64,000 nucleotides of DNA from Methylobacillus caricis (GTDB lineage Bacteria; Pseudomonadota; Gammaproteobacteria; Burkholderiales; Methylophilaceae). Location of the stretch: positions 124,001 through 188,000 of the forward strand of contig NZ_JAJAVD010000003.1 in assembly GCF_020532705.1 (NCBI RefSeq). Reading direction: 5' to 3'. This document shows positions 1-64,000 of the stretch, piece by piece. Position numbers and translations under genes: made by a program. Position 1 is the first letter of the stretch. Every line of letters starts with the position of its first letter. Below the pieces are notes generated by a model. The model saw nothing but the letters and a program-made list of their open reading frames with translations. It did not search any database and had not been told where the DNA came from.

Positions 1-170
1 CCTGCAAGCAGGCTGGCTCCGGCAACGCCTAGCCATGCCGCAGCCGCGAGGATTTTAAGTGCCTGGGAGAAGGGGAATTGGTAATAGAGCGCAAAAGCGC
101 CCCAGGCGGTACTCAACAGAAGTGCGAGGCAAAACAGGACGCGGCTGGACAAGCGTAAAAAGCGGCTCAT
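1..170 (-). CDS. DUF4105-like membrane protein, N-terminal fragment
   Basis: Partial gene, cut by the window edge. Translation of the minus strand from the ATG at 170-168 is open to base 1 (56 codons). It shows two hydrophobic stretches, one starting near residue 11 and one near residue 38, with the words AWGAFALYYQ and AAAAWLGVAG. This resembles the N-terminus of DUF4105 (Lnb-like periplasmic domain) membrane proteins, but the diagnostic domain lies outside the window, so the family call is an inference. It starts 9 nt after the stop of the TetR gene on the same strand, so the two are probably co-transcribed. Confidence 0.5.
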   Translation of the reverse strand, partial: MSRFLRLSSRVLFCLALLLSTAWGAFALYYQFPFSQALKILAAAAWLGVAGASLLA

Positions 171-179
171 GGAAATCAG

Positions 180-839
180 TTATCGGGCAACATGAACATC
201 CAGCCCGGCCAGGATGAAACGCTTGATGTGGCTGTGCAACGCCGCCGCCTCGCACGATGTCGGGGAAATGCAGTTTGCCAGCACGTTGGCGTTCGCCATG
301 TATGGAAATGAACACAGGGAAAATACACTCAGAAAACATTGGTCGACAACCATTGAATCGGCAGTTGCCCCCAATATTTCACTCAGTATCCGCTTGATGA
401 TACCGGTCTTGGAAGAGGCATCCTGGCTAAGATAATTGATGAATTCGGCCGAAGGAGAGGCAAGCTCCCTGAAGAACAGGCGGATCTGCCAGTCTTGCGA
501 GGCCTGTGCCGCCAAGACCGTGTCGAGGATTTCCTCCAGTTTTTCTTTGGCCGGGCGCCGGCTTACCGCAATTGCTTCCAGCATTTCCAGGCGCAGGATA
601 CGTTGTGTCACCTCAGTCAATATTTCACGGTACAGCCCGGCCTTGCTACCGAAATGGTAATTCACCGACCCCACCGTAGCGTTGGCGCGCTCGCAGATTT
701 CCTTGCTCGTGGTGTCGCTGTAGCCGCGCCTGGCGAAAATCTCGCCCGCGCACTGCAGAAGCAGTTTGCGCGTGACCAATCCGTCGGAACGGATTTCGCG
801 GCCGGCAGCCTGGGGAATCTGTTGATAAGAAGCGTTCAT
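180..839 (-). CDS. TetR-family transcriptional repressor (CecR-like)
   Basis: 219 aa. Residues about 22-68 form a TetR N-terminal helix-turn-helix (words TRKLLLQCAGEIFARRGY and VGSVNYHFGSKAGLYREIL). The C-terminal ligand domain (residues about 90-215) looks like the CecR/DUF1956 group. It is divergently transcribed from a four-gene exporter operon, the arrangement seen for E. coli CecR with the ybhGFSR exporter, so it most likely represses that operon and itself. A perfect palindrome at 905-926 overlaps the predicted -35 element of this gene. The ligand cannot be told from sequence. Confidence 0.85.
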   Translation of the reverse strand: MNASYQQIPQAAGREIRSDGLVTRKLLLQCAGEIFARRGYSDTTSKEICERANATVGSVNYHFGSKAGLYREILTEVTQRILRLEMLEAIAVSRRPAKEKLEEILDTVLAAQASQDWQIRLFFRELASPSAEFINYLSQDASSKTGIIKRILSEILGATADSMVVDQCFLSVFSLCSFPYMANANVLANCISPTSCEAAALHSHIKRFILAGLDVHVAR

Positions 840-883
840 GCGAATCTGGTTCGGTTGTTGATGGTCAGGATGTGCTGGCGCCT

Positions 884-926
884 GTTATGCAGCGCGGCAA
901 AAAGAGTTTCAATTGTAATTGAAACT
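884..926 (-). promoter_or_regulatory. tetR promoter with overlapping 22 bp palindromic operator
   Basis: Bases 905-914 (AGTTTCAATT) and 917-926 (AATTGAAACT) are perfect reverse complements separated by GT. On the minus strand a -35-like TTGAAA (912-907) lies inside the palindrome, followed after 17 nt by CATAAC (889-884) and then the tetR ATG at 839. The size and position are what is expected for a TetR dimer operator. Binding is inferred. Confidence 0.65.
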
Positions 927-1028
927 GGAGTAGAGTAATAGCTAGTAAGTCTGGAATTTGCTTGTATCAGGGCAGGCAACAGGTTCCTTCATCACGGTCA
1001 AACTTAACGCTAGCGAGTGACGACAACA

Positions 1029-2492
1029 ATGAAAAAAACCATCTCCTTGCCTCAACCACGTAGCAGGCACCGGCCGGCAGCTATTGCCGCCTTATGCCTC
1101 GTACTCGCGGGCTGCCAGTCCATGGCGCCCGATTATGAACGGCCGGCCGCCCCGGTGGCCGGACATTTCCCGCAAGCAGAAACCGCCGCAGGTACCGACG
1201 CGGCCAGCATTGCCTGGCAGGATTATTTCGCCGACGAAGCCTTGCGGAGCCTGATCCGGGAGGCTCTGACAAATAACCGCGACCTGCGCAGCGCGATACA
1301 GCGCGTTGAAGGCGCCCGAGCACTGTATGGCGTGCAACGGGCAGACCTGTTTCCCGGGCTCAATGCCCAAGGCAGCTTCGCACGCTCTCGCACCCCTGAA
1401 GACCTGAGCCTGATCGGGCGCCCCATGGTCTTGAGCGAATATCGCGCTGGGTTCGGCATCAGCAATTGGGAGCTGGATTTCTGGGGTCGCATCCGCAGCC
1501 TGAGGGATGCCGCGCTGGAAACCTTCCTCGCTGCCGAGTCGTCGCAGCGCGCTTCTACCATTTCACTGATCTCGCAAGTAGCTGATAGCTACCTCAACTT
1601 GCGCGAGCTGGACCAGCGCATCCTCATCGCGGAGAAAACCATAGAAAGCCGCCAGGAATCCGTACGGATTTTCCAGCGCAGATTTGATGTCGGCTCCACC
1701 TCAAAGCTGGACCTGAAGCAGGTACAAGCCTTGCTCGCCCAGGCGCAAACGCTGCTCTATCAATTGCAGCAATCCCGCGCTACCGAGCTTAATGCCTTGA
1801 CAGTGCTGGTAGGCAAGCCCATCGAGCTTGCGCCGGCCAGCGACGCCTTTGCCAAAATGCACATGCTACGCGAACTCCAGGCGGGCCTGCCTTCGGAAGT
1901 GCTGGTGCAAAGGCCGGACATCATTGCGGCAGAACATATCCTGAAGTCGGCCAATGCCAATATAGGTGCGGCACGCGCCGCGTTCTTCCCGCGCGTCGCG
2001 CTGACTGCTTCACTGGGCACAGCCAGCCGCGAGTTGAACGGCTTGTTCGACGCAGGCAGCCACGCCTGGAATTTTGCGCCCAGCGTCTCCCTGCCGATCT
2101 TCGACGGATGGCGCAACCGCTCCAACCTGGAATTCGCCGAGGTCAGGCGCGACCTTGCCGTCACCAGCTACGAACAGACCATCCAGACCGCCTTCCGCGA
2201 GGTAGCGGACGCCCTGGCCGCCCAGAATGGTATCAAGCAGCAACTGATCAGCCAGCAGGAGATGGTGGATGCCCAGGCGGAACGCGCGCGTCTCGCCAAG
2301 CTGAGGTACGACCATGGCGCCACCTCGTATTTCGAGGTGCTGGATGCGGAACGCAGCCTGCTGGATGTGGAACAGCAACTGGTGCAGATGCAGCGCGCCT
2401 ATTTCTCCAGCCAGGTTAGGCTTTATGCCGCACTGGGCGGAGGCTCGCAACAGCTGGCGAGCGAAAACAGCGCCATTGAGAACAGAAACTGA
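1029..2492 (+). CDS. NodT-family outer-membrane efflux lipoprotein
   Basis: 487 aa from the ATG at 1029; an in-frame GTG at 1017 is an alternative, and neither has a strong Shine-Dalgarno. A signal peptide ends in the lipobox LVLAGC, so the mature protein is a lipoprotein. The rest contains two OEP (TolC-like) repeats with long coiled-coil stretches (for example around ISLISQVADSYLNLRELDQ and YEQTIQTAFREVADALAAQ). It should form the trimeric outer-membrane duct of the tripartite exporter encoded downstream. First gene of the operon, 14 nt before the adaptor gene. Confidence 0.9.
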   Translation: MKKTISLPQPRSRHRPAAIAALCLVLAGCQSMAPDYERPAAPVAGHFPQAETAAGTDAASIAWQDYFADEALRSLIREALTNNRDLRSAIQRVEGARALYGVQRADLFPGLNAQGSFARSRTPEDLSLIGRPMVLSEYRAGFGISNWELDFWGRIRSLRDAALETFLAAESSQRASTISLISQVADSYLNLRELDQRILIAEKTIESRQESVRIFQRRFDVGSTSKLDLKQVQALLAQAQTLLYQLQQSRATELNALTVLVGKPIELAPASDAFAKMHMLRELQAGLPSEVLVQRPDIIAAEHILKSANANIGAARAAFFPRVALTASLGTASRELNGLFDAGSHAWNFAPSVSLPIFDGWRNRSNLEFAEVRRDLAVTSYEQTIQTAFREVADALAAQNGIKQQLISQQEMVDAQAERARLAKLRYDHGATSYFEVLDAERSLLDVEQQLVQMQRAYFSSQVRLYAALGGGSQQLASENSAIENRN

Positions 2493-2506
2493 GCAGGTAG
2501 CCGCCC

Positions 2507-3574
2507 ATGAAGAAAATCAAGAAATACATTCCCTTTGCCATATTGGTTCTATTGGCTGCCGGAGGCTATGTTGCCTGGAAGAAAATCGGCAACGATGAAC
2601 TGCCGCCCGGCCTGTACAGCGGCAATGGCAGGATAGAGGCCGTAGAAATCGATGTGGCGGCAAAACTGCCCGGCCGGATCGAGGAGATGCTCGTCAACGA
2701 AGGAGATTTCGTCAAGGCGGGCCAATCGCTGGCCCATATGCAGCTTGACGTGCTGCAGGCGCAAAGCGACGAGGTCAAGGCCCAATACCAGCAAGCGCTG
2801 AACAATGTTGCGGCCAGCAAGGCGCAGGTCACCCTGCGCGAGAGCGAGAAACGCACGACGCTCGCGCAAGTGAAACAGCGCGAAAGCGAGCTGGATGCCG
2901 CAGAGCGCCGCCTCAAGCGCTCCTCTACTCTTTCCGCAGAGGGCGCCTCCTCCCTGCAGGAGCTTGATGACGACCAGGCCAGGGTGCAGAACGCACGCGC
3001 CGCGCTTGAAGCGTCCAAGGCCCAGGTAGCCTCGGCCGATGCCTCCATCGAGGCCGCCAAAGCGCAAGTAGTTGGTGCGATCTCGGCGGTGGCGGCAGCG
3101 CAGGCCACCGTGGCCCGCATCGAGGCGGATATCAACGATAGCCAGCTCAAGTCTCCCCGCGACGGACGCGTGCAGTACCGCATCGCTCAACCGGGCGAAG
3201 TATTGGCCGGTGGCGGCAAGGTGCTCAACCTCGTGGACTTGTCGGACGTCTACATGACCTTCTTCCTGCCCGAAACCGCGGCAGGCAAGCTGGCCATGGG
3301 CGCGGAAGCGCGCATCATCCTCGATGCCGCGCCGCAATTCGTGATTCCCGCGACGATCTCCTTTGTTGCCAGCACCGCGCAATTCACCCCCAAGACGGTG
3401 GAAACCGCCAGCGAAAGACAAAAGCTCATGTTCCGCGTCAAGGCACAGATAGACCGCGACCTGCTGCAAAAACACCTGAAACTGGTCAAGACCGGCCTGC
3501 CCGGCGTTGCCTGGGTCAAGACCGACAAGGATCTGCCCTGGCCTGACCACCTTGCGGTGAAAGTGCCCGAGTGA
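2507..3574 (+). CDS. HlyD-family periplasmic adaptor (YhiI-like)
   Basis: 355 aa, the same length as E. coli YhiI. An N-terminal membrane anchor (residues about 6-24) is followed by a biotinyl-lipoyl half-domain ([18 protein letters not shown]), a long Ala/Gln/Glu-rich coiled coil (residues about 80-200), the second lipoyl half, and a beta-barrel domain. It should link the inner-membrane ABC exporter to the outer-membrane factor. Its stop codon overlaps the GTG start of the next gene (GTGA), so translation is coupled. Confidence 0.9.
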
Positions 3575-6318
3575 GCGTGGAGGAATCCAAGCAGGCGCCC
3601 GTCGTGTGCGTGCAGGACGTAAGCCTGCACTATGGCGAGACTGAGGCGCTTTCAGGCATCAGCCTGGATGTGCCCGCCAACTGCATGGTGGGCCTGATCG
3701 GCCCCGATGGCGTGGGCAAGTCCAGCCTGCTCTCGCTCGTGGCCGGCGCGCGCAAGGTACAGCAGGGCAAAGTGGAAGTGCTGGGCGGCGACATGGCGAG
3801 CAAGGCGCACCGCGACGCGGTCTGTCCGCGCATCGCCTTCATGCCGCAGGGCCTCGGCAAGAACCTGTACCCCACGCTTTCGGTGGAGGAAAACCTGCAA
3901 TTCTTCGGCCGTTTGTTCGGCCACGATGCCGCCGAGCGCAGGCGCCGCATCGACACCCTGACCCGCAGCACCGGCCTGCACAAGTTTCTCGACCGTCCCG
4001 CTGGCAAGCTCTCCGGCGGCATGAAGCAAAAGCTGGGCTTGTGCTGCGCGCTGATCCACGACCCGGACCTCCTTATCCTCGATGAACCGACCACCGGTGT
4101 CGATCCGCTTGCCCGCGCCCAGTTCTGGGAGCTTATCTCAAGGATCCGGCAGGAAAGGCAAGGCATGAGTGTGATTGTCGCCACCGCCTACATGGACGAG
4201 GCGCAGCGCTTCGACTGGCTGGTGGCGATGGACGACGGCAAGGTACTGGCAACTGGCAGTCCGCAATCGCTGCTGGAGGAAACCGGCACGGAGTCCCTCG
4301 AAACCGCATTCATCAGGCTGCTTCCGGAAGACAAGAAACGCGGTTACAAGCCTGTGGAGCTCTCCCCGCTTAATCAGCAGGAGGACGCGGAAGTTGCGAT
4401 AGAGGCGCGCGACCTCACCATGCGCTTCGGCGATTTCGTCGCCGTGGACCATGTCAATTTCCGCATCCGTCGCGGCGAGATTTTCGGCTTCCTCGGCTCC
4501 AACGGCTGCGGCAAGAGCACCACCATGAAGATGCTGACTGGCCTGCTGCCCGCCAGCGAGGGCGAAGCCTGGCTGTTCGGCAACGAGGTGGATGGCAACG
4601 ACATGGCGACGCGCAGGCGCGTGGGCTATATGTCGCAATCTTTCTCGCTATATGGCGAATTGACTGTAGCGCAGAACCTGGTGCTGCATGCGCGCCTGTT
4701 CCAGGTGCCTGAGGCCGACATCCCGGCACGGGTGGAAGAGATGGCGGGCCGCTTCGGACTGGAAAAAGCGCTCGACACGCTGCCCGACAACCTGCCGCTC
4801 GGCATGCGCCAGCGTCTGTCGCTTGCGGTCGCCATGGTGCACAAGCCCGAGCTGTTGATCCTGGATGAGCCTACTTCCGGCGTGGACCCGGTGGCGCGTG
4901 ACAATTTCTGGCGCCTGTTGATCGAGCTGTCGCGCCGTGACCAGGTGACCATCTTCATTTCCACCCACTTCATGAACGAAGCCGAGCGTTGCGACCGCAT
5001 ATCGCTCATGCATGCGGGGCATGTGCTGGTAAGCGACACGCCGGAAAATATCGTGCAAAAGCGCAAGGCGGAAACCCTCGAAGCCGCCTTCATCGACTAC
5101 CTGGTGGAAGCGGGCGGCGGCACGGAAGCCGAAGATGAACAGGACAAGGATGAGCGGGTAACCGCCCAGGCCAGGCATGCGAAAAAGCCAGTCTGGTTCA
5201 ACCCCGTGCGCATGATCAGCTATATGTGGCGCGAGGCGCTGGAATTGCAGCGCGACCCGGTGCGCGCCACGCTAGCTTTGCTGGGAACCGCATTGCTGAT
5301 GTTCATCATGGGCTACGGCATCAGCATGGACGTCGAGGATTTGCGCTACGCGGTGCTCGATCGCGACCAGACCGGCCTGAGCCAGAACTATGCGCTCAAC
5401 CTGTCCGGCTCACGCTATTTCATCGAGCAGCCGCTTATCCGCGATTATGACGACCTGGACCACCGCATGCGCAGTGGGGACATCTCGCTGGCGATCGAGA
5501 TTCCGCCGGGATTCGCGCGCGACCTGCAACGCGGCAAGGAAGTGCAGATAGGCGCCTGGGTCGACGGCGCAATGCCGCAGCGTGCCGAAACCATACGTGG
5601 CTATGTGCAGGGCATGCACCAGGCCTGGCTGGCCGACCAGGCCACGCACAGCCTCGGCATGCCAACCGGCGGGGCCATGCGGATAGAAGCGCGTTACCGT
5701 TACAACCCGGATGTGCGCAGCCTGCCTTCCATGGTGCCCGCGGTCATCCCCATCCTGCTCATGATGATCCCGGCCATGCTGACGGCGTTGTCCGTGGTGC
5801 GTGAAAAGGAACTTGGCTCCATCATCAACCTCTACGTCACGCCGGTCACGCGCAGCGAATTCCTGCTCGGCAAGCAATTGCCCTACATCGTGCTCGCCAT
5901 GTTCAACTTTGCCCTGCTCGTGGTGCTGGCGGTGACGGTATTTGACGTCCCGCTCAAAGGCAGCCTGGCGACGCTCACGTTCGCAGCCTTGCTTTACGTG
6001 ATCAGCGCCACTGGCTTCGGACTCTTGGTTTCCACCTTCACCAAGAGCCAGATCGCCGCGCTCTTCATCACCATGATCGGCACCTTGATTCCCTGCATCC
6101 AATACTCTGGGCTCATCAACCCCGTCGCCTCGCTCGAAGGCAGCGGCGCCTTCATCGGCCAGATCTACCCGGCCTCGCACTTCCTCACCATCAGTCGCGG
6201 CGTGTTCAGCAAGGCGTTGAACATGAGCAACCTCGCCGACTCCATGTGGATGCTCGCAGCGGCCATCCCGGTGATCCTGGGGCTGACTGTGATGTTGCTG
6301 AAAAAGCAGGAGCAATGA
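3571..6318 (+). CDS. rbbA: RbbA-type ABC transporter: two ATPase domains fused to a permease
   Basis: 915 aa, close to E. coli RbbA (about 911 aa). Domain order: ABC ATPase 1 (Walker [10 protein letters not shown] at residues 44-52, signature LSGGMKQKL, Walker [14 protein letters not shown]), ABC ATPase 2 (Walker [10 protein letters not shown], signature degenerated to LPLGMRQRL, Walker [14 protein letters not shown]), then an ABC-2 permease with one N-terminal and about five C-terminal membrane segments. RbbA was named for ribosome binding in E. coli, but the operon here points to export across the envelope. Starts at GTG overlapping the adaptor stop; its own stop overlaps the next start (ATGA). 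Confidence 0.88.
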
Positions 6319-7448
6319 GCGTGAACGTGTTCCTGTCCAATATCTACCGTCTCGGCATCAAGGAGTTGTGGAGCTTGCGCCGCGACGTGGTGATGCTGGT
6401 GGTGATCGTCTACACCTTCACCTTATCCATTTACGTTGCCGCCACCGCCATGCCCGAAAGCTTGCACAATGCGAGCATCGCGATTGTTGACGAAGATGCC
6501 TCCCCGCTTTCCGCCCGCATCATCAGCAGCTTCTACCCGCCGCATTTTCTCACGCCCAAGCTCATCACCCTGGCGGAAATGGACGCGGGCATGGACAAGG
6601 GCGACTACACCTTCGTGCTCAACATTCCGCCCGATTTCCAGCGCGACGTGCTCGCAGGCAGATCTCCCGCGCTGCAGGTCAACGTCGATGCCACGCGCAT
6701 GAGTCAGGCTTTCACCGGCAACGGCTACATCCAGCAGATACTCACCAGCGAGGTGAACGAATTCCTCGCGCGCTACCGCAGCAATGCCGTGCCGCCCGTC
6801 GACATCGCCATCCGCATGCGCTTCAACCCCAACCTGGAACAAGCCTGGTTCGGTTCGCTCATGGAAATCATCAACAACGTCACCATGCTCTCCATCATCC
6901 TCACCGGAGCGGCGCTGATCCGCGAACGCGAGCACGGCACCATAGAGCACTTGCTGGTCATGCCGGTTACCCCGGCCGAGATCATGCTCGCCAAAATATG
7001 GTCGATGGGGCTTGTGGTGCTAGTCGCCGTCACCGTGTCACTCAATTTCGTCGTGCGCGGGGCCCTGCACGTGCCGATCGAGGGCTCCATTCCGCTGTTC
7101 CTCTGCGGCACGCTGCTGCACCTGTTCGCCACCACCTCGCTCGGCATCTTCATGGCGACGCTTGCACGTAGCATGCCGCAATTCGGCATGCTGCTGGTCC
7201 TGGTCTTGCTGCCGCTGCAGATGCTGTCAGGCGGCAGCACGCCGCGCGAAAGCATGCCCGAGCTGGTGCAGAATGTCATGCTGCTGGCCCCGACCACCCA
7301 CTTCGTCGAGCTGGGACAGGCCATCCTCTACCGGGGCGCGGGGCTCGACGTGGTCTGGCAGCAATTCCTCGCCTTGCTGGTGATCGGCAGCGTGCTGTTC
7401 GCCCTGTCGCTAAGCCTATTCAGGAAAACCATCAGCCAGATGGCTTGA
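6315..7448 (+). CDS. ABC-2 type permease (YhhJ-like)
   Basis: 377 aa from the ATG at 6315, chosen because it overlaps the upstream stop as ATGA and gives the usual family length (YhhJ about 375 aa). One membrane segment near the N-terminus (around [19 protein letters not shown]) is followed by a large extracytoplasmic loop and a C-terminal bundle of about five helices. The ABC2_membrane signature is seen around [26 protein letters not shown]. It should pair with the permease half of RbbA. Last gene of the operon; the convergent rlmF ends only 4 nt downstream. Confidence 0.87.
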
Positions 7449-7452
7449 ACAA

Positions 7453-8448
7453 CTATTGCCAGCGTTGGCAACACCATTCGCGTTGCTGGTTGTCATCCAG
7501 AAAGGTCCAGGCGACGATCCGGCTTTTTTTCTGTCCTTGCGCCATCTCTATCGTTTTCACCTTGAATGCGCCGGCTTTTCTTAATGCGCGATAGACTGCA
7601 GGCAGCGTGGCTGCCTTTGAAACCAGCGTTGTAAACCACAGGCACTGCCTGCCAACCTGGGCACTTTCCTGCACCATGCGGCTGATGAATGCTTCTTCGC
7701 CCCCCTCGCAATAAAGCTCGGCAGCATGTCCGCCAAAATTGAGCTTGTCGGCAACCGGGAGCTTGCTGTTTTTCCCGGCAGGTTTACCGCGGTTCTTTTC
7801 CAAACCCCTCCATTTACGTTGTGTCCCAGCCACAGCATCAGCGAGGGAAGCATGAAACGGCGGGTTGCACATGGTCAGGTCAAAACGATCATCAGCCTGA
7901 ATAATGCCCTGAAAAATGGCAGAGGCATTGGCCTGCAAACGCAAGGTCACGGCGCTATCCAAGCCGGGGTTGGAGGCAATGACCTGCCTTGCATTGCCGA
8001 GTGCCTCGGGGTTGATGTCGGCACCGACAAAATGCCATTCATACTCACGCTGCCCGATCATTGGATAAACCAGGTTGGCCCCCACGCCGATATCAAGCAC
8101 CTTTACCTTGTCGCCGCGCGGAACCAGCCCAGCATTGCAAGCTGCCAGCAAGTCCGCCAGGTAATGCAGGTAATCCGCCCGTCCCGGAATCGGCGGGCAA
8201 AGAAAATGGGCCGGGATATCCCACGCTGCAATGCCGTAGTACTGCTTGAGCAAGGCCTGGTTCAGTGTTTTTACCGCGAAGGGGTCAGCAAAGTCGATGG
8301 AGGCATCCTGGTATTGATTCAGCCTGACAAAACGTGCCAACGCCGGATGCGTTTCTATCAACAGCGTAAAATCATACCTGTCCTTATGCTTGTTGCGCGG
8401 GTGTAGGCCTGATTTTCCGACCGGTTGGGAAAGCTTGTTCTTATCCAT
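7453..8448 (-). CDS. rlmF: 23S rRNA m6A1618 methyltransferase
   Basis: 331 aa. N-terminal [13 protein letters not shown], the glycine-rich SAM loop [16 protein letters not shown] and the catalytic motif CNPPFHAS identify the RlmF (YbiN) family, which methylates N6 of A1618 in 23S rRNA. The region after NPPF carries the family-typical Lys/Arg-rich insert ([12 protein letters not shown]). Length is normal for the family. It sits alone, convergent with the exporter operon; the monooxygenase gene lies 17 nt upstream on the same strand. Confidence 0.92.
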
Positions 8449-8465
8449 GAAAAACGGCTACGGTT

Positions 8466-8783
8466 TCATGCAGATGTCGGTAAGCCGGCGAAGGCATCCA
8501 TGAGCAGGAAAATGCCTTCCTGTCTTTGGTAATGGTGGATCGCAGGCACCAACCGCCTAAAATGCTCAGTCTGGCAATGCAGGTCCAGCGCTGCTCGATC
8601 AGGCCATTCTTCAATGAAAATAAAATGCCCAGGGTCCTTCTGGTCAATGAACAACTCATAAGAAATACACAGCGGCTCCTGCCGGGTTTTCTCGATCAGC
8701 TCCGCATATAGAGGCAAGACCTGCTCGATATATTCTGGTTTGATAAAATCCTGTGCGATTACCTTCAGCATGGCTTGTGTCAT
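8466..8783 (-). CDS. YgiN-like antibiotic biosynthesis monooxygenase (ABM) domain protein
   Basis: 105 aa single ABM (dimeric alpha-beta barrel) domain. The pattern of an N-terminal strand and helix (IKPEYIEQVLPLYAELIEKTRQEPLCISYELF), then FIFIEEWPDRAALDLHCQTEHFRR, is typical of small YgiN-type quinol monooxygenases or related cofactor-free oxygenases. The substrate is unknown. It lies directly upstream of rlmF on the same strand, and the methyltransferase gene lies 48 nt upstream. Confidence 0.75.
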   Translation of the reverse strand: MTQAMLKVIAQDFIKPEYIEQVLPLYAELIEKTRQEPLCISYELFIDQKDPGHFIFIEEWPDRAALDLHCQTEHFRRLVPAIHHYQRQEGIFLLMDAFAGLPTSA

Positions 8784-8831
8784 CTTTTTGAAATCAGGTG
8801 GCAGGCAATACCCGGATTGATGTAAAACTGC

Positions 8832-9422
8832 TCAAGCGGCTTTAACGGCAATGGCTTGCACAACGGCCGCCTTTCCTGTGTGATAAATGCCTTCAACCAC
8901 CTCACGTTCAAGCTCAGCCAGGTAGGTGAACGCCAGCTTGCTCAATTCACGGCGTAATGTCTCCGCGGTCATCATGCTATCGGCATCATTGCCACCACCG
9001 GTGCCATGCTGCAACTGGTCCGGTGTATAAGCCTCAAGCAGGAAGACGCCGCCAGGCTTCAATCCCTTGATGATCTTGGGAAAGAGGATGGCCTTCAATG
9101 CAGATGGCATCGGGCAAAAGATCGAGACAATGCCGTTCCATTGCTGTTCACCAAAATCGTACTCGGCAAGGTCGGCCTGCATGCACTCAATTGCCACACC
9201 GTTTTCTGCGGCCAGCTTCTGCGCCTTTGCCAAACCAACCTGTGATGCATCCACCGCCGTCACGGCATATCCCTGTTGGGCCAGAAACACCGCATTGCGC
9301 CCCTCGCCTTCGGCAATGCTCAGCACCTTGCCCTTGGGAATGGCCTGGAAATGCCCGGCCAGAAAAGTATTCGCGGTTTTGCCGTATGCATAGGTTTCAG
9401 CGTTGTACCGTTCGTCCCACAT
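8832..9422 (-). CDS. Class I SAM-dependent methyltransferase (TehB/thiopurine-type)
   Basis: 196 aa from the ATG at 9422, chosen because the family typically begins MWDERYN and a longer frame would run into the neighbouring gene. SAM-binding motifs are VLSIAEGEGRNAVFLAQQGY (motif I), VTAVDASQVGLAKA (motif II) and the acidic strand IECMQADL. These proteins often act on small toxic oxyanions or thiols; no specific substrate can be assigned. It lies 19 nt downstream of a small membrane-protein gene. Confidence 0.78.
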   Translation of the reverse strand: MWDERYNAETYAYGKTANTFLAGHFQAIPKGKVLSIAEGEGRNAVFLAQQGYAVTAVDASQVGLAKAQKLAAENGVAIECMQADLAEYDFGEQQWNGIVSIFCPMPSALKAILFPKIIKGLKPGGVFLLEAYTPDQLQHGTGGGNDADSMMTAETLRRELSKLAFTYLAELEREVVEGIYHTGKAAVVQAIAVKAA

Positions 9423-9441
9423 TCCTGATTTCTTTCTGATG

Positions 9442-9936
9442 TTATAAAAGTGCCGCCCCCGAATAAGTGCCGACACTTTGCAATACTATGCCAATGATAA
9501 TGAATAGGAAGCCAAGACGCAGTAGACATTTGCGGAGTTCAAGCCTGCGCGGGGTCACTTGGTCATCGAATTCATTGTTCCTTTTCTTGATCTCATTAAT
9601 CAGTTCTTTAGCATGGTTTTTCATACCATCCTCCAGCCACGACGGCACATCATTACGCAGGATGGCTTCTTGTATACGCCATGCCAATTGCTCTGCCGGC
9701 GTTTTGTTATGCATGTCTTTTCGTGCGGCTTCGATGTCGCTGCGTCCTTGCTGCACAGGATTGTCGTGAAGATTTTCAGCCTCGCGGAGAGCCTTTCGCA
9801 TATAAAGAAAGAAAAACTCTGTTTTTTGCGCTAGCCAAACTTCATATGCAAGCAGACATACCCCTGCAAGATTGAGTCCCAGGCCAATCAGCGTCAATAT
9901 TGTCGAATTGATGGCTGTGTTGAGTATCGACTCCAT
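9442..9936 (-). CDS. Small membrane protein of unknown function
   Basis: 164 aa from the ATG at 9936, preceded by a good GGGAGC ribosome-binding site. One membrane helix near the N-terminus (about residues 8-33, ILTLIGLGLNLAGVCLLAY) and one at the C-terminus (LLRLGFLFIIIGIVLQSVG) flank a charged, helical cytoplasmic middle. I do not recognise a family. It may be co-transcribed with the downstream methyltransferase gene. Confidence 0.6.
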   Translation of the reverse strand: MESILNTAINSTILTLIGLGLNLAGVCLLAYEVWLAQKTEFFFLYMRKALREAENLHDNPVQQGRSDIEAARKDMHNKTPAEQLAWRIQEAILRNDVPSWLEDGMKNHAKELINEIKKRNNEFDDQVTPRRLELRKCLLRLGFLFIIIGIVLQSVGTYSGAALL

Positions 9937-10121
9937 ATGCTCAGCTCCCAGAAAATAACGGCTATCTCGAATTGCAAATGTGCTATGACAATACCTCGAT
10001 TCATCGGCCCAATTTGCTCTTCGACTCAAGGACGTGTTCAAGTAAGCTACTATTCATGTAATAGCAATACCAATAATACACAACACATTGTCAATCATAT
10101 TGTTTTTGAAAGGATATCCAT

Positions 10122-10610
10122 ATGGCATTGATCTCCCTTGTCACCGAATTGCTGAACAGCATGGCAATTCCGTTCACCGTGATTGAAATTCCCCTGAGCG
10201 AGGACAAGAAACCGGTACGCAATCTGGAAGAACTTTTAGAAAGCGAGGGACTTGATCCCAAGTCAGTAGTGCGCAGCGTACTGTTCCGCACCGGGTCGGA
10301 ACAATTCATCCTGCTGGCGGTTGCTGGTGGCGGCCGTGCGGATTGGGCCATCCTGCGCAGTCATCTCAATGAACGCAAACTGCGCATGGCAGAATATGAC
10401 GAAGTCCCCGAAGCTACAGGTTATGTGGTGGGGGCAGTGCCGCCGATTGCCTTGCCAGAAGGCATCAAGGTCATGGTGGACAACAGTGTGAAGGATTATG
10501 AAACCGTGGTGATCGGCAGTGGCGTCCTCGGCTATGCGTTGGCTTTGAAAGGCGCTGACCTGTTGAAAGCCCTTGGCGATGCGGAGCAGGGCAGTTTTGC
10601 CAAAGCATGA
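10122..10610 (+). CDS. YbaK/prolyl-tRNA-synthetase-associated domain protein (aminoacyl-tRNA deacylase)
   Basis: 162 aa. The whole protein is one YbaK/EbsC domain: VVRSVLFRTGSEQFILLAVAGGGRADWAILRSHL and ATGYVVGAVPPIALP match the conserved core that hydrolyses mischarged tRNA in trans. Which amino acid is cleared cannot be read from sequence. It is a monocistronic gene with an AAAGGA ribosome-binding site upstream of ATG. Confidence 0.85.
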   Translation: MALISLVTELLNSMAIPFTVIEIPLSEDKKPVRNLEELLESEGLDPKSVVRSVLFRTGSEQFILLAVAGGGRADWAILRSHLNERKLRMAEYDEVPEATGYVVGAVPPIALPEGIKVMVDNSVKDYETVVIGSGVLGYALALKGADLLKALGDAEQGSFAKA

Positions 10611-10636
10611 TTTTGGTGATGTTTCTATTTACATAG

Positions 10637-10951
10637 CTAATCTTTGGTTGATCCGTGCGTGAGGCTAGCTGAGGCCCAAGCGAACAACCAGGTAATCAAG
10701 CTCCAGAAAAAGCACAGAAAGCCCCAGCCAAATATCGAGGGCGCACACCAACCCCAGCCGCACGCTCCATTATGCTGGAGCAATCCAGGCACTCCAATGC
10801 TATGAAACAAATAGATTGAGAGATAGGGTATTGCCAAGGCCACGCCCAGCGGAGAGTCTGCATAATCTGGCCGAATATGCACAACCAGTGATAGCAAAAT
10901 AAATACTGCAATATATGCGGCAAGAAATTTCAGGGTTCGCGGTTTGAACAT
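10637..10951 (-). CDS. Small hypothetical membrane protein
   Basis: 104 aa with about three hydrophobic segments (residues about 8-26, 34-52, 73-95) and a Gly/Cys/Trp-rich turn (NGACGWGWCAPS). No family recognised beyond similar hypothetical proteins. It stands alone, convergent with the YbaK gene; the function is unknown. Confidence 0.5.
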   Translation of the reverse strand: MFKPRTLKFLAAYIAVFILLSLVVHIRPDYADSPLGVALAIPYLSIYLFHSIGVPGLLQHNGACGWGWCAPSIFGWGFLCFFWSLITWLFAWASASLTHGSTKD

Positions 10952-11057
10952 GATATTTGCCTGATGATTGAGCTAATTAGCCACTGATAGAACCTACAAA
11001 CGTAGCCTGCAGATGGGGGAGTAGACCGAAGCTTTCAATCTCTCTAATAGTGACTGG

Positions 11058-11594
11058 CTATTTCCACTGCTCGCATTGCACCTCAACACTGCGCTCGCCA
11101 TTGCTCAGCCATACCTGGCCGTCCTGTATCGTGCACTGCAAGTCCATGGTACGCTGTGCCAGCTCTTCCAGCGCCTTTGTGTTTTCCTGTGGCAGGTTGA
11201 TGATGGTCAGGTTTTTAAGCCGGGCAAAGCCATCCTTGTTTTGTGCAAACCACATCTCCGCCGTGCGGCCCCCATAGGTATACAGAACCACCTCGTCAGC
11301 CCGCCCACAGGCTTTGCGGATCAGCTTCTCATCCGGCAGCCCCACATCAATCCACTGCTCGATCTTGCCTGTGAGATCCTTGCGCCAAATGTCGGCTTCC
11401 TCATCATCCGTCATGCCCTGGCCAAAGGCCAGCAGTTCATCTGCATGCAGGGAAAACGCAAGCAAGCGCACCATCATGCGCTCGTCTGTCTCGGAAGGAT
11501 GGCGTGCCAACGTCAGCGCGTGATCGTGATAATAATGCCGTTCCATGTCTGCAATCTGCAGATTGGCCTTGAACACGGTGGACTTGAGCGCCAT
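11058..11594 (-). CDS. yaeQ: YaeQ family protein
   Basis: 178 aa from the ATG at 11594. [39 protein letters not shown] and the C-terminal VEVQCEQWK are hallmark words of YaeQ, a small protein with a PD-(D/E)XK-like fold but no settled function (reported to rescue RfaH loss). Full length. Its upstream side faces the end of the disrupted ligase gene. Confidence 0.9.
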
Positions 11595-11679
11595 GGAACA
11601 CCTGAATGTAATGAATGAAAGGCGAAGCTTAACGTAAATGGGTAGATATGCAATGCAGGTTGTTGCGTAGTGCAACCTG

Positions 11680-12091
11680 GATGAATCAGCCTATCGATCA
11701 ATTCCGGGCATGCAATTCCCGAAGCTTCCCAGAACTTCGGATACATGCTGATCTTGGTGAAGCCGGATCGTATTGATTTCATTGACCAGAATTTCACCAT
11801 TATCTTTAAGGAACATATCCACCCGACCCAAACCTTCGGCCAAAAGCACCTTGAACGTTTGCACCGCGATTTTCCGGGCCTGGTCGGCAATATCTTCTGG
11901 CAAGGCGGCTGGAATTTCGAGTGTTGCACCTTTCTCATCGAGATACTTTGCATCATAGGAATAGAACTCGTGACTAGGCTTGATTTCACCGATGACAGAA
12001 GCAATAGGGTTACTGTTGCCCAGAACGGAACATTCGATTTCTCTTCCGGAAATGAATTCTTCCAAAATGACTTTCAGGTCAAACATTGATC
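11680..12091 (-). pseudogene. D-alanine-D-alanine ligase family gene, C-terminal remnant
   Basis: From 12086 down, the frame reads [57 protein letters not shown], the ATP-grasp C-terminal half of Ddl. At about 11768 the frame breaks. The expected I-P-G-F-T turn appears only in another frame, which continues [17 protein letters not shown] and ELIDRLI. Comparing ATCCGG here with the ATCCCGGG needed for that turn suggests loss of 2 nt. The N-terminal half of the same gene lies about 15 kb away at 27257-27832, same strand. About 18 codons that normally lie between the halves are missing. Confidence 0.85.
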
Positions 12092-12102
12092 GGTCGGCAA
12101 AG
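12092..12102 (+). repeat. Left terminal inverted repeat of the island
   Basis: GGTCGGCAAAG begins where Ddl homology ends at the left junction. Its imperfect inverse GGTCAGCAAAG (10 of 11) lies at 27256-27246, where Ddl homology ends on the other side. Chance cannot be excluded for an 11-mer, but the placement at both edges is notable. Confidence 0.4.
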
Positions 12103-12163
12103 GGCCGTGAACGCTAGGTTTCGCGGGGAAATCGCGTCACGGGCTTTGCGGGAATCGCTGGAA

Positions 12164-12192
12164 GTACCCCCAGTTGTACCCCCAAGGGGGTA
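12164..12192. repeat. TACCCCC repeats near the left island end (candidate integrase arm sites)
   Basis: GTACCCCC at 12164-12171 and 12176-12183, and the inverse GGGGGTA at 12186-12192. Similar motifs sit between the integrase gene and the right junction. Arm-type integrase sites at both ends are expected for a lambda/P4-like element; binding is inferred. Confidence 0.4.
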
Positions 12193-12348
12193 TCGGGATG
12201 ATAGATCAGTCCGCATGCTGGTGCCAGCGCTGCACCCGATGGGATAAAACGGTTATGGCGCAGACCGCATTGTTGGCTGACGCCTGGAACGGTACGCGAT
12301 GAGATGCAGGGGAACGGGCCGCCGTGGCCCAGACCTCGGAGAACTCTC

Positions 12349-13491
12349 ATGACAGACCATCACACCCGCCACAACCCGCTGGGGCAAGACGCCCTGTTCA
12401 CTACACCAGCTTCGCTCATGCTCGATGCCCGCCTCACGCCGCTGGAGCGCAATGGTTGGCAGGTTCTGCGCATGCTGCGCTCTGCGGAGGGCATCAGCCC
12501 GCTGGCGAATCTGGGACAGTTGCGCCGCTATCTCACCTCCACCCCGCTGGGGCAGAGGGCCGGGTACGAGACGGCCCGGCGCGTCCTCGTCGTGCTTCGG
12601 CTGACGGGGTGGATCAGTCTGGTGGGGCAGCACCGCGACCCTCTGACCGGTCATGTGCTCAGCGAGCTGTATCAGGTTCACGAAAGCGCCCTGGACTTCC
12701 AACAAGCCTGCGCGCTCGATGCCAGTCTGTCCGCGCTTCTGCAAGCCTCCATCGGCCACGAAAACAACCAGGTGGATCGGGTGGCTGTCCACATTCAGGC
12801 AGCGCTAGCGCAGGCACCTGAGGTCGCCTCCATTGCGACCCACGATCAGCGCCACGATGACGATGATTTGCCCCCTACGCCGCCGTCGCAGGCGAGCGAG
12901 GCAGCCGACCCACTGCCATTGTCTGGCGATTCCTCCGGCAGCACGCTTGTTCCGCAACAGACCGGGCACGCTCGCCACATGACGGCTGAGCAGGGCGGTA
13001 CGTATAAGACGTATATGTATAAAAAAGAACGTACGTACCGCGCGCGCGAAGGCGACGGCGATCCGGCATCTCAGTCGGTGAGCTTGCCGCCTTGCCTGAG
13101 CAATGCCCAGGCAGATCAGCAAAAGGACGTGCAGGCCGCCTTGCGGCGGCTGCCGCCGCAGCATCGCCAGGAGGTGCTCGACGAGTTGCAGGCACGCAGC
13201 CAGAGCGGCGCCGTGCGCAATGTCGTGGCCTACTTCTTCGCGTTGGTGAAGCGCGTTTTTGCGGGCGAATTCCGCCTGTGGGCAGGTCGCAAGGAGACGT
13301 CTGCCGCGAACCGGCCTACAACTCCGCCGCGCACCGAAGCCCGCCCGGAACCGACTGCGCCACCCGCATCGCGTGAAACTGCCCTGGCGCACATCGCCAA
13401 CATCCGCAAGATGCTGAACGCCCCGACGAACGCTGGGGACATCGCAGCGCAGGCAATGCAGGCCAGGGGATGGCAACCGCATCCTGCGTAG
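12349..13491 (+). CDS. STY4528-family pathogenicity-island replication protein
   Basis: 380 aa from the ATG at 12349 with a GGAG ribosome-binding site. The N-terminal half (LDARLTPLERNGWQVLRMLR, LGQLRRYLTSTPLGQRAGYETARRVL, LTGWISLVGQHRDPLTG) matches what I remember of the STY4528 family, found in the replication/maintenance module of SPI-7-like integrative elements and ICEs. It has a helix-turn-helix flavour. The middle is low-complexity with the word GGTYKTYMYKKERTYRARE, and the C-terminus is a charged region (VVAYFFALVKRVFAGEFR). Its usual partners (ParA-like, DnaB-like, conjugation genes) are absent, so it is probably a stranded piece of an ICE. Confidence 0.75.
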   Translation: MTDHHTRHNPLGQDALFTTPASLMLDARLTPLERNGWQVLRMLRSAEGISPLANLGQLRRYLTSTPLGQRAGYETARRVLVVLRLTGWISLVGQHRDPLTGHVLSELYQVHESALDFQQACALDASLSALLQASIGHENNQVDRVAVHIQAALAQAPEVASIATHDQRHDDDDLPPTPPSQASEAADPLPLSGDSSGSTLVPQQTGHARHMTAEQGGTYKTYMYKKERTYRAREGDGDPASQSVSLPPCLSNAQADQQKDVQAALRRLPPQHRQEVLDELQARSQSGAVRNVVAYFFALVKRVFAGEFRLWAGRKETSAANRPTTPPRTEARPEPTAPPASRETALAHIANIRKMLNAPTNAGDIAAQAMQARGWQPHPA

Positions 13492-13494
13492 CAA

Positions 13495-13620
13495 ATGCTG
13501 CCGCAAAACGCGGTCGTCACTGCACGCCGCAGTGACGACCCGCGCAACACCGCCAACAATGCGGGCGAAAGCCAGTTCCTATTGCGTGCGGCCTACATGA
13601 TGATGGCCGCCCTAAACTGA
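13495..13620 (+). CDS. Possible 41-aa small protein downstream of the STY4528-like gene
   Basis: ATG at 13495, 3 nt after the upstream stop; 41 codons to TGA at 13618-13620. The peptide reads MLPQNAVVTARRSDDPRNT and ends in LLRAAYMMMAALN. The spacing suggests coupled translation. No family is recognised, and a perfect 12 bp stem lies inside the frame, so this may be fortuitous. Confidence 0.3.
   Translation: MLPQNAVVTARRSDDPRNTANNAGESQFLLRAAYMMMAALN
13512..13540. repeat. Strong 12 bp hairpin
   Basis: GGTCGTCACTGC (13512-13523) and GCAGTGACGACC (13529-13540) are perfect reverse complements around the loop ACGCC. No T-tract follows, so it is not an obvious intrinsic terminator. It lies just after the replication-type gene; a role in termination, replication or transfer is only a guess. 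Confidence 0.6.
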
Positions 13621-14039
13621 CCGGGCAGTTGCCAAGACCGATGGGCTTCGTACATCGGCAACCCCAACAGCGCAGGTTCCTGCAAGCGCAGGCCCGACAG
13701 GGTGGAGCCTTCTTCGTCTGTTTGAACTCATCCCTATCGCGCCGCCTGGCGCACGGTCCTTTGCAGCAATTGCCTGTGCGCGACGCACAGGGTTCCCGCT
13801 GCATTTCTCATCCCACTCACTTCATAGGAGGACTTGTCCACGTTCACATCACTTTCGTCTTGTAGTACCTCCGTCCGGGCTTCCAGCAGGGAGCAAGACG
13901 GACGCCTCATTTGAGGCTCTGGTGTCTCCTGAACACCATGCCCTTGCCCTCACGGGATCTCGCCTTGGCGAGCTGGCACCAACACTAACCACTGAATTTC
14001 AGGACAACGCAGTACGGCGCTTTGCTTGGAGGCCGGAAG
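13621..14039. other. Non-coding region with successive hairpins before the Integrase_1 gene
   Basis: No convincing gene in 419 bases. Inverted repeats: CCGATG/CATCGG around 13638-13658; TCCGTC (13870-13875) with GACGGA (13897-13902); GCCTCA (13904-13909) with TGAGGC (13912-13917), a 2-nt loop; GGTGT (13921-13925) with ACACC (13933-13937). Three adjacent stems in about 70 nt suggest a structured RNA or DNA element. An AGGAGG at 13826-13831 has no start codon at proper spacing. Confidence 0.45.
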
Positions 14040-14903
14040 ATGGACGACTTGACCTACTCCCTGCGACAGCTCTGCCAGCGCAACCGTGACGGCAGCTACA
14101 CCACGCAGGCCGACCGGATGCGTTCGCTGTCGCTGGCCGCGCGGCAACTGCGCGAGGCCGGTTTCCGGCAGATGAAGGCGTCGTCACTCAAGGGCAAGCA
14201 CGCCCAGGCGCTGCTGGATCGCTGGCAAGGCGAAGGTTTGTTGTCTGGCACCATCAAGAATCGGCTCTCTCATCTGCGCTGGTGGGCCGAGAAGATCGGC
14301 AAGGCCGGCATCCTGCCAGCGGACAACACGCAACTCGGCGTGGCCGAGCGCCGCTATGTGACCAACGTCAGCAAGGCCCAAGCACTGGGCACAGGTCTTG
14401 AACAGGTCACCGACGCGCACGTACGCATGAGCCTTCAGCTACAGGCCGCCTTCGGATTGCGTCGGGAGGAAGCGATCAAGTTCCAGCCCAGTTACGCGGA
14501 TCGGGGCGACCACATCGCCCTCAAGGGATCGTGGACCAAGGGCGGTCGGGAGCGAACTGTGCCCATCACAACGACAGAGCAACGCGACGCGCTCCACGCA
14601 GCACACCGCCTGGCGGGCACAGGATCACTGATCCCGGCAAACAAGACCTACATCCAGCAGCGGCACGTCTACGATGGACAGTGCAAGGCGGCGGGTCTGA
14701 GTTATATGCATGGCCTTCGCCATCAGTACGCGCAAAGCCGCTATGAGGCGTTGACGGGGAGGCCGCCGCCTGCGGCAGGTGGACCATTAGTCACGGAGTT
14801 AAGTCCAACGCAGCGCATAGAAGACCGCCATGCTCGTCAGACCATCAGCCGTGAGTTGGGACACGAGCGCGTTCAAATCACTGCCATCTACCTCGGTAGC
14901 TAG
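14040..14903 (+). CDS. Tyrosine recombinase with Integrase_1-type catalytic domain
   Basis: 287 aa from the ATG at 14040, preceded by GGAGG at 7 nt spacing; an upstream TTG (14022) is less likely. The N-terminal SAM-like domain (residues about 1-110) binds DNA. The catalytic domain has Arg in FGLRREEAIKF, HGLRHQYAQSRYE as the HxxR box, GHERVQITAIYLGS with the final His and Tyr. Proteins of this type ride in ICEs beside STY4528-like genes and are distinct from the main integrase. The C-terminus looks complete. It ends 48 nt before the convergent DUF262 gene. Confidence 0.8.
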   Translation: MDDLTYSLRQLCQRNRDGSYTTQADRMRSLSLAARQLREAGFRQMKASSLKGKHAQALLDRWQGEGLLSGTIKNRLSHLRWWAEKIGKAGILPADNTQLGVAERRYVTNVSKAQALGTGLEQVTDAHVRMSLQLQAAFGLRREEAIKFQPSYADRGDHIALKGSWTKGGRERTVPITTTEQRDALHAAHRLAGTGSLIPANKTYIQQRHVYDGQCKAAGLSYMHGLRHQYAQSRYEALTGRPPPAAGGPLVTELSPTQRIEDRHARQTISRELGHERVQITAIYLGS

Positions 14904-14951
14904 GTCAGGCAGTATGAGACCCCTGGCCTACATACACAGCCGTCCACCGGC

Positions 14952-16667
14952 TCAATCTGCAGGCCCAACAAACGTATTCAGCGCCGTTGCAATCCTCTTG
15001 CGTCGCTCAAGCAAGAAAGCCTTGTAGCTTCCCACTTCCAGCAGCGATGCCTCAACCGGGATGCACTGTGCTGCGAACGCTGGCTCGCCAAGCTGGCCCA
15101 CCAGCGGGGGCAGGTAAACCGCCGGGGCCTTGTCGCTGATCGCGCGATTCGTCTTGCCGCCGATGAAGGCCAGATTAGCGATGTCATCCGCCTCGCGGGC
15201 AGTGAAGCTGGTCTTCAGTACGGCTTTGGGAAAGATGTGATGGAACTGCAAGCGATGCTGGGCGCCCGAATGATCCAGAGCAATGGTCAGATGACTGCGC
15301 CAATCTTTCGCACTGGCAGCGCGGAAAGCCAGGAACATGGTCTTGAACAGCGCGCTGCGCTGGTTGCGGCCTTCCAGTTCCTCCGCGGTAATGTCCAGGC
15401 GGCCGAACTGCAGGCGCAGCCGGTCGATCAGCTCGCTCACTGCTCCGCCCTGACGAATATTTGCCAAATCCTGATCCAGAATGGTTTCGCTGGAGCCTCG
15501 GGAGAAGCGGCCTTTGGCATTGGCCATCAGCGCCCAGTAGCGCAGTTGGCGAGCCTCGTCGTTGCTCAGCGCATAGTTGCGGCTATGCCCGAAATACGCC
15601 AGCACCACCAGCAGGAAAGGCGACGACAACAGTGCCGGGCTATCGATGCCCAGATTGCTACGCAGGAAGTTGAGCGCGAATTCCATGCCATCGCAGGCTT
15701 CTTTCCATGCCTTCTGCAGCTTCTCCACATTCAGGCTACCCACGATCTGGAAACGTGATTGACCGGTGGCAAACGCCATCAGGTTCTTCAGGTGCAAACC
15801 GAGATCGAGGTCAAAGCCCGTCTTGGCACAGGCCTTCTGAAAATCCTGGAACGTCTGCAGCGAGTGCCGCCACTTGGCGGTGATCTGCGCCAGAGCCAAG
15901 TCGGAACTGCGCAGCTTGGCTCCCAGTGAATTGACCCGGACGAAGATTTCCGTGACCTCATCGTAGGAAAGCGTCCGTTCCAGTACATCCATCCGATAAA
16001 CGTACTTGCGGATGCCACGTAGCCGGGCCAGGCGCTGGCTGTACTTCTCGTAACGAGGATCGTCAAAACCACTGATGCCCGCACGTTTGAGGAACGGCGC
16101 ATCGTTGTCGGTCTTGAACACTTCCGACACTTTCACCCAATGCGGCAACTGCTCCAGCTTCCTCGTGGCCACCACGAAAGTCATCTTGTTGAAGCGCTTG
16201 AGCAGTTCGTCCTCGGTCGAGTCCGTCTCATCGCCAATCAGTTCGCTATCGTCGTCAACATCGTCCTCGTCGTCGCCGTTCTCTTCCACTTCGGTCACGA
16301 CCGCCAACTGGTCGGGATGTTCCAAGTTGAACAGCAAGTCGATAGGCCGACGACGGCCGCGCACCGATACTGGCTCGCCGCGAATGACGGCAGAGAGCGA
16401 TGTCAGACGCTGCTGACCATCCAGCAGAAGCCGCGTGCTCTGGTAAGGATTCGTGCTCTGGCTGACCGCGAAATCCTGCAGCGGCACAGCTTCATCCGTT
16501 TCCCAAAGCAGGATTGCGCCCGATGGGTAGCCGCGATACAGCGAATCCAGCAGATCGCGCACTCGCGTAGAACGCCACACGTACTGGCGCTGCATCTCCG
16601 GCAAGCGCAGTTCGCCGCGCTCGATCATGGATACTAGCTCTTCAACGCTGGCTTCGGCCTTGGCCAT
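14952..16667 (-). CDS. DUF262 / HNH nuclease-like protein of a restriction-linked operon
   Basis: 571 aa. The N-terminal DUF262 domain (ParB/Srx fold, as in GmrS, BrxU and SspE) has RLPEMQRQYVWRSTRVRDLL at residues 21-40 and the nucleotide-binding DGQQR at 83-87. A very acidic stretch (residues about 126-155) interrupts the domain. The C-terminal part has QFHHIFPKAVL (about 474-484) followed by FIGGKTNRAISDK, an HNH-type (DUF1524-like) nuclease signature. This combination is typical of modification-dependent restriction nucleases. ATG at 16667 with AAGGAAC ribosome-binding site. Last gene of the operon, 61 nt after the TrlF-like gene. Confidence 0.8.
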   Translation of the reverse strand: MAKAEASVEELVSMIERGELRLPEMQRQYVWRSTRVRDLLDSLYRGYPSGAILLWETDEAVPLQDFAVSQSTNPYQSTRLLLDGQQRLTSLSAVIRGEPVSVRGRRRPIDLLFNLEHPDQLAVVTEVEENGDDEDDVDDDSELIGDETDSTEDELLKRFNKMTFVVATRKLEQLPHWVKVSEVFKTDNDAPFLKRAGISGFDDPRYEKYSQRLARLRGIRKYVYRMDVLERTLSYDEVTEIFVRVNSLGAKLRSSDLALAQITAKWRHSLQTFQDFQKACAKTGFDLDLGLHLKNLMAFATGQSRFQIVGSLNVEKLQKAWKEACDGMEFALNFLRSNLGIDSPALLSSPFLLVVLAYFGHSRNYALSNDEARQLRYWALMANAKGRFSRGSSETILDQDLANIRQGGAVSELIDRLRLQFGRLDITAEELEGRNQRSALFKTMFLAFRAASAKDWRSHLTIALDHSGAQHRLQFHHIFPKAVLKTSFTAREADDIANLAFIGGKTNRAISDKAPAVYLPPLVGQLGEPAFAAQCIPVEASLLEVGSYKAFLLERRKRIATALNTFVGPAD

Positions 16668-16728
16668 GGTTGTTCCTTATTGCGTCATTCTTATCAAAGC
16701 GAATCTTGTGGATCAAACGGCGACGTTA

Positions 16729-19575
16729 TCAAACATCTTTACCTAAGCGCTGATAACGCCGCTCAAACGCCTCTTCACCACCCTCCATCACCTGGCAGAC
16801 TTCGCTGCGCATAGACTGATTCTGTAATGAGCCGGTCTGCTTCACATGGCACTGATGGTTGAAGTCCAGCACGTGGATCAGCTCTGCATCACCATTGACC
16901 ACGATGTTGGGGTTATGGGTCACGATAATGAGCTGACGGCGCAGTTTGTTGCTGCGAATCTGCTGAACCACCAGTCCGTAGATTAGGTGGTTGTCCAGAT
17001 CGTCCTCGGGCTGGTCGAGCACCAGCGGCTCTTTGCCATGGGCTAACAGGAAGGCCAGCATGGCGGCTGCACGCTGACCGGCTGAAGCCTGGCCAATGGA
17101 TTGAAAGTCCCGACCATCGCCCTTGCGGCTGTATTCCACCTGCAAGCCGTCTTCGGGGAACCAGCACAAGATGTGGTCGGTAAACTCGGGGCGCTTGTCG
17201 GCTTCAGCTTTCAAGAATTTGTTGAACCAGCCACCGAACTCCGCGTTACCACGACATGCCTGCACCAGACGCCTTTTCTGGGCCAGTAACGCCTGCTCGA
17301 AGGCTGTCGCGTCCCGTGTTCCCGGCTGCTCGACAAGATCAACAGCGACCAGCAGGTCTGCCACGAGGCCCTTGGGAGGGGCACTATCCTGTTCCTGGTA
17401 CAGGTCATCCACGTATTTGCCGTCGGCAGCCCCGAGCACTTCCCGCAACGAGCGCTCGATGCCCTGCGCATCTCGGCTGTAAGGAATCAGTTCGATCCGC
17501 ACAAAGGGATTGATTTGGAGCGTTTCTTGAAGGAATGCGCTGCGTTGCGTGCTGATGGCACGGCGGGCGGACTGCACCTGCTCCAGTAGCGCTTTGGCTT
17601 TTTCGCGCAGGTCGGCGTGTTGCTTCTGCAAAGTCTCCAGCCGCTTGAGCTCGGCCTCCAGCCGCTGCTTTTCCTGCACCAGATGGCCGTACTCATTGGG
17701 ATCGCTGACGCCCTGTTGCTGCAAATCGGTCTTAAGCTGATCGTAGGCTGCTTTGGCCGCGCCGATCCGCGCAAACCAGGGCGATGCTTCGAGCTCTCCT
17801 CGTAAGGCTTGCCCGCGCTCCTGCAACGCGACAGCCGCGTTCTCGACCTCCTCCCTGGCCTTGCCGATGGACGCGTGCAACGCCTCCATGAGTGTGAGTG
17901 CAGGACGATCTTCGTCGGCATCGAACAGCCCTTCAGCCAAGTCTTCTGCCAGTAAGTCTGCAGCAACGTCCTTCAAGCGGACAGCCAATTCGGAGGATGC
18001 TTCAAACTGGCGTTCCAGCTCGCGACTTTGCCGGTTGCTGCGCTGGTAGTTCTTCAGCACCGCTGCATGGTCGGCGCCCTCGAAGCGGGCCAGCTTGCGC
18101 TGGATGTCTTGCAGAGAAATCGTCAACGACTCGCGGCCTTGCAGCTTGCCTTCCAGATCGCGCATCTGCGCCCGAGAGGCTAGAAAAGCACGTTTGGCCT
18201 CCTCGAAGGCCGCTTGCTGCGATTGTGTGCCAGCCGCATCGTCGATCACCTTCAGCAGCGCCTGCTGGCTGTCGCCAGCCAAGGCCGCGATCTGCCCCTG
18301 GCTGAACAAGCGCACCGGAAACCGTTGTTCGGTGATGGCCTGGCTGGCCGAGGGCTTGAAGCTGTCTGCGGCGGCATCCCATTCCTCCACCGCATGCCCT
18401 TGGCCGTCCTGCCGCCAGATCAGGCGATAGGACGTGCCATCGCGATGCACTTGCACGTAGAGAGCTGTCTCCGTGCGCAGGCCGCCTTCGTCGCTGCGAG
18501 TCTTGGCGACCTTGTTGAATCGGTTGAAGGTTTGCCCGGCTTCTGAGGCGGACGACAGCTCCTTTTCCCGCCTATAGGCCAGGCGTAGGGCATGCACGAC
18601 GGTCGATTTACCAGTGCCACGCCCACCGATCAGGGCATTGAAGTAGGGATTTAGCGGCAAGCTGGCGACCGTTCTTCCCCGCCCCATGTAGCGCGCGTCG
18701 CGGATTTCAATCGACTCGATAAAATGCTCTGGCGTATCGAAAGGGGCGAAACCGCTGCTCTCATCGCTACGCCGAACGGAGACCTCTTGCCCATCCAGCA
18801 ACGCAAGGCGCAAGCCTTCCAAGCTGGGCGTGGCCATTTTGATCCAGGTGTAGCGTGAACCGGGAACGGCAACTCCCTGAAAGCTGTGGCAATCGCTGCC
18901 AACCACGTTGGCGAAGCGCAGTTTTAGTTCGTCCAGCACCATCGGTGCAGGACTCGTGGATGCTGCCCACTCCAGAGCCAAAATGCCAGGTTCCTGCAAT
19001 ACCTGCTTGACCGTAGTGGTATCCAGCAAGCATTTTCGTGTGCCGGGCTCGACCTGCAGCAGTCCCTTATCACTCTCGACGTGTGCCGGAATAGCAAGAC
19101 CACCCGTCGCCAGAATGCGCTCCACCACCTTGGCTGCCCCTTCGCGGGTAACACCATCACTGTCGCCGCGCGTGCCGTCGTAGTCCGCCCTCGCCAGCAG
19201 ATCGCTGATCGTTTGGCTGGTGGCAGACGGGTCGAAGATCGCCAACAGATGAAAACCGCCCTGTACCGAGATTTCCACGCCGGGGAACAGATGCAGTTCA
19301 CGAAAACCGGCAGGCGCCGTTCCGGCGTCGGCGTCGTGCTTCATGTCCGCATAAGCCGCCTTGAGCTTGTCGATCCATTCGCCCGTGTTGTGGTCGGTGA
19401 TCGCCACGCAGTCGATTCCGGCTGCCATGTACTTGAGCAGCCAGGTCAGCGGCGTCAGCTCGTTGGACGTGCCGATGACGGCTTGCCAGGCACCCGTGTC
19501 CTTGGAGGCAGGGGTATGGGTATGGAAATCGAACTTCCACCAGCGTGCGCCGGGATAAGGCCAGGGTTGGCTCAT
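16729..19575 (-). CDS. TrlF-like PHP-domain / SMC-type AAA ATPase
   Basis: 948 aa. Residues 1-270 are a PHP phosphoesterase domain with metal-ligand candidates H18/H20 (DFHTHT), H62 (TDHN), E101 (GVEIS), H165 (PAHVES) and D228/H230 (GSDCH). Then Walker A GGRGTGKST at 317-325, a long coiled coil (about 450-700), a signature-like SAGQRAAAML (about 828), Walker B LVLDQPEDDLDN (851-862) and an H-loop THNPN. The architecture resembles proteins annotated TrlF, which accompany type I restriction loci. Likely an ATP-gated nuclease or phosphoesterase; the target is unknown. AGGAGA ribosome-binding site; 65 nt after hsdMS. Confidence 0.8.
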   Translation of the reverse strand: MSQPWPYPGARWWKFDFHTHTPASKDTGAWQAVIGTSNELTPLTWLLKYMAAGIDCVAITDHNTGEWIDKLKAAYADMKHDADAGTAPAGFRELHLFPGVEISVQGGFHLLAIFDPSATSQTISDLLARADYDGTRGDSDGVTREGAAKVVERILATGGLAIPAHVESDKGLLQVEPGTRKCLLDTTTVKQVLQEPGILALEWAASTSPAPMVLDELKLRFANVVGSDCHSFQGVAVPGSRYTWIKMATPSLEGLRLALLDGQEVSVRRSDESSGFAPFDTPEHFIESIEIRDARYMGRGRTVASLPLNPYFNALIGGRGTGKSTVVHALRLAYRREKELSSASEAGQTFNRFNKVAKTRSDEGGLRTETALYVQVHRDGTSYRLIWRQDGQGHAVEEWDAAADSFKPSASQAITEQRFPVRLFSQGQIAALAGDSQQALLKVIDDAAGTQSQQAAFEEAKRAFLASRAQMRDLEGKLQGRESLTISLQDIQRKLARFEGADHAAVLKNYQRSNRQSRELERQFEASSELAVRLKDVAADLLAEDLAEGLFDADEDRPALTLMEALHASIGKAREEVENAAVALQERGQALRGELEASPWFARIGAAKAAYDQLKTDLQQQGVSDPNEYGHLVQEKQRLEAELKRLETLQKQHADLREKAKALLEQVQSARRAISTQRSAFLQETLQINPFVRIELIPYSRDAQGIERSLREVLGAADGKYVDDLYQEQDSAPPKGLVADLLVAVDLVEQPGTRDATAFEQALLAQKRRLVQACRGNAEFGGWFNKFLKAEADKRPEFTDHILCWFPEDGLQVEYSRKGDGRDFQSIGQASAGQRAAAMLAFLLAHGKEPLVLDQPEDDLDNHLIYGLVVQQIRSNKLRRQLIIVTHNPNIVVNGDAELIHVLDFNHQCHVKQTGSLQNQSMRSEVCQVMEGGEEAFERRYQRLGKDV

Positions 19576-19640
19576 GTTCTTCTCCTGATTGGGGCCATCA
19601 TTTCCTCCGCCTTAATCTCCGACCCAAAAAACAAAACGCA

Positions 19641-21674
19641 TCATGAAATGCTCAAGGAAGGGGATGCTTCTCGAATAGCGAGCAATTTTTCAATCTGATT
19701 TTTGATCTCCGAAACAATTTCTGCGGATGAAGTGATACCAAAACCGATCTCTTCCCCAATGGCTTTCAGCTTATCAGCGGCATCCTTCGCAAGGATTCCC
19801 CGAACAATGCTTCGCTGCTCGTCAATGGATGGCAAAGGGATGAGAATCTTCTTTAGGTCGCTTTCGTCCAACGTAACGTTTGTGGCCCCGCACATCATTG
19901 GTACTAAAAGTTCATCTTTGAACTTCGACAAGTACTCGTGGATATATCTCATCTCCACTTCTTCTGGGTTTTTTACTTCGAGGCAACACATCGTATCTGC
20001 GAGAGCAAACCTTCCCTCCTGATAATGGAGACGCTTAATGTCAGCCTTGCCGTGCCCAGAAGATGATACAAGTGGTATGCAACTCGCCTTGAAGTCAAAG
20101 GAATAATCGGCTGATGTTTTTCTATCAGTCGCGGGGACCACAAGTGGAAAGTCTCCGGGCGGAGAACTCATGTTTGAGTGTTGTCCCCGATGGATATAGC
20201 AAATCTCGCCCAGCTCTCTCGCGCCAGGCATACGCTGTCGAAGCTCCTGAAATGTTCTCTCGAGCATGTACCACCGACCAACTAAGTGGCATCCGGCTGA
20301 CGCAAGAATGTGCTCTCTTTTAACTGTGATGAAGTTCGGTCGTGAGAGATTTTGGACACTTTCCAACTGATTACGCTTAAATTTTTCAATTAAGTCCAAC
20401 GCCGCAGGTAGCTCGTTCTCATCAACTGCTTGCCTGGTATCTGTCTGCGTATACCCATCAGCACCAATATTTATAAAAAGGACATCATCGAGACCCTTGG
20501 CTATCCCCTTGTCGATAATCAAGATATGAGTTTTAACGCTGGCGTACGGCTTGAATACACCATGAGGCAATTCAACGACAGCAATTAGAGACTTTTCTTG
20601 AATTAATCGCTTTCGCATTCCAACGTAGGCTGATTGACCGACAAAAACGATACCTTCGGGTACAACCACTCCTGCCTTCCCTGTGGGCGACAAGTGTTCA
20701 GCGATGTAGTCAAGAAAAAGCAATTCGGCTCGTTTTGACTGCAGGCTAAATTTTTTATGTGGCTTGATTCCACCCTTCGGCGTCATAAACGGCGGATTGG
20801 CCAATATCGTATCGTAGCTCTCTTTCCAGTGATCCTCTTGAGTTAACGAGTCATACTCTTCGATCAACGGGGACCGGAATCCATGCAAGTAAAGATTTAC
20901 CAATGAGATCCTCACCATATCCGGCGAAATATCGAATCCCTTAATGTTTTCATGAACTCTTTGGCGCTCCGTCGGGGTCAGAAGACTCCCGCTATAGTGC
21001 ATTGGACTCTCAATTGATGTTTCTGCGACTGAAGCACCCTGTTGTAGTTGCCAGCCACTTCGCTCTTCGATTGGCGAGTTCTCTCTAAGGATGTGTTTGT
21101 ATGCGGAAATTAGGAATCCAGCAGTGCCGCAAGCCGGGTCCAAAACTCTGTCGTTTTTTTTCGGCCCAACAGCTCGAACCACGAAATCAATAATGTGACG
21201 AGGCGTGCGAAACTGGCCGGCATCGCCCTGGCTGCCCAGCACCGACAGCAGGTATTCGAAGGCGTCTCCGAGTCGCTCGGAGTGGTCATAGGAGAAGCCG
21301 TCGATTTCCTTCAGAAATGCCTTGAGCGTTTCCGGGTCGCGATACGGCAGGTAAGCGTTCTTGAAGATGTCGCGGAACAGTGCAGGCAAATGCGTGTTCT
21401 CAGTCATCTTGCCAATGGCTTCGGAGTAGAGGTTCAGCGTATCCTGACCACCCATGTTGGGTGCCAGCAGTTTGGTCCAGCTATATTTCTCGAAGCCATT
21501 GACGAAAAAGCTGCGCTTGCCGCCAAACTCTTCGGATTGCGCGTCCATGTCGTCCATGAACTTGTAGATAAGCGCGATGGTGATCTGCTCGACCTGGCTT
21601 TTGGGGTCAGGCACCTTGCCGACAAGGATGTCGCGGCAAGAGTCGATTCGGCGTTTGGTGTCGGTATCCAGCAT
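19641..21674 (-). CDS. hsdM: Type I restriction DNA methyltransferase fused to a specificity domain (HsdM-HsdS)
   Basis: 677 aa. HsdM part: N-terminal helical domain (1-150), SAM motif DPACGTAGF (179-187) and catalytic NPPF (293-296), making N6-methyladenine. From about residue 484 the chain continues as one HsdS target-recognition domain (ARELGEICYIHRGQHS, SSSGHGKADIKRLHY, MMCGATNVTLDESDLKKI, PLPSIDEQRSIV) and a short C-terminal helix. No separate hsdS exists, so specificity must come from this single domain. Codons up to about 163 are GC-rich like the neighbours; the rest is AT-richer, suggesting a recombinant gene. It starts 47 nt after hsdR. Confidence 0.9.
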   Translation of the reverse strand: MLDTDTKRRIDSCRDILVGKVPDPKSQVEQITIALIYKFMDDMDAQSEEFGGKRSFFVNGFEKYSWTKLLAPNMGGQDTLNLYSEAIGKMTENTHLPALFRDIFKNAYLPYRDPETLKAFLKEIDGFSYDHSERLGDAFEYLLSVLGSQGDAGQFRTPRHIIDFVVRAVGPKKNDRVLDPACGTAGFLISAYKHILRENSPIEERSGWQLQQGASVAETSIESPMHYSGSLLTPTERQRVHENIKGFDISPDMVRISLVNLYLHGFRSPLIEEYDSLTQEDHWKESYDTILANPPFMTPKGGIKPHKKFSLQSKRAELLFLDYIAEHLSPTGKAGVVVPEGIVFVGQSAYVGMRKRLIQEKSLIAVVELPHGVFKPYASVKTHILIIDKGIAKGLDDVLFINIGADGYTQTDTRQAVDENELPAALDLIEKFKRNQLESVQNLSRPNFITVKREHILASAGCHLVGRWYMLERTFQELRQRMPGARELGEICYIHRGQHSNMSSPPGDFPLVVPATDRKTSADYSFDFKASCIPLVSSSGHGKADIKRLHYQEGRFALADTMCCLEVKNPEEVEMRYIHEYLSKFKDELLVPMMCGATNVTLDESDLKKILIPLPSIDEQRSIVRGILAKDAADKLKAIGEEIGFGITSSAEIVSEIKNQIEKLLAIREASPSLSIS

Positions 21675-21693
21675 TGTGTTGTTCTTCTCACTC

Positions 21694-21710
21694 GGCTGCC
21701 TAAGGCAGCC
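21694..21710 (-). repeat. Hairpin between hsdR and hsdMS
   Basis: GGCTGCC (21694-21700) and GGCAGCC (21704-21710) form a perfect 7 bp stem with a 3-nt loop in the 47-nt intercistronic gap. No T-tract follows on the minus strand. It could tune mRNA stability or the ratio of nuclease to methylase; this is inference. Confidence 0.45.
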
Positions 21711-21721
21711 TCAGAAATTAC

Positions 21722-24268
21722 TTACATGAATTGATTCAGAGGTACGTAGTCTTTGACGTACTCGGGTATGCCTTCGCGCCACTCGGGCGGCACGGCGCGC
21801 AGGTCACCCACGCCAAAAGCCGGGTTGACGTTCAGCTCGCCAAAACGCTTGTCGTCGATGATGGCGCGCAGGGCCGCGTCGGTGGAATACGCCTTGAAGA
21901 AGTACTTCATCGCCAGCACCGCTGTACCCTGGTCTTCTGTCAGCTTGCTTTGGTTAGCGAGCAGGAACTCCTGGAACTCGTCTTCCAGCAGCTCGTCCTT
22001 GCTCTTGAAGTACGGGATCAAGCCGAAGATTTTCTGCAGGATTTCCTTCAGGCTCAGGCGACGATCCACACCGGCTGCGCGCCGCAGCTTGTCCAGGTTG
22101 AAGTACTCGTTGGGTTTGTCGAACAGGTGGCTGGTCACGTAGTCGATGGCCAGCTCCCATTGCTCGCTTTCCACCTGCTGTTGCAGCGTGGGGTCGGCCT
22201 TGACCTGATCCTCGAATTTTTCGAAGAACATCCGGTCGATCTTCATGCCTTCGTAGCCGATTTGCTGCTCGGCCACGTGGAACATGGCATCGGTGCCGAT
22301 GTGCTCGTACATTCCGCCCGTTGGTGGTGGCTCGCCTCCCTGGCCGTCACTCTCACTGCTACGCGCCGGCAGCTTGAGCACTTCGTCGTAGTCGAACTTC
22401 TCCTCAAAGTACTCACAGTTGGCGAAGAAGTCGAAGAACTTGAAGCGGACCTTCTCGGGCTCATTGACCAGCGGCTTCAGATCGTTATCGAACAGCTGTT
22501 CAAGAAAGTTGTGCTTGCGCGTGCCGCGCCCCTTGATCTGCACGAAATCGGACGGCGAGTACACCGGCCGTATCAGCGCGAGATTCAGAATGTCCGGGCA
22601 GTCGTAGCCGGTGGTCATCATGCCTACGGTGACGCAGACCCGCGCCTTGCTGGTCTTGTACAAAGCGTTGAAGTTGGCCGAGCCCAACAGGTTGTTGTTG
22701 GTGAAATTGATGGTGTATTGCTGGGCGTCCGGCACGCTGGAGGTCACTTGCACCGCGAAGTCTGACTGATACTTGCCAGGCCACAGTACGTCCGCCAGTT
22801 CGTTCAGGATTTGGGTCAGCTTGGTGGCATGGTTTTGGCTGACGGCGAACACTAGGCCCTTACCGAACTCACCAGTTACTGGATCACGCAGGCCGTTCTT
22901 GATGAAAGTCTGGCCAAACAACTCGTTGGTCGCCTTGGAAAAGAATTTCTTCTCAAAGTCCTTGGAGACAAAGCTTTGCTCCTGCTGCCCGTCCTCACCA
23001 GCCGGTGCCATCACGGCATAGCCCTTCTCGGCCAACAGTTTTGTGGTGATGTCGGTTCGGGCATCTACCACTACAGGATTGATCAGGAAGCCGTCCTTGA
23101 CGCCATCCAACAATGAATACCGAAAGGTCGGTTGCCCGGAGTCGCAGCCAAAGGTGCGGTAAGTGTCCAGCAGCAGGCGGCGTTCCTGCTCTCGTGGGTC
23201 GCGGGTAGTCGGCTTGCTGGCATCAAAGCTCTTCAGATAGTCGCGGGGCGTTGCCGTCAGGCCCAGCTTGTAGCCAACGAAATATTCGAAGACAGCACGT
23301 GCATTACCGCCGATGGAGCGGTGTGCCTCATCGGAGATAACCAAGTCGAAGTCCGTGGGCGAGAACAGGCGCTGGTACTTGTTGTTGAACAGCAGCGATT
23401 GCACCGTGGTGACCACGATCTCGGCCTTGCGCCAGTCATCGCGGCGTTCTTTGTAGATAACCGTGGCGTAGTCGTTCTTCAGGTAGTCCTTGAATGCCTT
23501 CGCTGCTTGATCCTCCAGCTCCAGCCGATCCACAAGGAACAGCACGCGGCGGGCGTTGCCGGTGCGCAGGAACAGTTTGATAACGGCAGCAGACGTCAGA
23601 GTCTTGCCGGTGCCGGTCGCCATTTCGAATAGAAAGCGTGTCGATCCTTCAGCCGCCGCGTCCTGAATCGCGTTGACCGCTTTTTTCTGATAGTCGCGCA
23701 GAAATCGGAGCTTGTTCTTCGCGATGAAAGCCGGACGTTCGTCAGCGTTAATCCAGCCCGCTTCTTTCTCGTAACCCGGCTGCTGAGTCTGGACGATGTA
23801 ATCGCGCCCGACGGCTTCGGTGATCAAGCGCTTCTGATCAGGTTCGAACTTCTGATAGCTCTTGAGCGAGTCCGGCGTCGGGAAGGCGGTGATGATGTGC
23901 GGATTGCCCTGCTGCAGGTCCCAGAAGTAGTGTAGGTTGCCGTTTGACAAGATCACGAATCGGCAGTTGAGCGACTTGGCATACTTTCGCGCCTGCTCCT
24001 TGCCGACCAGCGGGTTCTTGTCTTCGGACTTAGCTTCCAGCACCACCAACGGAAAGCTCTTTTCATCTAGCAGTAGAAAGTCAACAAATCCGTTCTTGGT
24101 CGATTCGAAGTTATCACCCAGATCGTTGATCTGATCCAGGCTGAGCTTGACGTTCGGCTCCAACGTTACGTTCGCCTTGCCCTTCGCATTGTTGAAGAAC
24201 TGCCAGCCGGCACTCTCCAGCAGTTTGTTGATCTTGATGCGTGCTTGCGCTTCCTTCGCGTTCGCCAT
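21722..24268 (-). CDS. hsdR: Type I restriction enzyme R subunit (DEAD/DEAH translocase-nuclease)
   Basis: 848 aa from the ATG at 24268, chosen for its GGAGG ribosome-binding site at 6 nt. The N-terminal PD-(D/E)XK nuclease has D63 and E78-A-K80 (GFVDFLLLDEK, VVLEAKSED). Helicase motifs: Walker A MATGTGKT (216-223), DEAH in ISDEAHRSIGG, and motif VI IKGRGTRKHNF. The C-terminus is an EcoEI-type R-subunit domain. All catalytic residues are present, so the enzyme looks active. It works with HsdMS to cleave DNA lacking the cognate methyl mark. Its start lies 1 nt after the stop of the 29-codon ORF. Confidence 0.92.
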   Translation of the reverse strand: MANAKEAQARIKINKLLESAGWQFFNNAKGKANVTLEPNVKLSLDQINDLGDNFESTKNGFVDFLLLDEKSFPLVVLEAKSEDKNPLVGKEQARKYAKSLNCRFVILSNGNLHYFWDLQQGNPHIITAFPTPDSLKSYQKFEPDQKRLITEAVGRDYIVQTQQPGYEKEAGWINADERPAFIAKNKLRFLRDYQKKAVNAIQDAAAEGSTRFLFEMATGTGKTLTSAAVIKLFLRTGNARRVLFLVDRLELEDQAAKAFKDYLKNDYATVIYKERRDDWRKAEIVVTTVQSLLFNNKYQRLFSPTDFDLVISDEAHRSIGGNARAVFEYFVGYKLGLTATPRDYLKSFDASKPTTRDPREQERRLLLDTYRTFGCDSGQPTFRYSLLDGVKDGFLINPVVVDARTDITTKLLAEKGYAVMAPAGEDGQQEQSFVSKDFEKKFFSKATNELFGQTFIKNGLRDPVTGEFGKGLVFAVSQNHATKLTQILNELADVLWPGKYQSDFAVQVTSSVPDAQQYTINFTNNNLLGSANFNALYKTSKARVCVTVGMMTTGYDCPDILNLALIRPVYSPSDFVQIKGRGTRKHNFLEQLFDNDLKPLVNEPEKVRFKFFDFFANCEYFEEKFDYDEVLKLPARSSESDGQGGEPPPTGGMYEHIGTDAMFHVAEQQIGYEGMKIDRMFFEKFEDQVKADPTLQQQVESEQWELAIDYVTSHLFDKPNEYFNLDKLRRAAGVDRRLSLKEILQKIFGLIPYFKSKDELLEDEFQEFLLANQSKLTEDQGTAVLAMKYFFKAYSTDAALRAIIDDKRFGELNVNPAFGVGDLRAVPPEWREGIPEYVKDYVPLNQFM

Positions 24269-24269
24269 C

Positions 24270-24359
24270 TCAGGCCTCCCCCTCCGCTGATTCACCTTGA
24301 GAACCCAGCTTCAGGTTCTGCGCGCAGGCGTATTCCAAAACCGCCAGGAATTTGAACAT
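24270..24359 (-). CDS. Coupled 29-aa small ORF between fic and hsdR
   Basis: ATG at 24359-24357 overlaps the fic stop as TAATG; the TGA at 24272-24270 is followed after one base by the hsdR ATG (TGAGATG). The peptide starts MFKFLAVLEYACAQNLKLGS and ends in an acidic Glu/Ala tail. It contains the GGAGG used by hsdR. Fused junctions on both sides are the usual sign of a real gene or of a shrunken remnant of a larger one. No family recognised. Confidence 0.5.
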   Translation of the reverse strand: MFKFLAVLEYACAQNLKLGSQGESAEGEA

Positions 24360-25420
24360 TAGCTTCGCCCCTCTGCCTTGATCTTTAACCACTTCGCACC
24401 TCGCCCCTTGCCAGTCGATTCGATCAACCCCTCTGATTTCATCGCTCGCAGCACTAGTCGAACCATGTCCCGGCTCACGCCCGGGCAGGCTTCTTCAATC
24501 TCGGAAATCGAGAACGGCAGGGTGCGCCCCAGAACTTCCGTCCGCACTCGGTCGCCTTTGCTGCCACGTCCCCGTTCGATGGTGCCGACACGCTCCTCGA
24601 ACTCACGGTAGGCCCGTAGCAAGGCACCCCAGAAGTAGTCGAGCCAGGGCTTTACGTCGTGCTGCCCCTGGTGCCAGCCCTGCGAGCTGGCTTCCAGCGT
24701 TTCGTAATAGCCTTCCTTGGTGTCCTCGAAGATGCGTTCCAGACTGATGTAGCGGCCCACGGCATAGTCGAAGTGGTAGAGCAGCAGCAGGGTCAGCAAA
24801 CGGGACATGCGACCGTTGCCGTCCGGGAAGGGGTGGATGCACAGGAAGTCGAGCATCGCCAGCGGCACCAGTACGAGGGGGTCGGCCAGGTGCTGATCCA
24901 GCGCGGTGGCGTAGCGCCCAGCCAGATCGGTCATAGCCATGGGTGTGAGGTGCGCAGCGACCGGCTGGAAGCGTAGACGTGACGTGCCGTCCGGGTGACG
25001 TTCGATGATGTCGTTATTGGTAGCCTTCCAGCGCCCGCCCGCCTGCGGCATATAGCGGTACAGCAGGGTGTGGAGTTGCAGCACTACGCCCTCGCTGAAG
25101 GGCATGTGCGCGGCCGATTCGTGGATCAGCGCCAGGGCGTCACGGTAGCCGGCGATCTCCTGTTCGGAGCGGCTCTTTGGTGTTGCGTTGCGGATGACCA
25201 GAGACTTCAGCCGCGAAGGCGCTACGACAACACCTTCCAGCCGGTTGGACGACTCGGTGGACTCCACCACCGCGATCTGGCGTAGCCCCTTGAGGGCTTC
25301 GGGCGACTGCGCAGCGTAGAGTTGCTGCTTACCCTGGTATTCGCCCAGTGTGCGCAACGTGGCGGCCTGAGTGCCATCGAAGCGAAGCGCGGCAAGGTAC
25401 TCGGGTGTGAGCGAGTGCAT
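24359..25420 (-). CDS. Fic-family AMP-transferase with C-terminal winged helix
   Basis: 353 aa from the ATG at 25420; a longer frame from TTG 25564 lacks family similarity. N-terminal helix with the inhibitory motif S58-N-R-L-E62-G63, then the Fic core with canonical HPFPDGNGR at residues 196-204, and a C-terminal winged helix (about 290-350, ISEIEEACPGVSRDMVRLVLRAMKSEGLIE). Catalysis would be transfer of AMP (or another nucleotide) to a protein, held in check by Glu62. It is first in the operon leading to hsdR, so it may regulate or guard the restriction system, or bind its own promoter. Full length, all key residues present. Confidence 0.88.
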   Translation of the reverse strand: MHSLTPEYLAALRFDGTQAATLRTLGEYQGKQQLYAAQSPEALKGLRQIAVVESTESSNRLEGVVVAPSRLKSLVIRNATPKSRSEQEIAGYRDALALIHESAAHMPFSEGVVLQLHTLLYRYMPQAGGRWKATNNDIIERHPDGTSRLRFQPVAAHLTPMAMTDLAGRYATALDQHLADPLVLVPLAMLDFLCIHPFPDGNGRMSRLLTLLLLYHFDYAVGRYISLERIFEDTKEGYYETLEASSQGWHQGQHDVKPWLDYFWGALLRAYREFEERVGTIERGRGSKGDRVRTEVLGRTLPFSISEIEEACPGVSRDMVRLVLRAMKSEGLIESTGKGRGAKWLKIKAEGRS

Positions 25421-25443
25421 GGAAATGTAAGCCCAGACTGTGT

Positions 25444-25642
25444 AAATGGGGTAATCATAGCTCTTAAATGGGGTATTGTCTCTAAAAATGCCTCTTTTCT
25501 GGTGTTTGACTACCCCATTTCCTGAACATTGGACCGGTCGTGAGAGGCTGGTATGGCCGACCAAGAAGGAAATGAGCTATATGAATCTAAAAAGGGTAAT
25601 AAATTAGAAATTACCCCATTTAATCCATTATTTACCCCATTT
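25444..25642. repeat. Five-copy TACCCCATTT repeat array upstream of fic
   Basis: AAATGGGGTA at 25444-25453 and 25466-25475; the inverse TACCCCATTT at 25511-25520, 25612-25621 and 25633-25642. Spacing within each pair is 21-22 bp, two helical turns. The array fills the 346 bp gap between fic and the integrase, which otherwise contains no gene. Likely operator sites for the fic operon; the winged helix of Fic is a candidate reader (inference). Confidence 0.65.
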
Positions 25643-25766
25643 TCCAGCGCCCAGCCTTGGGCAAAGGCAAATGGCAAGGGAACGGCACTCAAGGGACAAC
25701 GGCCCTATCCAGAAAAGGAAAAGGCCGCCCTGTCCATCCGTTCTGCAACACTCAGCCAACTCTTCC

Positions 25767-26978
25767 CTATGCGGTGCCGCTGTCCTCCGCCGCACTCAGA
25801 TAGTCCGCCCAGTCCTGCAACAGCGTCCTTCTCTGATCCAGCAGCAGCGCCTTGTTGTACGTCGCCCGCACCTTGTTGCTTTCCACGTGGGCAAGCTGCC
25901 GCTCAATCGCATCAGGCCGGTATCCGTTCTCATTGGCCCAGGTTGAAAAGGTCGTCCGCCAGCAATGCGGCGTCGTGCCCCGGCCCAGGTTCATGTCGCG
26001 CATCGCGTAGGTGAGCCGGTTGGGCGTAGTGAAGCCCTTTCCGCTTCGGTGTGGAAACAGATAGCGCCCGCCACCCGTGATGTGCTGCAAGTCTTTCAGC
26101 ACCGCTATGGCCTGCGTGGACAACGGGCTGACATGGTCACGCCGCGCCTTCATCTTCGCCGCAGGCCGACGCCACAATGCATCCTCAAAGTCGAACTCGT
26201 CCCACTCGGCATCCGCCGCTTCCCCTGGACGGCAGGCGGTCAGCGCAATCAACCGCAGACACAAAGAGGTTTCCGGATAGCCCCGGTAGCCGCACAACTC
26301 CTGATAGAACTTCTGGATTTGCTCACGCGTCATCGCAGCCTTGCTCTCGCTGGCCGGCACGCGCAGCAGCCCGCGTAGGGAGGGAATCGGATTGGCCTCA
26401 ACCAGCCCCCGCACCACCGCGAACTCGAAGATTGCCGAAAGATCGCCTTTGACGTGGATGGCCGCCCACGCGCCATGTGCCTTGCATTCCTCCAGCAGCG
26501 GGCGAATCTGCTTCACGCCAATGCCGCTCATCGGCAACCCATCGAACTTGGGCGACAGGTACTTCCTGATGCGGGATTCTTTCGTGCGGTAGGAACTGAG
26601 CGCAAAGACGGGCTTGATCTCCGCCAGGTACGCTTTCGCCACCTTGGCGAACGAGCTTTCCTTTGCGCGCTTGCGTTCCTCCAGCACTTCCAAGTTGCGC
26701 TGCTTGACCTGCTGCCGCTCATGCGCAGGGTGGATACCTTGCTTGACCAAGGCACGCGCTTTCTCTCGGGCCGCACGCGCCTCCGCAAGGCTTACTTGAG
26801 GAAAACCGCCAATCGCAAAGAGGTTCTCCTTGCCCTGCAGGCGGTACTTCCACCGCCAGAGCTTGCCACCGGCGGGCTTGACCAGCAGGAACAGGCCCCC
26901 GCCGTCTGAAAGTTTCCAATCTCGATCAGTCGATTTGGCCGACCTGACCTTGAAGTCGGTGAGTAGGTTTTCGGGCAT
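25767..26978 (-). CDS. int: P4-type tyrosine integrase
   Basis: 403 aa. N-terminal DUF4102 arm-binding domain (LSDGGGLFLLVKPAGGKLWRWKYR), core-binding SAM-like domain (about 105-200), and catalytic domain with Arg in TACRPGEAADAEW, HCWRTTFSTWANENG as the HxxR box, AHVESNKVRATYNKA with His and the nucleophilic Tyr. It sits at the island's right end, about 280 bp from the junction, reading inwards, as is normal for P4-like islands. It is the likely driver of insertion, though the ddl-type target is unusual because these integrases mostly use tRNA genes. Confidence 0.92.
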   Translation of the reverse strand: MPENLLTDFKVRSAKSTDRDWKLSDGGGLFLLVKPAGGKLWRWKYRLQGKENLFAIGGFPQVSLAEARAAREKARALVKQGIHPAHERQQVKQRNLEVLEERKRAKESSFAKVAKAYLAEIKPVFALSSYRTKESRIRKYLSPKFDGLPMSGIGVKQIRPLLEECKAHGAWAAIHVKGDLSAIFEFAVVRGLVEANPIPSLRGLLRVPASESKAAMTREQIQKFYQELCGYRGYPETSLCLRLIALTACRPGEAADAEWDEFDFEDALWRRPAAKMKARRDHVSPLSTQAIAVLKDLQHITGGGRYLFPHRSGKGFTTPNRLTYAMRDMNLGRGTTPHCWRTTFSTWANENGYRPDAIERQLAHVESNKVRATYNKALLLDQRRTLLQDWADYLSAAEDSGTA

Positions 26979-27002
26979 CGTTGGACTCCACTGCGGGGAA
27001 AA

Positions 27003-27044
27003 GTACCCCCACGGTTGAACACGAGTACCCCCAACGCTACCCCC
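27003..27044. repeat. TACCCCC repeats near the right island end (candidate integrase arm sites)
   Basis: GTACCCCC at 27003-27010 and 27025-27032 and CTACCCCC at 27037-27044, just upstream of the integrase start. The left-end cluster at 12164-12192 carries the same core. Interpreted as integrase or excisionase binding sites; also possible promoter control of int. Confidence 0.45.
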
Positions 27045-27245
27045 GAATTTTTCAGACCTCGATGAACAATAGGAACGCTCAGCAGACCGTATTGTTTCTG
27101 CAACCCATTGATTTAAAACAGGTCAATCCGTCCACCAAGCGCTACTGAGCGCCACCGAGATCCAGCAAAAATCGTCAGACGTTGATCACACATTTAAACG
27201 AGAAAGCCAAGTTTACTGCTGTGCGATAGCTGGCTTCATCATGTA

Positions 27246-27256
27246 CTTTGCTGACC
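27246..27256 (-). repeat. Right terminal inverted repeat of the island
   Basis: Minus-strand GGTCAGCAAAG starts directly after the codon for the last Ddl-like residue (SSVG). It matches the left-end GGTCGGCAAAG (12092-12102) at 10 of 11 positions in inverted orientation. Confidence 0.4.
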
Positions 27257-27832
27257 TCCGACGGAGGAACCCATATTGGCTGGTTTCACAAAGAATGGAG
27301 AACCAAGCAAACTGGAAACTTCCGAGAAACCAGGAATCGGCTCGCTGTCTCTTAGTGTCAGAAATTTTCCGATCGGAATTCCAGCGTCGCGCAGCAATCT
27401 CTTCATGACATCCTTATCCATGCCCACCGCTGACCCCAGAACGCTTGATCCCACGAATGGGATATTAGCCAGTTTCAGAAAACCCTGGACAGTACCGTTC
27501 TCCCCCATCGGACCATGGAGGATAGGAAAGGCGACATCAATCGATCCATTGTGCTGTCGGTTTTCAATACTTGAAATTTTCCCGTTGCTTTCAGGCGCAA
27601 AGGTGATGCGATTTTGCGAGTTATTGAGGCTGATTTGTTCAGGACTATCTGCATCAATGAAGTAATCGTGGTTTGAGTTCAGCAACCATTTCCCTGCCTT
27701 GTCGATTCCAATCAGGACTGGCTCATATTTTTCACGGTCAATTGCATCAAACACGTTTCCGGCCGACTGCAACGACACCTCATGCTCGGCCGATTTTCCG
27801 CCAAAAATGATGGCTACTCTGATTTTCTTCAT
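27257..27832 (-). pseudogene. D-alanine-D-alanine ligase family gene, N-terminal remnant
   Basis: MKKIRVAIIFGGKSAEHEVSL, FPILHGPMGENGTVQGFL, PFVGSSVLGSAVGMDKDVMK and FFVKPANMGSSVG match the N-terminal and first ATP-grasp parts of Ddl. Similarity stops after SSVG; the frame then runs five foreign codons into a stop at 27239. The C-terminal half is at 11680-12091. The ATG overlaps the stop of the upstream gene (ATGA), so this ligase belonged to that small operon. Neither half can be active alone. Another ddl presumably serves cell-wall synthesis elsewhere. Confidence 0.88.
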
Positions 27833-28305
27833 TTTGCTACTACACGACCTCTTTCAAGAATGGGCGGCGCATTATCCGTTAAAGCATTGCTGGCAACAGC
27901 AATGTTTGAGATCGTATAGTTCAATACCGGTTGCAGCGACAAACTGGCACTAGAAAAAATCGCAACCTGCAGCTCTGGAGCAAGACCCTGTTCAACGAAT
28001 TGATAGCGCTTGTCACCAATATCAATCAGGGGATTATCTTCGATAATCTTCGCCACCTTGGTCAGGGAATCTATTCCTTGCTTGGAAAGAAACAGGATAT
28101 CCACAGCAAATAACTGTGGAACCGTCTGCACCTGCCCGGTTGGCGATGTTTCTGGAGGAATGGGATTACGCGCTTGCGGCAGGCGAGCAATCCGCCAAGG
28201 CCATATCACTATCTGGGTGCGCAAGCTATTTGGATGCCCTACCCCAACCGAAAACGCTGTCTCGCTTTTAATGCGGCTTTGGATAGCTGCAATGGCGTCA
28301 TCCAT
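27829..28305 (-). CDS. Hypothetical protein coupled to the disrupted ligase gene
   Basis: 158 aa, mostly beta-strand-like in pattern. Words such as QTVPQLFAVDILFLSKQ, AKIIEDNPLIDIGDKRYQF and LSLQPVLNYTISNIAV loosely recall the N-terminal domain of Pvc16/DUF4255 proteins from contractile injection systems, but I am not confident. Overlaps the ligase start by 4 nt (ATGA). No other injection-system gene is nearby. Confidence 0.55.
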   Translation of the reverse strand: MDDAIAAIQSRIKSETAFSVGVGHPNSLRTQIVIWPWRIARLPQARNPIPPETSPTGQVQTVPQLFAVDILFLSKQGIDSLTKVAKIIEDNPLIDIGDKRYQFVEQGLAPELQVAIFSSASLSLQPVLNYTISNIAVASNALTDNAPPILERGRVVAK

Positions 28306-28419
28306 AGAATTTATCTCTTTACAGGTTAAGATTTAAGTACTTTAGCATCCTGCTTTTATATCATACCGTCCAGGCAATACAAGTTGGTAACCGGCCAGAG
28401 CTTGCAACCATACTACCTC

Positions 28420-29118
28420 CTATCGCGCAGGCCAAATGCTAAAGCTGTATTCACCAATGTTGCTGTAAACAAAAATTTCATTGAAGTTATGAGTGGGGCT
28501 AGCTTCTGTGACCAGTTTTTGCAAAAGCCCCCAGTCATCCGGCATGTAAGGATTAGTATCTAAACTGCAACTAATGATGAGAGTGGTGTTAGCTGGATAC
28601 GGCTTTTTAGCCTTGTCTTTGATTCGCTTGAGCACATACTGTGCAAATTGCTCAACGAAATCCTGATTAGAGCGCAGGGTAGGGACAGACTTAATAGTCC
28701 TATTCTCCAGTCGACTAAGGCCGTTAGTACCGAATGCAAACCCTTGAGTGCTTAGAAGCTCTCGGTTTAGGTAATCCTTCGGATGTACTGCGCAGGTTAC
28801 TTCAAGAAATCCTATTGAGGAGAAATAGCCTTGATCAATGTAGCTGCCGGCTTGATGCAATTCTGCATCATACGGTTGGCTGCCTGACTTCCAGCACACC
28901 GACATGTATCTGCCTGCTCCATACTTGGTTTGAAGGTATTTGCAAATGGGCAGGATTTCTTCAACAAGTTTCTTCTCGACAGTCGATGTACGCATGCGAA
29001 GTCGGGATGGGCCGTCTGGTTCGTTGCGGATATCTTCAAACAATTTGTACGCCAACCTGCAGAATTCCAAGCCATCGATGAGTTGATTATCGAATGCTGC
29101 GAGCCGGCTCATTGCCAT
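28420..29118 (-). CDS. Hypothetical protein
   Basis: 232 aa (ATG 29118; another ATG two codons later). Soluble, with no signal peptide or membrane helix. Features: LVEEILPICKYLQTKYGAGRYMSVCWKSG, NTTLIISCSLDTNPYMPDDWGLLQKLV. I recognise no family. Same strand as the following unknown gene and ligase remnant, with a 114-nt gap, so it may be part of the same accessory operon. Confidence 0.5.
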   Translation of the reverse strand: MAMSRLAAFDNQLIDGLEFCRLAYKLFEDIRNEPDGPSRLRMRTSTVEKKLVEEILPICKYLQTKYGAGRYMSVCWKSGSQPYDAELHQAGSYIDQGYFSSIGFLEVTCAVHPKDYLNRELLSTQGFAFGTNGLSRLENRTIKSVPTLRSNQDFVEQFAQYVLKRIKDKAKKPYPANTTLIISCSLDTNPYMPDDWGLLQKLVTEASPTHNFNEIFVYSNIGEYSFSIWPAR

Positions 29119-29194
29119 AGTGTTAACTATTCAACTAACCGATGCACAATAAACCAAGTAAGACGCAATTCCATGATGCATTGCGCCCCACACT

Positions 29195-31243
29195 TTAAAC
29201 CGTCATCCCGTTATGCCTCAGCAGCGCATCAATACTAGGCTCACGGCCCCTGAACGCAATGAACGATTCCAGGGCTGGGCGTGAGCCGCCTTGGGCGAGG
29301 ATTTCGTTCCAGAAGCGTTTGCCTGCCTCGGCCGATAGCACGCCGTTTTCCTCGAACATGCTGTAGGCATCGGCCGAAAGTACTTCTGCCCACTTGTAGC
29401 TGTAATAGCCTGCGCCGTAGCCACCGGCAAAGATGTGGGAGAAGTTGTTGGGGAAGCGGTTCCACTTGGGTGGGCGGACCACGGCGACTTCATCGCGGAC
29501 TTGCTCGATGAGGTCAAGCGCGGTTTGTGAGCCGAATGGGTTGAAGTCTGCATGCAGGCGCATGTCGAACAGGGAGAATTCGATCTGGCGCATGGTTTGC
29601 ATGCCGGCCTGGAAATTCTTGGCGGCGACCATTTTGTCGAACAGTTCACGTGGCAAATGTTCACCGGTATCGACGTGCTTGGTCATGTGGCGCAGTACGT
29701 CCCATTCCCAGCAGAAGTTTTCCATGAACTGGCTGGGCAGTTCCACGGCATCCCATTCCACGCCCTTGATGCCGGACACGCCGTAATCTTCCACTTGGGT
29801 CAGCATGTGGTGCAGGCCATGGCCGAATTCGTGGAACATGGTGATGACTTCATCGTGCGTGAACAGGGCTGGCTTGCCTCCGACTGGGGCCGAGAAGTTG
29901 CAGGTGAGGTATGCCACGGGTGTTTCCACACCTTGGGCCTTGCGGCGGCGGGTGATGGCTTCGTCCATCCAGGCGCCGCCGCGCTTGTTGTTGCGGGCGT
30001 AGAGGTCCAGGTAGAACTGGCCGACTATTTTGCCTTGCTGGTCGGTAATTTCGTAGAAGCTGGCGGATTCATGCCAAACTGGGGCTGTAGTTTTTTTCAC
30101 CTGCAGGCCGAAGATGGTTTCCGTGACCTTGAACAGGCCGTGCAGTACCTGCTCTTCCGGGAAGTATTGTTTGACTTCCTGGTCGGAGAAGGCATATTTG
30201 TCTTCACGCAGTTTTTCCGAGGCGTAGGCGATATCCCAGGCCTGTAGCTCAGTCAGGCCCAGGTTGTCTGCGGCATATGCCTTCAGCTCCTGCATGTCGC
30301 GCTCGGCAAAGGGTTTGGCACGGACAGCAAGCTGTTGTAGGAATTCCTCCACCTGTTGCGGTGTTTCTGCCATCTTGGTGGCAAGCGAGGTTTCAGCGTA
30401 ATTCTTGTAACCGAGCAACGTGGCAGCTTCGCGGCGCAGCTTGAGTATGCTGGCAATCAGGGCGGTGTTGTCCCACTCGGGTTTGCCGAACTCGGAGGCG
30501 CGGGTGGCATAAGCGCGGTAGAGTTTTTCACGTAGGGCGCGGTTTTCTCCGTATTGCAACACAGGCATGTAGGAAGGGAATTGCAGGGTGAATTTCCAGC
30601 CGGTTTTCCCATCGGCCTGGGCAGCTTCTGCTGCGGCTTGCAGAACATCTTCCGGGATGCCTGCCAGCTCTGCTGCATCGTCTACCAACAGGGCGTAATC
30701 GTTGGTAGTGTCCAGCAGGTTTTCCTCAAACTTGGCAGACAGGGTGGAAAGCTCTTCCTGAATGGCCTTGAATCTGGCTTTCTTGTCTTCTGGCAGTTCG
30801 GCGCCGCCCAGGCGGAAGTCGCGCAGCTCGTTTTCAAGGATTTTACGTTGGGCAGGAGTGAGGCTGTCATAGGCTTTGCTGGCTCGAATGGCGCGGAACT
30901 TGGCATACAATCGTTCATCCTGGGAAAGGTCTGCATAAAAGGCCGTGAGCTTGGGCAGGTTTTCGTTATAGGCTTCACGCAGTTCAGGACTGTTGACCAC
31001 TGCATTGAGATGGCCAACTTGAGACCATGCCCGTGAAATCTGCTCTTCAAAATCTTCCAGCGGGCGCGCGAAGTTATCCCATGTAGGCTCGGTCTGGTCT
31101 GCCACCAGGGATTCAACCAGGGCTTTGCCCTGTTCAAGCAAATAATCGACAGCCGGTGTGACATGGCTTGCCCTGACCTGGTCAAATTGGGGCAGGCCGG
31201 AGAAATCCAGCAAGGGGTTGTTGCTTGGTGCGTTGGTACTCAC
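29195..31243 (-). CDS. prlC: Oligopeptidase A (M3 metallopeptidase)
   Basis: 682 aa, GTG start at 31243. The zinc motif HEFGH (in ITMFHEFGHGLHHML) with the downstream Glu region is diagnostic of family M3. Length and N-terminus (NPLLDFSGLPQFDQVRASHVTPAV) match OpdA/PrlC, a cytosolic endopeptidase that degrades signal peptides and short peptides. The DUF4870 gene is 9 nt upstream on the same strand. Confidence 0.94.
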   Translation of the reverse strand: MSTNAPSNNPLLDFSGLPQFDQVRASHVTPAVDYLLEQGKALVESLVADQTEPTWDNFARPLEDFEEQISRAWSQVGHLNAVVNSPELREAYNENLPKLTAFYADLSQDERLYAKFRAIRASKAYDSLTPAQRKILENELRDFRLGGAELPEDKKARFKAIQEELSTLSAKFEENLLDTTNDYALLVDDAAELAGIPEDVLQAAAEAAQADGKTGWKFTLQFPSYMPVLQYGENRALREKLYRAYATRASEFGKPEWDNTALIASILKLRREAATLLGYKNYAETSLATKMAETPQQVEEFLQQLAVRAKPFAERDMQELKAYAADNLGLTELQAWDIAYASEKLREDKYAFSDQEVKQYFPEEQVLHGLFKVTETIFGLQVKKTTAPVWHESASFYEITDQQGKIVGQFYLDLYARNNKRGGAWMDEAITRRRKAQGVETPVAYLTCNFSAPVGGKPALFTHDEVITMFHEFGHGLHHMLTQVEDYGVSGIKGVEWDAVELPSQFMENFCWEWDVLRHMTKHVDTGEHLPRELFDKMVAAKNFQAGMQTMRQIEFSLFDMRLHADFNPFGSQTALDLIEQVRDEVAVVRPPKWNRFPNNFSHIFAGGYGAGYYSYKWAEVLSADAYSMFEENGVLSAEAGKRFWNEILAQGGSRPALESFIAFRGREPSIDALLRHNGMTV

Positions 31244-31252
31244 TTGGTGTCC

Positions 31253-31594
31253 TTAACTAATCAAACGTAGCGTAAATGGGTAACGGTATTCCTCGCCTCT
31301 GCTTGCGGCAATTGCAGCAATAATGCAAAGGATGATGTTGGCAATCCACAGGATGCCGCCGATTACAAATCCAATGAGGATATAAATCAATATGGAGCTG
31401 ATGGCATAGCCTATCAAGAGGGTGATCTGAAAATTCAATGCCTCACGCGCATGGGTGCCGATAAACTCACTGTCATCTTTCTTCAGCAGCCAGACAATGA
31501 GTGCTGGTAGCAGGCTGAACAGGGTGCCGCCCAAATGGGTGAGAACCGCGATGTTTTTCTCGTCAGCACTGGCTACTGGGATAAGGTTGCTCAT
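31253..31594 (-). CDS. DUF4870 domain membrane protein
   Basis: 113 aa with about three membrane helices (around TLFSLLPALIVWLLKK, LNFQITLLIGYAISSILIYI and IVIGGILWIANIILC-like stretch) and the typical ARE-ALNFQ motif of DUF4870. Function unknown. Lies between ptsI (30 nt upstream) and prlC (9 nt downstream), all minus strand. Confidence 0.8.
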   Translation of the reverse strand: MSNLIPVASADEKNIAVLTHLGGTLFSLLPALIVWLLKKDDSEFIGTHAREALNFQITLLIGYAISSILIYILIGFVIGGILWIANIILCIIAAIAASRGEEYRYPFTLRLIS

Positions 31595-31624
31595 GCTTTG
31601 CTCCAGAAAATTGTGGGTAGATAG

Positions 31625-33367
31625 TTACAGATTGAGTTTGTGCAACAACGGTTCAATTTTATCAATGTCATAACTGCTCATGATTTTGCGTGAAATTGAT
31701 GCCGTCGCTCTGAGATCGGATTGAAGTACCTGTTTCTTGATGGTGAGAATGTGTGCAGGGTGCATGGATAGCTGACGCAGGCCGAAGCTCATGAGCAGGC
31801 GTGTGAATGCAATATCCCCCGCCATTTCGCCGCAGACCGATACAGGCTTGTTCAGCTTGTTACCCGCGCGTATGGTCATTTCTATCAGTTTCAACACTGC
31901 AGGATGCGCCGGTTTGTAAAGATGAGATACGGAGTCATCCGTACGGTCAATTGCGAGTGAATACTGAATCAAGTCATTGGTGCCGATAGAGAGAAAATCC
32001 AGCTCACGGGCAAATGCCTCTGCATTCAGCGCAGCCGCGGGAATTTCTATCATGCCGCCCAACTTGATCTGTTCGTCAAATGGCAGCTTGTCCGCTCTCA
32101 GGCTTTCCTTGGCACGTTCGAGCAAAACCACAGTTTGGCGCAGCTCTGACAAGCTTGAGAGCATAGGGATCAATATCTTGATCTGTCCATAATGCGAGGC
32201 CCGCAGGATGGCCCGCAACTGGATATGGAAAATGTGGGGTTCTGACAGGCACAGGCGGATGGCCCGCAGGCCCAGCGCAGGATTGGTGCAGCTGCGGGCA
32301 GCATCGGGGTTCATCTGCTTGTCGGCACCCAGATCCAGTGTACGGATGGTCACTGGCAGGCCTTTCATCATTTCCGCGACTGTGCGATAAGCCGCAAACT
32401 GTTCTTCCTCGTTGGGCATTTCTCGCCGGTTCATGAACAGGAACTCGGTACGGTAAAGCCCGATACCGGTAGCACCGACAGCCTTAGCCTTGGCTACATC
32501 AGAAGGCACCTCGATATTGGCGTGCAGTTCAACCTCGATGCCATCAAGGGTAACAGCCTTGGTCAGCCTGAGACGCTTGAGTTTTTGTTGTTCGAGCTCC
32601 CACTGCTCCTGGCGCAGTCGGTATTCAGCCAGGGTATCCTTGTCCGGGTTGACAATCACAATGCCGTCATTGCCATCCACGATAATCAGTTCGCCATCAC
32701 GGATAAGATCGCGTGCCCGGTGCAGCGCAACAATGGATGGAATGTTCAGGCTGCGCGCAAGAATGGCAGTATGGGAGGTGGCGCCGCCCACATCAGTGAT
32801 GAAGGCTGCAAACTGGTGATGCTTGAACTGGATGGCATCCGCGGGAGACACATCATGCGCAACGAGGATCTGGGCGCGTTCATCCGGACGTATGGCGACC
32901 TCGCTGGGATGGCCGAGCAGGACCTTGATCACGCGCTCTACCACCTGTACCACATCCTGCTTACGTTCACGCAGGTATTCATCCTCAATCAGCTCGAATT
33001 GCGCAACCAGCTCGTTCATTTGCTGTTTCAACGCCCATTCGGCATTGCACAGCTCCTGTTCGATGATGGCTTTGGGCTCTTCGGACAATTGCTTGTCTGC
33101 GAGGATCATGAGGTGGGTGTTGATGAATGCTGCCAGTTCGGCTGGTGCATTGACAGGCAGCTGCCCACGCACGGCTTCCAGGTCGAGCTTGACCTTGGCT
33201 ATCGCGTTTTCAAAACGGAGAATTTCTGAGACCAGGGATTTTTTTGGTACCTGGTAATGCACTACCTCCAGTAGGGCATTGGATACCAGGTGGGCGTTTC
33301 CAATAGCGATGCCGCTGGAAACGCCCACGCCATGCATGGAAAAACTTACCTTGGTGGTTTGGACCAT
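31625..33367 (-). CDS. ptsI: Phosphoenolpyruvate-protein phosphotransferase (enzyme I)
   Basis: 580 aa. The phosphohistidine motif is GGATSHTAILARSLNIPSIV; the C-terminal PEP-binding barrel shows GIGLYRTEFLFMNR, LDLGADKQ, FLSIGTNDLIQYSLAIDRTD and PVSVCGEMAGD. It passes phosphate from PEP to HPr. The window holds no sugar-specific EIIB/EIIC, so the system probably regulates rather than transports. A second in-frame ATG at codon 11 (MHGVGVSSG) is a possible start. Third gene after the EIIA and HPr genes. Confidence 0.94.
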   Translation of the reverse strand: MVQTTKVSFSMHGVGVSSGIAIGNAHLVSNALLEVVHYQVPKKSLVSEILRFENAIAKVKLDLEAVRGQLPVNAPAELAAFINTHLMILADKQLSEEPKAIIEQELCNAEWALKQQMNELVAQFELIEDEYLRERKQDVVQVVERVIKVLLGHPSEVAIRPDERAQILVAHDVSPADAIQFKHHQFAAFITDVGGATSHTAILARSLNIPSIVALHRARDLIRDGELIIVDGNDGIVIVNPDKDTLAEYRLRQEQWELEQQKLKRLRLTKAVTLDGIEVELHANIEVPSDVAKAKAVGATGIGLYRTEFLFMNRREMPNEEEQFAAYRTVAEMMKGLPVTIRTLDLGADKQMNPDAARSCTNPALGLRAIRLCLSEPHIFHIQLRAILRASHYGQIKILIPMLSSLSELRQTVVLLERAKESLRADKLPFDEQIKLGGMIEIPAAALNAEAFARELDFLSIGTNDLIQYSLAIDRTDDSVSHLYKPAHPAVLKLIEMTIRAGNKLNKPVSVCGEMAGDIAFTRLLMSFGLRQLSMHPAHILTIKKQVLQSDLRATASISRKIMSSYDIDKIEPLLHKLNL

Positions 33368-33405
33368 GGATTTATTCCTGGGGGGAAGGAAAGGGCATGA
33401 TTAAT

Positions 33406-33675
33406 TTATTCTGGCTCACCAAAACGACTGTTGATCAGGTTGACCAGCGCGTCCATGGCTGCTTGTTCATCGCTACCGTTGGTTTCCAGGTTGATTTTGC
33501 TGCCCTTGCTGGCAGCCAGCATCATGACGCCCATGATGCTCTTGGCATTCACGCGGCGGCCATTGCGCTCTATCCATATTTCGCAGGCATGTTGGCTGGC
33601 GGTCTGTGTCAGCTTGGTAGAGGCGCGGGCATGCAATCCCAATTTATTGATGATTTCTATTTCTTGTTTAATCAT
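33406..33675 (-). CDS. ptsH: Phosphocarrier protein HPr
   Basis: 89 aa from the ATG at 33675, chosen by family length. Active-site His15 region NKLGLHARAS and the regulatory Ser region KSIMGVMMLA (Ser46-type) are both present, the latter a target of HprK encoded in the same cluster. Overlaps the EIIA gene by 8 nt, indicating coupled expression. Confidence 0.94.
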   Translation of the reverse strand: MIKQEIEIINKLGLHARASTKLTQTASQHACEIWIERNGRRVNAKSIMGVMMLAASKGSKINLETNGSDEQAAMDALVNLINSRFGEPE

Positions 33676-34075
33676 GATGCTTACATGCGTCCTTGGAAAA
33701 ATGTACAACCCCGTCGCGACCGCCACTGATGGCTTTCTCGACCAGGGTCATGATATTGGCGTTTCTATAAGTCAGTGCGCGCACCAGCATGGGCAGGTTG
33801 ACGCCTGCCACGCCTTCCACATGGCCCGGTATCAGCAGCCTGCTCACCAGGTTGCAGGGCGTGGCACCGTAAATATCGGAAAGTATCAGCACACCCTGGC
33901 CTTCGTCCAGCTCCCTGATCATTTGCAAGGCTTGCGGCAGCAAGACATTCGGGTCGTCATGGGTGCCGACTCCCAGTTGCCTGAGCAATTGAGGGCGTGA
34001 GCCCATCACATGGCTTGCACAGTGGATGAGGCTTTCGCCCAGTGTCCCGTGGGCTATGATGAGTATTCCAATCAT
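33668..34075 (-). CDS. PTS mannose-family EIIA component
   Basis: 135 aa, one EIIA-Man domain with the phosphorylatable His in IIAHGTLGESL and the LILSDIYGATPCNL motif. There is no matching EIIB/C in the window. In Betaproteobacteria this EIIA, HPr and EI form a short regulatory phosphorelay. Lies 66 nt after rapZ and overlaps ptsH. Confidence 0.9.
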   Translation of the reverse strand: MIGILIIAHGTLGESLIHCASHVMGSRPQLLRQLGVGTHDDPNVLLPQALQMIRELDEGQGVLILSDIYGATPCNLVSRLLIPGHVEGVAGVNLPMLVRALTYRNANIMTLVEKAISGGRDGVVHFSKDACKHHD

Positions 34076-34141
34076 GCGTCAATGTCCTGTTTCACAAAGC
34101 ATTCAAGGTATTGCTGATCTATCATTATAGATGGTGGCGGA

Positions 34142-34984
34142 CTAGCTTTTTTCCAGTTCACGGTGCCGGATCAGCACCTTTTTCTGTTGCTGGCGGAAAT
34201 AAGCTCCCAGGCGCTCCACCAGGTACACCGATCTATGCTGGCCGCCTGTGCAACCGATGGCGACGGTGAGGTAGCTGCGGTTATCCTCTATGAAGCAAGG
34301 AAGCCAACGCGAGATAAATCCCTGTATATCTTCATACATCAAGTGCACGTGGTCCTGCTTTTCCAGGTAATCACGGATGACGGCATCCTGGCCGGTAAAA
34401 GGCCGTAGTTCCTTGTCGTAGTATGGATTGGGCAGGCAACGTACATCAAATACATAGTCTGCATCGAGCGGGATTCCATGCTTGAAACCAAAGGAAGAGA
34501 ACAGCAGGGTGAGCTCGCCATTTTTCTGGATGACAAATTCCTTGACCCAGTTGCGTAAAGTGTTGGCGCTCAGGTTGCTGGTATCTATGCGCAGGCCCAG
34601 GTCTACCAGTTGTTCCAGCAGGTGGCGTTCGTAACTGATGCTTTCGGCAAGGGTGCTGTTGTCTTTGCTCAGGGGGTGGCGCCGCCGGGTTTCACTGTAA
34701 CGCTTGACCAGGGTTTCGACGTTGGCCTCGAGGAACAGCACCTGCACTTCTATGCCTTGGGCTTTGAGCTGGCGGATGTTGCCGGGCAGGGTCTCCAGCG
34801 CGGCACTGCGCGTATCTATGCTGATAGCGACCTGCTCGTTTTGTACAGTGCTGAGGTGCTCGGAAATCTGCGGCAACAGGGTAGCTGGCAGGTTGTCTAT
34901 GCAATAGTAGCCACTGTCCTCAAGCATCTTGAGGACGATACTTTTGCCAGAACCGGAAAGACCAGTGACGATGACGAGCTGCAT
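34142..34984 (-). CDS. rapZ: RNase adapter protein RapZ
   Basis: 280 aa. Walker A GLSGSGKSIVL at the N-terminus and the C-terminal domain with FGFKHGIPLDADYVFDVRCLPNPY and CTGGQHRSVYLVERL. In enterobacteria RapZ directs RNase E to GlmZ and senses glucosamine-6-phosphate; in Betaproteobacteria its role is less clear. Starts 3 nt after hprK; conserved hprK-rapZ pair. Confidence 0.95.
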   Translation of the reverse strand: MQLVIVTGLSGSGKSIVLKMLEDSGYYCIDNLPATLLPQISEHLSTVQNEQVAISIDTRSAALETLPGNIRQLKAQGIEVQVLFLEANVETLVKRYSETRRRHPLSKDNSTLAESISYERHLLEQLVDLGLRIDTSNLSANTLRNWVKEFVIQKNGELTLLFSSFGFKHGIPLDADYVFDVRCLPNPYYDKELRPFTGQDAVIRDYLEKQDHVHLMYEDIQGFISRWLPCFIEDNRSYLTVAIGCTGGQHRSVYLVERLGAYFRQQQKKVLIRHRELEKS

Positions 34985-34987
34985 GAT

Positions 34988-35944
34988 TTATTCCGCCAGC
35001 TTGAGCTTTCTTGCCGTGCGCGTCATTTCACGGTGCTGGCGCTGCATGAACTGCTTGGTGCCGTTGATGCCGCGTAGCAACAGCATATGGTTGCGTACGG
35101 CGACTTCTACCAGCACCGCGATATTGCGGCCAGCGGCAACAGGGATGACGACCTTGGGGATTTTGACATCCAGGATGGTCTCGTGTTGCGACTTGATCTT
35201 GAGCCTGTCCAGCGGCACCATGGTGTCGGCCATTTCCAGCTGGATAATCAGGTCCAGTGGCTTGGTCGGCTTCACTGCATTGTCGCCGAACAGGGCGCGT
35301 ATATTGAGCACGCCCAGGCCGCGCACTTCCAGGAAGTCCTGCAACAGGGGCGGGCAACGTCCTTCCAGCCTGTCGGGTGCTATACGGTAGAAATCAACAA
35401 TATCATCTGCCACCAGTCTATGGCCGCGTGAAATCAATTCCAGCGCGAGTTCGCTCTTGCCGATGGCGGGGTTGCCCTTCACCAGAATGCCAAAACCTTG
35501 CACTTCAAGGAAGACACCATGCAGGCTTTCCGATACGGCAACAGCTTGTGCCAGATAATGGCTCAATACATCCATCAATCCTGGGCTGCGCAGTGGGGAG
35601 GTGAAAAGTGGGGTGCTGTAGTCATCCGAGGCGCCAATCAGCTCACCAGGGGGGCTTTCACCATTGGCAACGATAATCGCAGCCAAGTCGGCGGAAAACA
35701 AATTCTTGATTGCTTGCTGTAATTCCTTGGATTTGAGGCTACGAAGGTAATCCATTTCGGCACATCCCAGGACCTGAACGCGATTGGGGTGTACGAAGTT
35801 AAGGTGGCCTACCAGCGCCAGGGAAGGCTTGGTCACGGTTTCGCTGGTCAGAGGGTTGTCACCGCCGGCAAGACCTGCAATCCATGTCAGCTTGAGTTTG
35901 CGGCGGGTATCCTTGTAAAGCTGGGTAACACTGATTTCAGCCAT
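34988..35944 (-). CDS. hprK: HPr kinase/phosphorylase
   Basis: 318 aa. Walker A GNPAIGKSELALELISRGH, HprK signature EVRGLGVLNIRALFGDNAV, and an N-terminal domain of HprK type. It phosphorylates and dephosphorylates Ser of HPr. The gene follows hpf with a 128-nt gap that holds a long nested hairpin instead of the commonly found ptsN. Confidence 0.95.
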   Translation of the reverse strand: MAEISVTQLYKDTRRKLKLTWIAGLAGGDNPLTSETVTKPSLALVGHLNFVHPNRVQVLGCAEMDYLRSLKSKELQQAIKNLFSADLAAIIVANGESPPGELIGASDDYSTPLFTSPLRSPGLMDVLSHYLAQAVAVSESLHGVFLEVQGFGILVKGNPAIGKSELALELISRGHRLVADDIVDFYRIAPDRLEGRCPPLLQDFLEVRGLGVLNIRALFGDNAVKPTKPLDLIIQLEMADTMVPLDRLKIKSQHETILDVKIPKVVIPVAAGRNIAVLVEVAVRNHMLLLRGINGTKQFMQRQHREMTRTARKLKLAE

Positions 35945-35992
35945 GGCGTGTACTTGTACCTTGGAATTGAAAGGAACTGCGGATCAAACTGC

Positions 35993-36060
35993 TGCTGCAA
36001 GTGCCCGGATGTATGCCCTATTAGTGGGCATGCCGGCTATCTGGGCACTTAACTGCAGCA
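35993..36060. repeat. Long nested hairpin in the hpf-hprK gap
   Basis: TGCTGCA (35993-35999) pairs with TGCAGCA (36054-36060), AGTGCCC (36000-36006) with GGGCACT (36043-36049), and ATGCCC (36013-36018) with GGGCAT (36026-36031), leaving small bulges. In RNA this is a 68-nt rod in the 5' region of hprK. No T-tract follows, so it is not a plain terminator. A regulatory or processing role is inferred. Confidence 0.6.
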
Positions 36061-36072
36061 TGGTTAATGACT

Positions 36073-36399
36073 TTACTCTACAGCTTGGTGCTTGAGCGCA
36101 CCGTTGGCTTGGTTGTGGTTGCCGATTTTTTCCTTATGCTTCACTACCTGGCGATCCAGTTTGTCAGTGAGTGTGTCGATAGCGCTATACATATTTTCGG
36201 CGCTGCTTTCAGCATGCAGGTCATTACCCGGCACGTGCAGGGTTGCTTCGACTTTTTGCACCAGTTTCTCAACGCTGAGCGTCACTTTGACATCAATCAC
36301 GTGATCGAAGTGGTTACTCAGTCGCGACAGCTTGGACTGCACGTATTCGCGCAGTGCTGGGGTAACATCCAGATGGTGTCCGGTCAGGTGCAAATTCAT
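36073..36399 (-). CDS. hpf: Ribosome hibernation-promoting factor (short/YhbH type)
   Basis: 108 aa from the ATG at 36399, which has an AAGGAG ribosome-binding site. MNLHLTGHHLDVTPALREYV and KVTLSVEKLVQKVEATLHV are typical of the ribosome-associated YfiA/HPF family. Lies 31 nt after rpoN in the conserved lptB-rpoN-hpf order. Confidence 0.93.
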   Translation of the reverse strand: MNLHLTGHHLDVTPALREYVQSKLSRLSNHFDHVIDVKVTLSVEKLVQKVEATLHVPGNDLHAESSAENMYSAIDTLTDKLDRQVVKHKEKIGNHNQANGALKHQAVE

Positions 36400-36430
36400 A
36401 ACGTTCTCCTTACTTGAAAAAACGCGCAAA

Positions 36431-37894
36431 TCAAAGCGACTTGCGCTGGTTGGCCGCGGGTATCTGCAGAGACTCGCGGTATTTCGCTATGGTTCTTCTT
36501 GCAACAACTATGCCTTGTTTGCCGAGAATGTCGGTAATCTGGTTGTCAGACAAAGGTTTCTTCGGATTTTCCTCGCCGACCATCTGCTTGATCAGGGCGC
36601 GGATAGCGGTGGCGGAGCATGCGCCGCCTGATTCCGTAGCCACATGGCTGCCAAAGAAATATTTCAATTCATACACACCGCGTGGGGTCAGCATGTATTT
36701 GCGTGTGGTGACCCGTGACACGGTTGACTCATGCAACCCCAGCTCGTCGGCAATCTCCCGCAATACCAGTGGTCGCATCGCGACTTCGCCATGTTCGAAG
36801 AAGTTGCGCTGCCTGTCCACAATCGCCTGGGATACGCGCAAAATGGTGGAAAAGCGTTGCTGGATGTTCTTGATCATCCATTTGGCTTCCTGCATTTGGC
36901 TCATCAGGTATTGGCTTGAGCTTTCACGGTTGCGCTTGAGAATGCCGGCATAGAGCTGGTTGATGCGCAGTTTGGGCACGACTTCATCATTGAGGCTGGC
37001 AATCCAGATGCCCTTGACCTTCTTTACCACGATCTCGTGCTGGATATAGTGATCAGAGGTAATGTGGCTGAACTCGCCGCCCGGCCTGGGATTCAACTGC
37101 GTGACGAGCAACTGCACATGTTTCAGCACTTCGTCATCGCACTGCAGCAGCTTGCGCAGGCGGGCATAATCACGCGTGGCCAATAGTGGCAGATGGTGCT
37201 CTGCTACCTTGATGGCAAGCTGTATGTGAGGAGTATCCCCAGGCTGCGCCCGCAATTGCAGGGCCAGGCATTCAGCCAGGTTGCGTGCACCTATGCCGGG
37301 TGGGTCCAGGTTCTGAATGTGCTTGAGGGCAGTTTCCAGCTCAAGCTGGTCGATTTCCAGCTCATCCGGTAGCAGTTCTGCCAACTCTTCCAGGGACTGA
37401 TCAAGATAGCCATCGTCGTTGATGGCATCTACCAGTACCATGGCCAGTGTCTGGTCACGCTCGGATAGGGGGAGTAACTTGATCTGGCTTAGAAGGTGTT
37501 CGCGCAAGGTGAGATTGACCGCTTCCTGGAAGCTGAAGTCATTATCATCATCATTGTTTGCGCCGCCTTCCTCCCAGCGGTTACTGCCCTGAAAGGACTC
37601 GAAGTAATCGTCTCCGCCGCCAAACTCATCAACGCGCGGTACCTCTTCAGTGGCAGGGGTGGCGCTTTCTGCGGGAGCGCTGGTCGCGATCTGGTCTGTC
37701 GGGGTATAGCTCTCCGGAATGTCAGGTACACCGTCTGGCCCATCAATACGTTCCAGCAAGGGGTTTGCCTGCAGCAGGGATTCCAGCTCCTGGTTGAGTT
37801 CCTGCGACGAGAGCTGCAGCAACTTGATTGACTGCTGCAATTGCGGCGTCAATGCTAGGTTCTGGGAAAATTTAAGCTGTAGACTCTGTTTCAT
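36431..37894 (-). CDS. rpoN: RNA polymerase sigma-54 factor
   Basis: 487 aa. N-terminal Gln-rich activator-interaction region (LALTPQLQQSIKLLQLSSQELNQEL), acidic linker, core-binding domain, HTH (ESTVSRVTTRKYMLTPRG) and the RpoN box ARRTIAKYRESL near the C-terminus. It directs transcription from -24/-12 promoters and would serve the PilR activator encoded at 61494. Between lptB and hpf, as usual in Proteobacteria. Confidence 0.96.
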   Translation of the reverse strand: MKQSLQLKFSQNLALTPQLQQSIKLLQLSSQELNQELESLLQANPLLERIDGPDGVPDIPESYTPTDQIATSAPAESATPATEEVPRVDEFGGGDDYFESFQGSNRWEEGGANNDDDNDFSFQEAVNLTLREHLLSQIKLLPLSERDQTLAMVLVDAINDDGYLDQSLEELAELLPDELEIDQLELETALKHIQNLDPPGIGARNLAECLALQLRAQPGDTPHIQLAIKVAEHHLPLLATRDYARLRKLLQCDDEVLKHVQLLVTQLNPRPGGEFSHITSDHYIQHEIVVKKVKGIWIASLNDEVVPKLRINQLYAGILKRNRESSSQYLMSQMQEAKWMIKNIQQRFSTILRVSQAIVDRQRNFFEHGEVAMRPLVLREIADELGLHESTVSRVTTRKYMLTPRGVYELKYFFGSHVATESGGACSATAIRALIKQMVGEENPKKPLSDNQITDILGKQGIVVARRTIAKYRESLQIPAANQRKSL

Positions 37895-37918
37895 GTTCTA
37901 TTCCGCCTCATTTATTTC

Positions 37919-38641
37919 CTACAAGCGGAAGTCCTTGCCTAGGTAAACTTCTCTTACACTGCTGTTATGGATGATTTCACTGGGTTTGCCAGCGGCAAAC
38001 ACACGTCCCTCGTTCACAATATAAGCCCGGTCACAAATGCCCAGGGTTTCACGTACGTTGTGATCTGTAATCAGTACGCCGATATTGCGCTCGGTAAGAA
38101 ACCGAATGATTTTCTGGATATCCAGTACGGCAATCGGGTCAATACCCGCAAACGGCTCATCAAGCAAAATAAAGCTGGGATTGGTGGCCAGGCAGCGCGC
38201 AATTTCCACGCGCCGTCTTTCACCGCCTGACAGGCTGACCGCCATGCTGTTACGGATATGAGTGATATGGAGTTCCTGCAACAGGGATTCAAGTTGTTCC
38301 TTTTGTTGCTCAGGGGTTATGTCTTGCAGTTCAAGAATGGACTGGATGTTTTCCGTCACGGTCATTTTGCGGAAAATGGAAGGCTCTTGCGGCAGATACG
38401 CCAAACCCATACGCGCGCGCTGGTGGATGGGCATGCGGCTCAAGTCCTTGCCATCCAGCAGGATACGGCCATCATCCAGTGGTACCAGGCCTACCATCAT
38501 GTAAAAGCTGGTGGTCTTGCCGGCACCATTGGGGCCGAGCAGGCCGACTACTTCGCCACTATTAAGTTGCAAGGAAATGTCCTGTACGACGGTACGGGAT
38601 TTATATTTCTTGCGCAGGCCTTCTACGATCAATTCACTCAT
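37919..38641 (-). CDS. lptB: LPS export ABC transporter ATPase
   Basis: 240 aa. Walker [14 protein letters not shown], signature [13 protein letters not shown], Walker [17 protein letters not shown]. Energises extraction of LPS from the inner membrane with LptFG (not in the window). Follows lptA by 50 nt; rpoN starts 24 nt downstream. Confidence 0.96.
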
Positions 38642-38691
38642 TTATACAATAATCTTCTGAACCATATCTTTCATGTCAGAGGGCGTTAACC

Positions 38692-39255
38692 TCAGGGTGT
38701 TCCGTTTGCAGGTGAGGCAGTGCCTTCCTGGCTGGGTTTTTTCTTGGGCTGGATGATGGCGCGTACCCGACCATTGGGTGTCGCAGGAGTGGCCGCTTGA
38801 GAGCCGCCGCTGATGACCTCTGCATATTCGGCATTGGCATCGTACATAATGTAGTCTCCGTGCACGATATCTTCACCACGCTTGACCCAGGCTTTGACGA
38901 ACAGCTGCACCTTGTCCATGCGTCCATCATACTCTATACGCTGACCACTGCCTTCCATGTATTCATTCTTGCCGTCACGTTTCTGCTTGAATGTTGTAGG
39001 GTTCCCATAAGATGTGCTGTGTTGGAAGCCTTCCTTATCTTCACGAACTACCAGCTTGTCACCCTTGATGACGAGCGTGCCTTGCGTGAGGATGACGTTG
39101 CCGGTATAGGTGCTGGTTTTCTTCGCATCGTTTACCTGTACCGAGTCGGCTTCCAGTTCTATCGGTTTCTCCCGGTCAGCCTTTTCCGCATGGGCGTTGA
39201 GGCAAGGCATGACAAGCAGCATGCCGATAATTAAAGAGCTACGCAACGTGCGCAT
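38692..39255 (-). CDS. lptA: Periplasmic LPS transport protein LptA
   Basis: 187 aa from the ATG at 39255, chosen for its GGAGAACAT ribosome-binding site and the signal peptide MRTLRSSLIIGMLLVMPCLN...AHA. OstA-like beta-jellyroll repeats: PIELEADSVQVNDAKKTSTYTGNV and GTLVIKGDKLVVRED. A bridge protein between LptC and the outer-membrane LptDE. Ends with a Pro/Gly/Ala-rich tail. Confidence 0.92.
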   Translation of the reverse strand: MRTLRSSLIIGMLLVMPCLNAHAEKADREKPIELEADSVQVNDAKKTSTYTGNVILTQGTLVIKGDKLVVREDKEGFQHSTSYGNPTTFKQKRDGKNEYMEGSGQRIEYDGRMDKVQLFVKAWVKRGEDIVHGDYIMYDANAEYAEVISGGSQAATPATPNGRVRAIIQPKKKPSQEGTASPANGTP

Positions 39256-39280
39256 ATGTTCTCCACTGATGGATATTGTT

Positions 39281-40003
39281 TTATTTGGATTTAGTCGGGA
39301 GCTTAGCATTTTTAGCGGTACCGGACTTGGTTTGTTTGTTGCTTGAATTCTTGGCCGCAGGCTGGGCATTGGCTACCCGTTTCTGCACTGGCTTGGCTGC
39401 TTTCGGCTTGCTGGCTTTCTTGCCTGTATTTGGGCTTTCGTAGTGCGTGCGGACGCGTTTGTTCAATTGTATGGTTTGCTGTTTCTTGTCATATATCATG
39501 CCAACAGCATGTACCACACTCTTGGGGCCCTGGGTAATGACCACTGGCCTGTCGGTGGTGGCAATTTCCCTTTTTGGCTCAACTTGCAGGTAATCGGTAG
39601 TCAGTGTCATTTCTGCCTTGTCACCAAAGGCTTCTCGCACTACGCGAACATTGTCCCTGAACTGCACGATTTCGCCATTGCTTGATACTTGGCCACGTTT
39701 GCCTTCTATCATGGTGGTCGGCTTGCCGACACCGTATTGAGTAAAGTGGGGGTTTTCCAGCTCTGTCGTGTCGTCGTCCGGATAGTGGCGCATTTCCGAT
39801 GCCCTCAGGATATGGCTGATATTGCCCGAGGCATCGGTCTTGGTGGTGACGAAATTATTGAGGACATAGTCCGGATCGTGGCGTGTACTCCCATCCACGC
39901 GCGGTTCCGGTGGTTGCACCGTGCGGTCTATCCATAGCGTGAGCAAGGCCAGCAGGCCAAGCACGGCAAGTGGAAACAGAATGGTATTGGTGCGTCCTTG
40001 CAT
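39281..40003 (-). CDS. lptC: LPS export periplasmic anchor LptC
   Basis: 240 aa. One N-terminal membrane helix (ILFPLAVLGLLALLTLWI), then the LptC jellyroll (EPRVDGSTRHDPDYVLNNFVTTKTDASG, NPHFTQYGVGKPTTMIEGKRG). The last 45 or so residues are an unusual Lys/Ala/Pro/Gln-rich tail not needed for the fold. Starts 9 nt after kdsC; lptA follows after 25 nt. Confidence 0.9.
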   Translation of the reverse strand: MQGRTNTILFPLAVLGLLALLTLWIDRTVQPPEPRVDGSTRHDPDYVLNNFVTTKTDASGNISHILRASEMRHYPDDDTTELENPHFTQYGVGKPTTMIEGKRGQVSSNGEIVQFRDNVRVVREAFGDKAEMTLTTDYLQVEPKREIATTDRPVVITQGPKSVVHAVGMIYDKKQQTIQLNKRVRTHYESPNTGKKASKPKAAKPVQKRVANAQPAAKNSSNKQTKSGTAKNAKLPTKSK

Positions 40004-40012
40004 GCGTGTCCG

Positions 40013-40537
40013 TTACTTCAGGTAAGGGGACATTTGTGCATCGAAAGTGCCTTGCGCTTTCATGATGAGTTCGCAAAGTTCACGCGCTGCGCCAAAACCC
40101 GCCTGGCGCTCGGTGGTGTAATGGGCATATTCCTTTACCAGCGGCATGGCATGAGGCACGGTCACTGCCAAGCCGGCACGACGCATGGGTGGAATATCGA
40201 TTACATCATCACCCATGAATGCACACTCCTCGGCGGAAACCCCTTGTTTCTCGACCAGGTCCAGAAATGCTTCCAGTTTGTCGTCTATGCCCTGGTAGAT
40301 GATATTGACGCCGGTATTCTCGGCACGTTTCACCACTACATTGGAAGTACGGCCAGTAATGTATGCCATGCGAACACCAGTGTTCTTCAGCAGCTTCATG
40401 CCCAGGCCATCCTGGGAGTGGAATATCTTGTATTCCAGGCCATCGTCACCCAACATAAGGCCACCATTGGTGAGGATGCCATCTACATCAAATACGACGA
40501 TCTTGATGCGCTTTGCGCGTTCTTCTAGTGAAATCAC
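40013..40537 (-). CDS. kdsC: 3-deoxy-manno-octulosonate-8-phosphatase
   Basis: 174 aa HAD-type C0 phosphatase with the DxD motif VFDVDGILTNG, TGRTSNVVVKRAENTGV and GDDVIDIPPMRRAGLAV. Makes KDO for LPS inner core. Starts 3 nt after kdsD. Confidence 0.95.
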   Translation of the reverse strand: MISLEERAKRIKIVVFDVDGILTNGGLMLGDDGLEYKIFHSQDGLGMKLLKNTGVRMAYITGRTSNVVVKRAENTGVNIIYQGIDDKLEAFLDLVEKQGVSAEECAFMGDDVIDIPPMRRAGLAVTVPHAMPLVKEYAHYTTERQAGFGAARELCELIMKAQGTFDAQMSPYLK

Positions 40538-40540
40538 GTT

Positions 40541-41539
40541 CTAAACCACCTTTGCCATAAGTAGGTCATGCATATTGAGTGCGCCGACCAGGTTGCCCTG
40601 CGGGTCCAGGACCAGCAGGCTGTTGATTGTACGTTGTTCCATCAGGGCGACGGCGTCCACCGCCAACTGTTCAGGCCCTATGGTTTGCGGGTTGATATGC
40701 ATGACATCAGCCATGCGGGTGGTATGAATATCGATGCCATTTTCAAAAGCACGGCGCAGGTCGCCATCGGTGAATATGCCGATAGCGGTGCCGGCAGCAT
40801 CAATGACCGCAGTCATCCCCAGACCTTTACGCGATATTTCCAGCAGGCCATCCTTGAGGAAAGCATTAGTACTGGTAGTAGGAATAGCCAACCCGGTGCG
40901 CATGATGTCTTTGACATGCAGTAATAGGCGCCTGCCCAGCGAACCGCCTGGATGCGATAGTGCGTAGTCTTCCTGGGAAAACCCGCGCTGGTCGAGCAAG
41001 GTGACGGCCAGCGCGTCGCCCAGGGCCAGCGCGGCTGTTGTGCTGGCTGTGGGCGATAGCCCCAAAGGGCAGGCCTCTTCCGATACATGGGCATCCAGGA
41101 AAATCGAGGCGGCTTTGGACAGGGTGGAGTTGCGGTTGCCGGAAATACTGATCAGCGGCACACCCATGCGTTTGATAGGCGGCAGGATTGCCAGCAATTC
41201 ATCGGCTTCGCCGGAGTTTGATAGGGCTATTACCACGTCACCCTTGGTGATCATGCCCAGGTCGCCATGGCTGGCTTCGGCTGGATGCATGAAAAAAGCC
41301 GGAGTGCCGGTGCTGGCCAGGGTAGCTGCGATCTTGTGGCCGACATGGCCGGATTTTCCGATCCCAGTCACGACAACTCGGCCACGGCACTGTAAAATAA
41401 GCTCGACTGCGTTGACGAAATTTTCATCCAGGCGTTCGGCCAGTGCCTGGACTTCCCTTGCCTCGATCTGCAAGACTTCTCGCGCAAGCTGCAATGGCGG
41501 TTTTGCGCTGTTGCTTTTCTGTAAATTGGAAATTCCCAT
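40541..41539 (-). CDS. kdsD: Arabinose-5-phosphate isomerase
   Basis: 332 aa from the ATG at 41539. SIS domain with VVVTGIGKSGHVGHKIAATLASTGTPAFFMHPAEASHGDLGMI, then two CBS domains. Converts ribulose-5-P to arabinose-5-P, first step to KDO. First gene of the kds-lpt run; the divergent thiO-like gene begins at 41668. Confidence 0.95.
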   Translation of the reverse strand: MGISNLQKSNSAKPPLQLAREVLQIEAREVQALAERLDENFVNAVELILQCRGRVVVTGIGKSGHVGHKIAATLASTGTPAFFMHPAEASHGDLGMITKGDVVIALSNSGEADELLAILPPIKRMGVPLISISGNRNSTLSKAASIFLDAHVSEEACPLGLSPTASTTAALALGDALAVTLLDQRGFSQEDYALSHPGGSLGRRLLLHVKDIMRTGLAIPTTSTNAFLKDGLLEISRKGLGMTAVIDAAGTAIGIFTDGDLRRAFENGIDIHTTRMADVMHINPQTIGPEQLAVDAVALMEQRTINSLLVLDPQGNLVGALNMHDLLMAKVV

Positions 41540-41579
41540 ATCTGCCAAGTATAAAAGGGAATGTTCTACGAATAAAGGA

Positions 41580-41605
41580 TATGCCGATAAAGTCGGCATA
41601 ATTTT
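41580..41605 (+). terminator. Terminator-like hairpin in the kdsD-thiO divergent region
   Basis: TATGCCGA (41580-41587) and TCGGCATA (41593-41600) are perfect complements around TAAAG and are followed by ATTTTT on the plus strand. As no gene ends here on that strand, it could be an attenuator before thiO or the end of a small RNA. Confidence 0.4.
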
Positions 41606-41667
41606 TGCGTGATTATTCTATTGAAGTCCAAAAACGCTCTTGTGCGATTGCTTCTGGAAAACTGGCT

Positions 41668-42750
41668 ATGAGCCAGCATGTGTTGATTGCCGGTGGCGGT
41701 ATTGTGGGTTGCCTGACTGCCATGGAGCTGGTGTCACGTGGCTGCCAGGTCACGATTGTCGAGCGTAACCAGATCGCCAGCCAAACCTCCGGGGAGTCAT
41801 CCTGGGCCGGGGCCGGCATAGTATTTCCTTTACTGCCTTGGCTATATTCCGACCATGTCAATGTACTCACAAGCTATGGTGCCGAAAGCTATGGTGCAAT
41901 CTGTCAGCGTTTGCTCGATGAAACCGGCATAGACCCACAATTGATTACCTCGGGATTCTTATTGCTGCCAGAGTTTGATCGTGCGGCAGCGCTTGCCTGG
42001 TGCGGGAAGAACCAGCTGCCTGTGCAACCTGTCAGGGCTTCTGCATTCGGTGTGCAGTCACTGAGCGGGGAAGATGCATTGTGGCTGCCAACGGTGAGCC
42101 AGGTCAGGCCGCCCTGCTTGATGCACGCATTACGAGCATGGCTGGAGCAGAACAATGTGCGCTTGCTGGAGCATACTGCGCTGGAACCCTTGGGTGAAAC
42201 TGCCAGTTTGCGCGAGTGGCGTACGACCAGTGGCAAGGTATTGCAGGCAGACAAGTTCATTGTGACATCAGGCGCCTGGAGCTTTGACTTGTTGAAGCAG
42301 GTTGCCAGCAAGCTTAGGATCAAACCCATGCGTGGCCAGATTGTGCTTTATAAGCCAGAGCGCCAATTGGAGCAGGTGGTATATCGCGAAGGGTTCTATC
42401 TGGTGCCACGCCGGGATGGCTACCTCCTGGCAGGCAGCACGCTTGAAGATGTGGGTTTTGACCCCTCGACCACGCCCAATGTGCGGGAAGAAATTTGCGC
42501 CAAGGCCGAAGCCATCATGCCTGACCTCAAAGGCTTGCCTATAATCAAGCACTGGAGCGGGCTGCGGCCTGGTACTCCGGAAAATATGCCGGTGATTGCA
42601 CAACATCCGGAAGTGGAAAACCTCTATCTGAATACTGGGCACTTTCGCTATGGGCTGACTATGGGGCCTGCCAGTGCCAGGCTGGTTGCAGCTATGGTAT
42701 GCGGTGAAACGCCCTGGACCAATCCTGCACCGTTTGCGCTGCCGCAATAA
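41668..42750 (+). CDS. thiO: FAD-dependent oxidoreductase, glycine oxidase ThiO-like
   Basis: 360 aa from the ATG at 41668; an upstream GTG/TTG extension lacks similarity. FAD-binding VLIAGGGIVGCLTAMELVSRGCQVTIVER, DAO core (SSWAGAGIVFPLLPWLY), C-terminal NLYLNTGHFRYGLTMGPASARLVA. It is a D-amino-acid-oxidase-family enzyme; ThiO makes the glycine imine for thiamine biosynthesis. No other thi gene is nearby, so the substrate assignment is moderate. Confidence 0.75.
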   Translation: MSQHVLIAGGGIVGCLTAMELVSRGCQVTIVERNQIASQTSGESSWAGAGIVFPLLPWLYSDHVNVLTSYGAESYGAICQRLLDETGIDPQLITSGFLLLPEFDRAAALAWCGKNQLPVQPVRASAFGVQSLSGEDALWLPTVSQVRPPCLMHALRAWLEQNNVRLLEHTALEPLGETASLREWRTTSGKVLQADKFIVTSGAWSFDLLKQVASKLRIKPMRGQIVLYKPERQLEQVVYREGFYLVPRRDGYLLAGSTLEDVGFDPSTTPNVREEICAKAEAIMPDLKGLPIIKHWSGLRPGTPENMPVIAQHPEVENLYLNTGHFRYGLTMGPASARLVAAMVCGETPWTNPAPFALPQ

Positions 42751-43022
42751 CAACGCTGTGACATTTTCGATGCAGCCAAGCAGCAATGGCTTGTGTCGTC
42801 TGGCTCTCTGGGCAAAGTAGCAATGCCAGGTTGGTCTTGACCAAGGGTTCCCCAGTTGGCTGTGCCGAGTAGCAGAGCGCTGGATGGACCAGGGCTTGCA
42901 GTTGTTTGAGCGATAGCGAGTTCTGCCAGGAAGGCTATTTTCGCCTAAAGCCGCGCAGCTCAATGTGGTCAGGTGGGAATGAAGGCCAACACCACAAACT
43001 GATCATTGCTGCGCTTGATCTG

Positions 43023-43505
43023 TCAGGTTGCGGCAGCTTGCCAGTGCCCAGACTTGCCGCCGGCCTTCTCCAGCAGGCGTATTTCGCGAATCTGCATGCC
43101 GCGGTCTATTGCCTTGCACATATCGTATATGGTCAGCAATGCCAGGCTGGTGGCAGTGAGCGCTTCCATTTCCACTCCGGTGCGCCCTACGGTTTCCGCA
43201 GTGACAGTGCAATGGATGGTATTGATGGCGTGCTCGATCTCGAACTCCACGCCGACTTTTGTCAATGGAATAGGGTGGCACAAGGGAATCAGCTCCGCGG
43301 TGCGCTTGGAGCCCTGGATGGCGGCAATTCTTGCAATGCCAAGCACATCGCCTTTCTTTGCATCTCCCTGCAGAATGGTGGCAAGTGTTGCGGGCAGCAT
43401 TTGTATGCTGCCCCGTGCAACGGCAGCGCGTTGTGTTTCGGCTTTGTTGCCTACGTCGACCATATGTGCCTGGCCGCTGGCATCGAAATGGGTGAGGTTA
43501 CTCAT
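43023..43505 (-). CDS. moaC: Cyclic pyranopterin monophosphate synthase
   Basis: 160 aa. Conserved [45 protein letters not shown] and [14 protein letters not shown] identify MoaC, second step of molybdenum cofactor synthesis. Stands alone without moaA or moaE. Divergent from the bepA-like gene. Confidence 0.95.
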
Positions 43506-43585
43506 GATGTCCCTACTGGTTCGCGTTACTGATGTACAAAGCCAGACAGCTAGTGAACTTGGCGCTTGAGGTTGTTATCATAGCA

Positions 43586-45016
43586 ATGATGAAACTGTTT
43601 TACCCGATTGTATTTCTTGCATTATTCGCCCCATGGGTATTGGCGGATGGTTTGCCCGAGCTTGGCGATTATTCTGCTACCGTGCTCTCCCCGCTCGATG
43701 AGCAGCGGATTGCCGATGAAATCATGCGCGACGTCTATGCCAGCAGCCAGGTGCTGGAAGACCCCGAGATCAACGACTATATAGACAGCCTGGGCCACCG
43801 GCTTGCCGCCAGCAGTCCCGATAAATACCAGCGCTTCAATTTTTTTGTGGTCAAGGATAATTCAATCAATGCCTTTGCCATGCCAGGCGGTGTGATTGGC
43901 GTGCATACCGGCTTATTAACGGCTGCCAATAACGAATCCGAGGTAGCCGGGGTGCTGGGCCATGAAATAGGCCACGTGGTACAGCGCCATCTCGCACGTA
44001 TGCTGGCCAAGCAGAAAAATGATTCCGTCATCAGCATGGCGACGATGGCCTTGGCTCTGCTGGCCGCACGCAGCAATCCGCAATTGACCGGTGGAGCCTT
44101 GACAGCGGCAACCGCCAATTCCATCCAGAAGCAAATTGACTATACGCGTGAACATGAACGTGAGGCAGACCGCGTAGGTCTGCAGATTCTGGACAGTGCA
44201 GGGTTTGATACACGCGGCATGCCATCTTTTTTTGAAACCTTGCAAAAGGGCACCCGTTTTTCCGAAGGAAGTGCTCCGGCTTTCCTGCGTACCCACCCCT
44301 TGACCAGTGAGCGTATTGCCGATGTACGCAACCGGGTAGAGCAGACCGCCTATCGCCAGGTCAAGGAAAGCCCGGAGTTCCAGTTCGTCAAGGTCAAGTT
44401 ATTGTCCAATATCGGTACCGCAGACTCAGTCATCAATATCTTTCGCAATAACTTGCAGGAGAAAAGTTATACCAGTGAAGCTGCACAGCATTATGGCCTT
44501 GCACTAGCCATGTTGCGCAAGCGTGACCTGTCGGGCGCCAGTAAGGAAATAGAGTGGCTGCGTAAAAATGCGCTGCCCAATGCCATGATAGAAACCGTGG
44601 CGACCAATATTGCTGTAACAGGCAAGAGTCCTACCGAGGCTGAAAAGGAGTATCTGGATGCGTTGAGCAAATACCCTGACCATAGAGCCTTGATTTACGG
44701 TTATGCTGAGCTCCTGCTGGCCACCCGCCAGGCGGACAAGTTGCTCAAGTTGGTTGGCGACAAACAGGGACAATATCCGGATGACCCTTATTTTTACGAG
44801 TTGAAATCCAGGGTCTATACCATGCAGGGCAAAACCATGCTGCGGCACCAGGCGCAGGGCGAGGCTTATGCGCGCCGCTACAACTTGCGTGCAGCGGTAG
44901 AGCAGATGGACCTTGCGTCCAAGGCGACCGATGGAGACTTCTACGAGCAATCCATCGTCGAAGCGCGCCTTAACCAGTTGCGCCAGCAGCTTGATGACAA
45001 AAAGCGCGATAAGTGA
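43586..45016 (+). CDS. bepA: Periplasmic M48 metalloprotease with TPRs (BepA-like)
   Basis: 476 aa from the ATG at 43586. Signal peptide (LFYPIVFLALFAPWVLADG), M48 domain with HEIGH (VLGHEIGHVVQRHLARM) and REHEREADRVGLQIL, then a helical TPR region (about 300-470). BepA acts as chaperone/protease for outer-membrane proteins such as LptD. Followed after 25 nt by soxY. Confidence 0.92.
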   Translation: MMKLFYPIVFLALFAPWVLADGLPELGDYSATVLSPLDEQRIADEIMRDVYASSQVLEDPEINDYIDSLGHRLAASSPDKYQRFNFFVVKDNSINAFAMPGGVIGVHTGLLTAANNESEVAGVLGHEIGHVVQRHLARMLAKQKNDSVISMATMALALLAARSNPQLTGGALTAATANSIQKQIDYTREHEREADRVGLQILDSAGFDTRGMPSFFETLQKGTRFSEGSAPAFLRTHPLTSERIADVRNRVEQTAYRQVKESPEFQFVKVKLLSNIGTADSVINIFRNNLQEKSYTSEAAQHYGLALAMLRKRDLSGASKEIEWLRKNALPNAMIETVATNIAVTGKSPTEAEKEYLDALSKYPDHRALIYGYAELLLATRQADKLLKLVGDKQGQYPDDPYFYELKSRVYTMQGKTMLRHQAQGEAYARRYNLRAAVEQMDLASKATDGDFYEQSIVEARLNQLRQQLDDKKRDK

Positions 45017-45041
45017 CACAACAAATGATAAGGAAGTTGTC

Positions 45042-45476
45042 ATGACGGGACGGCGCTCCATCTTGCAAATGTTGCTGGCAAGCTTGCTGCTGCCCTTGAA
45101 AGCGCTGGCGGCAGCCTGGAATAGACCTGCCTTTGAAGCCAGCACCATTGATGGCGCCAAGCAAGTGCTGGATATGCGCGCAGAGGAAAATAGTGCACAG
45201 ATCGAGATTGTGGCGCCTGACTTCGCTGAAAATGGGGCGGTAGTCCAAATAGAGGTCATGAGCCGGATTGCCGGAACTGAAGCAATTGCCATTTTTGCAG
45301 AGAGGAACCCCGTACCCCTGGTGGCAAACTTCACTTTCAGCCATGGGGCACAACCTTATGTGATTACCCGTATCAAGATGGCTGAAAGTCAAAGCCTGCA
45401 AGTAGTGGTCAAGGCGGGCGGGCGTTATTACCAGGCCAACCGTGATGTGGCGGTGTCGGAAGGCGGGTGCGGTTGA
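45042..45476 (+). CDS. soxY: Thiosulfate oxidation carrier protein SoxY
   Basis: 144 aa. Tat-like signal (TGRRSILQMLLASLLLPLKALA) and the essential C-terminal GGCG that carries the covalently bound sulfur intermediate. Full length by family standard. Overlaps soxZ by one base (TGATG). Confidence 0.93.
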   Translation: MTGRRSILQMLLASLLLPLKALAAAWNRPAFEASTIDGAKQVLDMRAEENSAQIEIVAPDFAENGAVVQIEVMSRIAGTEAIAIFAERNPVPLVANFTFSHGAQPYVITRIKMAESQSLQVVVKAGGRYYQANRDVAVSEGGCG

Positions 45477-45787
45477 TGGCAACAGGAATCAAGATGCGCG
45501 TGCGCTTGCAGTCCGGCGTAGCTGAGGTCAGGGTTTTGATCAGCCATCCGATGGAAACTGGTCGGCGTGAGGATGATGCTGGCAAGTTAGTGCCAGCACA
45601 TTTCATTCAGGTGCTGACAGCAACACTCAATCAGAAGCCAGTGTTAGAGGCGCAATGGGGGACTGGGATCGCGCGGGACCCTTATTTGGTTTTCTACGTC
45701 GCAGATGCCAGGATTGGCGATACGATCGGAATCGAGTGGCATGACAATAAGGGTGAAAGCGGCCGTCACTCAATTGTGGTGGCATAA
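45476..45787 (+). CDS. soxZ: Thiosulfate oxidation carrier complex protein SoxZ
   Basis: 103 aa from ATG 45476. Immunoglobulin-like SoxZ fold with VRVLISHPMETGRREDDAGKLVPAHFI and DPYLVFYVADARIGDTIGIEWHDNKGESGRH. Partner of SoxY. No soxA, soxB, soxC, soxD or soxX is in the window, so this is an isolated carrier pair. Confidence 0.94.
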   Translation: MATGIKMRVRLQSGVAEVRVLISHPMETGRREDDAGKLVPAHFIQVLTATLNQKPVLEAQWGTGIARDPYLVFYVADARIGDTIGIEWHDNKGESGRHSIVVA

Positions 45788-45805
45788 CGCCACCACAATC
45801 TGGCC

Positions 45806-46879
45806 TCAAGGAGTAATGGCGACCTTCATCACGCCATCGCGTTGATTTGCAAACAGTTCATAGGCCTGCTCTATATCATCCAACTTGAAGCGGTGCGTAA
45901 CCAATGAGCGCAGATCAGCACGGCCAGAAGCTACCGTGTCCATGAGCCTGCGCATTCTCTCCTTTCCGCCCGGGCAGAGGGTGGAGACTATGGTGAAGTC
46001 TCCTAGCCCTGCGCCAAAAGCGTCTAGTGGCAGCCGCAAATCACTGGAATACACCCCCAGGCTGGAAACCGTACCGCCAGGCCGTAATACGCGCAGTGAA
46101 GATTCAAAAGTCTGTTGCGTTCCCAATGCTTCAATTGCCACATCCGCGCCGCGGCCATCGGTGAGGCGCATGATTTCCTGTATTGGGTCGTGGGTCTTGA
46201 AGTTGATGACGTGATCCGCGCCCAAGGAGCGGGCAATGGTCAGCCTTTCAGGAATGGCATCCACGCCGATAATTGTGCTTGCGCCCATGAGCCTTGCACC
46301 AGCAACCGCCGACAGGCCTATCGGGCCCAGGGCGAATACCACGACTGTATCGCCTATCTTGATATTGCCGCGTTCAGCGCCGGAAAACCCGGTGGACATG
46401 ATATCGGGACACATCAGCACCTGTTCATCGGTCAGGTGGTCCGGGATGGCGCTCAAGTTGGCCATGGCATCCGGCACGCGCAGATATTCCGCCTGGCATC
46501 CGTCTATGGTGTTGCCGAATTTCCAGCCGCCAGCCACCTTGAAACCGTGTTTGCTGTCTGGCCCATCCTGTGCGCCACTGCCACACAGGCAGGCATTTGA
46601 ATACCCGCTTGGTGTAATGGCACCTGCTATGACTCGTTGACCTTCTGTAAACCCGGTAACGGCTGATCCCAGTTTTTCTATGATACCCACGGGCTCATGC
46701 CCGACTGTCAGGCCCCGCGCCACTGGATATTCGCCCTTGAGTATATGGACATCGGTCCCGCAAATCGTGGTCGTAGTGATACGAATGAGGGCGTCAAGCG
46801 GGCCTATTACCGGGATAGGTTTTTCCTCAAGCATAATCCGTCCAGGTTCTATGAACACTGCTGCTTTCATCTTGGCCAT
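45806..46879 (-). CDS. Zinc-dependent alcohol dehydrogenase (medium-chain)
   Basis: 357 aa. Catalytic zinc ligands in TICGTDVHILKG and GHEPVGIIEKLG, and NAD-binding VVFALGPIGLSAVAGARLMGA. The four-Cys structural zinc loop appears absent. Similar to broad alcohol/threonine-dehydrogenase-like enzymes; substrate unknown. Convergent with soxZ (18 nt). Confidence 0.85.
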   Translation of the reverse strand: MAKMKAAVFIEPGRIMLEEKPIPVIGPLDALIRITTTTICGTDVHILKGEYPVARGLTVGHEPVGIIEKLGSAVTGFTEGQRVIAGAITPSGYSNACLCGSGAQDGPDSKHGFKVAGGWKFGNTIDGCQAEYLRVPDAMANLSAIPDHLTDEQVLMCPDIMSTGFSGAERGNIKIGDTVVVFALGPIGLSAVAGARLMGASTIIGVDAIPERLTIARSLGADHVINFKTHDPIQEIMRLTDGRGADVAIEALGTQQTFESSLRVLRPGGTVSSLGVYSSDLRLPLDAFGAGLGDFTIVSTLCPGGKERMRRLMDTVASGRADLRSLVTHRFKLDDIEQAYELFANQRDGVMKVAITP

Positions 46880-46959
46880 GAAATACTCCTTTTTTAATAA
46901 GGGTTATTGGGTCATGGTAACAAAAATCCATGCGGGGGATGACTTTTAATGCTGATGTC

Positions 46960-47940
46960 TTATGGCCTATGTAGGTGGGTCAATAGTGTTTTTTCATTGA
47001 CAAAGGTGATGTCGTACATACTACTCAAGCCTTGTGCATGCTCATCAGGCAGGTCTGCAACACAGAGAATGAACTGGGATTTCTGCAGTCCCAGGCTTTT
47101 TTTGAGCAGGCGGTATTTTTCTATGGAAGATTTGTATTCGCCGGTTTTGCACTCAATACAGACTGGCGTTTTATTGTCTATGAGCAGGAATACATCCAGC
47201 TCGTGCATATCCGCATTGGGCAATGTCACCACCATATTGCGTGCGCATGAAAATGGCAGGTTGCGTTGCTGGGCATACTCTAGCGCCTGCATCATGGCGA
47301 ACCACTCCAGCCATATGCCATTGAAAAACTGACGGATGACCGGTGTCGGTTGCAGGATCAGGCGCACGGTTTTCTCGGTTTTCTGCTGGACCAGCCTCTG
47401 GATAAAGGCATAGTCATAAAGCCGTTTGCAGAAGCTGGTCAGCAGGCTGATTTCCTCAGGTTTTCGGTTTGCGAGATTGATAGTGGTGCCGTTGTAATTC
47501 TCTTTGTAGGCATGGCATATCTGGCCGAGGATGGGTTTAAGGCTGGCGTAGTGCTGACCGATTTCCATGGCTATCTCATCGAAGAAACCAGTGGTATCTA
47601 CCGCTTTGGGATTGATCTCGGCATGGATGTTTTTCTGCTTGAACCATCGGAGTATTGGTTGGTGCTGAGCAGGGCTGGATAACATTTCCGTATTGCTGAA
47701 ACCTGTAGTAGTCGCGATATGCGGGGTTTCTGCTGTTGAATCGTCTTCTGCGAGTTCGCTTTGCATGCGTTTGTGTGAGACCTGCAGTGCAAAATATTTT
47801 TCCAGCAGTTTTGAGACAAAGAATGGCGTATCCCACACCTTGTTCTGGTGCTGGCACTTGGGGCATGGAACATCCTGGCCTATGAAGCTCGGCTCAAGCT
47901 CCCTGATGAAGTTGCAATGGCTACAGCGGGAAATGGCCAT
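46960..47940 (-). CDS. Zinc-ribbon protein with C-terminal PD-(D/E)XK nuclease-like domain
   Basis: 326 aa. N-terminal zinc ribbon with C6/C9/C26/C29 (CSHC...CPKC). The C-terminal part (residues about 205-326) has ELDVFLLIDNKTPVCIECKTG, where D249, E263 and K265 fit a PD-(D/E)XK nuclease, as in the DUF1887/Can2-Card1 nuclease domain, without the CARF sensor. Starts 12 nt after hda, so the two are co-transcribed. The function is unknown; a nucleic-acid-cutting or repair role is inferred. Confidence 0.65.
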   Translation of the reverse strand: MAISRCSHCNFIRELEPSFIGQDVPCPKCQHQNKVWDTPFFVSKLLEKYFALQVSHKRMQSELAEDDSTAETPHIATTTGFSNTEMLSSPAQHQPILRWFKQKNIHAEINPKAVDTTGFFDEIAMEIGQHYASLKPILGQICHAYKENYNGTTINLANRKPEEISLLTSFCKRLYDYAFIQRLVQQKTEKTVRLILQPTPVIRQFFNGIWLEWFAMMQALEYAQQRNLPFSCARNMVVTLPNADMHELDVFLLIDNKTPVCIECKTGEYKSSIEKYRLLKKSLGLQKSQFILCVADLPDEHAQGLSSMYDITFVNEKTLLTHLHRP

Positions 47941-47952
47941 GGTTATCCTTGA

Positions 47953-48573
47953 TCAGCCAGGGGATAGTTGCAGCAGTTGTTTGAGCAAAGGCAGGGTGAC
48001 CGCCCGTTTGTCAGTAAGTGACCACTCATCTAGAGCATCAATGGTAGCAATCAGGTTGGGCATGTCGCGGCGCAAATGGCGCAGGCAATAATCCAGGACT
48101 TCATCGGGCAGTTTCATGCCACGGGCCTGGGCATGGATTTTCAGTGCCTGGGCTTTTTCTTCATCACTGAGGGGATGCAACTGATAAGCGAGTCCCCATG
48201 CCAGGCGGGTGGCAAGATCATCTCGCAGACCCATTTGCCCCGGCGCAGCCTGGCCACTAGCAACCAAGCTGCCACCAGACTCGCGCAGTTGATTGTAGAT
48301 ATCAAATAAGGATATTTGCTCTTCGTCCGACAACAAATGCACGTCATCCACGCAGATCATATTGAGGCCGTGTTGGCCGGCCAATGCATTGCAAGCGGTG
48401 ATCAGGTGGCTTTTTCCACAGCCGCTGGCACCCCAAAGATAGATGAACCTGGCATTGCCATCCTGCTGGATGGTGCTCTTGAGTTGGAACAATGCTTCTG
48501 CATTGCGGCCAACAACAAAATTCTCCAGGGTCGGAGAGGCGGGTGGCTGGATATCGAGTAATAATTGTTTCAA
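47953..48573 (-). CDS. hda: DnaA regulatory inactivator Hda
   Basis: 206 aa. DnaA-like AAA+ domain with Walker A GASGCGKSHLI and Walker B ICVDDVHLL; N-terminal QLLLDI clamp-binding-like motif. Promotes hydrolysis of DnaA-ATP with the sliding clamp. Divergent from purM, a common betaproteobacterial arrangement. Confidence 0.93.
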   Translation of the reverse strand: MKQLLLDIQPPASPTLENFVVGRNAEALFQLKSTIQQDGNARFIYLWGASGCGKSHLITACNALAGQHGLNMICVDDVHLLSDEEQISLFDIYNQLRESGGSLVASGQAAPGQMGLRDDLATRLAWGLAYQLHPLSDEEKAQALKIHAQARGMKLPDEVLDYCLRHLRRDMPNLIATIDALDEWSLTDKRAVTLPLLKQLLQLSPG

Positions 48574-48737
48574 AGTGGATCACTTGCGGGCTGATTGGTA
48601 GTTTGCATGAAGGCGCCGGGGCTTACGTTGCATTGATTCCTTCATGTTGATACGGTCTTTTTGTCGATTACCGGGCCATTTAAGGTAAAATTATGCCCTA
48701 ATTTTCTAATTTATCTTGTGGAAAGCGAGAACTCAAC

Positions 48738-49778
48738 TTGAATTCTGAAAAAACCTCGATTAGCTATCGCGACGCCGGTGTGGATATTGAGGCCGGGGAC
48801 GCCCTGGTTGAGCAGATCAAGCCATTCGCAAAACGTACCATGCGCCCTGAGGTCCTGGGCGGTATCGGGGGCTTCGGCTCCCTGTTCGAGGTGCCGAAAA
48901 AATTCAAGAATCCAGTGCTGGTATCCGGTACCGATGGTGTCGGTACCAAGCTCAAGCTGGCCTTCCAGTTGAATAAGCATGATACCGTCGGTATCGATCT
49001 GGTTGCCATGAGCGTCAATGATATCTTAGTGCAGGGTGCAGAACCGTTGTTTTTCCTTGATTACTTTGCCTGTGGCAAGCTGGAGGTTGGCGTTGCTGCG
49101 CAGGTGATCAAGGGCATTGCTGCTGGATGTGAGCAATCAGGTTGTGCCTTGGTCGGCGGTGAAACGGCTGAAATGCCGGGCATGTATCCTGCAGGCGAAT
49201 ACGACCTGGCAGGTTTTGTGGTAGGCGCTGCGGACAAGGAAGCGCTGATTGACGGGACGACCATTGCCGAGGGCGACGTGGTGTTGGGCCTGGCGTCCAG
49301 TGGCGCTCATTCCAATGGCTATTCGCTGATCCGCAAGCTGATCGACCTGTCCGGCGTGGACCTGGATAGTGATTTTTATGGCAGGCCGTTCCGTGATGTG
49401 GTGATGGAGCCAACCCGTATCTATGTCAAGCCGCTGCTCAAGCTGCTGGCGTCAGTCAAGGTCAAGGGCATGGCGCACATCACTGGCGGTGGCATCACGG
49501 AGAACGTACCCCGTGTATTGCCGGAGGGCCTGACCGCTGAAGTCCGCCAAGGCAGCTGGACCATGCCGCCGCTGTTCTCCTGGTTGCAGGAACAGGGCAA
49601 TGTGACAGACCAGGAAATGTACCGGACTTTCAATTGCGGCATAGGCATGGTGGTGATTGTGTCCAGAGCCGATGCAGAGTCTGCCAGGCAACTGCTGGCC
49701 GCAGAAGGCGAGCAGGTATGGGAAATTGGCCATATCCGTCAACAGCAGGCTGGTGAGGCACCAACGATAGTTGTCTGA
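48738..49778 (+). CDS. purM: Phosphoribosylformylglycinamidine cyclo-ligase (AIR synthase)
   Basis: 346 aa with a TTG start at 48738; no other start gives the conserved N-terminus ([21 protein letters not shown]). Glycine-rich [39 protein letters not shown] and [11 protein letters not shown] define PurM. Catalyses step five of purine synthesis. A 14 bp hairpin follows the stop. Confidence 0.95.
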
Positions 49779-49785
49779 AGAACTT

Positions 49786-49818
49786 GCGCGTCATTCAGTT
49801 GCCAACTGGATGACGCGC
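49786..49818 (+). terminator. Strong hairpin after purM
   Basis: GCGCGTCAT + T + CAGT (49786-49799) pairs with ACTG + G + ATGACGCGC (49805-49818) around TGCCA, a 14 bp stem with one T-G pair. No T-tract follows, so termination may need Rho or the hairpin may protect the mRNA end. Confidence 0.5.
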
Positions 49819-49858
49819 TTGCACGTTAATGTGCTATCAATATTCTTCAGGAGGTCTT

Positions 49859-50560
49859 ATGTCACAAGCAATAGTCCGTATTATCAGTATTGCCATGCTA
49901 CTCTTGAGCGGCCTGGCGACTGCTGCACCGAAACAGGTGACTTTGGTGTACGAAGCCACCCGGAACGGTCAGGCATTTGCTACCGTCAACGAGACTTATC
50001 GGCAAGAGGGCAATCGTTACCGGATTGAGAGTGTGACCAAGGGCGTAGGTGTGTATGCCCTGTTTGGCGAGCGCCGGTTGACGAGCGAAGGGGAAGTGAC
50101 TGCCAACGGCCTTAAGCCCGGCCACTTCGAATTGCATCAGGGCGACAACGAAAAGCGTTCGCTTTATACCGATTTTGACTGGGCCGCCAATCAGCTCAAT
50201 ATGAAAGTCAAAGGCAAGCTGAATACAGTGCCGCTGGAAGCAGGTGCCCAGGATTTGAGCAGCTTTGTCTACCAGTTTATGTTCAGCCCCCCTGCTGGCA
50301 CTGAGCTGACCATGCCGGTGACGACTGGCAAAAAGTTGCGCCAATATCATTACAATATCGTGGCCAAGAATGAGGTACTGGAATTACCGGCTGGCAAGTT
50401 CAAGGTGATACATTTGGTTGATGCCGACAAGGATGCTGCAGAGGATGGCAAGGAGTTCTGGTTGAGCGCAGACCATCATTTCCTGCCAGTCAAGCTGATG
50501 ATGCTGGATGAAAAGGGCTACAAGATAGAGCAGGTGCTCACCAACATCAATATTGAGTAG
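49859..50560 (+). CDS. DUF3108 domain protein
   Basis: 233 aa from the ATG at 49859, which has a strong CAGGAGG ribosome-binding site. Signal peptide (RIISIAMLLLSGLATA) then one DUF3108 domain with DLSSFVYQFMFSPP and FWLSADHHFLPVKLMM. Exported; function unknown. The next gene is a paralogue. Confidence 0.85.
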   Translation: MSQAIVRIISIAMLLLSGLATAAPKQVTLVYEATRNGQAFATVNETYRQEGNRYRIESVTKGVGVYALFGERRLTSEGEVTANGLKPGHFELHQGDNEKRSLYTDFDWAANQLNMKVKGKLNTVPLEAGAQDLSSFVYQFMFSPPAGTELTMPVTTGKKLRQYHYNIVAKNEVLELPAGKFKVIHLVDADKDAAEDGKEFWLSADHHFLPVKLMMLDEKGYKIEQVLTNINIE

Positions 50561-50596
50561 CGCGTTGTTGAGCCGCCTTCCCGGAGCAGAATCAAT

Positions 50597-51646
50597 ATGA
50601 GCCGCCTGTCTTATGGGGGCTTTGCGCTTGCATTGCTGTTGTCACTGCTGGTCCATCTACTGTTTTTCAGTGGTGAGTACTGGGAGCTGCCAAGTCTGGA
50701 TTCATCTAGGCACCAAGCAGGGCAGCAGGTGGTTCATCTGGAAGCGCTTGCTCCGCCCAAACCGGTCACCAGTACAAAACAAGTGAATAAGCCCAGGCCA
50801 GCACCAAGGCCCAAGCCGGAGTCGGCATCTGTACCAATAGCCCCTGTGATGCCGGTTGAGGTGCCAGTGCCTGGTGGTGCAGAACCTGATGATGCGGAGG
50901 TGCCTGCCAACGATCAGCAGGGAGAGCATGAAGAGCCTGTTGCTATGGCAGAGGATAATGCTTCAGAAGAAGTCGGCATGGTTCATGATGTTCCCGCTTT
51001 CAGCTATGTGGATACCGAGTTTGAGGTATTGCGCGGCATTAATGGCAACAAGGTCGGAGTAACCCATATCAGCTACAAGCTGCTGGATGGCAACCGTTAT
51101 GTATTGACTAGTACAACCGAGCCCAAGGGTCTTGCATCCCTGGTTGTGTCGGGGAAACTGCTGCAGCTCAGTGAAGGGCGAGTGACAGAGCAAGGCCTGC
51201 AACCAGACCATTTTTCCTATCAATTTGGCAAGAGCGCCAGTAAGCTGCAAGAAGCCAAGTTTGATTGGGAAAATGCCAAACTGAGCCTGACAACCTCCAA
51301 AAGTGTGAAAACAGTAGAGCTACCGCCTGATACTCAAGACTTGTTGAGTTTTATGTATCAGTTTGTGTTTGTACCTCCACTGGAGCAATTGCAGCTGAAC
51401 GTTACCAATGGCAAGAAGCTGAGTGTATATGTTTATGGTTTCGAGGGTGAAGAAACGCTGAATACCGAGGCCGGCATGATCAACACCTTGCACTTGGTGA
51501 AGACCAGCCAGGAAGGTAGCGAGAAGACAGAATTATGGCTGGCGGTGGATTATCACTATCTGCCGGTCAAAATGCGCAAAACAGAAGAGGATGGCAGCGT
51601 AATTGAACAGTTGGCCGTCCGTATATCGACCGATTTACTGAAATGA
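50597..51646 (+). CDS. DUF3108 domain protein with TonB-like N-terminal half
   Basis: 349 aa. An N-terminal membrane anchor (FALALLLSLLVHLLFFSG) and a Pro/Lys/Glu-rich linker (residues about 45-110) resemble TonB-type spanning proteins, followed by a DUF3108 domain parallel to that of the preceding gene (DLLSFMYQFVFVPP, LWLAVDYHYLPVKM). Likely anchored in the inner membrane, reaching through the periplasm. Function unknown. Confidence 0.82.
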   Translation: MSRLSYGGFALALLLSLLVHLLFFSGEYWELPSLDSSRHQAGQQVVHLEALAPPKPVTSTKQVNKPRPAPRPKPESASVPIAPVMPVEVPVPGGAEPDDAEVPANDQQGEHEEPVAMAEDNASEEVGMVHDVPAFSYVDTEFEVLRGINGNKVGVTHISYKLLDGNRYVLTSTTEPKGLASLVVSGKLLQLSEGRVTEQGLQPDHFSYQFGKSASKLQEAKFDWENAKLSLTTSKSVKTVELPPDTQDLLSFMYQFVFVPPLEQLQLNVTNGKKLSVYVYGFEGEETLNTEAGMINTLHLVKTSQEGSEKTELWLAVDYHYLPVKMRKTEEDGSVIEQLAVRISTDLLK

Positions 51647-51650
51647 GTGT

Positions 51651-52901
51651 ATGAATCAAAACCTGTTAAGAATGGCCGGCGTAGTATTGGCCGATGTGTT
51701 GGGAAGCAGCGGACCGGCAGATGCCAAGCTGGGCAGTTTTTTCCGTGAGCACCGTGACCTTGGCACCAAGGACCGTGCCTTTATTGCGGAATCTGTCTAT
51801 GGCGTGCTGCGCCGCAAGGCTTTTCTGGCCTATGTGGCGGAGAGCGAGGATCCCCGCCGTCTATTAGTGGCATGGATTGTGCGTGTGCAAGGCACCAGCC
51901 TGCGGGAGCTGGAAGAGGTACTGAACAAGCAGCAGAAGGAATGGGCGCAGGAAATCAAGGCCAAGTCGACGGATGGGATTACCCTGGCAATACAGGCGGA
52001 TATGCCGGACTGGCTGTGGGATAAGCTGCAGCAGCAATATGGCGAGGAGGATGCGCTGGCAATAGCACGCAGCATGCACAAGCCAGCCAGCCTGGATTTG
52101 CGGGTCAACCTGGTCAAGAGCAACCGCGATGAAGTGCTGGCACGTTTTGCCAGTGAAAAGACCGAGGTCGCAGTGACGCCATATTCACCCACCGGCATCC
52201 GCATGCCGCAGCGTATGTCGATCAACCGCCACCCGTTCTTTACTGACGGCAAGATCGAAGTGCAGGACGAGGGCAGCCAATTGCTGGCACAGCTGGTGGC
52301 GCCAAGACGTGGTGAAATGGTTGCTGATTTCTGTGCCGGCGCTGGCGGCAAGACGCTGGCGCTGGGCGCGCTTATGCGCAACACCGGCAGGCTTTATGCG
52401 TTTGACGTGTCGGAAAAGCGCCTGCATAACCTGGGACAGCGCCTCAAGCGCTCTGGCCTGTCCAATTTGCACAGCCAGCTGATCAGCAGCGAGCAGGACC
52501 CCAAGCTCAAGCGCCTCAATGGCAAGTTTGACCGGGTGCTGGTGGATGCGCCGTGTAGCGGCCTTGGCACTTTGCGCCGCAATCCGGACCTGAAATGGAA
52601 GCAAACCGGGCAGGATGTGGAGGAGCTGACGGCCAAGCAGGCGGCGATACTGGCGCGTGCGGCCAAGCTGGTGAAAGCTGGCGGCAAGCTGATTTATGCT
52701 ACATGCAGCTTGTTGCAGGAAGAGAATGAGCAACTGGCCGAGGCTTTCCTGGCTGCGCATCCGCAATTCAAGTTGCTGGATGCCAGCGAGATTCTCGCCC
52801 AGCAGCAGATTGAGCTCAATACTGGAAAATATCTGAAACTGCTGCCACATCTGCATCAGACCGATGGTTTTTTTGCGGCCGTTTTTGAACATGTCGCTTA
52901 A
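51651..52901 (+). CDS. RsmB/NOP-family RNA (cytosine-5) methyltransferase
   Basis: 416 aa. SAM motif VADFCAGAGGKTLALGAL, catalytic DAPCSGLGTLRRNPDLKW and the second cysteine in YATCSLLQEENEQL give the usual Cys-Cys mechanism of m5C RNA methylases. Which rRNA or tRNA position is modified is not evident. Begins 4 nt after the DUF3108 gene. Confidence 0.9.
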   Translation: MNQNLLRMAGVVLADVLGSSGPADAKLGSFFREHRDLGTKDRAFIAESVYGVLRRKAFLAYVAESEDPRRLLVAWIVRVQGTSLRELEEVLNKQQKEWAQEIKAKSTDGITLAIQADMPDWLWDKLQQQYGEEDALAIARSMHKPASLDLRVNLVKSNRDEVLARFASEKTEVAVTPYSPTGIRMPQRMSINRHPFFTDGKIEVQDEGSQLLAQLVAPRRGEMVADFCAGAGGKTLALGALMRNTGRLYAFDVSEKRLHNLGQRLKRSGLSNLHSQLISSEQDPKLKRLNGKFDRVLVDAPCSGLGTLRRNPDLKWKQTGQDVEELTAKQAAILARAAKLVKAGGKLIYATCSLLQEENEQLAEAFLAAHPQFKLLDASEILAQQQIELNTGKYLKLLPHLHQTDGFFAAVFEHVA

Positions 52902-52912
52902 GGAAAAGTAGA

Positions 52913-54172
52913 ATGAAATTCCCCAGCCTGAATACACAAATATTGCTAGGAGCCTTGTTTGGGGTATTGCTGGGGTTACTGCTTGGCGGGCTGGATGCAG
53001 ATTCCAGCGTCCGCGAAGCCGGCTTCTATGCAAGCACGATTGCCGGAGGCATATTCGTCGGCCTGTTGAAAATGGTACTAGTACCTTTGCTGTTCACCTC
53101 CATCGTGGTGGGCGTCGCCAATCTGCAAGAGCACAAGCAGATGCACAGGGTCTGGGTCTCTACCCTGGTGTTCTTCAGCATCTCCATGGCAATTGCCGTA
53201 TTGCTGGCGCTGGTGGCCACCAATATTTTCAGCCCGGGTGCCGGCATGCATCTCGGCATGTTTGCAGAAGCCATGAAAGATTTTCATGCCGAGAAGCTTA
53301 CCGTGGGGGAGTTTTTCTCGCATTTCATTCTTGGCCTGTTCCAGAATCCTTTTACTTCGCTAGCGCAAAGCAATGTGTTAGCCGTGGTCATTTTTGCCCT
53401 GTTTGTCGGTATTGCGCTGGTGATCGGCGGCAGCCGCTATCGCAATTTCCTCGTGCTCATGCAGGAAGCATTTGATCTTGTGATGATGATTGTCGGATGG
53501 ATCATGCGCCTGGCGCCATTCGGCATCATGGCCTTGCTGGTCAAGCTGGTGGCCACGCAGGACGTGACCTTGTTCGCCAGCATGGGCAAGTTCATGGCCG
53601 TAGTCATCGGTATCACGCTGGTGCATGGCGTGATTATCCTGCCTTCAATTTTATATGTGATCACGAGGGTGACCCCCTGGCAGTTCTGGAAAGGCGCGAG
53701 AGAGGCGCTGGTTACCGCATTTGCCACCAGTTCCAGTTCAGCCACCCTGCCAGTCACCCTGCGCTGTACCGAAAAGCATCTGCATGTACGGCGCGAGATT
53801 GCCGGGTTTGTCGTCCCCCTTGGCGCCACAGTCAATATGGATGGAACCGCATTGTATGAGGCGTCGGCGGCGCTCTTCATTGCCAACCTGGTCGGGGTTG
53901 AACTTAATCTGGCACAGCAACTCATAGTTTTTTTCATGGCGATGATTGCTTCGGTGGGCGCGCCCGGTATTCCCAGCGCTGGGATGGTGACCATGGTGAT
54001 GGTGTTGCAGTCGGTTGGTTTGCCGGCAGAGGCGATTGCCATTTTATTGCCCATAGACCGCTTGCTTGATACGTTGAGGACTGCAGTCAATGTCGAAGGC
54101 GATATGGTGGGCAGCCTGATTGTGCAGGAGATTGTAAAAACTTCTGAACCGGGAGCTGTTTCAAGCCGATGA
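52913..54172 (+). CDS. Dicarboxylate/amino acid:cation symporter (DAACS family)
   Basis: 419 aa. Eight or so membrane segments and the two hairpin motifs of the family: ATSSSSATLPVTL (serine-rich HP1) and GATVNMDGTALYEASAALF, then GAPGIPSAGMVTMVMVLQS (HP2). Transports C4-dicarboxylates or glutamate with H+ or Na+. Starts 11 nt after the methyltransferase gene. Confidence 0.92.
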   Translation: MKFPSLNTQILLGALFGVLLGLLLGGLDADSSVREAGFYASTIAGGIFVGLLKMVLVPLLFTSIVVGVANLQEHKQMHRVWVSTLVFFSISMAIAVLLALVATNIFSPGAGMHLGMFAEAMKDFHAEKLTVGEFFSHFILGLFQNPFTSLAQSNVLAVVIFALFVGIALVIGGSRYRNFLVLMQEAFDLVMMIVGWIMRLAPFGIMALLVKLVATQDVTLFASMGKFMAVVIGITLVHGVIILPSILYVITRVTPWQFWKGAREALVTAFATSSSSATLPVTLRCTEKHLHVRREIAGFVVPLGATVNMDGTALYEASAALFIANLVGVELNLAQQLIVFFMAMIASVGAPGIPSAGMVTMVMVLQSVGLPAEAIAILLPIDRLLDTLRTAVNVEGDMVGSLIVQEIVKTSEPGAVSSR

Positions 54173-54254
54173 TTTTGTATAAAATTAGCGCCTGCTGTCA
54201 TCCGCTTGTTTAACCATGCGTTAATTAAAGTGCAAGTGACACTGGAAAGAAAGA

Positions 54255-54291
54255 GAAATTTAATTGATAATCTTTCTCAATTGAAATTTGG
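54255..54291. promoter_or_regulatory. Fur-box-like palindrome upstream of azurin
   Basis: AATTGA and TCAATT arms with TAATCTTTC between them, flanked by AAATTT. The centre TGATAAT-C-TTTCTCA matches the 7-1-7 Fur consensus at most positions. Located about 140 bp before the azurin ATG. Fur binding is only a guess. Confidence 0.25.
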
Positions 54292-54303
54292 GATAATAAG
54301 CAA

Positions 54304-54336
54304 ATGCTCCCATGCCGCAGCAAAACGTGGGGGCAT
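54304..54336 (+). repeat. Hairpin in the azurin upstream region
   Basis: ATGCTCCCATG (54304-54314) can pair in RNA with CGTGGGGGCAT (54326-54336), 11 bp with two G-U pairs, but only in a plus-strand transcript. It may lie in the azurin 5' leader or behind the symporter gene. No T-tract. Confidence 0.4.
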
Positions 54337-54428
54337 AAAAGACCAAAAGCGGTAGTTTGTGTAGTAGTAATGAAAAGAGAAGTTCTATAACACAGGCAAT
54401 ATTGCCTAATTAGATGAGGGAAGTAATT

Positions 54429-54878
54429 ATGAAATCCAGCAAAATCGTAGCTCTGTTGTTTGCTTCATTATTCTCAGGTTCTGTACTGGCAGCTGGCTGT
54501 TCTGTTGATGTTGAGGCCAATGATGCTATGCAGTTCAACACCAAGAACATTGATATTGAGAAAAGCTGTAAAGACTTCACAGTCAACTTGAAGCACACAG
54601 GCTCCTTGCCTAAGAACGTCATGGGCCACAACCTAGTGATCACCAAGACTGCAGATTTCAAGGCAGTCATGAATGACGGTGTTGCTGCTGGTGAAGCGGG
54701 CAACTTCGTTAAGGCTGGTGATGCTCGCGTTATTGCTCACACCAAACTGGTTGGCGGCGGTGAGAAAGACAGCGCCAAGGTTGACGTTAGCAAGCTGGCT
54801 GCAGGTGAGAAGTACACATTCTTCTGTTCCTTCCCTGGTCATGCAACCATGATGCGCGGTACCGTTACCGTTAAGTAA
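54429..54878 (+). CDS. azu: Azurin (blue copper protein)
   Basis: 149 aa precursor from ATG 54429; signal peptide cleaved after VLA, mature chain starts [10 protein letters not shown]. Copper ligands are His in VMGHNLVI, then Cys, His and Met in [14 protein letters not shown], the order found in azurins; the disulfide cysteines are present. A periplasmic electron carrier. In methylotrophs azurin or amicyanin can accept electrons from methylamine dehydrogenase. Confidence 0.95.
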
Positions 54879-54915
54879 CGATGTCTATGCAGCCGGCTTG
54901 GCTGCATGTTGATAT

Positions 54916-54945
54916 AAAAAAGGGCAGCAAACGCTGCCCTTTTTG
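54916..54945. terminator. Bidirectional intrinsic terminator after azurin
   Basis: AAAAAGGGCAGC (54917-54928) and GCTGCCCTTTTT (54933-54944) around AAAC. The A-run and T-run make it work in both directions, for azurin on the plus strand and for the porin (ending at 54968) on the minus strand. Confidence 0.9.
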
Positions 54946-54967
54946 TTGGTTCATACTTCCGAACAGT

Positions 54968-56386
54968 TTAGAAATCGAACTGGGCGCGTGCAGTCAGCGC
55001 TTTTTCCGAATCTGCAGTGCCGGCGGCGCCTGTATTGGAGCTTGTGTAGCTTGCCAGGCCACCAGTGAAGCGGGTAGTCACATAGTCCAGCACGAAGCGG
55101 GTGTTCGGGTTCAATATCCATTGCACGCCCGCGGTCCAGGCATGCGCGCCAGTAGCAGTGCCTGCCGCTACGTCGCCAGAACCTGCCGGGCCGGAACCAG
55201 GAGCGAAGTCGCTGCCGTCAAAGTCAGAGTAGCGCAGACTCAAAAGCACGGCACCGGTACCATGGCCTGTTGCCATATCAAAATTCTGCTTGGGGTTGAT
55301 GCGACCAAACAAGCCCATGTTGCCGTAGCTGTCAGCAAAATGTTCGCCAGTGACCAGCCAGCTCACGGCGGCGTACCAGGCTTTGATGTCCTTGTCGAAG
55401 TCCTGATGCAGGCTGGTCTTGCCTTCGTAGTTGTGTTTCATCCATTCAGACTGGATCTTGACTGGGCCTTGGGCTACTGCCACCTCAATGCCATAACGGG
55501 TGCGGGTCAGGTCATCGCTATTGTCATGTGTGAAGGTAGTTGGATTAAAGAAGGAAACGCCACGAGCCTCGGTGCGAGCAGTCGGCGCAGCGACCTGGTT
55601 AGGTGAGAGGTCTCCACGGGAGAACCCCGCTCCCAGGTGATATACAGCATCCTTGTTGCCCATGAGTTGTGCGAAGTTGACAGTAGCGCGGCCAATGATA
55701 TCCAGGCCATCCACATGGTTGTCCGTGTTGTTGATGTTCTTGCCACGGCCGGTGGAAGTGGCGAGGCCATAGAATACGCCTTTGGTCGGGTTGCCGAATA
55801 CCATGGCGCCACGCTCCTTGCCCGGGGTCAGGACATCTAGCAGGGCGCGTTCCTGGAATTCGGTGAAGATATCGCTGGTATCCTGCTCCATGCCGAACGG
55901 CATCTTGAACTGGCCGAAACGAAAACGTGCACTATCCCACCAGTTGATACCGAAATAGGCCTCGTCGAGGTGACTGCTGTTAGAGACATTGGCAAAATCG
56001 GCCGTGATGTTGAAATCGTAATATTTGTAGTAACGGCCTTGCATGGTCATGAAAGCTCGACGGACATCGAAGGTATCGGCGCTTTCAGCGGCATTTTTGT
56101 CGAAATGGCGATAGTCAGCCTGAATGCGGCCGTTGAAGCCAATCGATTGGAATTTGTCCGCAGATTCCAGGCGAATGCCATCCTTGAAGACCGGGCGAAT
56201 ATCGGATTTGTGGCTTTCTTCATCCGCCAGTTTCTCGCTTTTGCGGCGTTCTGCAATTTTGCTGACTTCTTCTTTGGTCAGCACTCCTTTGTTGATGAGC
56301 ATTTCCAGAATGTCATCAGTTGAGTCTGCCATTGCAGCCGTACTGGCTAACATCAATGCGATTGGTAACACACGGAACAACTTCAT
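54968..56386 (-). CDS. OprO/OprP-type (phosphate-selective) porin
   Basis: 472 aa from the ATG at 56386, preceded by GGAGAG ribosome-binding site. Signal peptide ends in AAMA; then a short coiled-coil N-terminus (STDDILEMLINKGVLTKEEV) and a beta-barrel ending in Phe (ARAQFDF). Matches Porin_O_P. A PhoB box lies 72 bp upstream, so anion (phosphate) uptake under phosphate limitation is plausible. Confidence 0.88.
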   Translation of the reverse strand: MKLFRVLPIALMLASTAAMADSTDDILEMLINKGVLTKEEVSKIAERRKSEKLADEESHKSDIRPVFKDGIRLESADKFQSIGFNGRIQADYRHFDKNAAESADTFDVRRAFMTMQGRYYKYYDFNITADFANVSNSSHLDEAYFGINWWDSARFRFGQFKMPFGMEQDTSDIFTEFQERALLDVLTPGKERGAMVFGNPTKGVFYGLATSTGRGKNINNTDNHVDGLDIIGRATVNFAQLMGNKDAVYHLGAGFSRGDLSPNQVAAPTARTEARGVSFFNPTTFTHDNSDDLTRTRYGIEVAVAQGPVKIQSEWMKHNYEGKTSLHQDFDKDIKAWYAAVSWLVTGEHFADSYGNMGLFGRINPKQNFDMATGHGTGAVLLSLRYSDFDGSDFAPGSGPAGSGDVAAGTATGAHAWTAGVQWILNPNTRFVLDYVTTRFTGGLASYTSSNTGAAGTADSEKALTARAQFDF

Positions 56387-56457
56387 TCTTTTCTCTCCAG
56401 ATATTGAATATTGCAGCGATGGGGCGCGTTGCAATAAAGTCATTATTGGTGGCGAAT

Positions 56458-56475
56458 ATGACAGTTACGTGTCAG
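56458..56475 (-). promoter_or_regulatory. Pho box upstream of the porin
   Basis: On the minus strand: CTGACAC, GTAA, CTGTCAT, two 7-mers separated by 4 nt as in the PhoB consensus. Position -72 relative to the porin start suits activation. PhoB binding is inferred. Confidence 0.6.
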
Positions 56476-56580
56476 AACCTGGGTGATGGGACTAAGAAAA
56501 GCCTACTTTTACAGTGATTTACAAAAGAGTAAATTTCATTGTAATTAATCATTTAGATAGCATTGATGAAACATTGGCGA

Positions 56581-56612
56581 TAAAAAAGGCGCTAGCATGT
56601 GTTAGCGCCTTG
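56581..56612 (-). terminator. Intrinsic terminator of the RND operon
   Basis: GGCGCTA and TAGCGCC (56588-56594, 56603-56609) followed on the minus strand by TTTTTT. Lies directly after the RND gene stop at 56631. Confidence 0.88.
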
Positions 56613-56630
56613 GTCCGAGGTTCGTTTCAA

Positions 56631-59600
56631 TCAGGTGCGCTGGTCCACTGTGCGCATGATCAAGGAATATGCCGCCGGTACGACCACCAGCGTGAGCAAA
56701 GTGGAGGAAATCATCCCTCCAATCACCGCCACTGATAAAGGTCCATTGGTCTCGGTACCAGCCCCCAGTCCAAATGCAGCCGGCAGCAATGCCAGGATAA
56801 TCGTGAGCGAAGTCATCAGCACGGGACGCAACCGGATCGGGCAGGCTTCACGTAGCGCTTCATCAACTTCTTTACCCTGCTCACGTAATTGATTGGTGAG
56901 GTCGATTAGCAGGATGGAATTCTTGGCAACCAAGCCTATCAACAGTATCAGGCCAATCATTGAAAAGATATTGAGCGAATGGCCGGTCAGCCATAATGCG
57001 AAGACGCCACCGATAATCGCCAGCGGTTGGGCAAGCATGATGATCAGGGGTTGCAGGAATGAGTTGAACTGACTTGCCAGCACCATATAAAGCAGGACAA
57101 GCGCCAGGCCGAACGCGAACACCATGCTCTTGACAGTTTTCTGCATTTCTTCCGCTTGTCCGGTCAGGTTCAAGGTATAACCTGGCGGCAGGATATCGGT
57201 GGCATATTGGTACACAAGATTGATGGCGTCGCCTAGCGGCATGGCGGGATTGGAATAGAGGCTTGCTGCATATTGCAAGTCAAACCGGCCAATCACTGCT
57301 GCTCCCAGGGTTTGCTTGAACTCGGCAACACTATCCAGTCGTATGAGCTCACCAGTGGCACTGCGCAGGTAGATTTTCTTCAGGTCTTCAGGATTCTCCA
57401 GGCTGCCTTCCTTGGCCTTGAGGCGGATATCGTAGCGTTGACCGTCGCCGGGCTCGTCGTTGAAATCGGCAACATCAATACCCCCAGTATATAAATTGAG
57501 CGCAGTTGCGAGGTCGGTGGCGGAGAGTCCGAGGCTGGCGGCCCGCACGCGATCAATTTTCATGGTCAGCTGTGGCAGGTCGAGGTCAAGGTCGAGGTCT
57601 ACCTTGCCGATGCCAGGTGTGTCACTCAGCTTGCGTTGCATGGTCTTGCCAAGCTGGCTTACCTGTTCAAGGTTTTGACCCGTGATATTGAATTGCAGTT
57701 TTTCTGAACGTTGCCCCCCTACAATCGCTATCGGCACAGGGAAGGCACGCAGGCCTGGGATCTGGTCGATTTCGGCGCGTAATACCCGGATCAGTTCCTG
57801 CTGGCTCATGCGCCTGTCACGCCTATCATGCAGACGGAGGCTGACAGTCCCCTTGTTCACCTGGCCTTGTGCGCCCACGCCAATTGTACTGAAGTAGCTG
57901 GCAATCTCGGAGTCGTAACGGCGCATCACGGTTTCCATCAACTCCAGGCGGCTGTTGGTATATTCCAGGCTCGAACCCAGGGGCGTGCGGAACGAGATCA
58001 TGAAGCGGCCTTCATCTGCATCAGGCAGGAACTCCTTCTGTACCTTGCCAAAGAAAAACCCGCTTGTCACCACAATGAGCAGGGTAAACAACATGACTTT
58101 CCAGCGGTGGCTCAGGGTCCAGACCAATAATCGGCCATAGCGCTTGTCCATGGCTTTGAATAGGCGATCTAGCCATAGGTAGAAACGACCTTGTGCTTCT
58201 TCGGCCCTGAGGTAGCGCGAACACAGCATGGGAGTGAGGGTCAGTGACACCATCAAGGAGACGAGGACGCCAAAGGTGACGACAACGGCGAATGATTTGA
58301 AGAACTTGCCGATGACTCCGTCCATAAAAATGACAGGTGCAAAAATACATACCAGAGAGAAAGTGGCTGCAATGACGGCAAACGCCACTTCTCGGCTGCC
58401 GGAAATTGCGGCAGCCCGCGCAATGACGCCAGGTGGTTGGCCCTCATTCTGCCGCATGCTTAAATGGCGGTGGATGTTCTCCAGCACTACGATGGCATCA
58501 TCCACCACCACACCAATCAGCAATAGCAGGGCCAACAGGGTCATGGTGTTGAAGGTGAAGCCTGAAAAGTACATTACCGCAATTGCCCCCAGCAGGGATA
58601 CCGGGATTGCTGTGGCAATAATCAGGGTAGACCTCACCGAACGCAGAAATAGCCAGACGATCAACGCTGCCAGCAATGTGCCTTCAACCAAGTGCTCTTG
58701 CAGGGCATGCACGATTTCCTGAATGTACAGGGCGTCATTGGTCGAGATATCCAGAGTCATGCCCGGAGGGAGGTTGGGACGGATATCGCTATCCAGCCTA
58801 CGTATGACTTCGTCAATAATGGCCACGGTATTGGCATTGGCAACCTTGACAATACCGAGTCCAACAGCAGACTCACTCTTGTAGCGTGCAAGCTGGCGGT
58901 AATCGGCGACTCCGTCTTCAAGCTCGGCTACATCTTTAAGTTTGATGGCGGCACCGTCCCGGTAACTCACTACCATCTCTGCCAGGTCGCGCAGATTATG
59001 AAACTCAAGGTCAAGCTTCATGAGGTATTCGGAATGGTTACCTACCAGGAAGCCGCCTGGGAGTTGTACATGTTCGCGGTTGAAGGCATCGAGCAGGTCG
59101 GTTGCAGCGAGACCATAGGCGGCCATACGTTCCGGCAGGACATTGACCCGAATAGTGCGGTCACGGCGTCCACCCAGGCGTACCTCGCCAATGCCGTTGA
59201 TCGTTTCAAGTTTCTTCTTTAGGACATTGAAGCCATAAAGATTAATTTGTTGCGTTGTACGGTCTCCGCGCAATGCGAGCCACATGATTGGCTGGGCATT
59301 GGTTTCTACTTTCTGTACTTGCGGAGGATCGGCATCATCAGGCAGTCGGCGCAATACCTGGTTAACTTTGGATTGCACCTCGTTATAGGCAACATCAATG
59401 TTTTTTTCCAGGCTGAAAGTAATGGTGATGACCGATACGCCTGGAGAAGATGCTGACTGGATATGCTCAATCCCGGGAGTAGTATTGACCGAGGATTCGA
59501 TAATGCTGGTTATGCTTGCATCAATGATATCCGGGTTTGCACCCTGCAATGTCGTGGTGATGGATATGATCGGGAATTCAATGTAGGGCAGGCGATCCAC

Positions 59601-59699
59601 CCCGATGCGCTGGTAGCTGATGATGCCAAGCAACACCAGCAGGCCAGACACCATCCATGCCAATACATGGCGCTTGATTGATATTTCAGACAGGGTCAT
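56631..59699 (-). CDS. RND-family efflux pump inner-membrane subunit
   Basis: 1022 aa. Twelve membrane helices are expected; the proton-relay GVVVDDAIVVLENIHRHL in TM4 with two Asp is present, and two large periplasmic loops. AcrB/MexB-type HAE family. Substrate unknown. Its ATG overlaps the adaptor stop (ATGA). The outer-membrane partner is not next door; the factor at 1029 or another one may serve. Confidence 0.93.
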   Translation of the reverse strand: MTLSEISIKRHVLAWMVSGLLVLLGIISYQRIGVDRLPYIEFPIISITTTLQGANPDIIDASITSIIESSVNTTPGIEHIQSASSPGVSVITITFSLEKNIDVAYNEVQSKVNQVLRRLPDDADPPQVQKVETNAQPIMWLALRGDRTTQQINLYGFNVLKKKLETINGIGEVRLGGRRDRTIRVNVLPERMAAYGLAATDLLDAFNREHVQLPGGFLVGNHSEYLMKLDLEFHNLRDLAEMVVSYRDGAAIKLKDVAELEDGVADYRQLARYKSESAVGLGIVKVANANTVAIIDEVIRRLDSDIRPNLPPGMTLDISTNDALYIQEIVHALQEHLVEGTLLAALIVWLFLRSVRSTLIIATAIPVSLLGAIAVMYFSGFTFNTMTLLALLLLIGVVVDDAIVVLENIHRHLSMRQNEGQPPGVIARAAAISGSREVAFAVIAATFSLVCIFAPVIFMDGVIGKFFKSFAVVVTFGVLVSLMVSLTLTPMLCSRYLRAEEAQGRFYLWLDRLFKAMDKRYGRLLVWTLSHRWKVMLFTLLIVVTSGFFFGKVQKEFLPDADEGRFMISFRTPLGSSLEYTNSRLELMETVMRRYDSEIASYFSTIGVGAQGQVNKGTVSLRLHDRRDRRMSQQELIRVLRAEIDQIPGLRAFPVPIAIVGGQRSEKLQFNITGQNLEQVSQLGKTMQRKLSDTPGIGKVDLDLDLDLPQLTMKIDRVRAASLGLSATDLATALNLYTGGIDVADFNDEPGDGQRYDIRLKAKEGSLENPEDLKKIYLRSATGELIRLDSVAEFKQTLGAAVIGRFDLQYAASLYSNPAMPLGDAINLVYQYATDILPPGYTLNLTGQAEEMQKTVKSMVFAFGLALVLLYMVLASQFNSFLQPLIIMLAQPLAIIGGVFALWLTGHSLNIFSMIGLILLIGLVAKNSILLIDLTNQLREQGKEVDEALREACPIRLRPVLMTSLTIILALLPAAFGLGAGTETNGPLSVAVIGGMISSTLLTLVVVPAAYSLIMRTVDQRT

Positions 59700-60787
59700 G
59701 GCTGAGCCTGCTCAGGCTGGTTCTGGACCTGTACCCGTATTTTGTCAGTCAGGAAGGCGGCCCCGTCAACTGCCACTGTTTCCCCTCCTTTCAGCCCTTC
59801 CAGTATCTGGATATTGCCATCCTGATAGATGCCAGTCTTGACGATACGCTGCTCTGCTATGTCATCGGCAATCACGTATACCACTTCCCCCGCGGGCCGT
59901 AGCACGACGCTTTGCTCAGGGACGACGACCGCGTTGTCATATTGGCCCAGGATGATATTGCCTGTCACGCTGGCACCAGATTGCCAGCCTGGTTGGTCCA
60001 CGATATCGACCAGGATGTCAATTGCACGATTGGTGCTGCCTATCACAGGCTTGAATTCGCGCAGTATGCCTTCAGCTTCTTCGTCAGATGTTGGCGTACT
60101 CAGCCGGACTTTCAGCCCTGGCCTGATTTTGGCAGCAAGGTTTTCTGGGAATGGCAAGTGGGCACGCAAGCGTTGATTACTAATGATTTGAAGTATGGGG
60201 TCGCCTACCTTGACGTAATCACCGGGGGAAACGATTTGTTTCTCTACCTTGCCGTCAATAGGGGAAAGCAAACGTGTCTTGCCGCCATTATGCGTGATGC
60301 TGGCAAGGCGCGAGCGAGCGCCTTCCAGTTGGCGCTTCAGTGCCAACCTCTGTGTTTCAAGGTCATCCAGTGCATTTTGCGAAATGAAGTTCTTTTCTAC
60401 CAGTTTCTGGTTGCGTTCCACGTTGCGTTGTTGATTGAGCAACAACGCTTCCAGGCGGGCGACTTCGCTTTCTGCTTCATTTTGCTGCAAGGTATAGTCT
60501 TGCGGATCCAGCAATGCCACCACTTCACCTTTTTTGACGACCTGGCCAGGCCTGGCCAGGATTTTCAGTACGCGAGCCGGTACTTCGGCCGCCACTGTCG
60601 GATCCATGATGCCCTCCAGAGTCCCTATGGATTGTTCACGGATTTCAAGGCGTGTAGTGGCTGCAGTGGTGACACTTACCAATGGCAAAGGGGCTTTCTT
60701 GGTAGTGTCTTCCTGCTTGCTGCATGCACTGGCAAGCAGGGCCAGCAAGAGCATGAGGGCATGAGCCCATGGACGATAACCTGACAT
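59696..60787 (-). CDS. RND-family periplasmic adaptor (membrane fusion lipoprotein)
   Basis: 363 aa. Lipobox LLASACSKQ, then coiled coil (LQQNEAESEVARLEALLL), lipoyl domain and beta-barrel (RVLKILARPGQVVKKGEVVALLDPQDY, TRLLSPIDGKVEKQIVSPGDYVKVG). Works with the RND subunit immediately downstream (overlap ATGA). Confidence 0.92.
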   Translation of the reverse strand: MSGYRPWAHALMLLLALLASACSKQEDTTKKAPLPLVSVTTAATTRLEIREQSIGTLEGIMDPTVAAEVPARVLKILARPGQVVKKGEVVALLDPQDYTLQQNEAESEVARLEALLLNQQRNVERNQKLVEKNFISQNALDDLETQRLALKRQLEGARSRLASITHNGGKTRLLSPIDGKVEKQIVSPGDYVKVGDPILQIISNQRLRAHLPFPENLAAKIRPGLKVRLSTPTSDEEAEGILREFKPVIGSTNRAIDILVDIVDQPGWQSGASVTGNIILGQYDNAVVVPEQSVVLRPAGEVVYVIADDIAEQRIVKTGIYQDGNIQILEGLKGGETVAVDGAAFLTDKIRVQVQNQPEQAQP

Positions 60788-60889
60788 TTATTCTAGTTTT
60801 CCCAATCATGATGAAGCATCAGCCAGCCTCCTCCGCTGACTGGCCTGGGACAAGCAGGCATGATGCTGTATTCAATAAAGTTCAAGAGT

Positions 60890-61465
60890 CTATACTGATT
60901 TTGTTGGATTTTGTGCGCTTGAGGCTTTCAGCTGGGCCAGCCGTTGCCAATCGAAATGAGGGCCAGGATCGGTTTTTCTCCCCGGGGCAATGTCTGAGTG
61001 CCCAACGATATCGCGGATGGGGTAATGTTTGCACAAGCTTTCCGCCAGTGCAGTGAGCACTATATATTGAGCCGGGGTGAAAGCTTCAGAATCGCTACCT
61101 TCAAGCTCAATGCCAATGGAAAAGTCATTGCAGCGTTCTTGGCCTTGCCAGGTTGAGACACCCGCATGCCATGCCCGGGCTTCGCAAGGGACGAATTGTT
61201 GCAGTGCACCATCCCGGCGGATAAGGAAGTGTGCGGAAACACGCAGCTCGTGAATGGTGGCGTAATAAGGGTGTGCGGCGGGGTCAAGCTTGTTGGTGAA
61301 AAGCTCAGTAATTCCGGGCCCGCCGTATTCTCCTGGTGGCAGGCTGATATTATGAATGACGATCATTGAGATTGTAGCGCCTTCAGGGCGTGCATCATGG
61401 TTTGGCGAACTGGTGAAGTCTGCGCCTGTGATGACGCCATCCTGATCGATTGAGTATTGCGGCAT
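60890..61465 (-). CDS. ampD: 1,6-anhydro-N-acetylmuramyl-L-alanine amidase
   Basis: 191 aa from ATG 61465. Zinc/catalytic motifs VIHNISLPPG, HFLIRRDGALQQFVP, ARAWHAGVS and HSDIAPGRKTDPG identify AmpD, which trims recycled muropeptides in the cytosol. Starts 28 nt after pilR, so likely in the same transcript. Confidence 0.93.
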   Translation of the reverse strand: MPQYSIDQDGVITGADFTSSPNHDARPEGATISMIVIHNISLPPGEYGGPGITELFTNKLDPAAHPYYATIHELRVSAHFLIRRDGALQQFVPCEARAWHAGVSTWQGQERCNDFSIGIELEGSDSEAFTPAQYIVLTALAESLCKHYPIRDIVGHSDIAPGRKTDPGPHFDWQRLAQLKASSAQNPTKSV

Positions 61466-61493
61466 GGTTTGTTCCGGGCTGTTGGTGACCGGC

Positions 61494-62855
61494 CTAATCC
61501 ATTTCATCCTTGTCGGAAGGGTCTTTGCTGAGGCCCAGTTTGGACAGGCGATAGCGGAAAGTTCTGAAACTGACCCCCAGTAGCTTGGCGGCTGCCGTTT
61601 TGTTCTGGTTGGATTTCTCCAATGCATTGAGTATGGCTTTTTTCTCTATGGTTTCCAGGTAGTCGGGCAATGGCAAGCCTTCATCGTGTTCTGGCGTCGT
61701 CATTGTTTTTTCATTGCCATCCAGTAGTAAGTCCTCAGGCGTGATCACTTTGCCGTCGCAAAGTGCGAGCGCACGTTCCAGCACATTCTCCAGTTCCCGT
61801 ATATTGCCTGGAAAGCTGTGCTTGAGTAATATCTGCTGGGCCTGTGCCGAGAGCTCGGGCACAGCAGAGCCTTGCTCGCGGCAGTGCTTCTGCAGCAGCG
61901 CATCCACCATCAGCGGAATATCTTGCTGCATGTCACGCAGGGAGGGCATTTTCAGCTCAATGACATTTAAGCGATAGTAGAGATCCTGGCGGAATTCACC
62001 GCGTTCCATCATCACGCCCAGATTCTTGTGGGTGGCACTGATGATGCGGACATCCACGCTTTCCTCCTGGGTGCTGCCGACCATGCGGACTTTTTTCTCC
62101 TGGATGGCGCGCAGCAGCTTCACTTGCATTGCCAATGGCAGGTCCGCGACTTCATCAAGGAATAATGTGCCACCCTTGGCAGCATGGAACATGCCATCCT
62201 TATCCTGCACAGCGCCAGTGAAAGCGCCTTTCTTGTGGCCAAAAAACTCGCTTTCCATGAGATTTTCCGGGATGGCGCCACAGTTTACCGCGATAAAAGG
62301 TTCATCCCGGCGCGAGCTATTGCGGTGGATCAGTCTTGCAGCAAGCTCTTTGCCGCTGCCGGATTCACCGCTGATATATACCGGTGCCTGACTGCGTGAT
62401 AGTTTTTCTATCATGGTGCGTACCTGCTGGATGGGTGCGCTATTGCCTATCATGGTCAGGGTGTCGCTGTCTGGGGTGTCTGATGCAGACAGTTTGAGTG
62501 CTGATTGCACCAATGGCCGCAGCTGTTTTAGTGAAATCGGCTTGGTCAGATAGTCGAAGGCACCAGCCTTGAGTGCGGATACAGCATTCTCTGCACTACC
62601 GTAAGCGGTAATCACGGCTACCGGCAGGCCAGCATAGGATTGCGCGATACACTTGACCAGGTCCAGCCCGCTGCCATCTGGCAGGCGCATGTCTGTCAGG
62701 CAGAGAGAGTATGTTCGTTGCTCCAGCAACTGTTTCGCTTCAGCCAGGCTGCCTGCGCTGTCAGCCTGGATCTCCATACGCTCCAGGGTTAGCACGACTA
62801 ATTCTCTGATATCGGTTTCGTCGTCGACAACCAGACAGGTGGGTGTGTTGCTCAT
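61494..62855 (-). CDS. pilR: Sigma-54-dependent response regulator PilR
   Basis: 453 aa. Receiver domain with acidic pair D11/D12 and phosphorylated D55 (LTDMRLPDG), AAA+ domain with GESGSGKELAARLIH and GAFTGA, C-terminal Fis HTH (NQNKTAAAKLLGVSFRTFRYRLSKLG). With the adjacent kinase it controls type IV pilin transcription through RpoN (encoded at 36431). Overlaps pilS by 4 nt. Confidence 0.9.
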   Translation of the reverse strand: MSNTPTCLVVDDETDIRELVVLTLERMEIQADSAGSLAEAKQLLEQRTYSLCLTDMRLPDGSGLDLVKCIAQSYAGLPVAVITAYGSAENAVSALKAGAFDYLTKPISLKQLRPLVQSALKLSASDTPDSDTLTMIGNSAPIQQVRTMIEKLSRSQAPVYISGESGSGKELAARLIHRNSSRRDEPFIAVNCGAIPENLMESEFFGHKKGAFTGAVQDKDGMFHAAKGGTLFLDEVADLPLAMQVKLLRAIQEKKVRMVGSTQEESVDVRIISATHKNLGVMMERGEFRQDLYYRLNVIELKMPSLRDMQQDIPLMVDALLQKHCREQGSAVPELSAQAQQILLKHSFPGNIRELENVLERALALCDGKVITPEDLLLDGNEKTMTTPEHDEGLPLPDYLETIEKKAILNALEKSNQNKTAAAKLLGVSFRTFRYRLSKLGLSKDPSDKDEMD

Positions 62856-64000
62856 GCAGCGTCAGTACTCTTCAAGTGAATGATAAACAGGCAACCGTGC
62901 TCAGCCGGGACATGCTCAATGGTGGCCCCATTAGCTTCGCACAGTTCCCTGGCAATATAAAGCCCAAGCCCGGTGCCGGTACTTTCCGTCGTGAAAAATG
63001 GTTCAAACAAGTGAGGCAAGGCAGCGGGTGAAATGCCGTTGCCATCATCCTGGATTTCAATTTGCAGATGACGGTTTGCCGTATCGCTACGTAGTGCCAA
63101 TGTCAGGCTGCCATGGTCTTGGCGGCTGTGGCGCCAACCATTGCGGCACAGGTTCCACAGGATTTGATGCAGGTGTCGATGGTCGAAGCGGATGGTGGGC
63201 TCGCTCTCGGCAGTATCAAGCACAAAGCCTTGAGCGGGGATTTTCTCAACCTGATAAAACTGGTCATGGAATTCGCGAAGAAAATCGGCCAGCGGGATAT
63301 CCTGTTGCCGCGTTCTGTCGCGCCGGTTCAATTCCAGTACATCCTTGATCATCTGGTCCATACGCTGCACGTTATCGCTGATGATCTGCAGCATGCGCTC
63401 CGACGCAGGGTCATGGGATTCGTCTTCCTGCAGCAATTGGGTGGCATGGCTGATGGCGCTGAGCGGATTGCGGATTTCGTGCGCAATATTGGCTGTCAGG
63501 CGCCCAAGCGCTGCCAGTTTGAGCTGCTGGGCCTGGGTCTGGAGCTGGCTCCAGTCTTCGATAAAGATGACAGTGCCCTGGCGATGGTCTTCACCCACCG
63601 GCATCAATTTCAAGCGCAAGGCACGTTGTTCTATACTCAGTTTGATCGCCGCGGAATTGGTTCCGCGTCGATTTTCCAGCCAATGGCGCAACAGGGAAGC
63701 AAGTTCGGGAGCATATTCGGCCAGCGGCTGGTTGTTGCGGGAACCGCCTTGCGCACCCAGCAGAAAATCTGCCTGGCGATTGCGGTGGCGTAATACCAGC
63801 TCCGGGTCAACAACCAGTACCCCGTCGCCCATTTCCTCTGTGATCAATTGGTTGACCTGTGCCAGGTTTTCCAGGTCGATACCGCGTTGTGAAGCCAGGA
63901 TTTCATTCTGGCTGATGCGCTTGCTGAAACTGTAAGCCAGCCATGCAGTTGCAAAGCAGCTGAGGCTGAGCATGACTGCATGGGAATAATCACCGAAATC
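62852..64000 (-). CDS. pilS: Sensor histidine kinase PilS (N-terminus outside window)
   Basis: 383 codons visible; the frame is open to the window edge, and the typical six-helix membrane N-terminus lies outside apart from the last helix. PAS domain (GDGVLVVDPELVLRHRNRQADFLLG), H-box NIAHEIRNPLSAISHA, and ATPase motifs N (NLCRNGW), G1 IQDDGNGISPAALPHLFEPFFTTE, G2 GTGLGLYIAREL. Partner of PilR. Confidence 0.9.
   Translation of the reverse strand, partial: DFGDYSHAVMLSLSCFATAWLAYSFSKRISQNEILASQRGIDLENLAQVNQLITEEMGDGVLVVDPELVLRHRNRQADFLLGAQGGSRNNQPLAEYAPELASLLRHWLENRRGTNSAAIKLSIEQRALRLKLMPVGEDHRQGTVIFIEDWSQLQTQAQQLKLAALGRLTANIAHEIRNPLSAISHATQLLQEDESHDPASERMLQIISDNVQRMDQMIKDVLELNRRDRTRQQDIPLADFLREFHDQFYQVEKIPAQGFVLDTAESEPTIRFDHRHLHQILWNLCRNGWRHSRQDHGSLTLALRSDTANRHLQIEIQDDGNGISPAALPHLFEPFFTTESTGTGLGLYIARELCEANGATIEHVPAEHGCLFIIHLKSTDAA

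Follow-up and report, generated by a model that had tools for sequence, protein, structure and literature searches.

A putative Fic regulator at the head of a restriction operon carried as apparent cargo of an integrative element in Methylobacillus caricis

Organization of the locus

The window analysed here is a 64,000-nucleotide stretch of the Methylobacillus caricis genome, in which five large minus-strand genes, all intact open frames, encode Fic, HsdR, an HsdM-S fusion, TrlF and a DUF262-HNH protein. The features of the locus are as follows.

11691..12084, minus: 3' half of ddl, which the element splits (PF07478 matches 69-175 and 177-203; G000:C3:135684-136089 = window 11,684-12,089)
12085..27195, no strand: 15.1-kb integrative element inside ddl (sister-genome flanks, ddl pieces on both sides, second copy in G1029)
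12304..13491, plus: 395-aa ORF, constant left end
14022..14903, plus: second integrase, left end (Integrase_1 / Phage_int_SAM_2 by Pfam)
14952..16667, minus: DUF262-HNH protein, single-chain GmrSD-like, HEC-05-like (GmrSD_N PF03235, 100.8 bits; PADLOC HEC-05, E 9.5e-50)
16690..16736, minus: scar left by deletion of trlG, of which the start codon and about 12 codons precede the DUF262 leader (by-eye comparison with L010, L012, L014, L017 and L025)
16729..19575, minus: TrlF, PHP-like N-terminus and SMC/ABC-type ATPase (NF045780, 652 bits, cut-off 350; PADLOC Ppl, E 3.6e-138)
19576..19640, minus: gap at the position of the HEPN-like gene of L012
19641..21674, minus: HsdM fused to a one-TRD half HsdS (N6_Mtase and one Methylase_S stretch)
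21722..24268, minus: HsdR, EcoAI-like (ATG at 24268, GTG frame from 24295; HSDR_N and ResIII above cut-off)
24270..24359, minus: 29-aa ORF, 3' remnant of a 62-aa RHH-like regulator gene
24359..25420, minus: Fic with a C-terminal wHTH-like region (from ATG; PF02661; HPFPDGNGR and SNRLEG in the translation)
25445..25641, no strand: operator-like array (25445-25454, 25467-25476, 25510-25519, 25611-25620, 25632-25641)
25454..25482, minus: sigma-70-like promoter match GAGACA-17-TATGAT, interleaved with the proximal operators
25767..26978, minus: tyrosine integrase, constant right end (Pfam; 96% identical in G1029)
27196..27832, minus: 5' half of the split ddl (Ddl N-terminal domain; 197-aa frame 27239-27832)

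Pairwise dN/dS against relatives is about 0.04-0.11 for all five genes, although these values may mostly reflect the history before trlG was lost. The first-pass annotation described five large genes and a mini-gene on one strand with gaps of at most 65 nt in a mobile island. The frames, the strand and intergenic gaps of 47-65 nt agree with that description, and the island can now be bounded at 12,085-27,195, but fic lies 90 nt from the hsdR ATG and the mini-gene is a remnant. Its family calls (Fic, a type I restriction core, a TrlF-like ATPase, DUF262) were borne out by Pfam, NCBIfam and PADLOC matches. The operon genes are real and intact, yet they do not make up a single fixed five-gene system.

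The integrative element

The operon is, judging from the sequence, the cargo of a 15.1-kb integrative element that splits ddl. In G001, the genome of a sister species, the flanks of the element are contiguous (L127 8462-8058 and 8061-6878, with a 4-bp overlap), and the region of the ddl 5' half has a 94% identical stretch there, with one TGA reported inside. A second copy occurs in G1029, a genome of another family, with ends corresponding to window 12,081 and 27,188; these ends share 90-91% DNA identity with the window (90% over window 12,086-14,785), whereas the cargo between them differs and comprises a helicase/IIG-type methylase. Both the bounds and the same ends around other cargo are thus directly visible in the alignments, G1029 being the one other genome shown to share both ends. 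No common 10-mer that could represent att repeats was found between the two junction stretches compared, and the 395-aa ORF at the left end gave no Pfam match.

The restriction cargo and its remnants

The cargo consists of type I R-M (HsdR, and an HsdM carrying a single TRD), of TrlF and of a DUF262 enzyme that is GmrSD-like but single-chain. HsdR has the nuclease and helicase domains of a type I system, including EAK, GTGKT and DEAH, which we take to be the nuclease and helicase motifs, and is 95% identical to its homologue in L012 and 90% to that on the E. coli plasmid L088, although its score against the EcoAI-type equivalog (228.6 bits) is below the cut-off of 550. The N6-adenine methylase and the specificity subunit are fused, and since there is only one TRD, the fusion is a half-S variant; its TRD is 86% identical to that of L088, 87% to that of L013 and 26% to that of L012, and it scores 47.5 bits against the hsdM equivalog, below the cut-off of 242.75. 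Scanning ten window proteins, we found no match to PglZ, BrxC, HmaB or HmaC among the matches listed, which included only weak cross-matches between HsdM and PglX and between HsdR and HmaA, so that the window was not assigned to BREX or Hma. MADS was likewise rejected (MAD2 89.6 bits against 720; cross-matches to mad2 and mad3 only, among the matches listed).

TrlF, in whose translation we recognise what are presumably PHP-like and Walker motifs, scores 526.8 bits against the Ppl anti-phage protein NF042955, below its cut-off of 1000. Its tight spacing to the DUF262 gene is, by comparison with relatives, a trlG deletion scar; TrlG would therefore once have stood behind this TrlF, and a complete TRL operon (trlG beside trlF, with trlR) is not present. 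The DUF262 protein matches the DUF262 protein of PDB 7p9k (E 9.4e-16), and its translation contains QR, DGQQR, FxxxN and an HHIF...N stretch, the DUF262 motifs being compared with the list given for GmrSD-like enzymes in the available passages of PMC11411939. It thus has the features of a GmrSD-like type IV enzyme, namely the DUF262 motifs and a C-terminal His-Me/HNH part, the latter assigned by reading the translation because Pfam reported no DUF1524/HNH match.

The 29-aa ORF had been listed as a mini-gene of the system, but it is, on alignment, what is left of the RHH regulator that the operon originally had. In L012 and L088 the same R-MS-TrlF operon begins with a 62-aa RHH-like gene. The ORF aligns to the L012 gene with a score of 29, where 200 shuffles reached at most 12 and about 2000 random stretches of the window at most 18, and to the L088 gene with a score of 25 (shuffles at most 13, random stretches at most 14). 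The 5' part of this native regulator was lost exactly at the fic junction: the ATG of the ORF overlaps the fic stop (TAATG), and a single base separates its own stop from the hsdR ATG (TGAGATG). The RHH promoter pattern had no match anywhere in the window. L012 has a further gene, HEPN-like (PF18735 below its cut-off), at the place of the gap behind the M-S fusion here; L133 has such a gene behind MS as well, with 47% identity, and the 226-aa gene of L132 is unrelated.

Neighbourhoods of TrlF

Among 80 TrlF loci, of which 39 have less than 5 kb of sequence on one side, TrlG directly follows TrlF in 67, and the recognised operon neighbours are type I R-M (12), Hma (12), BREX (9) and Hma plus type I (1), with none recognised in 46. 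TrlF-TrlG sits between pglX and pglZ inside BREX in eight loci. The order TrlF-TrlG-DUF262 was found in 8 of the 80, with an M-S fusion ahead in L012, L013 and L014; HsdR ahead of M-S was seen in L012, the contigs of L013 and L014 being cut. No Fic was found near TrlF in any of the 80 loci, apart from a weak Fic-like ORF in L076, which is on the opposite strand at a distance of 13 ORFs. On L088, R-MS-TrlF occurs without DUF262 or Fic and TrlF is likewise intact without an intact trlG; in the other plasmids listed, the matches are confined to that segment of the query. The tblastn search for operon relatives, from which the L012 comparison derives, covered close homologues only. In close relatives, short TrlF matches (about 110 residues or less) occur in four of 60 genomes besides the window's own. 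A Pfam scan of 29 hand-picked unlabelled TrlF neighbours returned mostly metabolic or housekeeping families.

These counts do not support the fixed-order, undescribed composite system that had been read from this operon, which we therefore reject: no Fic was found near TrlF, TrlF-TrlG-DUF262 occurs in 8 of the 80 loci and TrlF is equally at home in BREX and Hma operons. The neighbourhood survey suggested along with that reading did recover recurrent R-M, TrlF and DUF262, but without Fic. R-M, TrlF and DUF262 evidently co-occur as modules.

The Fic protein and its upstream repeats

Fic matches PDB chain 8uqu over residues 1-346 (E 1.9e-226), a near-identical solved chain; no paper naming 8UQU was found in the literature covered, which held neither preprints nor most subscription papers. 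The C-terminus is conserved, and the PDB matches to Fic regulators span the Fic domain. As in CccR-like proteins, a Fic motif, an inhibitory (S/T)xxxE(G/N) helix and repeats at its own promoter are all present. The 64-kb window contains four exact WTWCCCCATT sites, all in the array, plus one with one mismatch, and all five AATGGGGTA of the window fall within 25301-25800. The promoter match is the only one between 14000 and 27300, fewer than the mean of 4.0 in shuffled sequence, and is weak evidence by itself. The repeats before fic, like the RHH and trlG scars and the intact frames, are sequence-level observations.

Repeats of the form TACCCCA were found upstream of fic at 16 of the 18 homologous loci with at least 55% identity, the other two (L115, L129) having a looser form only, and at none of the 18 below 55%, compared with 0.8% of background 150-mers. 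Under the looser pattern, 14 of 18 spacings between successive ACCC-type sites measure 20-22 bp, the fic starts of L115 and L116 having been set by hand. The counts at and below the 55% threshold leave out L100 (a broken copy) and L104 (no annotation), and L099, L113, L114 and L117 were dropped as shorter versions of L130, L128, L129 and L131. The repeats in close relatives are partly due to shared ancestry.

Recognised defence genes stand behind fic at nine of these 18 loci, among them type I, type III, MmeI, Druantia-like, DISARM-like and Wadjet systems, the cargo of L155 being inferred from gene sizes and a junction common with L154 and that of L089 being an HsdR fragment only. At the other nine no defence cargo was recognised: L115, L116 and L160 lack a same-strand gene directly behind fic, L128 has fic at a contig end, and L129, L158, L162, L163 and L164 have unrecognised ORFs, which in L158 start 458 bp away. 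Stop-start overlaps of fic with differing next genes occur in the window, L153, L157, L159 and L161. In L154, L155 and L156 (86-92% DNA identity) homology to the window covers the fic unit only, from 25,492-25,525 to 24,383-24,389, and that of L153 likewise stops at 24,389. At loci of greater distance, DNA similarity just stops close to fic, which is uninformative on a unit. The annotated fic neighbours on the Gram-positive plasmids L101-L103 include no restriction gene. In phages, 10 of 50,697 records matched Fic, all below 60% identity, and three pattern matches on viral contigs included no relative.

Fic lies outside the R-M core and is part of the constant end of the element, as a portable head. 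Because in some other bacteria fic and the same nearby DNA signals precede quite different defence genes, a portable immunity control switch is suggested.

Comparison with known systems

The following comparisons rest on the available passages of each source. In Vibrio cholerae VPI-2 hsd with TgvAB and in Campylobacter RloF, type I R-M carries an embedded GmrSD-like system (PMC11411939; PMC4619093); as there, the window combines a type I core and a DUF262 protein in one locus, for which complementary targets have been proposed, but it differs in its single DUF262-HNH protein at the 3' end, the M-halfS fusion, TrlF and the fic head. The Photorhabdus TRL operon comprises trlR, trlF and trlG (PMC7554251). 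The window shares with it and with Ppl a TrlF assigned by the curated family model and formerly followed by trlG, whereas trlG is now a scar, no trlR was noticed, TrlF lies in a restriction operon and its score is below the Ppl cut-off. Accessory pairs in methylation-based systems are known as the Schlafen-like RNases of BREX and Hma ("BR") systems (PMC12839542) and as the ATPase/RNA-binding pair between hsdS and hsdR at RptR-linked loci (PMC12255303); we infer that the latter pair is TrlF-TrlG, a name absent from the source passages, and in the window TrlF alone remains. The Fic-HTH protein CccR uses inverted repeats to repress its own promoter (PMC9755527), and the window Fic resembles it in the Fic domain, the inhibitory helix, repeats at its own promoter and a putative C-terminal HTH. 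However, the CccR repeats are 10-bp and inverted with a 26-bp spacer, and CccR is a secreted effector, whereas the window Fic heads a restriction operon.

BrxR and CapW are, we assume, portable regulators of defence operons. RptR is described as one, with BrxR/CapW named alongside (PMC12255303). Like these, the window Fic is predicted to be a small autoregulator before restriction operons, but it belongs to another protein family and also has an AMPylation active site.

A model for the operon

How bacteria restrain dangerous restriction systems that move between hosts is an open question. We consider it likely that the locus as a whole is a constant chassis with replaceable restriction cargo under the control of Fic, the 395-aa ORF and the Integrase_1 gene forming the left end and the tyrosine integrase and operator-fic the right. 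Fic-wHTH is most likely, on sequence grounds, an autorepressor controlling the operon behind it. A dimer would bind paired TACCCCATT sites overlapping the fic promoter and repress its own gene, and the cargo would be repressed too through common transcription and stop-start coupling, relayed here by the 29-aa RHH remnant; relief would raise the whole operon. As the active site and the inhibitory helix look intact, Fic may also be a latent AMPylator. Together with two M-halfS chains, HsdR would restrict DNA that is unmethylated at what is probably a bipartite and symmetric site, and DUF262-HNH would cut modified-base phage DNA that escapes them, a layered defence that had been suggested for this operon and that fits both the families and the published embedded pairs (such as TgvAB within a type I locus). 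The ATPase-gated PHP protein TrlF, kept without its usual Schlafen-like partner TrlG, probably guards the R-M complex, judging from family logic and position. The guard parallel of PARIS comes from the available part of PMC12839542.

More tentatively, and at somewhat less than even odds in our judgement, Fic-wHTH with its TACCCCATT operators may be a portable immunity controller, self-repressing and AMPylation-capable, which mobile elements place before several restriction and anti-phage operons (type I, III, MmeI, Druantia-like, DISARM-like, Wadjet), where it replaces the native regulator and is stop-start coupled, its AMPylation state sensing infection or a new host and switching the cargo. 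The guard role proposed for TrlF follows PrrC/RloC logic. If the controller hypothesis is true, a separately travelling regulator with a protein-modifying enzyme domain would explain how a mobile element exchanges cargo while control is kept. As a caution, a "composite system" read off one operon can be chassis, cargo and scars.

Alternative explanations

An abortive or regulatory arm had been proposed for TrlF or Fic, and a regulatory Fic gained most support, from the conserved operator-like repeats, the region's only promoter-like match and the stop-start overlaps with different cargo. Fic might instead serve chiefly as an abortive-infection toxin that guards the R-M genes and, once the operon is disturbed, damages infected cells by AMPylation; its intact motifs would allow this, CccR is both toxin and regulator (PMC9755527, in the passages available), and SoFic and Fic-matching candidates are in PADLOC. 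We regard this as rather unlikely, since no separate antitoxin gene was noticed, no target is known, and the repeats and cargo swapping favour regulation first. Ordinary stacking in a defence island, with independent defence genes gathered by the element and a stand-alone Fic at its end by chance, is distinctly unlikely. Defence islands cluster by nature, TrlF is found in many contexts and several Fic homologues have no defence genes behind them, but the overlaps of fic with different defence genes, the lack of a second promoter-like match in the region, the BREX loci with TrlF-TrlG and the exact loss of the RHH 5' part at the fic junction all argue against chance.

We give little credence to five proteins acting together and selected as a set. 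One strand, small gaps, intact frames and purifying selection would fit, as would M-S, TrlF, TrlG and DUF262 in order in L012, L013 and L014, with HsdR ahead in L012, but no Fic was found near TrlF in the 80 loci, L088 carries R-MS-TrlF without DUF262 or Fic, and fic precedes unrelated cargo elsewhere. Equally improbable is a decaying cargo, in which TrlF and some of the operon would be left over after the loss of trlG and RHH and in the absence of the HEPN-like gene. Three L012 genes are indeed missing or reduced here; nevertheless the remaining frames are intact with dN/dS of 0.04-0.11, and in L088, too, TrlF is intact although trlG is not.

Bounds of the element and its second copy

We take the window to hold an element chassis, a Fic control unit, TrlF, a type IV enzyme and a type I restriction-modification (R-M) system whose specificity part is a half-S, a reading for which the sequence comparisons document gene order, element bounds, scars, cargo swap and repeat conservation.

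27,196-27,832: N-terminal half of ddl
14952..25420, minus strand: operon of Fic, 29-aa ORF, HsdR (R), HsdM-S fusion (MS), TrlF and DUF262-HNH protein
24359-25420, minus strand: Fic
12304-13491: ORF of 395 aa in the constant left end, no Pfam match
ending at about 12,084: C-terminal half of ddl

Because both flanks are contiguous in the sister species genome (with a 4-bp overlap) and the ddl halves lie on both sides, we place the insert at 12,085-27,195. The ddl match of the sister species contains one TGA as given by the search tool, and a second ddl with an open frame is found elsewhere in the own genome (contig C4). In G1029, a genome of another family, the left and right element ends match window positions 12,081-14,785 and 24,389-27,188 at 90 and 91% DNA identity, respectively, with integrase and Fic 96 and 97% identical, while the DNA between these ends does not match the window and encodes, among others, a PLD/SNF2 helicase, an IIG-type methylase and a 668-aa ATPase-like protein. 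Since the ends are the same and the interior differs, we read the element as a chassis with exchangeable cargo, as judged from a single further copy in which both ends are present. What we take to be the 3' end of ychF (protein ending NFLFNV) directly precedes the G1029 element edge (locus L182, 18833-19900) and the fic unit of locus L156; integration may primarily target this end, which would make ddl in the window a secondary site.

The first-pass annotation had five large genes on one strand, and all were indeed intact and in the same direction, with the proteins matching the families it had named. The recognized motifs are intact in the translations: TrlF has PHP-like metal sites plus Walker A, signature and Walker B; Fic has HPFPDGNGR and SNRLEG; the DUF262 protein has QR, DGQQR, FxxxN and HHIF...N, which is HNH-like; and HsdM has DPACG and NPPF. 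Pairwise dN/dS was ~0.04-0.11 across the operon genes (one to four relatives per gene).

Fic unit and its cargo

Searches for Fic (E up to 1e-60) in phylum, class and order samples, which possibly overlap and include the own genome, yielded homologues in 7/398, 7/369 and 22/365 genomes, respectively. The comparison set comprised 36 loci, including the window and four plasmid matches, 18 with at least 55% identity and 18 below. Exact TACCCCA or TGGGGTA occurred at most 150 bp before the Fic start in 16 of the 18 closer loci (two or more sites in 12) and in none of the 18 others, with a background of 0.8% among 150-base stretches elsewhere; the two closer loci without an exact site, L115 and L129, carry looser repeat forms. 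With a looser pattern, 14 of 18 spacings between same-direction successive sites were 20-22 bp. Within the 64-kb window, exact WTWCCCCATT occurs four times, each time in the array before fic, which also contains the sole sigma-70-like match of 14,000-27,300 (shuffles average four). This conservation is due partly to shared ancestry, above all among loci at least 90% identical. Fic below 55% identity, lacking such repeats, lies within the type I loci of L130 and L131, and in L168 and L169 it neighbours matches to HsdM or HsdS; its association with type I loci is looser.

Recognized defence cargo follows fic in 9 of the 18 closer loci.

Genes behind fic (identity at least 55%)
Locus; cargo; fic stop/next start
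Window; type I R-M; TAATG
L089; HsdR fragment; short gap
L153; PLD/SNF2 helicase, IIG-type methylase; ATGA
L154; DruE-like with DpdE/DrmD-like helicase, TrlG-like protein; short gap
L155; as L154, judged by shared gene sizes and junction; short gap
L156; type III res-mod; short gap
L157; DrmD-like helicase, TrlF-like ATPase, AbiU-like protein; TGATG
L159; Wadjet JetA and JetC; TTGA
L161; MmeI; TAATG

Stop and start overlap except at the short gaps. The genes behind fic were not recognized as defence cargo in L129, L158 and L162-L164, no same-strand gene directly follows it in L115, L116 and L160, and the contig ends there in L128. Locus L155 has an RHH-like gene and the opening codons of hsdR ahead of the operator-fic unit; this arrangement resembles another way of joining these two parts.

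A Fic protein nearly identical to that of the window is in the PDB (8uqu), and the literature search found no paper naming the entry. A second Fic-domain match lies elsewhere in the own genome (G000:C1:1571988-1572188). In PMC9755527, the Fic-HTH protein CccR is described as a repressor of its own promoter, a precedent for Fic-HTH autorepression; the window Fic probably acts likewise as a repressor, its control is probably coupled to the cargo genes, and AMPylation may have a role.

Relatives and scars of the restriction cargo

Of 72,556 plasmid records, 62 (52 Escherichia) match the 10.9-kb query at least in part at the DNA level, most over R-MS-TrlF at 81-82% identity, and so do 78 of 5,426 E. 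coli genomes, always on plasmids. In E. coli plasmid pL37-4 (L088) and Novispirillum (L012), the operon is headed by an RHH-like gene of 62 aa (below the cut-off of Pfam RHH_5); the two share, by eye, a promoter-region stretch, whose pattern has no match in the window with at most three mismatches. The mini-gene proposed in the first-pass annotation does exist as a 29-aa ORF, but represents the last 29 codons to which this RHH-like gene has been cut down.

The gene order in L012 is RHH, R (95%), MS, a HEPN-like gene, TrlF (87%), TrlG and DUF262 (88%). In the window trlG is deleted, its start codon and ~12 codons remaining ahead of the DUF262 leader, and intact trlG is likewise absent from L088, which has R, M-halfS and TrlF. 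The M-S protein of the window has a single TRD match; the L088 TRD is 86% identical to it, and therefore the two may have a common target site. The slot after MS may also carry exchangeable genes: a 226-aa gene follows the R-MS pair in L132 (12064-12744), and BLAST shows no relation between it and the HEPN-like gene that L012 and L133 have there.

TrlF neighbourhoods

One scan of genome contigs found 197 TrlF relatives, and the counts here concern the 80 listed, 39 of which have less than 5 kb of sequence on one side. Fic and TrlF as a recurrent pair, as the composite system of the first-pass annotation would have it, did not emerge, with no Fic near TrlF in these 80. TrlG directly follows TrlF in 67. 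Recognized same-operon neighbours were type I R-M (12 loci), Hma (12), BREX (9) and Hma plus type I (1), the other 46 having none, under a strict rule that scored L014 (M-S nearby) and L009 (HsdR nearby) as none; in 8 loci TrlF lies between pglX and pglZ. Methylase or specificity genes peak immediately before TrlF (21/77) and partner genes two positions after it (20/76), and from a distance of five genes onwards both drop to 0-2; DUF262 lies two genes after TrlF in 8/76. The counts agree with PMC12839542, which describes Schlafen-histidine-kinase proteins as distributed across BREX and related systems. Against this, among 29 unlabelled neighbours, a Pfam scan gave mostly housekeeping families, and therefore part of the TrlF loci lie outside BREX and related systems. 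TrlF would act as a guard, and any range ascribed to the DUF262 enzyme is putative; for TgvAB, PMC11411939 proposes that type I R-M and the GmrSD-like pair embedded with it may be complementary.

A conserved gene set lies 3' of TrlF-TrlG-DUF262 in L010-L013, L015 and L017 (L012 15828-22719), encoding proteins of 145, 419, ~917-1084 and 287-292 aa and, on the other strand, 246-356 aa. Three L012 proteins of this set had no PADLOC match; in L012 the ~917-1084-aa protein has a weak AAA_21 match and the 287-292-aa protein is DUF7281. Besides the one behind TrlF, a second TrlG-like protein is encoded within the hsd operon in L010 (3790-5832), L015 and L017.
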